From Pseudisothecium myosuroides (lineage: Eukaryota; Streptophyta; Bryopsida; Hypnales; Lembophyllaceae): a stretch of 64,000 nt of DNA. The notes below the pieces were generated by a model. The model was not told the DNA's origin and ran no database searches. It saw only the letters and a program-made list of their open reading frames with translations. The translations under genes were made by a program, and so were the position numbers. Numbering within the stretch: the stretch's first letter is position 1; every line of letters starts with the position of its first letter. The stretch is taken from positions 42,747,724 through 42,811,723 of the forward strand of contig OX637287.1 in the NCBI GenBank assembly GCA_951799445.1, in the 5' to 3' direction. Positions 1 through 64,000 of this stretch are shown here, in pieces.

Positions 1-526
1 CCAGCTAGATCGACACAAACCACTCGCTCCTTGCACTTCAAAATGCAATAATAACGATCAGTGTCCGAGAACAAACTTTTCCATTGTTTCATAAACAGCG
101 GCACTACATATAAGTTTTCCTAGAAACTGCTACTACTAAAACCGGGACCAAAAATCAAGCTACAAACAAACTAGCTAGAGGGGTACAGTCGGGGAGATTT
201 CGAGCACGCTAGCAATTCAAGGTCACACTACAACAGGAAGCTAGCTAAGTAGCAGTTGCATCACATGATCCATCATTTTGCAATCGTTTTGTAGCGGTAT
301 ATATACTGTACTTCAATTCGCCGACCTTAAACTCATGGTCCACTGCAAACCATATCACTGAAAAAGTCCAGCAAGCTTAACTTGTTGCACAACTCTTGGC
401 CACGGAACCAATATAAGCATATCTATCTATCTATGCTTACATCTATTGCAAAAACACAGAACCAATGCACTGTTTCAAAAACTATTGCTTTCTCAACTAG
501 TTGCAAAAACAGCAACTAAGCTAGAG
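1..526. other. 3' flank of the SAUR gene, no gene seen
   Basis: AT-rich sequence downstream of the minus-strand SAUR gene. A short TATC microsatellite lies at about 418-435. No open frame here looks coding. The 3' UTR and polyadenylation site of the SAUR gene must lie in this stretch, but I cannot place them. Confidence 0.5.
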
Positions 527-955
527 CTAACAATTGCAATGCTCAGCCCCGTCTCCTTCCAGCCACCACAAGAAATGCTCAAAAACATCCGGCGCACACG
601 CAATGCGCAGCCCTCCGTCACACCTCAAGCCGAACTCCTCCTCCGACTTGGCCAGAAGCGCTCGGAAGATGGGGTTGCTGAGGTACCTCGTGGGGATGAC
701 GAACCTGCGCCGCTCCTCCCCTACATACACGGGCAGACTCCCCGCAGGCACGTCTTTGGCACCGCAAATGGCGTCGTCCTCGTCGTCGTCGTCATCGAAT
801 CTTTCGCTACTGCCGCCCATGGAGGAATGAGAGAATTCGGAAGAGGAGAAGCTGAGACTGGAGGAAGAGGGGGTGGTGTCGTACTGCTGTTGCTTAGTGT
901 GCATCTTGAGCTTCTTCAAAAGCTGGGTCAGTTTCTTGGAGGTTGTGGTCACCAT
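527..955 (-). CDS. SAUR-family (small auxin up RNA) protein
   Basis: Single-exon frame of 142 residues from the first ATG (955); the frame is open further upstream to 1048 but has no other ATG. The C-terminal two thirds carry the SAUR/auxin-inducible domain: the lead-in DVPAGSLPVYVGEERRRFVI is followed by a 'P-Y-L-F-LL-EEEFG' pattern and ends in an FEHFLWWLE helix. Before it lie a basic N-terminal helix (KKLTQLLKKLK), a Ser-rich stretch and an acidic run (DDDDDEDD), which are common in longer SAURs. Intron-less structure and small size also fit. Known SAURs act in auxin-linked cell expansion, often by inhibiting PP2C.D phosphatases; that role is inferred from the family only. The 5' leader would lie at 956 to about 1100. 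Confidence 0.9.
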   Translation of the reverse strand: MVTTTSKKLTQLLKKLKMHTKQQQYDTTPSSSSLSFSSSEFSHSSMGGSSERFDDDDDEDDAICGAKDVPAGSLPVYVGEERRRFVIPTRYLSNPIFRALLAKSEEEFGLRCDGGLRIACAPDVFEHFLWWLEGDGAEHCNC

Positions 956-2512
956 AGCTGTTAATCGATCGACCTCTCCAGCAAATTCTTGCTCGCTCGC
1001 TCTAGCTCTAGATAGCTCTTTCGATCCAAAGCTGTTACGATCCAACACTTTCGATGAAAAAAAGGGCTTTCGATCCTCACGCGCGTTCTGAAGCTATATA
1101 TTCTGAAATTCGGTCATACTGACGAGGAGAAGCTCCATGTAATGAAGCGGGACACTGTCGAGACACGCAATGCCAACACAAACTTGGAAAGTTTTTCCTG
1201 CGCTTTTGAAGGTGGTAAGTTTGATCGATCTCAACGTACATTTGCTTAGTAGGGAGTGGCCCTGGGAGGTCGAGATTTGCTCTGAGGATGGAGGTGGTTT
1301 GGGCAACCAGCTAGCTGTATGTATGGTGTGTCTAGCTAGCTAGGGGCGTTGAATTTCGTTTGAGAGGAGACTCAGAATTCCGCAGGACGACGTTTGGAAA
1401 CGAACAACAAAGATCGAGTCAGTCCGTGGCTAAAAGCTGTATGAACTGTGACACCTCTAGTAAAACTCTTCGTATCTATATGCCCACAAAGAGAAACTCA
1501 CTCTCTCGATCCAGGGATTTGTACTTTGTGGCTGAAGATTCTTGGACTCAAAATTGCGCAAGGCTGGATTTGGAAACAAGCAACAGAGACTTGTGGCTGA
1601 AATAGTGAACTACCACACCCGCAGTTCATGCACACAAACAGAAACTGCACAGTCTACTACTTTGAGAGAACATTTGATCTCAAGCTTGATCAAAATCACA
1701 CTCACAGGCCGGCTAGACCAAACATGGAAACAAACAATCAATGGTGACAGAGAGTCCTATGGCGAAGACCTTGAACGCTGGCATATATATGCACAGAAAA
1801 GAGATCGAAAGAAAGAGAAGTCGCAGGGCTTCAGGCTCTCTTTGACACCAGATTACTTGGTAGCAACAACCGGCTGAAATCTAGAACCTATATACAACAC
1901 CCCTACTTACGCTTTGAGCCGCGATTCTTGGGCTTCAGAATTAAGCAGGGCCGGATATATGTGGAAACAATTCACACAAACAATGTTCACAGTCTACCTA
2001 CTGCCGCAAATCACTCTGATATATACTAACTTCAAACAGTATTACTCGCTGCAGGTGCCACTAACTAACTTCTGTCAACGTACTGATCTCTGAACTGATC
2101 TACAATTGGGGAGGGACTCAATTGAAGGACGGCTTCCGCACTTTCGTACGTACGTACGTACTTGCATTGCTCTCCCCTACCTGTGGAGCTAGCTTGCTTG
2201 CAAGATGATCTCAGAAATCCGGGTAAAAATCCGGTCAAACTTACAGCAGAAAATTGGAGCAGAAACTGAATGAACAATTGGAGTTGCATGTGAGCAGCGG
2301 TTTTTTATTTGGGTGATATATCACTTTTGTCAGACCATTTCCACGTACCATAACATTTAGTAGACTTCATGCACCCTGCTCATTACATTGAGCCTCCACC
2401 TGTCCACTTAGCTACCGATGAAGTACTATTGAGTGTAAAATATTTCACACCATCTACTGTAGAGTGACACTGCATGTTACTTACTGGATGTTATGACTGT
2501 GGGACTCCAGCT
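956..2512. other. SAUR upstream region with diverged internal repeats
   Basis: Contains the SAUR promoter and leader (right part, read on the minus strand). At about 1375-1440, 1540-1650 and 1935-2010 there are three diverged copies of a motif in which an AATT..GCA..G phrase is followed by TTTGGAAACnAnCAAC and then a GTGGCT/CACAGTCTAC phrase. A TACG microsatellite is at 2145-2161. The small open frames here have no recognisable domain and are not called as genes. Confidence 0.4.
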
Positions 2513-2583
2513 CTCATCAATCTTGCCTACACATGCCCTCTCGATAATACTATCTACTGCATGTGTAGGCAAGATTGATTGAG
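2513..2583. repeat. Perfect 21-bp stem hairpin
   Basis: The left arm 2516-2536 is the exact reverse complement of the right arm 2559-2579, with a 22-nt spacer between them. A CTC/GAG pair extends the stem past one unpaired base. It lies in AT-rich DNA with no neighbouring coding frame. It could be a small MITE-like palindrome or a young hairpin RNA gene; the sequence alone does not decide. Confidence 0.6.
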
Positions 2584-3569
2584 TTAGAAAGAGAGAGAAA
2601 AACTCCAACCTAAATGAAGAGTTGGCATAAATGAAGAGTCTATTCATCCAAGTTCCAATACGATTTGATTCTAAAGATAAAGATTGGATTTATTAATAAC
2701 TCATATTTTGTAGATTGGAGCTTGATTGGAGTTGGTAACTCAAAATTTGGAACTTGAATGGACTATTGCCATGGAGTGAGTAAATCATGCACAGAAAAAA
2801 TTATTTATCCTATCATCTTTGTCAATTTGTGAAGCCCAACAAGAAGTGCATCCTAAAGTAAGGACACCTACGAGCATCATGTTTTCTACTGTACACAATT
2901 TCTATTATTTTTATCATGAGATTGATCCAAAAAAAAATTCAAACTAATTCATTTGGCAAATGAAAGGCTGGGACTTTAGTGCCGCACCAAAGAGTGATAT
3001 TATTTGAATTATGTATACAAAAGTTATAAGGGATCAAAGTTTTTTTGATAGATGTTCTAAAATCATTTCTTCGAGAGTATGTGTTGTACATATTTATTGT
3101 AGGAGATGTACATAATGATAACATTTGTTCATATGACACTTATAGGCACCCGCTGTATTTGATTGTCTTAACCTTAGTATACAATAAGTTACTTGAGGGT
3201 AGCACATATATAGGTGTCCCATTCACTTTGTATAAGATTTAATTGAATATTACACCTAAATTGTGACTTGTTTGCAAAATTGTTCCATCTATAGCCTTAT
3301 TTAAAATGTAAGCCCTCTAAACATCAATGAGAATCTACAATATTTGGAGTACACTTACTAATAGGGTTTTAAAAATTTATAGTTCTTTTTATACATTGTC
3401 CAAAAAATAGGTAGGACATTGAAGTCTTCACATAAAGTGGCCCTTGCAAGGTGAATTCTATTTTCTATAGTCCTAATAATTATAAAAAAATTGCCTTCTA
3501 TTTTGTGCTTGGTTAATTTTTCATTTTATAAGATAATTGTCAAAAAATTGCCGTCTATTTTGTGCTTGG
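2584..3569. other. AT-rich intergenic DNA
   Basis: No coding frame supported. A short direct repeat containing TCTATTTTGTGCTTGGTTAA occurs at about 3490-3515 and again at 3552-3573. The second copy ends in the TTAA that flanks the adjoining element. Confidence 0.4.
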
Positions 3570-3573
3570 TTAA

Positions 3574-4769
3574 CCCCTAAAGGCCCAAGGCCTTTTTTCT
3601 GCGAAAAAACACTCAAAACTGCCATTTCTATAGCAAGGAGTAAAAAATTTGAAAAATGTTTTTTTTTGGAAATCTAACCGTAGGATCTTACACCTAACTA
3701 GTATGAGAATAGAGTTATTCGTAAAGTACACAAAACTGGGGTTTAAACCCCGCAGTTTTGTGAAAAAGCAGGTTTTGGGCAAAAAGTCAATACAAAAGTG
3801 GGTATCAAACTTTCTTAAGCACCCAAATCAACCAAAAAGAAGTTTGGTCCGGACTTTGCCTACAGTTTAGTAGTTGCCTGCGAGGTCGTGGTCGCCTGCG
3901 GGGTCATCCATCGGAGGAAATTTGTCGGAAAAAGTCCTCTCGAAACTGGGGGGGACTTTACAAATAACTCTAATGTGTGGAAAAAATTTCAGAATTTTTG
4001 ACCGCTCAGATTGCAAGATATCTGTGTTTAAAGTGGAAAAAACAAGTATTTTAGCACATTGTGGGACTAGATTTTTTGACTTTTAACATTTTTGACTTGA
4101 AATTTTTGCACTACAGAGTTTTGTGCTTCAAATCTTGGTAGTGGAGAATTGAGTTGAGAGTCTAGGGAAAAAAAAATATTCAAAAAAACTTAATTATCAT
4201 TCCTAAAAAATTTATTAAGTAGAAGTAGGTACAAGATAGAAGGAAAATCTAAAATATTAATATATTTTAGATGGAATTAAAATACACTAATCCCAATGGT
4301 GAGATTGTTCTAGCAAGTAAACTAAACCATGAGAATTTTTTATTTTTGAAAAATTGCAAAAATAGCATACAGAAATCAATCCTACAAGTTATTTTTTTCA
4401 AGAAGATGCTCTAACTTCCCGAAAAACAAGAATGTCCATAACTTTCTCATAACAAATCCAAATGAAATGAATCAAAGCTTTCTAGATAGACAAAAATATA
4501 ATCTATGAGAAAAAAAATATTAAAAAAAAAAATCAAATTTTTGCCAATTTTTTTTGCTGCCCAGACTGCCCAGTTACGAAAAAAAGTAACATATTTGGCC
4601 ATAACTTTTGACTCCTATTTCCAAATGTGCTGAAATTTAGTGCATATGAAAGATATTCTTTGCGCCCACCTTCTATTAAAATTTCAGCTTAAAATATGGA
4701 AATCTCTAGTCACACATACCTTCCCAAAATTTCTATACGACCAAAAAACGCATGCCGGTCCTTTAGGGG
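3574..4769. mobile_element. TTAA-flanked non-autonomous DNA transposon (piggyBac-like), 1196 bp
   Basis: The ends are inverted: CCCCTAAAGGCC at the left and GGTCCTTTAGGGG at the right. The terminal 10 bp match, and both ends are directly flanked by TTAA (3570-3573 and 4770-4773). TTAA target duplication together with a CCC-starting terminal repeat is the signature of the piggyBac superfamily. The interior is very AT-rich and has no transposase frame, so any mobility would need a protein from elsewhere. Two further TTAA elements with CCC-starting ends occur in the window (41681-41885 and 54975-55948). Confidence 0.7.
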
Positions 4770-4773
4770 TTAA

Positions 4774-6057
4774 CTTAGTGTTCTTCACCTTCCCTAGCTA
4801 ATTAGAGACCTTTGATTCCAAATATTAATTCAAAATTTCCAAGTTTTATCATGGGTGGCAAATAAAAAATCCCAATTGATGTTTTTTCAAGGGATAAATT
4901 TACCCTATAGGGCCCACTTCTTATGAATAGTTTGATATCCTGCAGAAAAAGAGTGTGAAAAGAATCTCAAATCTCCTTTTGACTCCCAACAAGATTCAAT
5001 AAATATTCTATTTAATAATACTCTAAATACTTTATTTGGATAGTTATCTTATACACACGAGATAAATGTCCACTGCTTGCAAAACCACAAACTCTATCAA
5101 AGTTATGATTATGTATGCCTTTACTTTAATTCTTCTCGGCCACGTGTAATGAAAAAGGCTTCCGAGTATGGAAAAATTACAGCCACAAGGTATATAAGTA
5201 TATTTGTGGTATGAAGTAAACTCGAATGTGCCCGTCTATCCCTGATGCTTTTGGCTTCCTTTCTCGAACATACAATTTCTTACATTTCCACATCCATGAT
5301 GATCCTTGTCCCGTCCAAAAAAAAATCAGCTTGAGCGTCTATCATCCATTGCAAGAATCAATGCCCTCTCCCATACACCAAAAAAACACGGAAATATTTC
5401 AGCTTTTGATGAATGGCAATTGAGCTCCGTAACTATCCAATAGTAAACTTATCTCCAGTTACGTACGCTTTTCGTAAAAGTGAAATGTGTTGTCTCTCAG
5501 CCGAGCCGAGTTACTTGGAAAGATAAAAGATGTGCGTGAGAAACAAGGGACCAAAGCAATTCTCTGATGAACAAAAATCTCTTTAGTTTTCGAATGAAGA
5601 CGAACGATAATAATCAATCAAAAATCGGGTGAATCATGAGCAATTGCAACACGGCGCGAATCTTTTTTTTATTTTTATTTTTTGGTGTTTTGTAAACTTG
5701 TAAGGTACTACTGTACAGATCCGTACAAACAAAGACTTGATCTATGGGTCCCTCAGGGAGACGACACTTTGGCTTAAGTTAAGGGCATCAGGTTGGCGTT
5801 TGCAAATTTTTTTGCAATTTTTTTTCCTTACAACCGTGTGGTCGTAATCTATGGCGACGGGCAAAGGCCCAGGGGAAGTCCACCGTCATAGCACAGTATC
5901 ATGAGATTTGAGGAATCCTCCTGAATGATTATCTCTAGGGAGTATTTTGCAATACTCCCACACCTCAGTACAATTGCAGCAGCCGGAATTGGTGGGGGTG
6001 ATTTCAGATTTTATATCAAATGTCAATTGGGCGTACAGCGGTTTTTAATCAAGAGGG
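4774..6057. other. AT-rich intergenic DNA
   Basis: No supported coding frame, RNA gene or clear repeat; only short open frames without conserved motifs. Confidence 0.4.
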
Positions 6058-6430
6058 ACATAAACCCATGTAACATCCTTCATCTAAAACCGTCGCAAAC
6101 TTTGAATGTTAGGTGACTCCGGATGGAGTAACTTATTGAATGTTGTGCATTTCACATGCACAAGGGCACTTTGCTACACATCCATCAAAAGAAAAGTCTC
6201 AACCCACAAAATACTATATAAAAGAACCTCTCTAAAGTGATAGGACATAAACTGACGTAACATCCTTCCTCTAAAACTGGCAAACTTTGAATGTTAGGTG
6301 ACTCAGGACGGACTAACTTATTGAATGTTATGCATTTCACATGCACAAGAGTACTTTGCTACACACCCATCAAAAGAAAAGTCTCAACCTACAAAAGACT
6401 ATATAATAGAACTTTTCTAAAGTAATAGGG
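6058..6430. repeat. Tandem duplication, two units of about 185 bp
   Basis: Unit 1 (about 6058-6242) and unit 2 (about 6243-6430) share the same ordered phrases: TAACATCCTTC, AAACTTTGAATGTTAGGTGA, TTATTGAATGTT, GCATTTCACATGCACAAG, CTTTGCTACACA and AAAAGAAAAGTCTCAACC. A partial third relative of the last two phrases is at about 7125-7185. Confidence 0.75.
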
Positions 6431-6734
6431 CCCAGACTGCCTGCCAATATTATAATAGAGATATTTATTCCTTTAGAGAGAATCTACGCATTCAAGAATT
6501 TGTAGGTTGTTCAAACACAACAACATAAGAGGTACAGAGATAGACACACAAGAAGTTGCCAAAGCTGTACAGGTGGCACATGCTGAGGAAAAGAAGGACC
6601 TTGTCATGACCAAGAAGCTTGTTCAAAAGCCTATTTTAGTTTTTTTGGCAAGGTCTAGGTCCTTCTATTTCCTTGACTGGGTTTCATTTAGTGCTACTAC
6701 TTATTATATTCCCTAAGCTAGGACCTCCTAGAGA

Positions 6735-8530
6735 GATCCTACTACAAAATGCAAGAATACAACAAGCACTCACAAATCATGTGAACTTTTGATATTCAAA
6801 ATATCCTGATAATGACTATCCCACAAAAAGGGACATACATAGATCTTATCAATTAATTAACCACCTTGGCAAATCAAAATAAATAAATAAAATACCTTAT
6901 TTGCCCACCCATCCCCCAAAACTAAAACCAAAACCAAAAAAGAATTTGATACATTTATGATATACGGACCACATATAGATATGCTATATGGAATGCATAT
7001 GCGTTATATAGAATACTGATATGGTACAATATACAAATACATGTATGGAATACATAATACAAAATAGGATAAGTTGTTAATCCTATTTCAATTGTAATCT
7101 AGCATGTTCAAAAAAATATAAATGAAGGCACACACAAAGACACTTTGCTACACACCCTTGAAAAGAAAAGCCTCAATCTATAAAAAAAACTATAGTAGGA
7201 GGGGCAGAAACCACCCATTTACAAGAATATTGGGTTAGGATCTCTTCTAGGTTGATCAAATCATTTTCTAACAAATTTTCAAAGAAAGAAAAATAGGAGA
7301 TACATCCATCTAAAATTTGATTTATAAGTTTTAGACCTAAATTAATTCAAATGTATGTGATTTTTTAAAGTTCACATCATTAGAGGGTATTATTGAAGAC
7401 CATAAATACTATTATTATATGTCAAAAAATTGTTGATCAATGGTGCAAATGGCATCTCAAAATGAAGGCATGCAAACCTCAAACTAGAACAACATGCTGC
7501 ATGTAATTGCCTAGGATGGCACAAAGTGTTCCACCATTTGTATTTCCATATTATTTGCATTGAAATTTTGTCTATTTTCAAATCAAATTCACTCCCTAAA
7601 CACTCAAAAAATTCTACATCAATAATCCCAAATTGGCATTAATTCATCATTAGATAGTTTTTCATTCCTATAATAATAATTCACATAGTTTAACTATAGG
7701 GAAAAAAATTAAAGCATGGGTAGAATATGGCTAGACTATCCTACGTCAAGGATCAAATTCATTAAAAAATAATTCAAAATGTAATTAAATATGTCATCTA
7801 ATGAAAATTTCAGAGATTATAATGTGGTATAATTGAATAGTGTAGAAAATATTAATGAAAATAATCTTAATCTTCAAAAAACCCTATTAGTCAAAGTTGT
7901 GAGTACTAGTAAAGCTACAAGTATTGGTAAAGCCTTGAGTACCAGCAAAGGTATAAGTACTGTTGTCTTAAAGGTTACAAAACATTTGGAACCGTGCTAA
8001 AGGTCACAAATTATTCTCAACCCTGTAAAATCAACTTCTAAAAATTCAAAATTGAATTCATGAATAAAAATTCAACCCCCAAAAAATGATTTTGGAAGGG
8101 GCCTAACAAATCTGACTCCAATGTACAGTACCTTATAAAGTGCAAAAATACAACAAGCGCTTACAAATTGAGTGGACTTTTGATGGTGATGAGTTGCAAA
8201 ATATCCTAGTTGCTTTATATATTGTAATGACTATCCTCTAAAAAGGCACATGATATACAAATCTTGTCAACTAATTAACCACCTACACTAATAAAAAAAG
8301 TAAAAAATAAAACACCTAATTTGCCCACCCATCCTCCAAAACCAAAACCAAAACCAAAAAAAATTTGATATGGAAATGATATATTGAACACACATGGGAT
8401 ATACACGGGATATATACATAATATATGTGAACATATACAGATATGATATATATGATATAACATATAGACACATGTATGGATACAAAATACGGTTGTTAAT
8501 CCTATATTGATTGTAATCAAGCATGTTTAG
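6735..8530. repeat. Pair of diverged direct repeats of about 380 bp (6735-7100 and 8130-8530)
   Basis: Both copies run in the same order: AAATACAACAAGC, ACTTTTGAT, CAAAATATCC, AATGACTATCC, TTAATTAACCACC, TTTGCCCACCCATCC, AAAACCAAAACC, then a TATA/CATA-rich stretch and GTTAATCCTAT. The DNA between them (7100-8130) has no recognisable gene. The family may be a decayed non-autonomous element, but no termini are clear. Confidence 0.65.
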
Positions 8531-9894
8531 CAAAAATATAGATATGGGGTATTGAAAAATATGCATAAGGGGGGAAATTAATTCACTCACTATCCCCTCA
8601 AAAGAGACATCTCCATTCACTGTGGACCACAAATAAATCTAGCTTTGAACTCTTTGTTCAAGATTGGGTGGAAAGAAGCTTATCATGAACAACCCTTTAC
8701 TTTTTGAGAAAGTGCCAAGATGGCAATCACTTAAAATTTGGTGAAGCATTGTATTGCTATGTTCATCCATCTTTTGGACCAAAAACACTTTTCAATCATC
8801 TTCATACACTTTTCATACAAATTTGGCAACTTCATCCACATTTTAAATAAAAATGGATTTTTTTGGCAAAAAAAGATTACTTTTATCTAGCAAAAAGACA
8901 TTTATTTTGAAATGGTGCAATCTAGCCCCATGGTGAAAAAAAAAAAGGGACTGATCATGAAGGTCCTGAGGCTAGGAGGACCAAGCTCCTGTCATGTTAA
9001 CTTACAAAGCTCTTCAGTGAATTTGAAAGAAACTGCACAAATTTAATTTTGGAAGCAAAATGCTGTGTGCATAGTTTCTGACATTGGAATGAGAGGACCC
9101 TCAGGAGAGGGAAAAGTGGAGGGTCTTCTTTTAACCTCTACAGGAATGCAGGTACATGTCACAAGAAAATGTCAAAAACTGCCATTTTTTTAACAATTTG
9201 AGCAAAAACAGTAAATGATATTTCTTTCAAATTCTATCGTACAAAAGTGTAGTACTCTACAAAGGCAATGAGTCGAATCATTTGTTGAAAGCTTTCACCA
9301 CCTAGATTGCGAGATCTTAGCATTTCAATATAAAGGATTTTCTTCTTTTCTAACGAGAACCGCTGTGCTCATCACCCCTATACAGTACTAGTTTTTGCTA
9401 GTTTTATCAAGAGGGGAATCAATGGTAGTGCGCTCTCCACTTCCCCGTCCTTGAATGGGGAACACGACCTCCTCAAAGCCTTCTAACAAGCTGGCGGAAA
9501 CCCAATTCATCAAGCATTGGAGACAGAATGAGAGATGAGGAAGTCTGCGTGAAAAATGCAGCAAAGCCCGTCACCTCACACTCCATTTCATTTCTTGTGC
9601 TAAGAAAAAATGGATGAGGTTTTAGAATTACAAGTGTCATAGCTCACAATTCATACTGCACGATTTCAGTATTTCTTCCCAAATTCGGTCCCGCATAATT
9701 TTGACCCCAAATCTTGTCTACAAAATACTTGCCCTGTTTACAATTTTCTTATCGTAACAAAACCAGCTCTAGCTGACACCCCTACGTCTCTGGCTTCCAT
9801 CATAACGAAAATCACCATAGACAGATCGAGCAACACGGAACAGAAGAACTGCAGAGAAGAAAAAAAGAAGGGGAGATCACTCCCAAAGATGCAA
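8531..9894. other. Intergenic DNA
   Basis: No supported coding frame. The stretch becomes less AT-rich towards TMEM18. Confidence 0.4.
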
Positions 9895-10540
9895 CGAGCC
9901 TCAAATTCAAAATGGAGTCAAATACAGGTACCTCGTTTTGACCGCCAACATAGTACTAATGTAAGCTTTTCGTTAACAGCCCAAACAGAGTCATCTTGCA
10001 GTCCATGAGACCACCATGTCGTAATTCCCGACATCTGTTTGATCAAAAAGCATCCGTCCTGAAAAGACTCTCTTGAACAACGACATGATTCTCAAGTGTG
10101 ATCGAATTCAAAATGGAGGCGGACACATGAACCTCGTTATGACCGCAAGCAAATAAATTCATCTTGCAGTCCATGAGATCAAACTTTCATACCCCAGGGG
10201 GACCCTTAGATCAAGCAGGCATTCTGAAAATACTCTCTCGAACAAAGACCAAATTCTCAAGCGTGATCAAATTCAAAATGGAGTCAAATACATGTACCTC
10301 GTTTTGACCGTCAAAATAGTACCAATGTATCAAGTGCCCAAACAGATTCATCTTGCAGTGCATGAGAACACGATTTCATAACCCCCGGGGTGCGCCTTCG
10401 ATCAAACAGGCATTCCGAAAAGACTCTCTCGAACAAAGGCCTAATTCAAGTGTGACCAAATTCAAAATGGAATCAAATAACATGTACCTCGTTTTGATCG
10501 CCAAGATAGTACCAATGAACATTTCCTAAAAAGCATTATC
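9895..10540. repeat. Diverged tandem repeat, units of about 165-200 bp, downstream of TMEM18
   Basis: The phrase ATTCAAAATGGA recurs at about 9905, 10107, 10270 and 10460. Each copy is followed by a GTACCTCGTTTTGACCG-like phrase, and then by CATCTTGCAGTCCATGAGA and CTCTCTCGAACAAAGAC phrases in most copies. The array lies just 3' of the minus-strand TMEM18 stop codon, so part of it may be transcribed in the 3' UTR. Confidence 0.7.
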
Positions 10541-10624
10541 TTGAACTCAATAAGATTCACAGCTTCACACTCCAAGTGCCCCTTCGATCAAACAAGCATC
10601 CCTAAAAAAATCCCTAATTCAAAA

Positions 10625-11131
10625 TCACTCGTTCTTCTCCCGTCCCGCGCGCGCTTTGTGCTTGAGTTCCGCCCGCTTCCACTTCACCATCATCTGCACG
10701 AGCGTCACCATGCTGTTCACCAGAATCAGAGTCGAGATCAACAGCAAAGGCCCGGACCACACAGTCGATATGAAAACGCCATTGGAGTCGAAATAGGGTT
10801 GCCCTGCGAAACTCCTCCAATTCCGGAGCAGCAACGTATTGAGTCGCTCCGCCGACCATATCGACATGAGGCATCCAAAGAACAGAAGGGCTTGTGTGTT
10901 GCCCGATTTCCTAGTCGCGATCACCACCACAACGAGGAGAATATGAAACGCGATCAAGGCGATCAACCAAGGCTCCGTCCAGTCCACCGCATGCACAAAC
11001 GCCAGAATAGGATCCAACAAGCCCCCTTGCTGCTTGAACTCCGCAAACTGTTTTCGCAGCGATTCAGAGACTCCTTCCATGATAGACGCCACCTGATCCA
11101 TGTGCCCCGAAACCGCCGAACCTAAATCCAT
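10625..11131 (-). CDS. TMEM18-like transmembrane protein
   Basis: Uninterrupted 168-residue frame, close to the family's usual length. The TMEM18 signature is visible: DWTEPWLIALIAFH near residue 50 opens the first membrane segment. A second segment contains SIWSAERLN, followed by NWRSFAGQPYFDSNGVFIS. A third hydrophobic segment (PLLLISTLILVNSMVTL) precedes a basic tail (KWKRAELKHKARAGREK) like the nuclear-envelope retention tail of animal TMEM18. The family is an inner nuclear membrane protein with three or four membrane segments; its plant role is poorly known. The start ATG at 11131 is followed by MDLGSAVSGHMDQV, an amphipathic N-terminus. No intron is needed. Confidence 0.9.
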   Translation of the reverse strand: MDLGSAVSGHMDQVASIMEGVSESLRKQFAEFKQQGGLLDPILAFVHAVDWTEPWLIALIAFHILLVVVVIATRKSGNTQALLFFGCLMSIWSAERLNTLLLRNWRSFAGQPYFDSNGVFISTVWSGPLLLISTLILVNSMVTLVQMMVKWKRAELKHKARAGREKNE

Positions 11132-12876
11132 GATGAAAACACCAACAGACCTCCAAACGAACTAGACACAAAACGGTATCCCCTAACCCTAATTAAAAAT
11201 TCCGAAAAAACTGAGCCGGCATTGACAAAGCTTGGGGTGCAGACATGCTCTCTTGCGTATTTAGCGTCGTGTCGCACAAAGTTGAACTTCCCGAAAGCAC
11301 TAGAACACAAAAAATCGCACGACCTAAACCCTAATTTGTTCAAATTGAAACCCAAAACGACACCGACAATTTGGTGAAAAATGCGAGGATTGGTACTCTT
11401 ACACAATGGCAATGAGAAATTCACAGCCGCCCTGAATCTGTCAGCAGACAGCAAGTTCCCGATCAAACAAGAGTCATACAGAATGCCCCTAGAAAACCAA
11501 CTCGCTTAAACCTCCCCAATTCTAACGTACTCAAACGCAATTGTTACAATGAAATGAACCAGCTCTTAACTCAAGCTTACAGCTCACGAAAGATTTTGCC
11601 AGTGAGTGTCAATGCCGCACAAACAAGGTTGAACACGATCAAGGTTTGCGACATCCAGTTTCAAGGGCTCTCAACAGCATCAGAAATGTCGATGCAAACC
11701 CTTCACAGGAAGATTTACATCCAAGGTCACGGATGAAACAAGAAAAAATGTCGATGCAAACTCACTTATTCATCCAGAAGCGTCGACGGAAATAGGGCTA
11801 TAGCCTCTAAACCCGCCCGTCTTGCCCACTTCGGAGGGGCTTGTGTTTGCAACTCTTTAGCAAGCGACGATCATTTTCCCGTCTCGTATGCTCTTCATCC
11901 AGCTGCGCGTTGGAAAAATTGTGTCCAATTATGTGTGAATTTTAGCAAAGTATGAAAGCTCCATTTGGATATGGTAAGACAGAATCTTACCATTCGCACT
12001 GGTGCGCGGCGAAGGGATCGCCATGGTCCTACTCCAATTCGCTCTCATTGAGGGCATTACCGTTGTTGCGGCAGCCATGTGCGCTTCGAAGAGCCTTTCC
12101 GAATTCCAGAGTGGTCGTCTCCCTCGCCGAGACGCCCCCAACGAAGGGCGACACCTCGGTGAGTACTCTGTGGCATTTCTCAGTTTTTTGGGTAACCGTA
12201 TTGCTGCTCTTACGCTTCTACGAGTTTCGGAATTGGTGTAGTAGAGGTGCCATTCAGAATTCTGTTACATGATTTGAACCTTTCTACAGCTATTGATGAT
12301 TGAGTCTTAAACCTTCGATTGTTGAAGAATCATCTGTATCTTCTAGTGGTTATGAACGTTCAAATCTTCATGGAAAATATGTGCTTCCCTTTCTGTGCAT
12401 TCAGTGATTCTGGCCTGCCTCGAGAGTAATAGTTGAGCATTGAAGAAGTCTTTCGTAATACTAGAATTGATGATTATTTGGATAGAGTAGATAATTTTTC
12501 TTACTGTGTTAATAAAATTTTCTTTCAATCGCATTTTGCGTGGCTGGTTGGCTAGTGTGCGAAGAAAGGGTAACGTGCGATGAAAAGCATGTCTACCCTA
12601 ATTCTGATGGCACTCAGCAAGTCATACAATCGTGTTCAACTTCAGGTTGGCTTTCATCTTTCTGTATCACCGTCTCGTCAACGAGCTGACCAGCGTAGAC
12701 ACCTCTCACAAAGTGACCTATTTGCTTCACCATCTTGCGAACCACATACAACCTAAAACCCTAATACCCTAAAACCCTGTGCACTCAAACGTCTCTAATC
12801 AAACCGCCCGGGATCTCAAGTTTGTCACGATGACATAGTTTGAAAGTGCGACAAGTGTGCTACATTCAATGGTGGT
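11132..12876. other. Divergent upstream region between TMEM18 and the PPR gene, with a possible small exon
   Basis: The TMEM18 promoter and leader lie at the left. GC content rises around 12000-12160, where a plus-strand ATG (12023) opens a frame ending at a good donor, TCG followed by GTGAGT (12159). Its product begins MVLLQFALIEGITVVAAAMC and matches nothing I know. Its splice phase does not fit the acceptors I tried before the PPR gene. It could be an upstream exon or a separate small gene. Two copies of ATGTCGATGCAAAC occur at about 11686 and 11746. Confidence 0.3.
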
Positions 12877-15549
12877 GTGGCAAGTGTGCAGGAAATTCTA
12901 GAATGTTATTTTAGAGAAGGTCATAAGTTAGGGTATACCAAATTTGAATCGGCAACTGTGATGCAGATTACGTCGAAAAAGAAGAAGGAGGGATACCGAG
13001 GGAATTTGTTTCTGGATGGAGTAGAGGGTCGAGTCAACATCATGAAGCAGATGGACCGCAGCGTCGACCTAGAACTAATCCTAGACTCCTTGCGAGACTG
13101 CACCAGTGAGGAGCAAATGAAAATCCTAATGTCCCAATGGAAGGGGAAGCTCTCCCAGCGGTTGATGATGAGCTTACTGAAGCTGGAACGCGACTGGCAA
13201 CGCTCCCTCGCCCTCCACGATTGGATGCTGGAGGAAGGAGGGTACTCCCCTTCCCCTTTTGGCTACAACATCGTCATCCGCAACGTGCTCAAGGCGAGAA
13301 GATGGACGTTAGGGGAGGGCCTGGTGAGCGAGATGGTGGAGAAAGGTTTGGTTCCGGATAAATACACATACTCTTCTCTTATCAGTTCCTTTGGGAAAGC
13401 GGGCAAGTTCGACTCTGCCGTCATGTGGTTGCAGCGGATGGAGGAGAAGGGGGTCAAGCCTGATCTTGTGATTTATAGTACCGTGATTGAACTTGCTGGA
13501 AAGCTGAAGAATTTTCCCAAAGCTGTGTCCTTGTTCGTGAAGATGAAGGAAGCAGGTTGGTACGAAACACTAAAATTTGATGTCACCCTTGTCATATACT
13601 CCGTATTATTCTAGGACTGTCTATTGTGTTGTTATAAGACCCTTATTTTCCCATTCGATTTCAACTTAGTATTGTCGAGGTCTGTCTATTGCCATGACAT
13701 CCTAGAGACCCTTAGTTGAGCACCTTGTGAATTGGCATGAAAACAAATCTCTGAAACCTTGTTTTGCGAAGTTGAGAGCAATTTGAACAAGTGAGAGCTC
13801 CTCAAGCCCGTGATCCATTGTCTTCACATTTGAGAGTATGTCAGAGTTTTAATTTTGCTTGATTTGCTCTATGTACTCGAAGTTGGAATTGTTCTCAAAG
13901 GTGCCATGCCACTACTACTCAAGGATGTTATGAGTGTGCTGTTACAAAATCATAATTTTCATTTGATGTCAACCTTGTCAAAGATTTCTTTAGTGCTCTA
14001 TCTTCTGTTGTTACAAAACCCTAATTTTCCAGTTGATGTTCGCTTTGTCGAAAGTTCGTCTAGGACTGTCTATTGTGTTGTTATAAATTCCTAATTGTCC
14101 TCTTGATGTCAACCTTGTCAAAATAGTTTATAGGATTGTCTATTTCATTTCATGCCATTTTATACCATCCTAGAGCAGTGTTGACCGCCCACGTTATTTC
14201 CCGGAATTAGTAGTCAGGCCCCGAGGTGCTTGCGTCTCCTTTGGAATTGTTATGTTGTGTGGGTAACCCATTTGAAACATCGTGTAGGTATTGTTCCTGA
14301 CCGTGTGGTGTACAACTCCATGATCAATTTGTTCGGCAAGGCGAAGCTGTACAAAGAGGCGGAAGGCATTCTTATGGAGATGACTAACTCAGGGCTGGAG
14401 CCGGACACTGTCACATACACGGCTCTGATGAACGCGTATGCGGAGAATAAAATGTACACGGAAGCGAGAGGAGTATTCTTGGACATGCGCGTGAGAGCTT
14501 GCCCTCCAGATCTCACCACCTACAACATAATGATTAACGTCTATGGCAAGCTGGACCTAGTGAAGGAAGCCGAGCACCTCTTTTGGAAGATGAAGGACAC
14601 AAGAACAGTTCCCAGTGTGGTCACGTTCAACACTTTGATCAACGTCTTCGCGGAGGCACGACATGTGGAAGGCGCGTTACGAATCTACCGTTCCATGCAT
14701 AGCAAAGGCTACTTGCCCAACATTGTGACATACAACACCATCCTCAAGATGTGGTGCAATGGCTACGACGTGCTGAAGGTTTCGAATGTGCTACAGCAGA
14801 TGCAAAGGAGAGGAATTCCACCGAACGCGGCGACGTACAGTCAGTTGATAGCCTTTTATTGTAAGATTGGGAAGTTCGACCGGGCTGCAACTTTATTTCA
14901 GAGTTTGCGTGTGCAAGGGTTTCCCATGGATTGGGTGCTGTACCATTCTATGGTAGTGGCGTATGAAAAGGGTGGATTGTTAGGCCACGCCAAGCGGCTT
15001 CTGGAAGAGCTGAAGATACCAGGCCATGTCTCGCGGGATACAGCTATTAACGTCATGGCGTTGGCTGGGAAAGTAGACGAAGCTGCTAAACTGTTTTGGC
15101 GAGCGGAAAATTCCGGCGAGGTGAAGGATATTGCAGTGTATCAGAACATGATCAAGGCTTTTACAGGAGACAGGAAGTTTTTGTCATCTGCTATCAAGGT
15201 GTATGATGTAATGAAGCGAAGGAAACTGTTGCCAGACTCTGATACAGCGCTCCTGGTCTTAAAGGCTTTTGGTAATTTGGACTCATTACGTGAAGCGGAG
15301 GGCGTTTACAGGGAGCTTCAGGAGGCAGGGCTGGTGTTCAGGGAGGATGTTCACGTGAAAATGTTGGAGTTGTATGGACATTTTGGAGAGCTTGAATCGG
15401 CAAAGTCTTTGTTCCTGAAACTGAAAGAGGAGCGGGTGGTCTCTGAGAAGACCCTTTATCTGACTATGGCACGCGTTTACGAGCACAGGAATAGGTTGGA
15501 TGATGCCTCAGAGATGATTCAAGCATTAAAAATGGAAGATGAAGCCTGA
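12877..15549 (+). CDS. P-class PPR protein, At5g39980-like (PDM3/EMB3140), two exons
   Basis: Exon 1 ends at 13555 (GCAG before GTTGGT) and exon 2 starts at 14288 (after GTGTAG); the phase-1 junction restores KMKEAGIVPDRVVYNSMIN in frame. The joined protein has about a dozen 35-residue PPR motifs. Its order and linkers (ERDWQRSLALHDW, FGYNIVIRNVLKA, GKFDRAATLFQSLR, GLLGHAKRLLEELK, SGEVKDIAVYQNMI) match my memory of Arabidopsis At5g39980, a chloroplast PPR protein linked to plastid intron splicing and seedling greening. The frame is open to 12877 without an ATG; in-frame ATGs are at 12961 and 13042, so the transit peptide or first exon is not located. The 732-bp intron is filled with degenerate repeats built on GATGTCAACCTTGTC and GACTGTCTATT phrases. 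Confidence 0.88.
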
Positions 15550-16121
15550 TTTTTTTAGTGAGTCTCGTGGCGTTGGATACTTTTTGCAAAGACATCACGA
15601 GCAGTTTCACATCACCTCAGTGTCTGACGACCATCATGTGAGTATGTTTTACCAAGGTCTTTTTGTGCAGTTGAGCGTTGCTTGTTGCGAACCGCATGCC
15701 AATGTAAAATCAGTTTTCGGCTTTCTCCATTCATTGCTGGCCTTTCCTTTAAAGAGTGGATCACTTTCATATCTTTGTAAACTCAGTGGAGCCCGTTTCC
15801 ATAGAGGTGGCAACCACTGATATGGAGAGCATGCTCATATCTTATATGATTGTCCCTCTTTACTATTAGATAATGCTCGAGAGCCAGGAGGCTTGAGAGT
15901 ATTATGGGACATAATGCCAAGTCTAATAGTTCATCACAAAGGTTCATGTCTGTACTTTTTTACAAATCTAATGGTGTAGAAAGAGGGACAACATTATGAG
16001 TTACAATGCTTTTTTGACTATCCAATGTAATGATGACAAATCTGCTTTGAAAACTGGACTTGGCATTATGCTATCTTTCTAGACCCTTATTGAGCATGAT
16101 TGACAAGGATCCAACCATTGA
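15550..16121. other. PPR 3' flank
   Basis: No separate gene. The 3' UTR of the PPR gene should lie here. The frame opening at 15539 has no recognisable domain. Confidence 0.4.
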
Positions 16122-17198
16122 GGCTATATCCGGTAACGTCCGGTAACGTGAATGTATGGAAATAACATTGCTTGCCACTCCGCCACTCGTTATTTCTCAT
16201 ATCGAGGCTCTACTTTCACGTTTCCTTCATGTTTCCTAGTCCATTGACGATTCCTATAACTTTTCCATTGTTGGCCTGCCTTGCTCCAATGTTCTTACAT
16301 CTTCTGGCTGATGTTTAGGTGGATGGACTTCCTGTGCTCGACTGTCAGCATCCAGCGCTCTAGAGGGAGACTTTTATGCTCGAGAAGATGGACGTGGGTT
16401 TTCGCAACGCAGGGGTTGCTTCCACCACTCGGACTCACCGACAGTACTGATTCGGTTAACCAAAAGGTGGGCTTACATCTACCATCCTGTACTGCTCATG
16501 CTCATGAGGTAATGTATCTAAGTATCTCCTCTCTGCAGTACGAGCAATATGAGCAAGTTCTCTTGAATATATGATTGGCTTTAGAGAAGCAGATTTGGAT
16601 TTGGGCTTCACCCATGAAGAGGGTGTCAATATAGAAAAAGTTACACAATTATACCTGACCAGCATTTGTCTTGACGGTAGCCGTATTGGATCCTTGGTCT
16701 TGGAATGTGAATATTCTTGATTGAGTATACTGTCAGTATTTCTTATTTCTGTGCAGTGCGTTTATGCTTCGCTTTCTAGAAGAAATCACTTTCAGAATTC
16801 TTGAATTTCAGCAACAAAGTTGGGGTTATGGATTGAACCTCTGTGCTTTTACTAGAAATTCAATGTGGCGAGGCCAGTGAAATGGTTGATTGGGTTCACT
16901 TATATAGTGGCATTTGTTAGGCACGAATTGTTTTGGGGTTCCTCTCTCTTCATAGGGTCACTGAAATAGAGAGGAACTCCAACCACCTAAGTTCCCACTA
17001 CATATCCTATGATTAACTATTGTTGCTCTATAAGTGGGTTTTAGACCTTCAAGTGGGCTTTGAAAGAGGATGTTCAATTCAATGCATTCCATGACGCAAG
17101 TGGGTGACAAGGGGAACAAGTTCTTTGTTGAATCTTGTTCATTGTTGTATGATTGAGCATTGCACACAATGTGCTACGACTTGTGGCCATATGTCACT

Positions 17199-17327
17199 AG
17201 GGCTTTTTTTTTGGACAAGTGTCCCCTCTGTTGGCTTCATAGTAGAGGTCGATTTCTGGAGGAATGAAGCCTGAGTGGTGGCAGTTCTGACAGATTTGGT
17301 GATCTATCGCCAAAAATAAAAGCCCTC
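17199..17327. mobile_element. 129-bp MITE with 9-bp target duplication (Mutator-like)
   Basis: Ends AGGGCTTTTTTTTGG and CCAAAAATAAAAGCCCT are inverted, followed by one extra base. TATGTCACT flanks both sides (17190-17198 and 17328-17336). Copy B has the single uninterrupted site (about 39508-39516), so the insertion followed the A/B duplication or was lost from B. A 9-bp duplication suggests the Mutator superfamily; the termini are short, so the class is tentative. Confidence 0.65.
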
Positions 17328-19160
17328 TATGTCACTATTATAAAATTTCATTGATAGCCATGATTGTGTGTCTATAAGGTTTAATTTTAAATCATATTAG
17401 TTGAACTAAGCTAAACTTAGGTGAAATCCAAGAGTGACAAATTGTATTCAGAAGATACAAAATCTTGAAGTTCAATTGATAAATTCTTCAAATCCATTCT
17501 TTAATTGATCATTTTTTTAATGAGTATCTATTTTTTATTTGGATTTATTAGGACACATTAAGTTTATCTCATTCTACCTTCTCTAATTGTTTTGCAACTT
17601 GGTGTAAGAGCACCTACTACAAATTGTAGCCTTCAATTGATAATTTTTTCAAAATCATGCCCTAATTTCAATATCAAGGGTTGAATATTCTAAAATAGTG
17701 GGCGTTAAGGTTGGAAGATTACAAAGCTGAGTTGTCTTAGGCTCCAACTTCCGAATTTAATCAAAATTGAAGACCAAATTCCCTAAACTTGAATGCCTAC
17801 TAATATGTGATTGTTCAAAATCAAGATTTTTGTAGGGCACATTTTTGGATGGACACCCATCCTACCATCCATAATCACTCCGTAGTTTTGTGTAACTTGC
17901 ACTTATTATAAGCCATAGCATACCACATAAAATATCCAATCTTATCATTGTACAACTTGGAATAACATACATCCACTACAATCTATAATATAAATCATAC
18001 AATATCCAATCTTCCATCATCAATTTACTACTACATGTAACATGCACCCACTACAAGCTATAGCATAGAGCATATAACATCCAATCTCCCATCTTCATTG
18101 CATAAATAGGTATAAAGCATACAACCATTGAAGTAGAGGTATTCAATTTTGTTTACCTCCTCCATTATTGTGAAGTAGGGGTCTCTTGAAGTGTTCCAAA
18201 TATGACCTTAAAGAGTTAAACCATCATTATGGGATGTTTCTAACTTTACATATGGCACAAAATGGTTGCAAAGTAATAGTCTTCAATAAATGGTTTTAGA
18301 TCTTTCTGAAGGTACTTCAAACGGCATGCAAAAATAAAACACTTTAGGTTTCTTCAAGTCTTGACTTTGAAAACTCACAAAATCTCCACAAAATCTCCAC
18401 AAAATATAAATTTTTTTCAAAAAAATTTACAATTTTCATTTCTCTACATGTAATAAAATTCCCCTAATTGTAATTTGGACTCTATCTATACACATCAGCT
18501 TGAGTGAATAATTTTTAATCTTTCTACTTACAAATGGTAACCTATAGTTAGATTCTATAGCAACTGTGTTGAAATTTGTTGCAAATCATCAAACATTGCA
18601 TTCTAGCTACCAAAATAACAAAAAGATTACGCAGGAGATAGTATTCCAAACCAAATATTTTGAACTACCTTAGAGAAAATGCAAAATGCAAAATAAAAAG
18701 TTGGCATAGAAGTAAGTACACCTATAATCAAGACTAAGAAAATTTACTATTATAAAATATAGATTATTGTTATTGGATCTCATTGGCAAGTGAAAAAGGA
18801 TAAGAACATACTTCAACCTTACAATGTCTGGGCAATCAAAAAATTGATACAAAAATGACTTTTTGAGAAACTCTCAAAACAAAGATAGCACCTGTTCATT
18901 CAAAAATCTGATAATTTTTGGCTAACTACGTGCCTTGTCCTTCCATGGTTGTTTGGATACTATATGAATAAGATATGAAATTTCAAAATATTGTACACAG
19001 TTTTATCAAAAATCAACACAAAACTCTCATGTTCCGCTTCTGCATATCTTGTAGGGATGAAATGATTATGGGTTTGCATGCCTCAGAAAAGATCTTCTTG
19101 TCAGTTTTGGACGATTGGAAAACAATTGCAGGGCAGTTGTCACCACTCGTTTGTCACATA

Positions 19161-19569
19161 AGGTAGTGTGCTCTAAAAGCGAGTGGCCTCTTCAAATCGA
19201 CCCTATATTTAAGTATGAAATGGATATTAGGTGGTCCTTAAATGGACCTCTCAAGTCATTGAGAGAACCGAGAGAAAAGCATTATCTATTGTAAGAGCCA
19301 ATCATTGGCCTTCATTCACTCAAATCACTTTAAAAGTTGCAAGTGGTCAGATTTTGGAAGACATAGGGTCACAAATAGGTGCCTACAACAGTTTTTTCTG
19401 AAAATTCATAAGTAATTCAAAAATGATTCAAAAAATATGAAACCACTTGTGTTACGTTCCGCATCCATTTTTCTTTCTCTGAAAAATGATCCAAAAATAT
19501 CTCTGCTTACGGAAACCTGTGAAAAAGGCAGACCAGCCCTTAAATGGTCGCTTTTAGGCCATACTACCT
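19161..19569. mobile_element. 409-bp MITE with TA target duplication, AGGTAG termini
   Basis: Left end AGGTAGTGTGCTCTAAAAGCG, right end CGCTTTTAGGCCATACTACCT, flanked by TA on both sides. Copies B and C lack it (copy B reads CACATAAACTCAG through the site), giving a clear empty site. The TA duplication points to the Tc1/mariner (Stowaway-like) group. It is related by its termini to the element at 19677-19970. Confidence 0.75.
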
Positions 19570-19676
19570 TAAACTCAGAACCAGAGAGCCATGCTCTGGT
19601 GACTAGCATGCTGTACGAGTCCGGTTATGGCGCTTGCATGTTGAATTACCTCACTAGGTGAGCCTTGCTGCCAGTA

Positions 19677-19970
19677 AGGTAGGGGGCTATAAAAGCGACC
19701 TGTCTCCAAAAGCGATTTGGTACATTTTACTTCTAACATGTACCAGTAGTGTACATTTCAGGAGAGGGTCGCTTTTAGAAACCATTGTGTTTTCAACTTC
19801 AAAAATTCATAACTAATTTCATGAAGGTCCAAGAAATATGAAACGACTTGGGTTAAATGCCAATTCCAGTTTTCTTACTACGAAAATTTACTGAAAATTG
19901 TTTTAAGGAGTTTAGCTTCTCCCAAATATGCAATCAGCTCTTAAAGGGTCGCTTTTACAGCCCCCTACCT
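19677..19970. mobile_element. 294-bp MITE with TA target duplication, same family
   Basis: Left end AGGTAGGGGGCTATAAAAG and right end CTTTTACAGCCCCCTACCT are inverted, with TA on each side (19675-19676 and 19971-19972). Copies B and C have the empty site. Further AAAAGCGA phrases occur just inside the ends. No coding frame. Confidence 0.78.
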
Positions 19971-19974
19971 TACA

Positions 19975-20236
19975 AACTTGCATTCTTCTCTATCAGCTGC
20001 TCAGAATCTTGCCCCTCTGCGATTAACCCGAGTTTTGCAGCAAGGCGCGCATTTCTCAGTATCAATAGCTCAGTCTGTCACTTCCCTGCCTGCTCCACAA
20101 GTTTTCACAGCAAGGGCTTGCATTCTGTAACAGTAGCTTAGTGTCTGCGTGTTGCACGAGTTGTCGCAGCAAGGCGTGCATTCTTCGGTATTGTAGCTCA
20201 GTCCCTTGCCTCAGTATTCAGCAAGATTCGGGAGAG
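19975..20236. repeat. Degenerate leader repeats upstream of UGT copy A
   Basis: About three diverged units of 70-90 bp, each with a CACGAGTT or CACAAGTT phrase, then GCAGCAAGG, GCATTCT and AGCTCAGTC or AGCTTAGTG. The same block precedes UGT copies B (about 42222-42476) and C (about 62030-62365). It ends only a few bases before the ATG, so at least part of it is probably 5' UTR. Confidence 0.6.
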
Positions 20237-20240
20237 GGAG

Positions 20241-22274
20241 ATGGCTCCGAATGAGAAGGCGAGGACGACGACGAGGACGACTCGGGGGCACATTGTGATC
20301 GTCCCGCTTCCTTCACTAGGTCATGTCACTCCTGCCTTGCAGTTGGCGCGGCAGCTGTTGGCCCTGGGCTTCCGCATCACTTTCGTCAACACCGACCATA
20401 ACCACGAAAAATTGATGAAAACTCGGAGCTCTGCCAAAACTATGGCGATGGAGCCCCCTGAGTAAGCACTACGAACTCTTGAGTATTGCTAGCTTGAATT
20501 GGTTTCTCGAGCGAGCTTCGGTCCTGGTTGAGAGTTAACTAGGGTTTCGGGTTGCAAAATTGATACTCTCATGACGTCTTTTGTAGTTCCTGTGAATTCT
20601 GATGTTCATAAGCATGTTGTCAAATTTCATCAGGCTCCGCGTCGACGAAGTAGCGCGAATTAGCTAACTGCGTTGTTAGCACCAATTTGCTGACATTGCA
20701 GGAATTTAGTAACTAAGCTACTTTGCGCTACTTGGTTGGCGTGGGACTGGGCAGGGCCTAATCAGAGGTGATGAAGACTGAAAGAAAAGGTGTGACACCA
20801 ACTTTGGAGTAGACTCTGGTAGAGGTCTCGCGCTCTAAACATTCATGTACTGCTTGAATGATTTCTAAGGTGGTAACCCGAATTCACTAGAAGAATTCTA
20901 AACACTCATGTAATGCTTGCAAGGTCTGTAACCTAGTAACCCTAATTGTGCAGCGAAGGCATTGAGTTCGTCTCGATGTCCGACAATCTCCCCGACGATG
21001 TTTTCCTCGTGCGCAACTTCCAGGAGTTCAACCGGGCGACCTTGAGCATGGGCCCCATCTTGGAGGCGCTTCTCCTGACCTTGCACCCGCCCACCATCAC
21101 CTGCGTCATCCGCGACATTCGAATGTCGGCCGTGCACGCCGTTGCGAAAAAACTCGGCATTCCCGTGGTCGGTCTGGCCACCCCTTCCGCCATTTCCAAG
21201 CAATGCGTCTTCAACCTCCCAGTCCTTATATCCTCAAGGCTTCTCCCATTGCCACCTGCTCCAGACGATTGCACACCCTCCTTCAACGCAAGTAGTCTTA
21301 TGCTAAATCCCCCTCGAAGTCCAGCCGAAGCAACCGCTCGCCAAACCCCAGTGACGCCCCACATTTCTGGCGTCTCCCCAACTCTGCGAGTCCAAGACCT
21401 CCCAACTCACATCCTCGCCGACCTCGATGACTCCTTCCTCAAAATCCATCGCGACATACAAAGTCCGCTTCTCCCTGACTGTGAATGCATCCTCTTCAAC
21501 ACGTTCCACGACTTAGAGGGGGAGGTTCTCGACGTCATCGACTTAAACTCGCGTGTGTTCGCTGTAGGCCCTCTCATCTTGGCCGGGGCGGGAACTGGCA
21601 GTACACTCCGAAAAGAAGAACCTGGCGTCCTCTCTTGGCTGGACACCCAAACCCCTAACTCCGTCCTGTTCGTCTCGTTCGGGAGCGTGGCCACGGTCTC
21701 CATCACTCAGATGCAAGAGCTTGCTTCCGGTCTGGAACAAAGCAACGCTTCCTTCCTGTGGGTGATTCGAGCCGACACCATCGTCGACGAGGAGAAAGCA
21801 GAATTCGAAACGTGGTTTCCAAAGTTTGCGCTCAAAATCAGAAACCGTGGATTATTCGTTACCTGGGCGCCGCAAACAGCCGTTCTCTCCCATCCCGCGA
21901 CAGCTGCGTTTCTCACGCACTGCGGATGGAACTCCACCATCGAGAGCATCGCACTTGGAGTGCCGATGCTGGCGTGGCCGAGATTCGCAGACCAGACCAC
22001 GAATGCGCACTATATTGTGCACATTTGGAAAGTCGGGATGCAGCTGGAGGTGCGAGAAGCTGTTGTTGCGAAAGAAGAAATCGAGCGGAAGGTGAGGAAG
22101 ATGGTGGCGGAAGAGGGAGTGGATCCCGAGGTAGATGCCATAAGAGCGAATTCGAGGAAGCTCGAGGTGTCGGCGAGGAAGGCCGTTGCGAAAGGAGGCT
22201 CTTCGCATGCGGCGATGGCGAAGTTCGTGGAGCTTCTCGAGAGGTGGATGACGGCGTCCCCTTCCAATTCTTGA
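20241..22274 (+). CDS. UDP-glycosyltransferase, family 1 (copy A)
   Basis: Exon 1 is 20241-20461 (donor GTAAGC) and exon 2 is 20954-22274 (acceptor TTGTGCAG), giving 513 residues, a normal plant UGT length. The N-terminal sugar-acceptor lobe has PLPSLGHVTP with the expected catalytic His at residue 28. The C-terminal PSPG box begins at about residue 378 (WAPQTAVLSHPATAAFLTHC, then GWNSTIESIALGVPM) and ends in Asp-Gln. A final Gln is typical of UDP-glucose users. The likely role is cytosolic glycosylation of a small hydrophobic molecule; the acceptor cannot be read from sequence. It is the first of three tandem paralogues, and copy B is about 95% identical over exon 2. Confidence 0.93.
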
Positions 22275-23265
22275 AGCTTTCGGTGTTCATGACAATGGAT
22301 AACCAGGCAACGGTCCTCCCCATGCGGGGAACTACAATGGCATAAACATTTAAAGCTCCACGCAGTGAGTCTGAGTATTGAGAAAGAATCATGCAACTTT
22401 CTGAGCTTGGACCTGCACCCAATAGCTTGCTATTTGTTCTTTACGCTTGGCTATGTTCTTGCCGATGAGATCAAGAGGTAAACCTACGTAAATTCATCAT
22501 CACACTGTAGGGATGGAAAATTTTGTTAAAATGGCGTCCATTCATTTCCTTCTTTCAACGGGAATTTGTTGAATTGGCATATTCCCCCAACTTGGCACTT
22601 TTACGTTCAAACCGTGCGTTTTGAAATCTATACCAGTCCTAAACTTTCGGAAGGGACTTCTAAGAGTTTTAATTACCATCATCGGAAAGAAACAGAGTTT
22701 ACCACTTAGGAGGTGCTAATGGTAGTGAGTTTACTATGTAGTAAACTCATAAAACTCCCTTGTTTAGAGCTTTGTGCTGATGAATCACAATTTTTGATGC
22801 CCTGAATCATGCCAATTCAATTTAACAAAATTCTCCATTTGCACCCTTCCCCTTGAATACTGCCATTTCAAAAAAAATTGGTTAGGGTTAAGTGCTTGAT
22901 TATATTGTAATAAGGTATATACTATATAGCATGAGACTCAATGATTCCCATGATTCTTGAAGTAACTACTGTAGGTTACACGGTAGGATAAAAGCACTTC
23001 ATTGGATGCTTCGAGTTCCTCCGTAAGGGATAAATTGTCGGTAAGAAGCTCTCAACTGGTCACCCAACGATGAAATTTTCTAGCCAACTCAATATACCGG
23101 TATATATATATAACCATGATGAAAATCTGATGGGCTTAACTCGATCAAAGCGAAGGTACGTTGCTCACAGTCTTGATTACCTGATTGCATGTGGAGTCCC
23201 AGGGGTTCTCGTCGGGCTGTGCGGGCTAGCTATCTTGTAGATCGAGTTCGATCTACTAGCTGGCT
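22275..23265. other. Spacer between UGT copy A and the large element
   Basis: Similarity to the DNA 3' of UGT copy B fades at about 22325, marking the duplication edge. A short perfect hairpin (GAGTTTACTATGTAGTAAACTC) is at about 22727-22748 and a TA microsatellite at about 23098-23112. No gene. Confidence 0.45.
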
Positions 23266-23573
23266 GTACAGTGACTCCAAAAACTGAGTCTATACTTCAT
23301 TCAATTTTACTCCGTACACCATATGTTGAAAAGAAGTGGACAAAATCCAAGTGAGCAAACATGAATGTTGTAGTGTTCATTGTGTACTACAATCCTAAAA
23401 AAATTTGAAGCAAAAAGCAATTACGGTTTGGAAGTAAATGAATTCCAAAGCTAACCACCCCATAGACTCAGTTTTTGCGGCAGGGTTCATAATCACTCTA
23501 AAAATTGCCTATGCATCTTTCTTGAGCTTCAATGGCTTGGAACCCATATTTAACTAATTCTGGACAAATCCAC
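23266..23573 (+). repeat. Left terminal inverted repeat of the large element (308 bp)
   Basis: Reverse-complements to 37764-38036 plus 36735-36762. The single difference in the outer 270 bp is GCGG versus GTGG after the CAGTTTTT phrase, a CpG-type transition. Within the repeat, CAAAAACTGAGTCTAT (from 23278) recurs inverted at about 23463-23478, so each terminus has its own internal inverted pair. Confidence 0.85.
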
Positions 23574-24013
23574 AGTCCAGAAATCACTCGGCCGGCAGCC
23601 GAAACAGCCGAATCCCGAATTCTGACTTCCAATGTCATTGAACGTAACTGAACGCAGTAGACTTGAAGAAAACACGCCTAGCAAATGGAGTGACATGACC
23701 ATAGCAAATGCATGGTTCCAAAATTCCCTCAATGAAATAGTGTGACCAAAACATTATAATTGTAGAGAATCATTTCCGGGTGGAGGGAATATTCGCTAGC
23801 CAATCCAGTATTTTTGTTCGTGCCAATTGAATGAAAGAAATCAGCTAAGTAGCCTGTACAATAAGTATCAGCTGTCAGCCGATAACTGAACTGAACTCCA
23901 TTAGCCCCTCGTTCGGAATTCCTATAATCCTGAAACGCGACGAGGTCAATGCATGTTGAATTGAAGCAAGAGTAGATAACGACAGTGAATCATGTGAAGT
24001 GAGCATTGCTATT

Positions 24014-24105
24014 GTGGTATCGGCTGACGGCCGACATCCTTCGAAATGCGATTCCGATCCATTTCTACCCATTCGAAAGATGTCGGCCGTCAGCCGATAC
24101 CACAG
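24014..24105. repeat. Hairpin made of two inverted palindrome sites
   Basis: The palindromes at 24018 and 24081 are exact reverse complements of each other, and the match extends outward (TGTGG/CCACA) and inward (GACATC/GATGTC and TTCGAA on both sides). The result is a stem of more than 25 bp around a loop of about 25 bp. It lies in the left subterminal region of the element. Confidence 0.7.
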
Positions 24106-24479
24106 ATGTTCTGTACCAGAACATCTCCATCCCCGTAGGTAATTTCCGCATACCTCCCCCCACCAAACAACTGCTACCATTTCTATGACATGTATGAGAA
24201 TCCCGTGCGTCAACCATGGCCTTCCTACCTGCATTGACCCTTTTGAAGCCCCCTGCGTGTCCCACTTGAAATCCCATTGCGACAATGAGTATTTTATACC
24301 CGTCAGATCCCACATGAGACCAGTAACGAGACGCCCTAATAATAGTTGACAGGATTGAAGAGCACACAAGGCATGCACATCTGATGTCGGCCGGCAGCCG
24401 ACATGTTTGCGTGAACCGAAAATCAATCTGAACCCCAAGCAGCACTCCTTGACTCCAGACGTATGATATGAATAAAAAG

Positions 24480-25500
24480 TTGACATGTCCGTCCGTCTGA
24501 CGCTATCGACGCGTACGAAAGCATCCTCCGCGAGTCCTCGTTTCGTACCGAATCCTGTAAGCAAGTTCCTTTGGCTGTTTGAGGCGCAGGCGGTGTACTT
24601 CCACCGAACAATCTGTGCTATACACAGTGACCGGATTCCACCTGATTTCGAAAATATCCCGCGTAGTACATCCGTCTGCGGAACCCTTTCATTATGTATA
24701 GCACAAATTGCTGCGTGGAGATTCATCACCTGTGCCTGCATCCTCCCCGGGAACTCGCTCACAGTATCCGTGCCCGAACGATTCAACTTTAGAAGGAAGC
24801 ATTCGAACGGTCCGAGCGCGCCTGACATCCATGTCTTGAATCCGGATGTGCGTCCTGAATTCCCTTTATTACAGTTGATTCTACATCAAAATGATGGTTA
24901 CAAATGTCTCTGATAGAGAAAAGGTGTCCATCTATATATCCCTCCTAAATGCCTACATGTGCATCTATGTCGGCTGGCAGCCGACACCGTGCGCGCGTAG
25001 ACGTTCCGTGCTCCACTGCCTCCTCCGAGTCTCCGTTGATTGCACAACCCTGTAAGCACGTTCGTCCAATGTTTGGACGTAAGCGTTGTACCTCCACTGC
25101 ACAACCTCTGTTACACGTAGTGACGTGATCCCGCGTAGGTTCGAGACCTGTCTGCGAGAGCGCTTCATTACGTGTAGCAGAGGCTGCGCAGTGGCGATTC
25201 AGCGCCTGCGCCTGCAACATCCAGAGGAACTTGCTTATAGTGTCCGTGCCCGAATTCTCCATGTCAGTTGCCCGCCTATATACATAAATGGACTACAGTG
25301 TCGGCTGGCAGCCGACATATAGCGCGCCTGTATCCCGTTCATGAATCCGGATACGTGTCCTGTAATTTCTTAATTACAGGTGATTATTAATCCAAATAAT
25401 GATTACAAATGCTATACAAAAGAAATAAGTGTCCACCAACATCCAGAGCCTATATACAACAATCTACATCTATGTCGGCTGGCCGCCGATACATTTCGCG
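24480..25500. repeat. Two diverged subterminal units of about 500 bp, each quasi-palindromic
   Basis: Unit 1 (about 24480-24990) and unit 2 (about 24990-25500) share order: a GC-rich block with CCTGTAAGCA, then a central imperfect inverted repeat (in unit 1, TGTGCTATACACAGTG against TATGTATAGCACA; in unit 2, CACTGCACAACCTCTGTTACACGTAG against its near-complement). An AGTnTCCGTGCCCGAA phrase, TTACAG, GATTACAAATG-like DNA and finally a palindrome follow. Because of this symmetry both strands carry open frames with look-alike peptides, so these are not genes. Confidence 0.65.
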
Positions 25501-25528
25501 CCTCCTTGTGTGTCAGTACCAGTCGTCC

Positions 25529-28500
25529 TCAGCTGGTGCCTCCCAAGACGAGAGTTCCCACCTCTGTGTTCGGCCCCTCAAATCCCTTCTGGCACTCCGG
25601 TGTCACCTGGACGTAGAGCTTGTGTAAGGGTGACCCCGGCATGCACCGCGGCAGCCCAATGCGAGCGTTTGCCCGACAGAATTCCGGGACCGATAGTCCC
25701 GAGGCCAGGAAGTTCTCGATGAACGGAATCATCGTGGACTGGAGAAAGGGTAATTTCGGTGGATTAGCATTTTTCTTGGGTTTCTCCGAATATAGGGTAC
25801 AAGCGGGTGGATGAACCGCATTGAATGGATCATTGAGTACGTTTCTGTATGGCACGTGATCCACGATCAATGAGTTTGTAAGGGAGGCTCCATTCTGCCT
25901 AAGATCCGGCACGGACGATATGATCCGTGCGAGACGTTTTAGGTAGATGGGTTTCCCAGGAGTGGCTGGATCCCTATACGCACTCTCGTCACACATTTGC
26001 TGTCCGAAGGCAATGTAATTTTCCGGGATCTCCGGCACCGCCCACCTCATATTATGCATCCGCGCATTGAGTTGAGCCAAGGGCAAATACGATCAGTAGA
26101 CAATGACAATGTCCTGCCTCATACAAAACTGCAAGAATTCCCTAATTCCTGGCCTCTCTCTAACGGTTGACCTCTGCTGCATAGTGGCCGCCTTGAGAAT
26201 GAGCGGCTCATAATACATCAGTGTTCCCTGGACCTCTAGGAACAAGAACAACTTGTGAGACGCCACCGCTGGCGTGTCCACGACCTTTGCCTTTTCTCTC
26301 GTATCGAGATCCGGCTGGTTACATTCGTCCCCGCCTTCGGACACTTTGTCCTCAGAGGGCTCAGAATGATGAGTGTGATAATCTGCAATGCAAGATGAAA
26401 TCCACATACCATGAGATGCACTTCCAGAGCAACATGAGAGTAGCATTAGAATGTATCGGCTGGCAGCCGACATACTACCCACATCCTAGTCTGCATCGAT
26501 AGAGGCTACGATAGACGAGTTAGGAGCAACAAGTCCGTGCCATGCAGAACTAACATTACAAGACCTAGTGTAGTGATACCCCCCCTTGGCCCCAGCATGT
26601 CTATCGCCTACGAACCTCTAACTCGCGTCCGCTTAGATGCTGGACTGGGCGACATCTGTTCGTTCGGGAAGTCCATCTCCTGCCCGACATTTGATTCGGC
26701 TCCCCCTTCTGCGTCTCCAGTATCCCTTACCCGTTTTTCCTTGGAGGGTCCCGAGAGCCGCGAGTCCACTGCCTTTGAAGTTTTTCCACCTCCAGTTGCT
26801 TTGCTCCTTCCGCGTCGCGGCTCACCCTGTGAGTTGGTTCCCTGTATCGGCTGGCCGCCGATAGCGACATCCTGCGCTGTGGCAGGCCTCCCCATCGCGA
26901 TGAGCATTTCCCCGGATTGCGGTGTTCGGTCCGCCGCGAGAACGTCCACAGGTGCTGTTCCGCCCCTGACAATTTCCTCGGATTGGGGGATGGCATGCAA
27001 ATCCACCACCATTGCGTCCGCTGCGGTTGATGGTCCGCCATGAGGATCTGTTGCCAACCTGTTAGCTGCAGTTGGAGTCCGAGGGGATGAGGTTCCATAA
27101 TGAACCACGGAATCCGGTGTCCCCATCATTCTCCTTTGCGGCAGTTGCGTCTCCGGCTGTCGTTCCGTCGACGGCGTCCGATTTGCCCTTGAAGTTGAGG
27201 GACGTCCTTCCGGTGGATTGGGTCCCACAATTTCGACGTCTGACTCTCCACCTTCCTTGGTGTCGCGTATCATGAGCGGCCGTGTGGGGGGTACCACATA
27301 TGCGGCAGAGACCAGGTTCATTCCCTTGACTCGCTCGTTCGCTTTTGCCAGTCCTTCCTCCTCTAGAACGAACTCCAGCACAGAGCGGCCATTCCTCTAC
27401 GTGAACAATGACTTGGAGTTAGTAACTTGATGTATCGGCTGGCAGCCAACAGAGTGAGAGTCAAAGAAAATGGAGTTCCAGAAATCTTACCAGAGCGAAA
27501 TCTGTAACGTTTCCACCTCCCCAGACGTTGATGACGATAGCGTCCTTGGACTTGAGCGTCGGCTTCATCAAGCGTTCTAGGAGTCCATGTCCCACTCCAC
27601 ACATTCCTCCGTTCCAGTCGACCTCCCCGTCCACATCCACTTGATACCAGTCGAGCTGCTTGTTGATCCCGGTGATCCTCTTAAAGACTCCAAATAGCTC
27701 CGCTCCGTCATCTGGCTTGGGGAAGGTGAGAGAGAGTGTGACGAGTGGCTTGGGCTCGATCTCTTCTCTCCTGAAGCCTCCCCGCGGAGATGGCTGGTAA
27801 TACACCGTATGAAAGTACCACGATGACGCTGACGATAACGACGCCAATGCAACCGAATCTCGGAAGCGTGATCCCCCAATGAAGAGCATGGGGAGGGGAA
27901 TATATCCATCGCGTGCTGGGTTGTTCGGGCCTTCCTCCTCCCCGGGAATTTCAACGTATCTGGCGATGGCCTGGAAATCGCTCTTATTAATCCCCAACGG
28001 AATCCCATCGTTTGCATACCCGAAGAGCACAAAGAACTTCTTGTCCGTAGGTTGCAGCCCGTCTGTCTCCGCGCTTTCCCAAAGCGAATCCAGGACGTCG
28101 TCGATGTTCTGTCCCAGGCGACATTCATACTTGAGGTTTGAACTACTCCCTGCGACGGTCTCCTGTGGAACCGCAACCGTGGAGTACTTCGTCAATGTCG
28201 TGTAGAATACCCCCGGCGCCTTTCCGTCCGTGGACTTATCCGTGGTCGGGTTCATGGGGTTGACGCGTTCGTTCAGCCATGTGTTCCCCTCCGTGACCTT
28301 CTTGACATCCTTCCAGACGTTTCTGACGACACCCGGAGAGTACCCCTCCTTGTCCGCGAGTTTCTGCCATGCCTCGTCTGAGTAGGGCACCCAGGTCGCA
28401 TCCTTACAGGGGAGGGGAAACTTCTCGCGGAGCCACATGATCTCGTTCATGACCACCCTGTCCAGCTTTTTGTCCTTGCACCAGTCGTACAGGGTGATCA

Positions 28501-30447
28501 CTCCCGAGCCCCTTGCCTTGGCTGTGTTCTTGATGCTGACGCGAAGGGCCACAATCTCGTCCGCCAGTTCGCAGAGGTCTGAATCACGCAGCCCCAGAGT
28601 CGGCGTGAGATCCGTCTTTGTGATGTGCGTGAGCGGCTTCCGATTGACGAGTTGTATCGGAAGAGTCCCGTCATCTCCAATGAGCTCTCCATTCTCCCAC
28701 GCGTCGAACACCTCCGTCCACAGTTCCCAGGTGTTCTCCTTGATGAAGATGAGGGGCAGCTTCGATGACACTTTCTCCTCCACGAAGTGCGCCATCACCT
28801 TCAGCTTCGCTGCCTGCGGAAGTGCAAGTCCTCAACATTCAGAACCTCGGGCTAATCTATCGGCTGGCAGCCGAGAGACACAGACGACTCACAACTCACA
28901 ACATGAAATTGTAAGAGAATCTGTATCGGCTGGCAGCCGACTCAGAAGCAGGTCTTGAACTAGTGCACACATCACGTATACGATGATCAGAATGAACGCT
29001 GAGCGGAAGTGCCTACCTCAAACGCAGTTGACGGTTTTCCACCCCCGCGATGTGGCTCCGGACATCCTGCCTTCACCCATGCCGGTCTCCCCATTTCAGC
29101 ACAAGATCGGAACGTCTCCTTGGCCACCTTCTCCGCGATGTTCAAGTTCAAGGCGTTTGAAACCCTGACGAGAGTGTCCGCGTCTTCCGCCCAAACCGGA
29201 ATGACTTCAAATTCCAGAAGATCCTTCTTTGCATCCGAGCCATCGGGGAAGTTCTTGGCGAGTTCGAGGCATGCTGTAACGGTATGCTGACCACCAATGA
29301 TGTACCAATGCACATCAGGAGCTTTCCACCAGGGCACTGGAACACCGTTCACCGTTGTGGTGTCTCCCACACGGGGACACTTGTCCATGACAGCATCCAT
29401 TCCTTTGTCGGTTTCCAAGGGCTTCCGCTTCAATGGAATTCCATGGATTTCCGGCTTCTTTCGAATGGACCCGTATCCCTTATACATCGTTGTCACCTAC
29501 AATGACGATTTCCTGGACAATTAGAAACCCTACATCAAAGTGTCGGCTGGCAGCCGATAGAATAAAAAGTAGAGTATTATATATAAGGCAGTTCAAATGA
29601 AGAGATCTTGAGCTACAATACCTGTTTCAGGCGGTCCTTCGCGATCTTCCTGTACTTGAGATCATCTGGTGCAATGTGGAGTCTGTTAGCTTGGATGACC
29701 CCCGGAAGACGTTGCTTCTTGTAGGGGAAGGCATGCCCCAGCCCCTTGTCCAACGCCTCGTAGATGGCGTTCACCTCGCTGTCCTTTGTCTTCGTGGTGA
29801 GGTGATTCCCACGACGTAGGGCCTCGTCCAGTGTGATCTTGAAGGCCTTCTTGGGATCTTTCCCCTTCCTCTTGGGTTTGCTCGGTGACCCCGCCTCCAC
29901 GACAGCAGTTTCCGCCTCCACAGTCGGTGTGCTGGACGGCTTCTTTCTTGCGGAGGGCACCTTCTTCTTTCCTTTCTCCAGGTCCCGAATGGCAAGCGCA
30001 TTACGGTCATCCCTTTCTGCTTTGAGAATATACCATCCCTGCACCAGGTCCTCAGCATCCACGGGATGGTTCTTCTCGAATGTCATGCCCATCGCCATCG
30101 CCATATTTCCACAGACCTCCTCCGTGCATTTGTCGAAGGGCAACTCCACCGCGATGTAGTCCGCTTCCCCTTCCGGATTCGCAAGTGGGACCAGACAGAT
30201 GAGGACATGAACAGCGTCACCCACCGCCATAACGGACATGACCTTCCCCTTGCCCGGGACCATGTTTCCCTTCATCTTGTACGAGCACGCAATCTCGACT
30301 ATCCCGTCAGTCAACTCCCTCCAGCAAAGGCCCCACTCCTCAATTGCTGGACTTGCTTTCCAAGTTGCGCGTGGTGGAATCCCGTCGGAACATATCCCGG
30401 AATTCGGAATCTGTTCACCGAGGAGTCTTAAGAGCAGGGTAGGTTTC
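25529..30447 (-). CDS. Multi-domain element gene: ParB-like, methyltransferase-like and FCP1-like HAD regions, five or more exons
   Basis: Minus-strand exons by splice signals: 30447-29622, 29496-29017, 28813-27491, 27396-26616, 26382-25529, all joining in frame, with donors GTATTG, GTAGGC, GTAAGA and weak GTTCGT. The 5' exon is missing: 30447 follows a TTCTGTGTGCAG acceptor. Exon 1 has no recognised fold but a basic patch (KPKRKGKDPKKA). Exon 2 carries WYIIGGQHTVTA, like the GGxHR motif of ParB/sulfiredoxin domains. Exons 3-4 join as VINVWGGGNVTDFALRNGRS with a following LEFVLEEEG, resembling motif I of DNA methyltransferases (moderate to low confidence). Exon 4 then becomes a low-complexity linker. 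Exon 5 has FLEVQGTLM, RERPGIREFLQF, CDESAYRDP and LIVDHVPYRNVLNDPFNA, an FCP1/NIF-type HAD phosphatase pattern. It has an in-frame TGA at 26095-26093, and the first catalytic Asp is replaced. The product may stop at the TGA. Confidence 0.65.
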
Positions 30448-30633
30448 CTGCACACAGAAGACATGAGTTCAGCGTGCTACGTAATAGTGTCGGCTGGCAG
30501 CCGATACGGTAAGGGGGTACAATGTATCGGCTGCCAGCCGATACAAGTTCCGGTAATTCATGACAACAAAATGAACTATATTGACTGCCTGCCGATAATG
30601 TATTCAGACTACAAAAAGTGGAGGTGCTGATGC

Positions 30634-30883
30634 TGTCGGCTGGCAGCCGACACAGAATTCATGCAATGAACGAACGTATACAAACATGAAAAACATGGAA
30701 GGGGAAACTGTATCGGCTGCCAGCCGACACAGAATTCGTGCAATGAACAAGCGTATACAAACATGGAAAACATGGAAGGGGAAACTGTATCGGCTGCCAG
30801 CCGACACATAATTCGTGCAATGAACAAGCGTATACAAACATGGAAAACATGGAAGGGGAAACTGTATCGGCTGCCAGCCGATA
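30634..30883. repeat. 77-bp tandem repeats, each carrying a palindrome, in the divergent intergenic region
   Basis: Palindromes at 30634, 30711, 30788 and 30865 are spaced exactly 77 bp. The spacer is nearly constant (AATTC.TGCAATGAACnA, CGTATACAAACATG, AAAACATGGAAGGGGAAACTG). The array lies between the leftward gene, whose known exons start at 30447, and the rightward gene (ATG 31670), so it is placed to act on both promoters or as an origin-like iteron block. The open frames it creates on both strands are by-products. Confidence 0.85.
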
Positions 30884-31669
30884 CAGGGATTGAATGGTAC
30901 TTGTCACTGACTGCATCGGCAGTTGCCATCTTCTGGATCAGGGAAGTCGTGTCGGCTGCTCTGCGTCTCCTGTCGGCTGGTGAGGTCGTCTGCTCACTAC
31001 TGCCTCCAATTGTATCGGCTGCCCTGGATCTGATATCGGCTGACCTAATCAGCGGAGCGGCTGACCTAATCTGCGGAGCGGCTGACCTAAAAAATGCGGC
31101 GGCGGGGGAGCGGATACTATATGACCCGAGGAGTGTCGGCTGCAAGCCGTGGGACCAGAAAACAGGGAGACTGTGGGAGAGACAATGAGAGAGAGCGAGA
31201 GCATGAGTGAGAGAGCGCGAGAGAGAGAGAGAGACTGATCCTGAGCGTGGAGAGTTAGAAATGAGCTGAAATGAAAGTGATCAGGGGAGTATACCCCCCT
31301 CCCTACTGAAGTGACGGCTGCCAGCCGGGAGGCGCAATCATTACGATTTCATCCACTTTTTTCATCCGTCCATGGTTTCTCATCCAGTCTGAGACGCGTC
31401 ATCGTCATTTGCAGCGCTCATATTGTCCGCTATAGTGGTCCTCAGCTGTTTCGATTTAGGTCCTTCTCATATCCATGCAGTCCAAGGTGACGGCTGCCAG
31501 CCGACACAATCTCAAGGTCAGTCTCATGTTCAGAAAATAGGTGATCCTCATCAATGAGGTCGTCTACTGTGATGGATATTGTTGTATCGGCTGCCAGCCG
31601 ACAAGGGGAAGCGCGATTGAACTGAACAGGAGATTCGACATCGCTGGTTTTAATTTCAGATTGTGTACC
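30884..31669. promoter_or_regulatory. Divergent intergenic region with palindrome half-sites and GA microsatellite
   Basis: At 30947-31150 half-sites cluster: TGTCGGCTG, TATCGGCTG and GCGGCTGACCTAATC occur seven or more times without their second arm, and one degenerate full site reads GTGTCGGCTGCAAGCCGTGG. A GA-rich microsatellite follows (about 31185-31234). Full palindromes lie at 31312, 31498 and 31585. A TTTTAATTTCAG acceptor at 31659, eleven bases before the ATG, suggests a leader intron. Both promoters should lie in this interval; no TATA box is obvious. Confidence 0.5.
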
Positions 31670-34600
31670 ATGACATCATCTGATGAGCCGGGGCTGGATA
31701 CCACTGTAATTGAAGCATTCACAAGAAATGGAGGCTCTGGGAGGTTGAAGATTCGGAAGGGAGCAGTCGTCGCGCTGACACTGGAAGGACTATATTACGC
31801 AGGTAGGGCGGTCGTAGAGAAGGTGGTGCAGCAGGATCCATGCCTCGTTTGCGTTCGGGTGATAGATGTTCCATCGAACCTCGACATGCCCATTCCGTTT
31901 CCGGAGGCAGACTTGCACTTCCTCCGGCAATGCGCAGGAAGGTCGATTGTATGGGAGGCAAAAAATATTTATCCTTATGCGGAGTCGGAAGGGTCATCTT
32001 CCGTTGGTGTCGGCTGCCAGCCGACACATGGAAACACGGACGGGAAACCCATACAGCAATTCCTGTCACTCTCTGTCAATATGGAGGTTGTACTTCTGAT
32101 GATGGTCGGTAATGACCTGCAGTATGCTGGTGTGGGATCCATTGTAGAATGCTCACCGAAGGGATATTGGAATGGCTTCCGCGTACCACACAGCTTCTTC
32201 GTCGTCGTCAAGCTTCTGCATGTCCTCGAGGAGTTCGAGGATCAAAATGCCTACTGCGAGATTCCAGAGTTCATGACACTGAACCGCTGTGTGGGATTTA
32301 GAATTCTATGGAGTGGATACAAGGTGAGGCCGGTCGTGGCACCTAGTTCATCGACCGTGAATGTCGGCTGCCAGCCGACAGATATTACAGGAGACTATCT
32401 CATCCACTCACAGCTAGATAGGAGCCCGGAGAGTGGAGGTAGCTCAAACAATGTAGTCGTGGAATTCGGGGACTCGATCGATGAACAGATTCCTGCCACT
32501 GCATCGGATGAAGACGATCGAGAGGATAGGCTCTACTCATCGGACGGGCAATGCTGCGGATCTGCTCATGGAATTCACAATGTTCATGGTTATAGTACCT
32601 CTGTAGATGGCAGCTATCCGAGCAGCGGCAATGACTGCTCTGTTCAGGCAGTCGACTTTAGGGGTCATGGAGGTAGTGGAGAATCCAACGCGAACTCGGA
32701 CGGCGTGCAGTCGGGGCTACCCATCATGGACAGACCTCTTTGGAGGAATAAATACTGCCAACTTCTCAATGACGATTTCTCAGTCTTCGGAAGAGCAATG
32801 ATACAAGTCTGCCTACCGGAGGAAGCCTGCGACGATCGCGTTCTCAGAGATTCAGAGGTAGGGGTCATGTTGGTCTCGGAAAATGAGGAACTGCAAATGA
32901 CATCCATGCGGTGGAAGATAACACACGCTAGATTAGAGGGGGGAAGGCTACTCTCGGAGATGGTCACGCTCTGCTCAGAGGTTGCTCTGCTGGAGGAGCC
33001 GGATGACAACGGATGTCAGGGGGTGCCCAGAAATCCCTACCGGTCGGTGCGCAGGAAAGTCACTCACAAGGATCGCGGTGGAAAATCCAAATTGCAGCTC
33101 AAGATCTCGGAGTTGGAGATACGTGCGGTCAGCTCGCAAAAGTGCTGCAATCTCAGATGCTGCCAGACGTTTCCTTGGGAGGAAACAAAAAATATACAAA
33201 GGAAGTTCTTCGCAGCCACATTCGAGACAAGGAGGGAAATGGCATATACGGTGCACACTCAAATACATCCGGGGATCGTTCCAGGTAAAAAAGTCATTAC
33301 TCTTGCAAATAGAGACGTATGCGAAAACGCTTGGTGTATCATTCACGGGGTCTCAAGGTCGGCATACCATGTTTACAAGGCGGCGGCCGCAGGAGGATCG
33401 GTCAGCGGATCGCATGGGAATGCGAGGTCCACAAGACCACGTCCGAAAACAATTCAAGCCCAAGCAACTCTCATGACAATCATCAATGAGAATGCAGATC
33501 AGATGCCAAACGAATTCAGGCTAGTTGGGAATAAGCGCGTAGACAGTCTCAAGGTCGTGCCCTCGGCAATGACGTGGGATCACATGCGCGAACAAGTAAA
33601 CTCAGTAAGTTCATCATCTTCTTCTATTTAGACATTACATACTACTGTTTGTCGGCTGCCAGCCGATACCATGTACTTATGGAATGGAAGCACGTTGGCA
33701 GGCGCTTTAGGCATACTTCTCTGCTTTCCTCAGTCAGGGTTCTGCATCTCTGTCGGCTGCCGGCCGATACAAATGCTCAACCTTATTGCGCAACCTCATT
33801 TGCCAAATGATGTCCTTCAGGTCAATAGGGTATGCAATTTGGAGCCAGTCTCGCAGTCCGCGATCAGCCGCCTTCGGAAGACACATTTCAAAAATGTAGA
33901 GGTCAAGGCGGTGGGAAGCAATTTCTCAAAATGCACAGAATGTGACTTCCTCGTAGAGTGTATTGCAAAGTATCCCAGGGGCTGTGATGAGTGGCAGGCG
34001 CTAGTCGACGACAGAGAGAGACATCTCAACTACCAAAGGGCATGTAGAAATGTCTATGGAGGATGGACCGCGCAGTCAGTCAGAAATCCATCAGAGTTCC
34101 TGTGCATCATTCATGATAAAATGGACACCAAGAAGACAGCGATTCCAAGGATGATGCGCGTCACAAAGGCCACCGCGGGGCTAGGGCAATTGCCAATATC
34201 TTGCACGGGCATGCTCACACATGGCCATGGAGATGGCGCATATGCGCATTATTCAACCTCGCTCTGGCCGGGGGACTCAAATTTCACAATTTCGTCGCTC
34301 TGTAGGGTACTTAGGGCGCTAGAAGCACCACCTGTGCGGGAGTCGAAGGTGCTCTTCAAATCACCACCGCAGAATAGCTTCTTTGAGGCTCTGATGCATG
34401 GAAAATCCAGGTGCAACTCATCCATTCCGCAGGCACAGGAGAAGGTTAATAACATTCAAACATCAGGGCGGCCTCATATTCCACTGCCGAGGAAGCTCTT
34501 CTTGCAACTGGACAACTCAGCAAAGGACAACAAAAATAGGTTCCTCATGGCTTTCTGCTCATTACTCACCGCGAGGCGCATATTTAAGGAAGTTACAGTC

Positions 34601-35836
34601 GGATTTCTAATTGTCGGGCATACGCACGAAGACATTGACGCGCACTTCAGTTATCTATCGAAACTCATCAAAAAGAAGAACACGTATGTACTAGCAGATC
34701 TCATGAAGGCGTTCATGGACTCGCAGAAGACGGTGGCATTCGTCCCGGAGGTCGTGCAAGAGGTCGCAGACTTCAAGGAATACCTCAGAGGATTCCATCA
34801 TGAGGGCGTAAACAAGATCATCGGACTCGGAGATAAACACATATTCAAATTCTATGTAGTCGAAGATGGAGATGATCGGGGATGGCCGGTCATGAGGTAC
34901 AAGAAAAGGGCAACGGATTCGTCGTGGCTGCCTCCGGGGCCTCCAGTCAAAATGTGGACAGCGGACGAAAATGGGAGACCAAAAATACCGCAGGGGGATC
35001 CTAGACCAGTGCCCTACAAGGCACTCTGGGGGAACGTGGAGTTTATTACAGAAAGGCGGAATGCAGAGAAAGAAGTCGCAAGGGCGAGCGAATGCAGGGA
35101 GAAACAAACATTCATCAAAAATGGAATCGCAAAGTACATTGAATTCTGGAAATTGGGAATGGCCAGAAACAAGCGATATGCACAGGAAATGGCGGGGTGT
35201 GTGGCTTACTGGGAAAAAATTTACAAGGAAATCAATTCAGTCATGCCACAAAATCAAGCAGAGCTTCGAGAAGGATTGTGGCCGCTCTCAGACTGGACAA
35301 GAGATCATGGAGACGCTTTTACGGGGGAGGGGACAGAAGCATATCATTCACTGGACACCACTCCGGAGGACGAACCAGAGAATACTCTATACTGCGGACC
35401 AGCCAAAGACAGACCCAGACTGACATTCAATCCATTCAGGGATGTTTTGCTAGGAGACTTTGTGCTCTGTAGACCATGTCAAAACAATTACCTGCCGGTT
35501 TGGTTGGGACGGGTACTGGAATGTGTCAACAGGACTCCAGGGACATCGTATGGGAACTTCACAATAGAGTGGTGGACTCCAATGAAGACGAAGAGGGAAG
35601 GAAAGGCGCTGGTGGCAAGGGAATGCTGGACAAGGAGATGGCACAAGGAACTCACTCTTCCACAGATAGTACATGTCAGCATGGTCTTGTACTCGCACAG
35701 AATGCCCTCGCATGCAAAGAATGGACCTCCCAACTCTCATGTCATCCCGGAGGCATCCGTGGCTGCTGCACTTGCAAATCTAGAGGCCGCGGGAGCAACA
35801 TTGGACACAGATGCAGACGAACAAAGACATGATTAG
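31670..35836 (+). CDS. DUF7869-type transposase, probably DDE/RNase-H fold, three exons
   Basis: Exons 31670-32323, 32414-33604 and 33821-35836 (donors GTGAGG and GTAAGT; acceptors CCACTCACAG and TCCTTCAG), all phase 0, 1286 residues. The ATG at 31670 (ACCATGACA) is the likely start. Two tandem repeats near the N-terminus (VALTLEGLYYAGRAVV; VLLMMVGNDLQYAGVG) resemble the DUF8039-like modules of plant transposase proteins. A Ser/Asp-rich linker and a Cys cluster (KCCNLRCCQTFPW) follow, then a second Cys set (FSKCTECDFLVEC). The catalytic-looking part holds LCIIHDKMDTKKT, LFLQLDNSAKDNKNRFLMAF and VGHTHEDIDAHFSYL, the DUF7869 hallmarks. Three acidic clusters spaced this way fit a DDE nuclease, though that is inference. 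No stop codon or frameshift interrupts it, so the element may be autonomous. Confidence 0.82.
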
Positions 35837-36734
35837 CGCTGCTACGGATTCGGATCTGTCGGCTGCCAGCCGATAGTCGGAATTCGGATTACGGAGGATT
35901 TACAAGGACATTCCGCTCAGGGATTCTCGTACGCGGATGCAGGTGTCGGCTGCCAGCCGATACAACACTCTTTGCTGCTGCCGAAGCGCACTGTTCTATC
36001 CACAAGATGATTTCAATCAATGGTAAAGCCAGGAACGTCCACATTTTGTATTCTCGTTTGGGGTCAGGAAGGGAGTAACTATATGTCTGAAGTTAGTTCA
36101 GGCTGGGCGTTTAATGGTTACCATATGTATCGGCTGTCGGCCGACACATGGAATGTAGGTCTGTACAGCAATCTCTAAAACGTTTCTGGTACTCCTGCTT
36201 GGTGGATGACACATCATTTCGTAATGGAATGGCGACGAACTTGTGGAATTCTATTATCAGTTTATATGAAGTTCAGCTAAGGACAGTTTTACAAATAATG
36301 CTCTTTAGTGCGCTACTCAACCGGATTGCTCAGCTCTCACTCATGTTCTCCGCTCTGTTTTATTCTCGCTAGGCACATTAGTCTACTCATTTGTTGGCTG
36401 CCGGCCGATACATTTCACCAGGCTGAGACTACATGTTGTTTGAGGCTGACATGGATTCGGATTATGGGAATTGTACTGGGAGTTTTCTTCATTTCAGGGG
36501 CGCGGTTATAGGCATACCTTCTGACCACACACGAAAACCACTGCAAATAAGCAACTCCACTACTTCCTTCTCCATTTGGAAAACAAAGTTTCCTTCATGG
36601 CAACATTTTATGACTTATCAAATGTACATTTTCACAATGTGTGGGAGGGCAGCCGATACTTTTCCATCATTTCAAGCATGTTTTTCTACTCTGCAGTGGA
36701 GGCTAAGTGAAAAAATTGTCCATAATTCGCGCAT

Positions 36735-38036
36735 TTGTCCATAATTAGTTAAATATGGGTTTTGGATATTTTATTGCATGTTGTTGTACACCATTTAAGA
36801 CCCACTCCCATTGATATTGTAAAAATTTGACATATGTGTGCTTCAAAAAAATTATAAATAGAAAAAAATGTAGGTAGTACTAATTTGAATGGAATTTGAA
36901 GATTTTTAATGAATCAAAGACTTGAGATGTCATTTACTTTCATAGATGATCTATAGGTTGCAATTTGAACCGTTGTTGCATCTATTTTGATTAGATTTGA
37001 AAATATTTGTCTTAATATACGATAAATACAAATCATTTTAATTTTAATTTAGCAACAAAAATAGCTATTTTAACCGTAATCTTTTTGAATCCAACATATT
37101 AGTTTATAAGGGTTGTATTTAGTCCATTTGTTTGGATTGTAGGTGATTCAATATGATATGACAACAACAAAAGTAAAACCAGAATATTGACAATATGCCT
37201 TATTTTTATTTTTATCAATTGCAATTGTCAATATTTTGTCATATATATTTTTGTTATTCTATAACATACAAGATATATAAATTTAATGCATTAATACATT
37301 ATTGTATTTTAATTAAAGGATTTTATTGCAAATAACTCAATATTCTGGTTTTACTTTTGTTGTTGTCATATCATATTGAATCACCTACAATCCAAACAAA
37401 TGGACTAAATACAACCCTTATAAACTAATATGTTGGATTCAAAAAGATTACGGTTAAAATAGCTATTTTTGTTGCTAAATTAAAATTAAAATGATTTGTA
37501 TTTATCGTATATTAAGACAAATATTTTCAAATCTAATCAAAATAGATGCAACAACGGTTCAAATTGCAACCTATAGATCATCTATGAAAGTAAATGACAT
37601 CTCAAGTCTTTGATTCATTAAAAATCTTCAAATTCCATTCAAATTAGTACTACCTACATTTTTTTCTATTTATAATTTTTTTGAAGCACACATATGTCAA
37701 ATTTTTACAATATCAATGGGAGTGGGTCTTAAATGGTGTACAACAACATGCAATAAAATATCCAAGCCATTGAAGCTCAAGAAAGATGCATAGGCAATTT
37801 TTAGAGTGATTATGAACCCTGCCACAAAAACTGAGTCTATGGGGTGGTTAGCTTTGGAATTCATTTACTTCCAAACCGTAATTGCTTTTTGCTTCAAATT
37901 TTTTTAGGATTGTAGTACACAATGAACACTACAACATTCATGTTTGCTCACTTGGATTTTGTCCACTTCTTTTCAACATATGGTGTACGGAGTAAAATTG
38001 AATGAAGTATAGACTCAGTTTTTGGAGTCACTGTAC
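36735..38036 (-). repeat. Right terminal inverted repeat of the large element (split)
   Basis: The inner fragment 36735-36762 and outer fragment 37764-38036 together match the left repeat in inverse orientation; the foldback element separates them. The outer end reads GGAGTCACTGTAC. Confidence 0.85.
36763..37763. mobile_element. 1-kb foldback element inside the right inverted repeat
   Basis: Arms of about 424 bp (36763 to about 37187 and about 37340-37763) are near-perfect reverse complements, beginning GGATATTTTATTGCATGTTG and ending with its complement, around a 150-bp AT-rich centre. The left inverted repeat of the host element (about 23540-23565) shows the uninterrupted sequence, so this is a later insertion. 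No coding frame. The junction differs from the empty site by a few bases (GGGTTTT..AAGCC against GGGTTCCAAGCC), so the target duplication is unclear. Confidence 0.85.
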
Positions 38037-38332
38037 GTCCTCCGCGTGCTGGACACCAGAGTACTGTATATCCTACAAATGAACTAAAGGTCGTTTCGCA
38101 CTTGGCGTTAGCAATCATCGGTGTTAGGAACGTAAGGCAGTCAACAAGCGACGCCTGCAACGCAAGCTGGCGTCCGCGGTGCACTGCTCGAGCAACGTTC
38201 CTGACGTCGTTACTACGGATGATAGATAAGGCCGTCCTATTCACACAAGGTGGACTTCCGTCAATATTGAACTGCATATAGCGACGCTAAATGATGCGGT
38301 GTCGCACCTGCAAGGAGGTGCTAGCTTGATCC
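38037..38332. other. Short spacer between the large element and segmental copy B
   Basis: GC-richer DNA with a minus-strand open frame (38277 leftwards, MQFNIDGSPPCVNRTALSII) that runs into the inverted repeat and has no recognised domain. It may be a fragment of an older element or gene; I cannot identify it. Confidence 0.35.
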
Positions 38333-39814
38333 GATAATGTCCGGTAACGTCCGGTAACGTGAATGTATGGAAATAACATCGCTTGCCACTCCGCCACTCG
38401 TTATTTCTCATATCGAGGCTCTACTTTCACGTTTCCTTCATGTTTCCTAGTCCATTGACGATTCCTACAACTTTTCCACTATTGGCCTGCCTTGCTCCAA
38501 TGTTCTTACATCTTCTGGCCGATGTTTAGGTGGATGGACTTCCTGGACTCGACTGTCAGCATCCAGCGCTCTAGTGGGAGACTTTTATGCTCGAGAGAAT
38601 GGACGTGGGTTTTCGCAGCGTAGGGGTTGCTTCCACCATTCGGACTCACCGACAGTACTGATTTGGTTAGCCAAAAGGTGGGCTTACATCTACCATCCTG
38701 TATTGCTCATGCTCATGAGGTAGTGTATCTAAGTATCTCCTCTCTGCAGTACGAGCAATATGAGCAAGTTCTCTTGAATATATGATTGGCTTTAGAGAAG
38801 CAAATTTGGATTTGGGCTTCACCCGTGAAGAGGGTGTCAATATAGAAAAAGTTACACAATTATACCTGACCAGCATTTGTCTTGGATCCTTGGTCCTGGA
38901 ATGTGAATATTTTTTATTGAGTATACTGTAAGTATTTCTTATTTCTGTGCAGTGCGTTTATGCTTCGCTTTCTAGAAGAAATCACTTCCAAAATTCTTGA
39001 ATTTCAACAATAAAGTTGATGGGGTTATGGATATAACTTCTGTGCTTTTACTAGAAATTTAATGTGGCGGGGCAGCATTGCCAGTGAAATGGTTGATTTG
39101 GTATACTCATATAGTGGCGTTTGTTAGGCACGAATTGTTTCGGGGTTTCTCTTTCGGAGAGGCCGTGGTCCCTTTGTTGAGCACACGGGATTTTCAATCA
39201 AACCTTGGTTTCCTATACGACAGTTGTTTTTAGCCTCAGTATTTCAGTGATCCTATGAAGAGAGGAACTCCAACCAGTAAGTGGTTGGCGTAAATGATTC
39301 ACCTAAGTTCCCACTACATATCCTATGATTAACTATTGTTGCCTTATAAGTGGGTTTTAGACCTTCAAGTGGGCTTTGAAAGAGGATGTTCAATTCAATG
39401 CATTCCATTACGCAAGTGGGAAAGACGGGGAACAAGTTCATTGTTGAATCTTGTATTGTACTCCGTACAATGATTGAGTATTGCTCACAATGTGCTTCAA
39501 CTTGTGGACATATGTCACTAAAATAAAATTTCATTGACAGCCATAATTGTGTGCCTATGAGATTTCTTAATTTTAAGTCACATAGCCAAACTAAGCTAAA
39601 CTTAGGTGAAATCCAAGAGTAACAAATTGTATCAAAAGGTACAAATCTTGAAGTTCAATTGATAAATTTTTCAAATCCATTCTTTAGTTTAATATTTTTT
39701 TAATGAGTATCTATTTTTTCTTTGGAATTATTAGGACACATTAAGTTTAATTTCATCCTACCTTCTATAATTGGTTTGCAACTTGGTGTAAAGAGCACCT
39801 ACTACAGATGGTAG

Positions 39815-40036
39815 CACTATAAGAGAAAGGGGTGTTTTAAGTGAGTTTTTAAGTATAGTTCTAGACACATGATTTTAAGTAATGACTTTTAAGTAGATTT
39901 TCAGCAAAATTTTACTTAAAACACATGTGTTTTAAGTAAAATTTTGCTGAAAATCTCCTTAAAGGTCATTACTTAAAATCATGTATTTAGGACTATACTT
40001 AAAAACTCACTTAAAACACCCCTTTCTCTTGTAGTG
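39815..40036. mobile_element. 222-bp CACTA-type MITE with TAG target duplication
   Basis: Termini CACTATAAGAGAAAGGGG and CCCCTTTCTCTTGTAGTG are inverted and start with CACTA. The flanks are TAG on both sides (39812-39814 and 40037-40039). Almost the whole element folds back on itself around a TTTTAAGTAAAATTTTGCTG pair. Copy A has the single TAG at the empty site (about 17628). CACTA ends with a 3-bp duplication are diagnostic of the CACTA/EnSpm superfamily. No coding frame. Confidence 0.85.
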
Positions 40037-40502
40037 TAGCCTTCAATTGATAATTTTTTCAAGTTCAAGCCCTAATTTCAATATTTAGGGTTGAATACTC
40101 TAGAACAATGGGTGTCAAGGTTGGAGAATTACAAAGCCTTGTTTTGTCCTAGTTGTAGTTTTCAATTTATAATGTTTTCAAATTCATATTCTAATATTAA
40201 TGCCCTGATTTCAATGTTTAGTGTTGAATATTCTATAATAGTGGATGTTAGGGTTGGAGGATTACAAAGCCTACTTTTGTCCTAGGCTCTAACTTCCAAG
40301 TTTAATCAAAATTGAAGACAAAATTGGTTCTTTTAATCCCCAAACCTAAATGCCTATTAAAATGTAATTGTTGAAAAATCTAGATTTTTGTAGGGCAAAT
40401 TTTTGGTTGAACACTCATCCTACCATCCATAATCACTCCGCAATTTGGTGTAACATGCACTTATTACAAGCCATAGCATACCACATAGAATACCCAATCT
40501 TC

Positions 40503-40842
40503 CATTAGAGAAAATGTGGGCCCTCCGGAGGGCTGCTCCACAGCCCTCTGAGGGCCCCTGAAATTTACTTTTTTTTTCCAAAAAAATTAGTTTTTCCCCT
40601 ATTTCCGTGCAGTAGTTTCTGCTGCGACAGTGGTGCAGGAAACGAAAACTACGAGTAATTTTTTTTATTTTTATTTTTTATTTTTTATTTTTTATTAATC
40701 TTAAAAAATAAAAATAAAAATAAAAAATCGCGAAAGCTGACTACTCACCGCAGCAATCAGCTTGGTGTGACAGACCAAGCTTTTAATAGCTTGGTTTGTC
40801 ACATTCTAGCAGCCCTCTAAAGGGTTCAGTTTTTCTCTAATG
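40503..40842. mobile_element. 340-bp insertion with CATTAGAGAAAA inverted termini
   Basis: CATTAGAGAAAA at the left is mirrored by TTTTTCTCTAATG at the right. Copy A lacks this block (about 17942). The interior has a GGGCCCTCCGGAGGGC hairpin region, an A/T-only run around 40655-40725 and an AGCTTGGTnTGnCA inverted pair around 40760-40800. The target duplication is not clear, so the class is unassigned. Confidence 0.6.
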
Positions 40843-41680
40843 CATCAACATCACACAACTTGGAGTAACATACATCTACTACAATATATATCATAAATCA
40901 TGCAATATCCAATCTTCCATCATCAATTCACAACTACTTGTAACATGCACCAACTACAAGCTATAGCATAAAGCATATAACATCCAATCTCCCACCCTCG
41001 TTAAACAAATTGGTGTAAAAGCATGCAACCATTGAAGTAGAGGTATTCACTTTTGTCTACTTGCTTTTGACTTTGAAAACTCACAAAAAATACAAAAAAT
41101 CTCCAAAAATTTTATTTTTTTTGAAAATTTACAATTTCCACTTGTCTACATGTAATAAATACCCCTAATTGTAATTTTCAAACTATCTATGCAGATCAAT
41201 TTGAGTGAACGGTTTTAGATCTTTCTACCTACAAACGGTATACTATAGTTAGATTTTATAGCAACTTGTTGAAATTTGTTGCAAATCATCAAACACTACA
41301 TTCTAGCTACCAAAATAACAAAAAGATTATACAAGAAATAGTAGCCCAAACCAAGTATTTTGAACCACCTTAGAGAAAATGAAAAATGAAAAATAAAAAG
41401 TTGGCATAGAGGTAAGTGTACCTATAGTCAATACTAATAGCGATTAAACATACTTACTATTATAAAACACAGATTATTGTTATTGGATCTCATTGACAAG
41501 TGAAAAAGGACATAAACATACTTCAACCTTGCAACGTTTAGGCAATCAAAAAAGTGACACAAAAATGACTTTTTGAGAAACTCTAAAAACAAAGATAGCA
41601 CCTATTATACTTTTTCATTCAAAAATCTGATAGTTGTTGGCTGACTACCTTGGTCATAGGCCTCATCTTTCCACAGTTAA

Positions 41681-41885
41681 CCCTTGAACGCTGCTATGGA
41701 CATTTTGTGTCTGATGGACAGGGAATCAAAAGTGCAACTATTCATCCTCAAAATTTGTTGTAGAAAGGGAAGATCTTCCATAGTAGTTTGACTTGCAATG
41801 AGTACTTTTGCAATTTTGGAGGCTAATGATTCACACGGTAATAGGAAAGGATGATTTCGAGGGTCACCCCTTCGGCGTTTAAGGG
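41681..41885. mobile_element. 205-bp TTAA-flanked MITE (piggyBac-like)
   Basis: Termini CCCTTGAACGC and GCGTTTAAGGG are inverted (10 of 11 match), with TTAA on each side (41677-41680 and 41886-41889). Copy C shows the empty site with a single TTAA in matching context (CCACGG, TTAA, CATGCATTGTTT at 61696-61699). This shows precise TTAA duplication on insertion. Confidence 0.85.
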
Positions 41886-42480
41886 TTAACATGCATTGTT
41901 TCGATACTATATGAATAAGATATGAAATTTCAAAATATTGTGCACAGTTGTACCAAAAATCAACACAAGGCTCTCATGTTCTGCTTGTGCATATCATGTA
42001 GGGGTGAAATGATTATGGGTCCACATACCTCAGAAGACATCCTCTTGTCAGTTTTGTACGATTGCAAAACAATTGCAGGGCAGTTGTCGTCACTCTTTCG
42101 TCACATAAACTCAGAACCAAAGTGGTGACTTTGCAGGCGGAGCATGCTGTACGAGGCCGGTTAAAACGCTTGCGTGTTGAATTTCCTCACTAGGTGAGCC
42201 TTGCTGCCAGTACAAACTTGCATTCTTCTATATCAGCTGCTCAGAATCTTGCCCCTCTGCGATTCACACGAGTTTTGCAGCCAGGCGCGCATTTCTCAGT
42301 ATCAATAGCTCAGTCTGTCACTTCCTTGCCTGCTCCACAAGTTTTCACAGCAAGGGCTTGCATTCTGTAACAGTAGCTTAGTGTCTGCGCGTTGCACGAG
42401 TTTTCGCGGCAAGGCGTGCATTCTTCGGTATTGTAGCTCAGTCTCTAGCCTCAGTATTCAGCAAGATTCGGGAGAGGGAG

Positions 42481-44514
42481 ATGGCTCCGAATGAGAAGGC
42501 GAGGACGACGACGACGAGGACGACTCGGGGGCACATTGTGATCGTCCCGCTTCCTACACAAGGTCATGTCACTCCTGCCTTGCAGTTGGCGCAGAAGCTG
42601 TTGGCCCTGGGCTTCCGCATCACTTTCGTCAACACTGACCATAACCACGAAAAATTGATGAAAACTCGGAGCTCTGCCAAAGCTATGGCGATGGAGCCCC
42701 CCAAGTAAGCACTACGAGCTCTTGAGTATTGCTAGCTTGAATTGGTTTCTCGAGCGAGCTTCGGTCCTGGTTGAGAGTTAACTAGGGTTTCGGGTTGCAA
42801 AATTGATACTCTCATGACGTCTTTTGTAGTTCCTGTGAATTCTGATGTTCATAAGCTTGTCAAATTTCATCAGGCTCCGCGTCGACGAAGTAGCGCGAAT
42901 TAGCTAACTGCGTTGTTAGCACCAATTTGCTGACATTGCAGGAATTTAGTAACTAAGCTACTTTGCGCTACTTGGTTGGCGTGGGACTGGGCAGGGCCTA
43001 ATCAGAGGTGATGAAGACTGAAAGAAAAGGTGTGACAGCAACTTTGGAGTAGACTCTGGTAGAGGTCTCGCGCTCTAAACATTCATGTACTGCTTGAATG
43101 ATTTCTAAGGTGGTAACCCGAATTCACTAGAAGAATTTTAAACACTCATGTACTGCTTGCAAGGTTTGTAACCTAGTAACCCTAATTGTGCAGCAAACGC
43201 ATTGAGTTCGTCTCGATGTCCGACAATCTCCCCGACGATGTTTTCCTCGTGCGCAACTTCCGGAAGTTAAACCGGGCGACCTTGAGCATGGGCCCCAGCT
43301 TGGAGGCGCTTCTCCTGACCTTGCACCCGCCCACCATCACCTGCGTCATCCGCGACATTCGAATGTCGGCCGTGCACGCCATTGCGAAAAAGCTCGGCAT
43401 TCCCGTGGTCGGTCTGGCCACCCCTTCCGCCATTTCCATGCAATGTGCCTTCAACCTCCCAGTCCTTATATCCTCGAGGCTTCTCCCATTGCCACCTCCT
43501 CCAGACGATTGCACACCCTCCTTCAACGCAAGTGATTCCATGCTAGGTCCCCCTCGAAGTCCCGCCGAAGCAACCGCTCGACAAACCCTAGTGACGTCCC
43601 ACATTTCTGGCGTCTCCCCAACTCTGCGAGTCCAAGACCTCCCAACTCACATCCTCGCCGACCTCGATGACTCCTTCCTCAAAATCCATCGCGACATACA
43701 AAGTCCGCTTCTCCCTGACTGTGAATGCATCCTCTTCAACACGTTCCACGACTTAGAGGGGGAGGTTCTCGACGTCATCGACTTAAACTCGCGTGTGTTC
43801 GCTGTAGGCCCTCTCATCTTGGCCGGGGCTGGAACTGGCAGTACACTCCGAGAAGAAGAACCTGGCGTCCTCTCTTGGCTGGACACCCAAACCCCTAACT
43901 CCGTCCTGTTCGTCTCGTTCGGGAGCGTTGCCACGGTCTCCATCATTCAGATGCAAGAGCTTGCCTCCGGTCTGGAACAAAGCAACGCTTCCTTCCTGTG
44001 GGTGATTCGAGCCGACACCATCGTCGACGAGGAGAAAGCGGAATTCGAAACGTGGTTTCCAAAGTTTGCGCTCAAAATCAAAAACCGTGGATTGCTCGTC
44101 ACCTGGGCGCCGCAAACAGCCGTTCTCTCCCATCCCGCGACAGCTGCGTTTCTCACGCACTGCGGATGGAACTCCACCATCGAGAGCATCGCATATGGAG
44201 TGCCGATGCTGGCGTGGCCGAGATTCGCAGACCAGACCACGAATGCGCACTATATTGTGCACGTTTGGAAAGTCGGGATGCAGCTGGAGGTGCGAGAAGC
44301 TGTTGTTGCGAAAGAAGAAATCGAGCGGAAGGTGAGGAAGATGGTGGCGGAAGAGGGAGTGGATCCCGAAGTGGATGCCATGAGGGCGAATTCGAGGAAG
44401 CTCGAGGTATCGGCGAGGAAGGCTGTTGCGAAAGGAGGCTCTTCGCATGCGGCGATGGCGAAGTTCGTGGAGCTTCTCGAGAGATGGATGACGGCGCCCC
44501 CTTCCAATTCTTGA
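42481..44514 (+). CDS. UDP-glycosyltransferase, family 1 (copy B)
   Basis: Exon 1 is 42481-42704 and exon 2 is 43194-44514, with the same donor (GTAAGC) and acceptor (TTGTGCAG) as copy A, giving 514 residues. One extra Thr lies in the N-terminal Thr-Arg tract. The catalytic His sits in PLPTQGHVTP (copy A has PSLGH). The PSPG box is intact (WAPQTAVLSHPATAAFLTHC onwards), with Tyr for Leu in ESIAYGVPM. Roughly 23 substitutions separate it from copy A over the 442-residue exon 2 frame. Both copies look functional, and the differences lie mostly in the acceptor-binding half (residues 74-190), where a change of substrate would be expected to show. Confidence 0.93.
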
Positions 44515-46877
44515 AGCTTTCTGCGCGTGTTCATGACATTGGATAACCAGGCAACCAACCGTCCTCCCCATGCTGAGAAAATTAGGCTATTCGACATCTC
44601 CAATTCATCTCTTCATAGATAATATCTTTGTTACTTAGTGGGGTGTTTTTTAATATGAAAGATGTGCACATGGATGTTTTTTACATATCTATGCAATCAA
44701 ATGAAAAAATTCATTACCTATGTTTTCAATCAATTGTCATGTAAAACCATGAAAGTCAAATGAAACAATTCACCAAAAATGGAGTTCCACTTTTCTAAAA
44801 GCCAAATTTGGTATGCTTGATTGAAAATGCGCAAGAATTGATTGTCTGTTATGCAAAACAAATAATGCCAATTATAAGTAAGATTATGCATTTTATTTTG
44901 AACGGCAGAATTGTATGACCTTATCATTGCTTCGAGGTATTATACATTGGCTCAATACTACTTCAATATTCACAAGGGCAAATTAGTGAGCCACCTCGAG
45001 TCAAAAGAAGACACTATCGACTTGCTTTCTTGATTAAAACTCAAATATTTGCAGAGAACCTCGAAAGAAAGGTTGTGCTAGCTTCCACGATTCTTTCCAA
45101 CTGGTATGAGAGTACACAACAATAAGAGTACTGAAGATTGTTGTGACAGAGAGATAAAAGTAACAACTAACGTGTGGTGAAGGCACAGACTGTGGTGAAG
45201 GCACAAGCTCTAAGCATAACAATCAACACAAATATAAACAAGAGAATACCTCTACCCCACATCCGGGGAAGATGATAGTATATATATATTCAGACTAGGT
45301 GTCTAATTATACAAGGTGACTAGTAGATCGTTTTATTTTTAATCATCCACTGTTTGTCATCCCGTAGTAGCATTGGGAGTACAGTCATCTGGATAGAAGT
45401 AGTTGGGTTAATTACTATTCTAACTCTGAGTTAACTACTACTTCAACAAAGATCAAGCAATGATTTCACTTATCCAAGGTCAACTAGGAAGTAGAGGATG
45501 CCAATAACAACAGGAAATGTCAACCACTTTGTATACATCTCAAGGAAGGCAAAATAGAGAGCAATTTATGAAAACACAACAAAGGGATTTCATTAAAATA
45601 TTAGTAGTCTGAACCTCACATGTTCCTTAACTCACAACATAGGAGAATATTCAGAACAGAAATTGTAAAACTATTGTTTGTTCCATTTTAGAATACGAAA
45701 GAAACTGTAAAATTAGGAACATTGTTTTGAAGAGAACACCGGATGCAATAAATGATGAAGTATGAATAGATTGCATCCAAAGGCTGAGATGTTCCTCCAA
45801 ACCAGTTTAAGGAACATTCATGAAGCAGATCCTTTCACGTATACTCATCTGCACAAATGGAAAAACTACCCTAACTTAGCCCTGAAAGCCCTGAGGATTC
45901 ATGGATATAAAACGATCAATTGATATCCTTAGAATCAGTGAAGAACATCGTGTGTGATGAACAAAACATAAATTAAATGGGACTAAAATAAAGGAAGTAA
46001 ACTACAAAATGAAGACCTAATTTTATAGCTCAATGTGGCGAAATCATACCATGTGATGGAAAATGGTCAACAACAAGACCGAGGGAAGACATTTTTGGAA
46101 CACCCGGTGCAAGCTAGCGCAACGCAGGCAATATTGTCAGATGGATTTGTAAATTCGAATTGCACCTCCACACCTCCTCCAAATTTCTACGAGCATTGAT
46201 AAGTTATACCCACTTTAGCTTGTACTGTGTAAGCTGCAGGAAACACAACAGCAAACCCGAAGGCTACCAACAACGATTCACACAGAATTCCGTTTTCCAC
46301 TGCCTTAAGTTGCATTTAAAGCCAGAGCAAAGATTCCACATGTTCATAGGTTGTAAGCAGCCCCACAAAGATTGACGAACATGAAAAATTCTCCAGCAAC
46401 ACTGACTCAGCAAAATTGAGAATAAATACAGTTGCTGCTAGTGGGAGTTTACGCACCTTGATGAACATCTTGTGGTCCCTGCCTTCCAGGACTTGCACCT
46501 TCAAGCCAGCTGCCTCAAAAGACTCCAACAAGAAACATTGCGTTCAAAATGCTAGGCACTTAATTCGAGATTGTTATATCTTTACTATCTACTCAACTTT
46601 GAAGCAAAAAATACCAAAAGAGGCATTTAATCCGAAGCAAATCATGTTGCATCAAAACCCTAATCACTCCAAAGGAAACCAAATAAGAAAAAGGGTAGAA
46701 ATTACAAGATCGAGATAGAAGTAGAATGCCTGCGTCTGGAATGGGTGCTGCTGCAACCTCGGCTGGGCTTGACTCTGAGCTTGCGACCTAAAACTGCTTA
46801 CGCTTTCTCCTACCTCCCAATGCCCAACTGCTGTACCAAACACATCAAAAACCCTGGAGAAGGCACTCAAAAGGGCG
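44515..46877. other. Intergenic DNA, with one possible minus-strand exon
   Basis: Similarity to copy A ends at about 44577. No gene is clear up to 46440. On the minus strand, 46531-46460 encodes LESFEAAGLKVQVLEGRDHK and ends MFIK at a good donor (GTGCGT, 46459). The partner exons were not found and the protein is unidentified, so this is only a candidate exon. Confidence 0.3.
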
Positions 46878-47288
46878 ATGGGATGGCTTTCAAGATTAGT
46901 ATGTAGTTCCAATGCAGCAATGGAAATCGACCAGGAGATGGTGACGAATCTACTTCACTTGGGTCTCCTATGCTGTCACCCTAATCCCGAAGATCGACCA
47001 TCCACGCGACTCGTGTCCAAGTGGCTGCAGGCTTCCGAGAGTATGGAGATGTCTTTACCTCCTTTGCCAGCATGCAGACCTCATGCACGTTACTTTGGGC
47101 GAAGATTGTCTCCAACGGAAATGATACATTCTGCTGTTACGTCTTTGAATTCTGACAACGTCCAGGATGCTGGGCACGGACCATCCCAATCCACTCTACT
47201 GTCGTCCTCCGTTGGTTCGGTTGGGGAGCAGACCAACATCCAAGCGTTCATCGCAACGATCTCTTCATGGGTCTACTCTGGTCGCTAA
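46878..47288 (+). pseudogene. C-terminal fragment of an L-type lectin receptor kinase
   Basis: The frame from about 46911 encodes EIDQEMVTNLLHLGLLCCHP, then NPEDRPSTRLVSKWLQ and LPPLPACRPHARY. This is kinase subdomain XI plus the tail of the legume-lectin receptor kinase family (pattern LLxLGLLCxHPxPxxRPSxR). The rest of the kinase, the transmembrane segment and the lectin domain are absent upstream, so only the last 125 or so residues remain. An acceptor-like TTCCAATGCAG at about 46910 hints that the fragment keeps an exon border. It is most likely a truncated remnant; a distant upstream exon is less likely. Confidence 0.65.
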
Positions 47289-50200
47289 GCTCAATCCAGT
47301 GATTCATTCTTGGCAACAACTAATCTGTGCTGCTGCATGTACCTTCATTAGTCAAACTTGGTCAATTTCATATCCACTTGCATATCCATGTGAATGAAAG
47401 CTTGCACCTCCATGTTGATCATCTCTGTCAGAGCATGTTCATGTTGTAATTGATTCTTAGCTTGCAATTTTGAATAGCCATTCCTGTCCTTTTATGAATC
47501 ACGAATCTGTAGCTGTCATTAAATGGTCCTTTAGCACAATCATGTCGTGGGGAAGGAGCATGCATCATTGGTTGAGTTTCTGCACAAATATCCCTAAAGG
47601 CCTAAACCCAAAAACTGAACCATAAACTCAAGAAGCAATTTCTGAACCCAAAAACAGAAAGATCCGTTGAGCGCACTGCAGCTAGCTGCTTCGGTGACTA
47701 CGACTTTGCTTGATCCTTGCCCAGTACACTTATACAGTACACTTATTCGAATTTTGTCAACTCGTAAGTGCTTAAATTGACTAATTTCATATCTATAGGA
47801 CTTAACCTGAATTTGGAAGTTTCAAAGGTGGTAGCAAAGAACGTAACACTAGAAAGAGGAAACCACGTCTCACACTATCGGATGTCAGAAACATATATTA
47901 GAAGTCACTATAATTGACTATGATGAATCAAAGTGGATGTTCTATTTCTAGTACGTGAGAGCGAAAAATTGTTAAGAACTGCAACGCCAATTTCGTTGAA
48001 GTGGGGCGATTCCAACGCAAATTGTGACTTATTTGTACATAACAGTCTAAAATTTAGGACAGTCACGGATTTATGATTCTGAACGAGTGTTATGAAAGGT
48101 GTCAAAGTATTGGAATACCGCCAATTTAACGAAATTGAAGCTTCTGCACAACTATAAAACAGGCATGACCACCCACATCGTGATTCACTCCAGCTTAAGA
48201 CGGTCTGATGACGACTAGTAAGACCTTTCAAATGGCTACATTGCGTAGGAGTTGTAGACAAGGTCAAGATCGCTTCACTAGCTTGCAGTCGAGCTATCCA
48301 CATGTATGAACCATGGAAAGATTTTCGGCCAAATCACATGACTCCACTGTAGTCCCCAAATTTTCAAATATTACCTTGTCAGAGCGAGGGGTAGCAAGAT
48401 GAAGCAGCAGTGCCATACGCTGAAGATTCGTTCACTGCTTTACCCTACAATCATTTCAAGAACAGCAGTAGTCTGAGCCATCTGAAATTTATATTACACA
48501 TCATACCGTGATCTACCAGGCTAGTTCTTGAAAGCCCGAATTAGATGGTCTGTGAAAGCAATACAAAATAAAGGATAATTATGGTTACACAGAACTATAA
48601 CCTTATAGTAATGTCAACTCGACACCTCTTCACATGAATGATGCGAATGATTACGTGAGAAGACCCGGAACTGATTAAGCAGCTCAAATTTGAACTCACA
48701 GTGCCCGCCTATCGACAATTCATATTTCTTTGAAAAAATAGCTTCGTGGGTTTCCAGACTTGCATGCTTGAAATACAATTTCAGCTTCAGATGGAGCTTC
48801 ACATGCTCAATCCATCTTGACCTCAACCCATTCGAGCATGTGGATTCTGCCAACGAAAACCATACCAAGAGACTTGGATTACTGATACTCTCGATCACAA
48901 GCCCGGCAACCATGACGGTCAAGGGCAGAAGCATTTAGCCCACATTTCCACCAACATGTGAACTAGTACAATTGGAACTCAAAGTCGATGTTTCTGCCAT
49001 TTCTTGAACTTTCCAAAAGTAGTCACACAAAGCAGCTCTATGTGTTTAACGCAGAAAAATTGACTACGCGCTATTAGGTTATACCAATACCTCAACTTTA
49101 TATTCATTAACACAAGGTTTGACTTCCAATTGTAACTGAGGTCAATATATCATTCCAATGATCACATTGCATACGTCATCTAACCTGTAGGAGAAAGATT
49201 ATTTTCAACCAGCATAGGCAAATCGTGAAACCAAAGGGGTGAATGTCACTGAGGACAGGTAGAGTATGACAACCAAATTTTTTTTGTCACATCAAAAAAA
49301 AGGTTTTAACAATTGAACACGTCAAAGCCCCGGGTTTTTTTAATCTACTGTAGTAGTATAGGATAACCGGTGTTTTCCCAGAGAACACATCAATTGACAT
49401 GTATATCTTTACAAGGCCCGCGCACATGAGGCAAACAGGGGGCGTGCGACGTTGGAGATGAGGGCGCGGAAACGTGGGTTTGCTCTGGCCAGAGCTCATG
49501 GTGTAGAGCAAATTTTTTGTGCGACCTCCGCCCTCAAGGAATGGTTACTGCAGTGGTTTGCCCTCAGGGGTAAACAGCTTTGGCCAAAATTAGACCTATC
49601 AGGGTCAGGGCATTTTTTTCTGGCGAAATTTTGCCAGATTCCAACTTCATCTGACAGATTTCAGCCATTATGCCTGGCTCCCTCCAAATATTCACCAACA
49701 AACGGAGGCCACAGAGGGACTCCACTGTTCATCTACAGTGCGAAAAAAAAAGCCCTGGTCAGGGTCAAAAAGTCACCCCGCAACTCCTTCCATCTCCCTC
49801 CTTGTACAGTCGGGTACAGTAACCTTACGATTTTTTGCATCCTGCTGAGATTAGGTCAACTTTAGATGGTCCGTGTGTGCTCAGAATTGAACGGAATTTC
49901 AAATTTCGAATTGCATTGGAATCACACTGAAGTCTACTTTATCATCATTACAAACACACATATGTAACTAAAAATTATACAAAGAGTTTGATGTTTTCTA
50001 TACACTATGTACTATCTAGTGTTGTCAACATTTGTGAAAAATACAACTTGTATTCAATGGTATATATAAGAAATGCACCTTCACAATTGCTTAAGAGATA
50101 CTTGATCTCATATCACTTGAATTTCTTGTATGATTTTTTGCTTGTTCTTCACCCCATTGCAAAAAAACTTTGACTATCTGTGAGCGCTTGTTTACCCACC

Positions 50201-50519
50201 CTTGGTAAAGAAGCGAGCACAACCAAGCTCTCGGTAATTAACCGTTCTGACTCGATCTATGGGTGTCTAGCGCCAATCTATTGTGCCTTCCAAGCAATGG
50301 ATATTTTCTATACTCCTAAGACTCGCTAATTTGGAAAATGAAGAAAACAAAACGAAACCCTAATTGGAATTGCTATGACTACTAAGTTTGGATCAAAGCC
50401 TACGAAGGCTTAGTGGTTTGGGAGAGGAGTGAATTCTAGTCTAAACTTATCTATTCTAAATGAAAGATTACCTTATGCCATTTCTAAAAGTGTAAAGCTT
50501 GTTCAATTTGGACTCTCCT
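47289..50519. other. Intergenic DNA without a recognised gene
   Basis: Several open frames of 100-137 codons (47908-48303 minus, 48614-48934 minus, 49452-49865 plus) show no domain, no repeat of a known family and no good splice context. I do not call them. Around 49600-49760 an AGGGC..TTTTTTT phrase is mirrored by AAAAAAAAAGCCCT, a weak inverted pair. Confidence 0.35.
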
Positions 50520-51190
50520 AGAGGAAGTTATGGACGGATGAAGTTTGACCGCTACTCGGTTCCTCAAACTTCATCCATGCTTTTCTATGGATTACGGATT
50601 TTGATTTGACTTGGGATTTGGGCTATGGGCCTGATCCTCTAAGGTTAACCTAATTACCAAGTCTTGACTCAAATGGATGAAATCTTCTAGGGTTCATCCA
50701 TTACTTGTTCCGGACTTCATCCTTTCTTAACTGCTTAGGGTTTAAGTATTTCTTTAAGCTGGGTTTAGTGTTGGGTTACCCTAAACTTGTTCTAAGATGT
50801 TCTAAATCTATACTTAACCTAAACTTAATCTTAAAAGTCCCTAATCCGCCTTCTAATCTTACTTAAGGATCTTAAGTGTGGTTGCTAATGTACTAATCTT
50901 AGAAATTTAAGACTTGTTCTGAGGAGATCCTGGTTTTAGCCTTTTAATTTGATTAATCACATTAGATTTGGAGTTTCCTATCAAAAGTTATCCATGGATG
51001 AAGTTGGACCGCTAATCGGTCCTTCAAACTTCATCCGCTAATTAGGGCTAGCCCTAATTTCAAAACTAAATTCTAATTTGACTTTCGGTTCCTAAATTAA
51101 TTCCTCTTTTTATGTTAGCTTTTTTGTTCCTCTTGGATGAAATTTGTTAGGTTTCATCCAACATGACTCCCTAACTTCATCCGCTCATAA
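50520..51190. repeat. Cluster of four short GGATGAA/TTCATCC hairpins
   Basis: Inverted pairs occur at about 50534-50577 (GGATGAAGTTTGA against TCAAACTTCATCC), 50672-50701 (GGATGAA against TTCATCC), 50993-51041 (GGATGAAGTTGGACCG against CGGTCCTTCAAACTTCATCC) and 51135-51164 (GGATGAAATTTG against TTTCATCC). The same stem recurs with loops of 5 to 15 bases over 650 bp. Confidence 0.65.
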
Positions 51191-52109
51191 CTCCTTCGTT
51201 TTAGCTTGGATCTGGACGTGTTTTAGGTTTTCGGAAACCCCTAGCCCTCTACTATAAGATTTTAAAGTTAATTCTAACCTGACTTTGCTCCTTGCCTATC
51301 CTAGCTCTCGGCCTCCTTCTAATTATCTTGATAAAACAAAGTTAAACACGGAAGAGTGGGGTGTTTAGAGGCCCACCTCATATTGGAGGTCTTGGATCAA
51401 ACGGTCGAAGTTCCCCCCCTCGGCCATGTCCCTTCCTCTTGGATTCTTGGCTCTTTGAGTGAATCTTGAATTGGGGAAGATTTGAGAACGAAGTGGTAGA
51501 GGCGGTGGAATTTCTTTCTTCTCCTTCTTTCTACCCCTTCTTACACCAACCAACTTGTCTTCCAAAGTCCTTACGTGTTGACTTCGTTCTTACACCTCTT
51601 ACACCTTGGCCTTTCCAAGTGCTTACGCGGTTGACCTTTTCTCTTACGCCCAAGGGCATGCTCTTTTTTACTCTTACGCTCACTCCTTTAGTGGTCCAAA
51701 TTTGTTAGTTGAGATTCCCCTAATCCATCCACTAGCATGCTTCTCTCCTATTTCATCTCCCTCTTTGCTTGTGATGCTCAAGGTTTTTTGGTCATGGTAT
51801 GTGGAGAGCTTGGGTGAGTTGTGCGTGGAGTGATTGTGTGAGCTTTTGCAGGTTGTTTGTATGTTTTAATGACAATTTCTACTACAACACGTACCCCCTA
51901 ATCTACTTTCCCCATTTTCCTCCTTCCACTTTGAGGATATCCCTACTTCTATTATCCTAATTTCCTATTTAGTCTTCCTCTTTTTTTTTCTCCTACCTCT
52001 ACTATCCTAATTTCCTTTCCTAATTATCCTTTCTAATCATCCTTTCTAATCAACCAAAAATACCAAAAAAAAAGGAACAACCAGACCAAAGGACCGATTT
52101 GGCCCAAGG
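51191..52109. other. Pyrimidine-rich intergenic DNA
   Basis: Repeated TCTTACG and CTTACG phrases (51570-51680) and a run of TTTCCTAATTATCC phrases (51950-52050). The minus-strand frame 51365-51565 has no known domain. No gene is supported. Confidence 0.35.
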
Positions 52110-52425
52110 GAGTTGGGAGTCCAGCTGCTGCCGGGGGAGTCGGGAGTCCAGCTGCTGCCGGGGAGTTGGGAGTCTAGCGGCCGGGGGAGTCGGGGTCCAG
52201 GTCTCGCCGGGGGTTGGATCCAGCTGCCGGGGAGTCGGGGTCCAACTGCCGGGGGAGTCGGGAGTCCAGCTGCCGGGGGAGTCGGGGTCCAAGGTCTCGC
52301 CGGGGGTCGGGAGTCTGGGTCTCGCCGGTGGGTCTGGGTCCAGGGGCTGCCAGAGGAGTCGAGAGTCCAGAGGCGCCGGGGGTCGGAGTCCAGTTGCTTG
52401 CCAGGGGGCCGGGGAGTCGGGAGTT
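52110..52425. repeat. GC-rich minisatellite, unit about 23-30 bp
   Basis: About twelve variant units of GCCGGGGGAGTCGGGAGTCC followed by AGCTGC or AGGTCTC. It is strongly GC-rich against the AT-rich surroundings, and open in several frames on both strands (Gly/Ser/Pro-rich products), which explains the overlapping open frames here. Confidence 0.85.
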
Positions 52426-54970
52426 TATAATAATTTCACCTAATTCTAAATCCTAATCTAGTCTACTCCCGGAGGGGGTTATGATAATGTTTTTATCAAA
52501 TTCTAAGCCTAACTTAGTCTATCCCTAAGGGGGAGTTTACCCTTTCGTGGAACCTATTTCTTGGAGGCTAAACTTTGAGAGTTTCCAAGCTTGTCTTGGA
52601 AACTAAACTTTGAACCGAGTTCTCTGGAAAAATCAAGGCTTCGCCGTCGAGTTGGATTTAACACCAACTCTAAGATTTCTCCCTACCCGTAGATTCAAAG
52701 CTTCGCCGTATGGCGGGTTTTCTTAACACGCATTCTAGGACTAGGGGGGTTAATAGTCAAAGCTTCGCCGTCAACAAGGAAGGCCCACGTAACCACAAGC
52801 AATTTCAAAAGAGGAAGAAAATCGTTAGAACATAACCACCCTGGAGGGCCCACAACTCCACCGTACGGGGGGAGGACCACACGCCAAGGGTTCTTAGAGA
52901 GAGTAGAAGAGTTCCCTGACTGAGAGAGAAACACTCGGAAGTTAATCTAGACACGCGGGTTGGAAAACAAAATCCTTAAACACTAAAGACCCCCTAGTGG
53001 GCGGCAAAGCCAAGGCGCTGCGGGGGGAGCTTTAGGATCAGGACAAAAATCAAAGAACTCCCAAGCAAGTTAGTGCTTCAAGCAAAGTACTTCAACTGAT
53101 AAGTTAGTGACCAAAGTGACTCAAAAATAAGCCAAATAATATCCAAGACTACTCAAAACTCATAGACACAAAGGAAGAAGGACCCCCAAGACCTTCAAAA
53201 GCTGAAAATAGAACAACAACGGAGCACCACGTGCTCAAAACACCGTGGAAGTGCCTTTGGCTAAAATTGCCAAAAAATCCAACATAAGTTGGACCCATGG
53301 ACCCAAAACATGAATGGGGGTGGTTTTGGAGAGAAATGAGGGCCCTTTTATAGGTTTCCCAAGGCCCTCACCTCCCCTCTTTTAACCTACGTAACCCTAT
53401 CAACTTGGATTTTCATCCTTATCTTTTAGGATTTTCACATAGTTTGGGTTTTACGCTGGTCCAACACTCTAACTATTGGAGATTAACTTCAAATCAAAAA
53501 CCGATTGCGCCATTGGCTCCACAAGGCCATTTTTAGTCCTAAAGTCCTCCCACCCCCTATTCCAACGCCAAAATCCCACCGTAAACTATCGCCGACTAGA
53601 GTCAGTAAAAGAGTTAAAAATCTACTTTTTGGAGGTTACCTTTTCTGACAAAGGTGACTAGCCAGGGTGGTCTGGGAGGTCTTAGGGAGTAAGAAAAGAC
53701 CCTTCGTTGACTTCATTCCGACTTCGTGTGCTCCCGGGACGCCGGTCAACTCCACGTAAATCCCGCCAAGTGGATAATTCGAAGGAATGTCGGTGATTCG
53801 GCCGTCTCCCGCTATCGAAACACCATGAAACTCGTCGGGGCGCGTTATTAGCATAAAAGAACCTATCCTAATTTTTAGTGAGATTTTACCGCTACCTGGA
53901 TAATTATCGTGAATTTCCCATCGTGGTTTTAGGCGGTTGACCGTCCGGAAGGAGTATTTCTTCAATCCAGAAAATTCCTAAACTTCTTGGAGAACTTCTC
54001 ATGGGGTTTCCCAAGAGATTTACAAGTTCACATCTTGATCTTGCATATCTTGATACGGAGGGCAAAAAGATACCTCCGTTGGTTTACCGACAGTCAAGGA
54101 ATCTTCCGCATACGGGGGAATCTTGGCGAATGGATTTCGCTTTTGACTTCCCGGTATGGTTTAGAACCAAGATCACAATCCGGTGACCGTAGATTCCTCC
54201 ACTGGCTTGTCTTGCGAAAGTGACACCTGCAAGCCAACAATTGGGATTTCTACTATTCGTCGATGGGATGGGGAAACTGAAACCTCTCTTGGGGAATCTG
54301 CCTAAGAATCTCCCTAGACTTCCCTCAGACCAATTTAGCCCAGCTTGGTCACTTGCATAGTGATTTTAGGCTATTTTGGGTAAGAATCCTCAAACCTTCT
54401 AGTTCCCACTACCTCTATGGCTCCAACCTATTTACAAGTGGGTTTTAGGACTATTCTAAGGAGAAAAGGCTATTTAGGACCAAAGGGCATATTAGTATGT
54501 AACATGTCCATTCTGGTTTTACACTCTTTTTAGGGCTTTTTGTATATAATTACGACATAAATTGCACAATCTAAGAAAAAAGAAAACTATGAGTCCCAAG
54601 TGACGAATTGGGAGCTCACACTATATTCCAAAGGTTCTCTATGAAATGGTAGATAGTGTAGAAAAGAAAACCAAATTGTTGTATGATTTGAATTTATTCA
54701 TTTTTTTTACTTGTTATGAAGTTGAAGTGCACTTCATTGTAATTCCAACACAATTTGCAGTTCCAAAATTGGTTCATTTTTGAGCATGCTAGAGCTTCCT
54801 GAAGTTGATGAACTTTCTAGTGAAAACTGACTGGAAAAATTTGTAAGGTTCTTGTACCCAACTGTACAGGGTCTGTGCCACAGAGCGTGAAGTATTTTGG
54901 CAGAGAGCTTGTTTCGTTGGCTTCCCTTAAGTGAATTAGGGTTTTGATTTTTGGGGGGACATTATGGAGG
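52426..54970. other. Repeat-rich intergenic DNA, possibly a decayed large element
   Basis: AAGCTTCGCCGT or AGGCTTCGCCGT phrases recur at about 52638, 52700 and 52759. CCCTANNGGG phrases and long purine-rich stretches are common. No reverse transcriptase, integrase or protease frame is visible and I could not find matching long terminal repeats. The minus-strand frame 53636-53965 has no recognised domain. Confidence 0.35.
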
Positions 54971-54974
54971 TTAA

Positions 54975-55948
54975 CCCTCCATCGCTTGAGGGAACAAAAA
55001 GTGTCCTCACACACTGTAGCAGTCCAATTTGAAGTGCTCTAACTTTTGCATCTGATGTCCAAATTTGATAAAAATTTGTTGTAAAAGTTGCGCATACTAG
55101 TCTAGTTTGTGCTGTAAAATTTTCAGATCAATCCAAGACGAATTGAGTTTGTGAAAGCCATTCGAAGTTCACAGGTTCAATTTGAGTTCAGCACACTGCA
55201 TTGTCATGGCTTCAACTTTAGGGGCTTGTATCTTTTTTATTAAATGTTCATTTTCAATAAAATTTGTTGGATTTTGTTCCCCTTAAGGTCTAGTTATTGA
55301 GGTAAAATTTTCATGTCAATTCAAGCTATTTTGAATGTTTGAGAGCAATTCAAAGTTCAAAATCCAGACATTTTTGTATTATAGTGAACTTCGGCGGCTC
55401 ATAACTCCTTCATACATGGTCCATTTTCAATAATTTTTGTTGTAAAAGTTGCTCATACTAGTCTAGTTTTTGTATTTAAAATTTCATATTGATCCAAGAA
55501 TTTATGAGTGACTGAGAAGCATTTTAGTAGAAAGAGGTTCAGCTATAGATGTGATTTTTTGCTACTTTTTTCACTGTTTTCTAGCATTTCAAATCCATTT
55601 TGCAAACACAATGAGTCATTTGAATGATATTTTTTTTCACCAAAGAGTTTACATTCTGTTTTTGAATCACTTGGCAGTTTGATGTTTTTTCATTTGAGTA
55701 GGTTTAGAAATCGAATTTCACCTCCAAATGTGTTTTTAAGAAAATTTCAGCACCTTTTTCCAACACTAAAACATTATAATCTTTCAATCTATACGGTCAA
55801 ATGACCCCAAATTTGTTCCACACCATCTACAACATGCACACAACAAGATTGTACTGTTGAGATTTTCATACCTTACTGAAATTTAGATTTTTAACACTTG
55901 CAAAGGCAGGATGCTTTTAAGCATGTTTGGACCTTAGGCGATGGAGGG
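54975..55948. mobile_element. 974-bp TTAA-flanked non-autonomous element (piggyBac-like)
   Basis: Perfect 11-bp inverted termini, CCCTCCATCGC and GCGATGGAGGG, each flanked by TTAA (54971-54974 and 55949-55952). The interior is AT-rich with no coding frame. It carries three diverged phrases of the form CATAACTCCTTCATAC..TCCA and GTTGTAAAAGTTGC..ATACTAGTCTAG, so it may itself contain an internal duplication. It abuts the broken MYB/SANT-like gene, whose readable part begins just right of the TTAA. Confidence 0.85.
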
Positions 55949-55952
55949 TTAA

Positions 55953-56742
55953 GGAGGGGATATTATCTTTAATGTTTCAAGATGAGGGAGGTGATAGTTT
56001 TCAAGGGGCTCGTGGTGCTTCAAATTTGAAGAGGGAGTGGATGGAGGGGACTTTGAGGTATCCCGTGGACTTGTGTGAGGAAAAATATTGGGAGTACAAC
56101 CGCAAGGCCTTCAAGAAAGCAAATTGGGAATCATTTGCAAGCCAACTGAACACACAGTTTCTAGATGAGCCTCAACGAAGTTGGCAACAAACGCGTAACA
56201 AGTGGAATTAGATGAGGTCAACATACATGGAGGAGAAGGTGAAGCAAGATGAGACTGGAGTGCCACCTTCTACATGGAAACCATGGTATGAATTCTTTGA
56301 TCATATTTTTGGTGGTACTGCGAAGATCAACGGTGTGCATCATGGAGTTGATCAGGGAGTTTGTTTGCAACATTCAAAGCCATTGGTTTTGAGTGATGAT
56401 GTTCAGGGCACTTTGTCCACCACTCCTCCTTCCTCCATTGCAAATATTGCTTCTTCACACTCCCCACGCATCAAGGTAGTTAACCAACCGGGATGTGAGG
56501 GAGAAGTGAATCAGAGTGCTGGGAAGAGGAAGTTGGCTAGGGAAGAAGAATCCATTGCCTCTGCCATCAATAATTTCTCCAAGGGAATTCAAGAGGTGGA
56601 GAAGATGAAGTTGCAGATTATGGAGAAATTAATTGATAGCGAGAGAGATGGTAGGCAAGATGTGTTGAAAGGACAACTACAAATGGCGGCCATTTTTACT
56701 AAAGTGTTGAAGGCCAACAACTCCTCCAGGACTTTTAAGTAG
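55953..56742 (+). pseudogene. Harbinger-type MYB/SANT-like protein gene with one in-frame stop
   Basis: One reading frame runs from the TTAA boundary to a stop at 56742, interrupted only by a TAG at 56209-56211 (RNKWN, stop, MRSTYMEE). The first part (NWESFASQLNTQF, SWQQTRNKWN) and continuation (TWKPWYEFFDHIFGGTAKI) give a MYB/SANT-like trihelix domain as in the second protein of PIF/Harbinger transposons and host relatives. The C-terminus is a helical, Glu/Lys-rich stretch (IQEVEKMKLQIMEKLIDSER). A single base change (Lys or Gln codon to TAG) would explain the stop. No Harbinger transposase was found nearby. The 5' end may have been displaced by the TTAA element. Confidence 0.6.
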
Positions 56743-56959
56743 ATGTTTCATCTCTTTAGCCATATACTTTTAAGGATTTTATTTGTTGGAATGTTAATTC
56801 CAATTTTGTATGGAATTTGATTTGATTTGATTTGGATTTGTTTGGATTTGTCCCAAATTCCATTACATTGAATAAAAGACTTTTTTCCTCTATGATTACA
56901 TGTAGATGCATGAGTGCATTTGGATTCAAAGCGGGATTCAAAGCCTAGGCAAAATGTAA

Positions 56960-57075
56960 TTTAAATGTCCTTGGAATACAATTGGAATGTCATTAGAATG
57001 CAATTAGAATGTCATTGGAATGCAATTGAATTTTCATTGGAATGCAATTGGAATGTCATTGGAATTGAAGTCCCA
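56960..57075. repeat. Short tandem repeat of a GGAATGnnATT decamer
   Basis: About ten consecutive units alternating TTGGAATGCAA and TTGGAATGTCA. It generates a Trp/Asn/Glu-rich spurious frame. Confidence 0.8.
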
Positions 57076-60000
57076 CCACTAAAATCCAATACTTCCCAAG
57101 CTCTAGATTTTGAATTGAAGGAGGTGCTCATTGCCATGGAGAGCATCATCCATGTGAGCACAACTTGAGCAACAAAAGACAGCTCCCTATTCACTCACAA
57201 TACTCTTCCTAATCGTTTAGAAAAAAAGTTGGTATATAAAACCTAAAAAAGAGAGCTTTGAAAACCCTACACTAGACACAAAATGAAAGCTCAAGAATTC
57301 AAAGAAACATTCTCCACAATATGTACTATCACTCCCAAAAAATATTGAAAAAAACAAATAAACATACCAAGAAATTTATTGACGAAGTTGAAGCTCTCCC
57401 AAGCCCTCCCAAGTTTCAACCCAAAATGCTCCCAGTGATTGTATCGTGCACAATAGAAGGAGAAAGAGAACGCAACTCCGAAGTGCCACCATAACATTGC
57501 TAAACAAGCAGGGGGGGCTTTCCTTTTCCTCCCTCAGAAAGTGGAAGCCCCCCATACTGTAGAATCCATGTGGTAGGAGGAGAGTAGCCTAACAGGATGA
57601 CCCATGTAACAAGCACCAATAAGGAGACTGCAAATTATAACTATAATTCCCCCTAGGTATCTTGGGGGGAATTATACCTCCACCTGGGAGGTAGAGGGGT
57701 GGATGGTTAAGCAATGTTATGACATTTTGTGTTGACGATGGCAACTAAACTTACCCAAGGAGTAGTTAAAAACCTTGTATGCGACTGTAGGGTCTAAGCT
57801 GGAGGTGGCAGGGTGAGGGCCCACCTCAAGCCATCGGAGGGTGGAGCCAGCCTTTACACACAACTAAGGTAGGCATCCCAAATGCGCCACTGACCTTAAA
57901 GCGCCATCTTCAGTGTATGTACATCTCCAAAATCAGTTATGTACCTCTGTGAAAGAAACACTTTTTGAACCAAACTTTGTTCCTTCATAACTTTTGCATA
58001 CAGTATCCAAATGTCGCGTTTTTTGGTGCATTGGAACCTCCTTTCCCTTGCCAATAAGAATATATAAGAATTTGAATAGTCTAATGATAGTAATTAGGCA
58101 CAATAGCAATTACTGGCGGTTTTGGGATACCTACCTTATGTGCGTGGGCCTACAGGTGCACGTCAAAAAATCCAGTTGAGGCACTATGAATGAGCAAGAA
58201 TGTCGCAGAAGAGCTTGTTGGTGAGACAGTCTCAACAAACTGCTCTGATCAAGAGGCCAAATCACCTTGTCAAGGAACGATTCATATTTTGATTTGGGCG
58301 GGAATTTTTCCAGAAAGGGGATGACAATCTCTCGCTGGTTGTTGATGAATGGCTCCGTCCCTAAAAATCATCCATATGGGTCTTCCATGACCACAGTGCA
58401 ATAAAACTTCATCAACTCTGAAGGGGCTGGCCCACCTACTAAGTTAGAAGCAGCTAAATGTGACACGTATTCAAGATTTGCAGATCTTGAGGGTAGCTAC
58501 AAATTAAACTAAATGATGCGTGCTTGTTAGGAAATGGTGTAGGAAATCAACAAAATTGGTTTCGTATTTTTTTAAGCTTGTATGAATATAATATGAATTT
58601 TTGGAACCAAGTGTGTAGATGCACCCGTAGACTAACACAAAATTGAACACAAAAACATCCAATAGCAACAAACCATAAGCTTGTATCATGCTCATTTTAT
58701 TGGCCAACACAAAGTCCGCCCCTGTCATTGTGACACATTCATGTAAATTCACTTGTTAGCATTCGGTCCACCTGCGTGTTACTTTAGGGCTTATTCTAGA
58801 TGTTGATAAATGAATCCTGTTACATTTGGGTATTCCGACTTGAAGGTAGACCAATCCAATTCCATCCCTTACTTTTGGCCCCAATTCCATTTAGTCACTT
58901 GTTTACTAGACCTATGCAAACAACTTTGTCTTTAGCTTCAGAGTCCCAGACTCACTTAATCCACGCACCCTTGACACCATCAATCTCAATTATATCTAAA
59001 AATTGCCCCCCTCCAATACTATCGATCTTATTTCTCAATATCTTTTACATTACAAGAAGAATGAGGCTTGAAAAATACCTATAAAATTAGACCAGTAATG
59101 AAATTATGATTAAAAAATAAATAAAAATATAAAAATCGCAGTCCTAATAGGTCAAATTTTGGCCAACATGGATTGCAAATATTAAATTCTTAAATATTTT
59201 AAAAGAAATTATAAAAATTATATATTTTAAAAATAATTGGAAATTTTTTTTAAAAATTTCAACCGGTAACGTCACTCATGGTCCAGTTTCATGGCCCTCT
59301 TCAAGCCCCATTTCTCTTGTAATGTACATTAGAGAGATAATTTGATGAAGGTTATGGACACTTCCCACACTTACATGTAAAGTATTTGCTATCTTTCTGT
59401 CTGAACATCCTCTCCAAAGCATGGAAACTACATTATTTTGAACCTATCAAGATAATGTTTTAGGCATCTTTGAACATTGAAGAAGGCGGCCTATACAATA
59501 AGGACTAGATCATGCAAAGTTGTGCAAGTGCTAGTGAAAAATCTCTTATAACTTTGCGCACATCAATTTACAGGTTTCTATATTTTATGGATTGTCAAAA
59601 CTGATCAGATGAAAGAGATGACTACTAGACATCCATTTCTCATGACAAATGCATTGCCACCTTGTTGATTTGAAATTAATTACAATCAAAGTTGTGATTA
59701 CTAATGTTTGATCAATTTTGCTAGTCTTTAAAATTGTAAATTTGACTAAATTTATCTATGCACATCAATTAGAATCAAGGAATTTATTGGTTGTCTCAGT
59801 CTATTCCATAATACTAATTCCTATTGTTTTTTTTTCATGTATCCCAAATTACTACTCCTTTTCAACAATATACTTCAAACCCAGATTTGGAAGTGAAGAT
59901 CTTTTGGGTTCAAGAAGGTTCCAAGGACTGAATTCTTGTGGAAGTGGCGGATTTAGCGAGCTAGATTTTGGGATAGAGGAAGTAGATAAATCTACCTTAA

Positions 60001-60400
60001 AACCTTTTGCCAAGAGTTGATAACATGAAACTCCTTGGAAAATGAATTATTCCATGAAAAATGCAATTTAGAAATATGGTTTCTAGAAAATGTAGTTCAT
60101 TTTTTGTGAATTTCACGTTTTCAAGACTTCAACTCTACGATGGTGGAAAATCTATGACATATCATTTGCAAAAAATTAACCGTTTTTTTTTCTCAAAACC
60201 ATTTTTTCTAGACTCCATTTTTCATTTTTCATGGAATAGTCCATTTTTCGCGAATTTCACGTCGCAAACTGAAATTTGAGTGGAGCAGTGCTGTCGATTG
60301 GTGCGCTTGCTCTGCCATTGCAATTAAGCTTCCGGAATCGAATATGGTGTCGTAGGAAGGACTGAATTCTCGTGGAAGTGGTGGATTTTGCGAGCTAGAT
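57076..60400. other. Intergenic DNA with a 430-bp-apart direct repeat
   Basis: A segment of about 50 bp (AAGGACTGAATTCT, GTGGAAGTGG, GCGAGCTAGATTTTG) occurs at about 59923-59973 and again at 60357-60406. Between them, ATTCCATGAAAAATG (about 60049) is mirrored by CATTTTTCATGGAAT (about 60223). A CCCCC/GGGGG hairpin lies at about 57645-57676. No gene is recognised; the frames at 58504-58752 (minus) and 59718-60020 are not supported. Confidence 0.4.
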
Positions 60401-61038
60401 TTTGCGAATTGTCGTTCACGGCCGTGAATTGGCGACGCTTGGGACCGGCGGAGAGATGGAGTCGAAGAATCATCGCTGTGTGTCTGTGAAAGGCTTCCGG
60501 ATTCATGGAGATTGGCACCTCAAGTTGCGACATGCCTTGAGAATCTTCTGTAGGTTCGCATTTGTTACAGTGTCATGGCGAGCTTGCTGAGCTTTCTCGT
60601 GCTTCTACTTTGGCAATTTCGAATTCGTGTATCTTTTCGGTAGCTGCTATCCTATTTCCAGGTACAGTAGTGTATAACGAACGCGCAAGGTTTCTGATTT
60701 TCGTCAGTCTCTCCGGAATTTCTTGGATTCGGCAGTCCTGCTGAAGGCTCGATGGTCGATTAGGGTTTGAGTTGGATGCTCCGACTCCGTTTTCGTTTTT
60801 GCTATTGACGACGACCAAATGCGGAGAGAGTTGCTGTGAGGTGGACACGACGATGTCCGGAATGAACGACCTCCATATTAGCGCATGCCGTTCAGTGAGT
60901 ACGCTGTGGAATTCGAAGGTGATCGTTTAGAAGTTACTACTATGCACTGGTTTCTACACAGGGAGCTATGACGCATGTGTAGCTAGTTCTTTACCATTTC
61001 GAAGCCTTGGGTGCTGCGAGTCCCGCAGCTAAGCACTC

Positions 61039-61284
61039 ATGGGGTTCTCTGCCATGGACGCTATGCAAGTCCTCACTCATGGGGTCCTCTTCACGGGGAT
61101 GTCGAGCAAGTGGCGAGAGGAGGATCGGTCTTGGCGGGATGAAGACCGGGCGTGGCAATGTGAGGATCTCGATTATAGACGGGAGGAAAGGGGATGGCGG
61201 GAGCAAGAAAAAGATATGCGAGAGTTGGAGCTCAGGTCCTCTTCTGAGTCTCCCTCTTCTTGTGCTCCAGACATGTGCTCTTAG
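61039..61284 (+). CDS. Hypothetical protein or exon with repeated WREED-type motifs
   Basis: An 81-residue frame with heptad-like repeats: KWREEDRSWRDEDRAWQ, DLDYRREERGWREQEKD, ending RELELRSSSES. This strongly charged pattern, with Trp or Tyr every seven to eight residues, is unlikely by chance and suggests a coiled helix. An acceptor-like GTCCCGCAG precedes at about 61029. A raised-GC stretch at 60400-60900 may be its leader or first exon, and a consensus donor GTGAGT lies at about 60897, but I could not join them in frame. It could be a whole small gene, one exon, or a remnant. Function unknown. Confidence 0.4.
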   Translation: MGFSAMDAMQVLTHGVLFTGMSSKWREEDRSWRDEDRAWQCEDLDYRREERGWREQEKDMRELELRSSSESPSSCAPDMCS

Positions 61285-61552
61285 GGTCTAGACTCATAAC
61301 ATCTGTAGATAGTCACTGAATTGGTGGTTTTCAGCGAAATTTGACGAAATTTGACGAGCTCTGACGAAAGGGAGGTAATACGCTGACGTCCCTCCAAATT
61401 TAATTCACTGGCATGCTGCCAGGAACACCAGAGCCCCAGTAAAAATAAAGGGCTGGTGATTTTGAATGGCAAGGGAAATAGACGCAGATGTCGTTACTTT
61501 CAAAATTTGAGAGGGGCAGCGACTGGAAAATGGTCACTTGGGTCAATAGGGG
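61285..61552. other. Spacer ending at a TTAA junction
   Basis: No gene. The sequence ends CAATAGGGG directly before the TTAA at 61553, where similarity to segmental copies A and B begins. This looks like one end of a further TTAA element, but I found no matching opposite end. Confidence 0.35.
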
Positions 61553-62368
61553 TTAACCCTACAACAACTAAGTAGTCAAAAAGTACCACACAAATGACAT
61601 TTAGAGAAACTGTAGAAACAAAGACTACACCTGCTCATTCAACAATCTTATCAGTTTTGGTTGACTACCTTGGTCATAGCCTTGACCTTCCACGGTTAAC
61701 ATGCATTGTTTAGATACTATATGAATAAGATATGACATTTCAAAATATTGTGCACAGTTGTACCAATAATCAACACAAGGCTCCCCTGGTTGTGCATATC
61801 TTGTAGGTGTGATGATCATGGGTTCACATACCTCTGAAGAGATCTTCTTGTCGGTTTTGTACGATTGGAAGCGACTGCAGGGCAGTTGTACTCACTCTTT
61901 CGTCACATCAACTGACAGCCAGAAGTCATGCTCTGGTGACTTCGCAGCCGGAGCACGCTGTACGAGGCCGGCTGTGACGCTTGCGTGTTGAATTACCTCA
62001 ACTGGGTGAGCCTTGCTGCCATTACAAACTTGCATTCTTCTCTATCAGCTGCTCAGAATCTTGCCTCTTAGCGAATGGCACGAGTTTCGCAGCAAGGCGC
62101 GCATTTCTCAGTATCAATAGCTCAGTCTGTTACTTCCCTGCGTGCTCCACAAGTTTTGACAGCAAGGGCTTGCATTCTGTAACAGTAACAGTAGCTTAGT
62201 GTCTGCGTGTTGCACGAGTTGTCGCAGCAAGACCTGCATCCTTCTGAAACAGCATCTCAGTCTTTTGCCTCACTGCGTGTTGCACGAGTTTTCGTAGCAA
62301 GCCGTGCACTCTTCGGTATTGTAGCTCAGTCTCTGGCCTTAGTTTTCACCAAGATTGGGGAGAGGGAG
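61553..62368. repeat. Tandem segmental duplication copy C, upstream part
   Basis: Collinear with the last part of copies A (from about 18825) and B (from about 41525). It carries the empty sites for the TTAA MITE of copy B and both TA MITEs of copy A. It ends in a four-unit version of the UGT leader repeat (about 62030-62365), one unit longer than in A and B. Confidence 0.8.
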
Positions 62369-64000
62369 ATGGGTTCGATTCAGAAGGCGAGCACGACGAC
62401 GACGAGGACGACTCGGGGGCACATTGTGGTCGTCCCGCTTCCTGCACAAGGTCATGTCACTCCAGCCTGGCAGTTGGCGCAGCACCTACTGACCCTGGGC
62501 TTCCGCATCACTTTCGTCAACACCGACCATAACCACGAAAAATTGGTGAAAATCCGCAGCTCTTCCAAAGCTATGGCGATGGAGCTCCCCGAGTAAGCAC
62601 TACGAACTCTTTGAGTATAGCTAGATTGATTTGGTTTATCGAGCAACCTTCGGTCCTGCTTGAGAGTTAATTACAGAATCGGGTTGCATTATTGATACTC
62701 TGATGGCGACTTTGTAGTTCCTGTGAATTCTGATGTTCATAAGCATGTTGTCAAATTTATCAGGCTCCGCGTCGACGAAGTAGCGCGAAGTAGCGCGAAG
62801 TAGCTATACTGCAGTGTTAGCACCAATTTGCTGACATTGCAGGAATTTAGTAACTAAGCTACTTTGCGCTACTTGGTTGGCGTGGGACTGGGCAGGGTCT
62901 AATCAGAGGTGATGAAGGCTGAAAGAAAAGCTGTGACAGCAACTTTGGAGTAGACTCTGGTAGAGGTCTCGCGCTTTAAACATTCATGTACGGCTTGAAT
63001 GATTTCTTACATGGTAACCCGAATTCACGAGAAGAATTCTTAACATCCATCAACTGCTTGATTGATTTCTAACGTCACAGCCCTAATTCACTAGAAGGAT
63101 TCTAAACTATCGTGTTTTGCTTCAAAGATTTCCAACGTCGTAACCCTAATTCACTAGGAGATTTCTAAACGCTCCTGTACTGCTTGAAAGGATCCTAATC
63201 TCGAAATCGTAATTCACTAGAAGAATTCCAAACACTCATGTACTGCGTGCAAGCTTTGTAACCTTGTAAACCTAATTGTGCAGCAATGGCATTGAGTTCG
63301 TCTCGATGTCCGACGGTTACCCCGAAGATTTTCTATCCGTGGGCACTATCGAGGAGTTCAACCGGGCGACCTTGAGCATGGGCCCCAGCTTGGAGGCGCT
63401 TCTCCTGACCTTGCACCCGCCCACCATCACCTGCGTCATCCGCGACATTCGAATGTCGGCCGTGCACGCCGTGGCGAAAAAGCTCGGTATTCCCGTGGTC
63501 GGTCTGGCCACCCCTTCCGCCATTTCCAAGCAATGTGTCTTCAACCTCCCAGTCCTTATATCCTCAAGGCTTCTCCCATTGCCACCTCCTCCACCCGATT
63601 GCACACCCTCCTTGAACGCAAGTAATTTCATGCTAGGTCCCCCTCGAAGTCCCGCCGAAGCAACCGCTCGACAAACCCCAGTGACGCCCCACATTTCTGG
63701 CGTCTCCCCAACTCTGCGAGTCCAAGACCTCCCAACTCACATCCTCGCCGACCTCGATCACAACTTCCTCAAAATCCATCGCGACATACAAAATCCGCTT
63801 CTCCCTGACTGTGAATGCATCCTCTTCAACACGTTCCACGACTTAGAGGGCGAGGTTCTCGACGTCATCGACTTAAACTCGCGAGTGTTCGCTGTAGGCC
63901 CTCTCATCTTGGCCGGGGCGGGAACTGGCACTACACTCCGAGAAGAAGAACCTGGCATCCTCTCTTGGCTGGACACCCAAACCCCTAACTCCGTCCTGTT
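62369..64000 (+). CDS. UDP-glycosyltransferase, family 1 (copy C), 3' end outside the window
   Basis: Exon 1 is 62369-62592 (donor GTAAGC) and exon 2 starts at 63284 (acceptor TTGTGCAG) and remains open at the window end. The N-terminus differs from A and B (MGSIQKAST). PLPAQGHVTP carries the catalytic His, and AWQLAQHLLTLG replaces the ALQLA version. Exon 2 diverges most right at its start (SDGYPEDFLSVGTIEEFNRA). The visible part reaches SWLDTQTPNSVL, just before the PSPG box, which lies beyond 64000. No stop or frameshift is seen, so the gene is probably intact. It is the oldest-looking branch of the trio by sequence difference. Confidence 0.88.
62975..63255. repeat. Expanded intronic minisatellite in UGT copy C
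   Basis: About five diverged units of about 62 bp, each containing CCCTAATTCACTAGAAGAATT-like, TCTAAACnCTCATGTACTGC-like and TTCTAACGTCGTAA-like phrases. Copies A and B carry only about two units at the same place, which accounts for most of the 200-bp greater intron length in copy C (691 bp against about 490 bp). Confidence 0.75.

Follow-up and report, generated by a model that had tools for sequence, protein, structure and literature searches.

A 13.2-kb DUF7869 transposon with a palindrome field and a divergent, tentatively ParB-like gene in a probable moss genome

The 64,000-nucleotide stretch of DNA analysed here (the window) contains, at 23266–38036, two long inverted arms enclosing a DUF7869 gene, a second large gene and many copies of one palindrome, which raises the question of whether these form a single mobile element and what the palindromes might be for. 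A sequence-only reading had taken the whole as a 14.8-kb transposon, an intact or nearly intact founder copy of a poorly described superfamily, bounded by inverted ends of about 300 bp with one outer difference.

An element inside a foldback repeat

The arms exist as described, 23266–23541 and 37761–38036 being identical at 275 of 276 positions and at a further 28 of 29 inward, but they are not the ends of the element. Across the genome at least 40 arm matches were scored (a lower bound, drawn from 352 candidates), forming 18 pairs and four singles when paired by eye. In 17 of the 18 pairs the arms lie about 1.54 kb apart, while a spacing of 14.8 kb is found in the window pair only; the long ends thus recur without the DUF7869 element, which rules them out as its termini. 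The same genome-wide matches overturned our interpretation of 1,000 bp at 36762–37761 as a nested insertion, this segment being part of the foldback repeat. Six fetched copies of the repeat (L016–L021) are continuous where the window copy is broken, in both arms in five of the six; in L021 one arm is continuous by search word, while the other differs in that word yet aligns across. The 276-bp arms are therefore parts of a distinct foldback repeat of 1,540 bp with TA on either flank, and the DUF7869 transposon is inserted into one copy of it. The features of the insertion are as follows.

23269–23540, plus strand: left portion of the 1,540-bp foldback repeat that the insertion interrupts, outside the DUF7869 element; TA at 23267–23268
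23537–23540, no strand: left target-site duplication, TTGG
23541–36761, no strand: DUF7869 transposon proper, 13,221 bp (not 14.8 kb), interrupting the 1,540-bp repeat, with the TTGG duplication on both sides
23541–23569, plus strand: left terminal inverted repeat, AACCCATATTTAACTAATTCTGGACAAAT, 28/29 identity to the right end
36733–36761, minus strand: right terminal inverted repeat, pairing with the left end
36762–36765, no strand: right target-site duplication, TTGG
36766–38033, plus strand: right part of the foldback repeat, with 429-bp arms, spacer and 276-bp arm; TA at 38034–38035

The termini of the element, AACCCATATTTA, recur with at most two mismatches across the outer 19 bases in all 20 other copies examined (99% transposase identity). 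Perfect 4-bp duplications, differing between copies, flank these ends in 17 of the 20 as well as in the window copy. The short flanking duplications anticipated by the sequence-only reading are thus present in other copies, although at the true ends and not at those it had proposed, where TA flanks the foldback repeat. Membership of Tc1/mariner was rejected for the DUF7869 element on the same ground, since the TA is not at its own ends. A tandem UGT duplication also occurs in the window; its duplicated blocks end before reaching the insertion, and it was discarded as a candidate empty site because they stop short of the insertion point.

At least 30 full-length copies, including that in the window, are present in the host genome with transposase identities of 98–100%, together with one copy in two pieces (100 and 97%), which was counted as one; the DUF7869 matches are a lower bound (66 scored of 1,075 candidates), and fragment C1:52271058 was left out. 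Terminal inverted repeats and target duplications of constant length across dispersed copies identify the element as a giant cut-and-paste DNA transposon. It is near-intact, as had been proposed, but being one of at least 30 such copies, nothing marks the window copy as a founder. We conclude that this element of about 13 kb has been active recently in its host, a probable moss. The inverted ends of the sequence-only reading are part of an unrelated repeat, and the genes as well as the palindromes are present at other sites that lack those ends, the two findings that it had itself named as counting against it. Without a genome search, a repeat flanking an insertion is mistaken for the element's own ends.

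Genes of the element

The element carries a DUF7869 gene on the plus strand and two reading frames on the minus strand.

31670–33604, plus strand: gene 1 exon 1, coding for the N-terminal 645 aa of the DUF7869 transposase; two in-frame palindromes encode VGCQPT
33821–35836, plus strand: gene 1 exon 2, coding for the RNase H-like domain of DUF7869 and a C-terminus resembling BAH/SH3
29622–30464, minus strand: gene 2 exon 1, from open reading frame and splice sites; joined frame open; relative in the 49% clade
29017–29496, minus strand: gene 2 exon 2, with weak support for a ParB-like domain (WYIIGGQHTVTA)
27491–28813, minus strand: gene 2 exon 3, a helical region followed by an amino-methyltransferase fold that lacks DPPY
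26608–27396, minus strand: gene 2 exon 4, with the last part of the methyltransferase-like domain and a tail of low complexity; a single palindrome in frame encodes IGGQPI
25526–26382, minus strand: gene 3, a reading frame resembling NIF/FCP1 (HAD) and containing a TGA in frame near 26093–26095; PF03031 E 0.034, below cut-off

Gene 1 matches PF25273 (E 1.1e-42) and, in our exon model, comprises two exons encoding 1,316 aa free of internal stops, in agreement with its earlier description as complete-looking. Structure modelling gives DUF7869 the RNase H fold of a DDE recombinase in its catalytic domain, as in DD(E/D) enzymes, together with a BAH-like tail, and among 62 proteins the acidic residues D294 and D334 are invariant and D162 is conserved in at least 90%. 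No DUF7869 relative was confirmed in viral contigs, and no mention of DUF7869 was found in the literature searched. For these proteins, annotated as of unknown function, the analysis supplies a predicted fold, the ends of their element, its target duplication and a gene that partners them.

That partner, the second large divergent gene of the sequence-only reading, runs from 30464 to 26608 on the minus strand and is modelled here as four exons encoding 1,144 aa, with no stop inside. A structure model (pLDDT 60) displays an amino-methyltransferase fold, while the DPPY motif is absent from the four window exons and from all but one of 12 homologues, some of them partial; the remaining homologue has only SPPH, in a linker. 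The homologues were recovered with a single-exon query, a full-length search returning none at E ≤ 0.001. The ParB-like domain in exon 2 is weakly supported: tblastn for ParB gave six phage records, none annotated as ParB, and no plasmid records. A PDB search gave one chance-level match for exon 2 and none for an exon 3 profile. Each of the 31 young copies has gene 2 alongside it, and exon 3 is open in 25. Its genome matches are a lower bound (93 scored of 292 candidates). Of 94 gene 2 rows, 62 entered the linkage count; fragments and ten matches at 26–34% were omitted, and by eye no omitted match lies closer than 25 kb to any DUF7869 copy scored as without gene 2. A methyltransferase fold that is present in all the young copies and lacks its catalytic motif would function as a reader, not as a writer.

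The palindrome field and its possible binding protein

The palindromes, of which the sequence-only reading had counted about 33 confined to the element, fall into two overlapping features.

23586–36658, no strand: palindrome field, 35 copies of TRTCGGCTGSCAGCCGAYA, 32 of them outside coding models
30488–31603, no strand: dense palindrome cluster between the divergent genes, including four sites with 77-bp tandem spacing

At up to four mismatches, TRTCGGCTGSCAGCCGAYA occurs 35 times in 23266–38036 and not at all in the rest of the window (mean count 0.0 in 10 order-1 Markov resamples); all 35 lie inside the true element, and 18 contain the exact 15-bp core. Confinement was assessed across the window, 19 other young copies over 5 kb, 20 left ends, six foldback-repeat loci and older stretches. 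The motif is absent from the six foldback loci as well as the remaining window, which argues against the palindromes being tiny mobile or duplicating repeats that have invaded the element without use to it. Four of them do form a 77-bp tandem array (30634–30883), and coding sequence is mostly avoided, as invaders might be expected to do, but the two in-frame copies in gene 1 lie at codons that are orthologous in other moss genera, and we consider this explanation highly improbable. The exact peptide [VI]G[CW]QP[TI] has no occurrence in the 132 proteins scanned (the best 120 of 163 DUF7869 matches and all 12 gene 2 homologues); a looser form, chosen after viewing the Ceratodon and Physcomitrium proteins, has nine matches.

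The palindromes could alternatively work as RNA hairpins affecting splicing or silencing of both transcripts. Consistent with this, the central base tracks the sense strand of the nearest gene, being C in 28 of 35 after orientation, and by comparison of coordinates with our exon models none of the four introns is without a palindrome. However, the outer pair is A/C, unable to pair, in nine of 35; four half-sites stand singly between the divergent genes (30950, 30971, 31013 and 31034); many sites fall outside the transcript models; and there was no match to Rfam at gathering scores. We regard a role as RNA as very unlikely.

We think it probable that this 13.2-kb DUF7869 transposon, with its ParB-like/pseudo-methyltransferase gene 2, has palindromes bound by an element-encoded protein, most likely that of gene 2; binding by a protein, the identity of that protein and the effect of binding are predictions. 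Gene 1 would be a DDE-type transposase, acting at the short terminal repeats and making the 4-bp target duplications, and gene 2, transcribed divergently, would encode a ParB-like/pseudo-methyltransferase accessory protein. The palindromes would be dimeric DNA-binding sites (half-site TRTCGGCTG) coating the element and concentrated at the divergent promoter, and their recognition as self-DNA might help to control transcription, shield the element from silencing or bring its ends together.

Subterminal binding sites for the transposase are a familiar feature of other superfamilies, and the DUF7869 transposase may itself bind the palindromes, as at the subterminal sites of CACTA (En/Spm) elements, gene 2 having some other role. 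The first palindrome lies 17 bp inward of the left terminal repeat, and in an element outside this genome (L001) a palindrome field adjoins the DUF7869 gene. The sites are, however, spread over 13 kb instead of being gathered at the termini; they reach their highest density at the divergent promoter and are found in every modelled intron, a distribution that fits a regulator or DNA marker better than transposase sites, and we judge transposase binding unlikely.

Some related elements carry different motifs. Palindromes were checked in the 81%, 75% and 49% clades, a single copy from each. In this genome, the element of 49% identity bears a palindrome field unrelated to that of the window copy, while the field of L001, with a consensus derived from the L001 contig itself, is of a third type; a suspected arm change in the 75% copy was not confirmed on rechecking. 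At least some relatives (three clearly different palindromes, two in this genome and one in L001) thus have their own motif, which suggests that these elements tag their own DNA via an encoded protein, and combinations of protein and site could be compared and exchanged between them. The palindromes make self-DNA recognition by a giant transposon in a plant nucleus testable. More tentatively, and with rather less confidence than in gene 2 binding, each DUF7869 lineage may possess its own co-evolving pair of ParB/pseudo-methyltransferase and palindrome, a mark of centromere or identity type covering its own DNA alone; this would be a self/non-self system of prokaryotic origin, with more than one such private system in one moss genome. 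No description of palindrome fields was found in the titles and abstract openings of the literature on moss and bryophyte transposons, KDZ elements and ParB-methyltransferases, or in the part of PMC7326821 consulted.

Comparison with known systems

The foldback repeat resembles a non-autonomous Tc1/mariner-type element (TA on both sides, CAGTG ends, 1,540 bp) and is the source of the 276-bp arms; it is the insertion site and the DUF7869 element the insert, with no TA duplication at the latter's ends. KDZ (Kyakuja-Dileera-Zisupton) elements make 8-bp target duplications, compared to 4 bp here, and although Pfam includes a KDZ model, it was not among the matches of the window transposase (E ≤ 1) or four relatives (E ≤ 10). 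CACTA (En/Spm) elements have many copies of a short element-specific protein-binding motif, CACTA-type termini and a 3-bp duplication. The present element shares a repeated short motif, and its relative P0028 has weak Transposase_23 similarity (E 0.023, below cut-off), but it lacks CACTA termini, duplicates 4 bp rather than 3 and has palindromic motifs spanning its whole length.

A 4-bp target duplication is a defining feature of Sola, reportedly set out by Bao and colleagues in 2009, and is found here. Together with the conservation of acidic residues and a ParB/methyltransferase-like gene on the opposite strand, it points to the Sola superfamily or a close relative, a likeness judged from described features, so that the superfamily is only in part as poorly described as had been supposed. 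In phages, ParB-methyltransferase fusions have been suggested to direct modification to specific sites of mobile DNA (PMC6536676, PMC5512222, as far as consulted); gene 2 would likewise join a putative ParB-like domain to an amino-methyltransferase, although those fusions belong to prokaryotic mobile DNA, and here the ParB identity is weak and the catalytic motif missing. A ParB-methyltransferase transposon gene is already published in other organisms. Among the closest descriptions is that of Sola1-1_Ec32 from Ectocarpus, a 21.5-kb element whose opposite-strand gene joins ParB-like and amino-methyltransferase domains in 1,104 aa (PMC12477816). The part of that account consulted does not mention internal palindromes, and DPPY is missing in the present element, but the two share giant size and an opposite-strand gene of similar length (1,144 aa here), with an amino-methyltransferase fold and, putatively, a ParB-like domain.

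Ends of the DUF7869 element and the repeat that contains it

The long inverted arms described in the sequence-only reading are present in the window (23266-23541 and 37761-38036, identical at 275 of 276 positions), but the proposal that they form the ends of the DUF7869 transposon was not borne out, as they are part of a 1,540-bp foldback repeat. When the assembly from which the window comes (222 contigs, 387.9 Mb) was searched with the 276-bp arm, at least 40 matches were scored. On reading, they form 18 pairs and 4 singles; the spacing is approximately 1.54 kb in 17 pairs, and 14.8 kb in the window pair only. Each of the six loci fetched (L016-L021) is a foldback repeat of 1,540 bp flanked on either side by TA, and GGCTTGGATATTTTATTGC is uninterrupted in both arms of five and in one arm of L021. 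The repeat comprises arms of ~700 bp and a spacer of ~146 bp, has at least 18 paired matches in the genome with 98–100% arm identity and, judged by its ends, appears to be a young non-autonomous family of Tc1/mariner type. A 16-bp inverted repeat, CAAAAACTGAGTCTAT, lies inside each 276-bp arm.

The window junctions read GGC-TTGG-AACCCATATT ... AATATGGGTT-TTGG-ATATTTT, and their comparison with uninterrupted foldback copies indicates that an element of 13,221 bp, with ends AACCCATATTTAACTAATT and target duplication TTGG, was inserted into a copy of the foldback repeat, the remaining copies acting as the empty site. A stretch of 1,000 bp read as a nested insertion was rejected as such, being the remainder of the foldback repeat. 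Transposon and foldback repeat are situated between the first two of the UDP-glycosyltransferase units listed below.

Features in the window
16126-22325, 38337-44573 and 61588-64000: tandem duplication units with a UDP-glycosyltransferase gene, aligned blocks ~79-96% identical
23269-23540 and 36766-38033: window copy of the foldback repeat, split by the DUF7869 element
24656-24778 and 25128-25254: internal duplication, 76% identical, beyond gene 3
25526-26382, minus strand: gene 3, NIF/FCP1-like HAD frame (PF03031, E 0.034)

Gene content and recent movement

Both large genes noted previously were confirmed, the DUF7869 gene by its match to PF25273 (E 1.1e-42) and the second as a gene divergent from it; coding models cover 8,243 of the 13,221 bp. 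The gene 3 frame contains an in-frame TGA and its catalytic Asp motif is, by reading, apparently replaced; it may be cargo or a relic. Beyond it, the frame at 23875-24885 had no match in a Pfam search. By the best named protein hits alone, the host is probably a moss.

A genome search with DUF7869 exon 2, in which 66 of 1,075 candidates were scored (counts are thus lower bounds), identified at least 67 matches. These include at least 30 full-length copies at 98–100% identity, counting that in the window, one further copy split in two pieces (100 and 97%), at least 25 at 69–84%, at least nine at 49% and one small fragment. Since 25 of the 30 full-length matches are free of stop codons, the family has moved recently. 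Ends were fetched for 20 young copies (98–100% identity) besides that in the window: both termini are present in every one, perfect 4-bp duplications, each different, flank 17, and in one more the duplication agrees at three of four positions. The remaining two, oppositely oriented and 22 kb apart in this genome (C6:17950830, plus; C6:17972879, minus; G000), have exchanged their duplications (ATGT/ATTT), the pattern expected from an inversion between the two copies.

Palindromes within the element and across lineages

The palindromes had been described as confined to the element, and this held for the window: TRTCGGCTGSCAGCCGAYA occurs 35 times at up to four mismatches within it and not at all in the rest of the window (mean 0.0 in 10 Markov resamples). 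The field spans 23586-36658, its first site starting 17 bp inward of the left terminal repeat, and 32 of the 35 sites fall outside the coding models. The half-site TRTCGGCTG is found 50 times within the element and nowhere else in the window. The R at position 2 and the Y at position 18 change independently of each other, so the palindrome is not a covarying stem but two readings of one fixed half-site, as a DNA-bound dimer would make. The central base shows a strand bias: oriented by gene sense, it is C in 28 of 35 sites; on the plus strand it flips from mostly G to mostly C at 30488-30525, between the divergent genes.

A 5-kb stretch holds eight sites in the window copy and in 18 of 19 other young copies, and seven in the remaining one. 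Older clades were surveyed through one copy each, a small sample. The 81% copy retains a degenerate motif (nine sites in 6 kb). In the 75% copy the motif has diverged, with TAGC in the right arm of 8 of 14 listed sites and both arms changed in only about three of 14; the young consensus matches 13 sites compared to 10 for the altered one, and a change of motif is suggested at most. The 49% copy carries an unrelated palindrome, ATCGTGGGATCCCACGAT, at 30 sites in 16 kb (0–1 in resamples), with none in the window. A third palindrome, of 27 bp, flanks the DUF7869 gene of L001 (33% identity); its 11 sites, where a mean of 0.2 is expected, avoid the 963-aa frame altogether. None was found in L002 and L003, fragments 25% identical. 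The contigs of these three relatives are filed under bacterial MAGs and are most likely eukaryotic contamination.

Peptides that the palindromes could encode occur 15 times in 132 homologous proteins, compared to ~0.2 in shuffles, although nine of these come from a loosened pattern set after some proteins had been viewed; the exact form of that frame has no match in the 132. When exon 1 is aligned, its two in-frame sites fall on VGCPPT/VGGPPI and VGCPPT/IGGPPT in Ceratodon and Physcomitrium; of two Ceratodon proteins, one has a degenerate second peptide (VSSKPM). A metagenomic relative (P0001, 69% identical) has the two palindrome-encoded hexapeptides at matching positions in its intron, the remainder of which barely aligns.

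Candidate binding protein and relation to known transposons

The element is of DDE type and makes 4-bp duplications; its divergent partner gene is conserved, and distant lineages have different palindrome fields. The palindromes are candidate sites for a dimeric protein encoded by the element. Gene 2, the divergent gene with a methyltransferase-like and a tentative ParB-like domain, is a better candidate for their binder than the transposase: the sites extend over the full element and are crowded at the divergent promoter, and for ParB-methyltransferase proteins it has been proposed that they bind the transposon encoding them and mark it (PMC12477816). The absence of its catalytic motif suggests that the gene 2 product acts as a reader, not as a writer.

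The features tested for CACTA and Tc1/mariner were not found in the DUF7869 element, and its duplication length does not fit KDZ. Sola elements reportedly have 4-bp duplications and a DDD triad (Bao and colleagues 2009), and membership of Sola is likely. The closest known system is the giant Sola1-1_Ec32 of Ectocarpus, in which a 1,104-aa ParB/methyltransferase gene lies opposite the transposase; compared with these known kinds, what is new in the DUF7869 element is the palindrome field.
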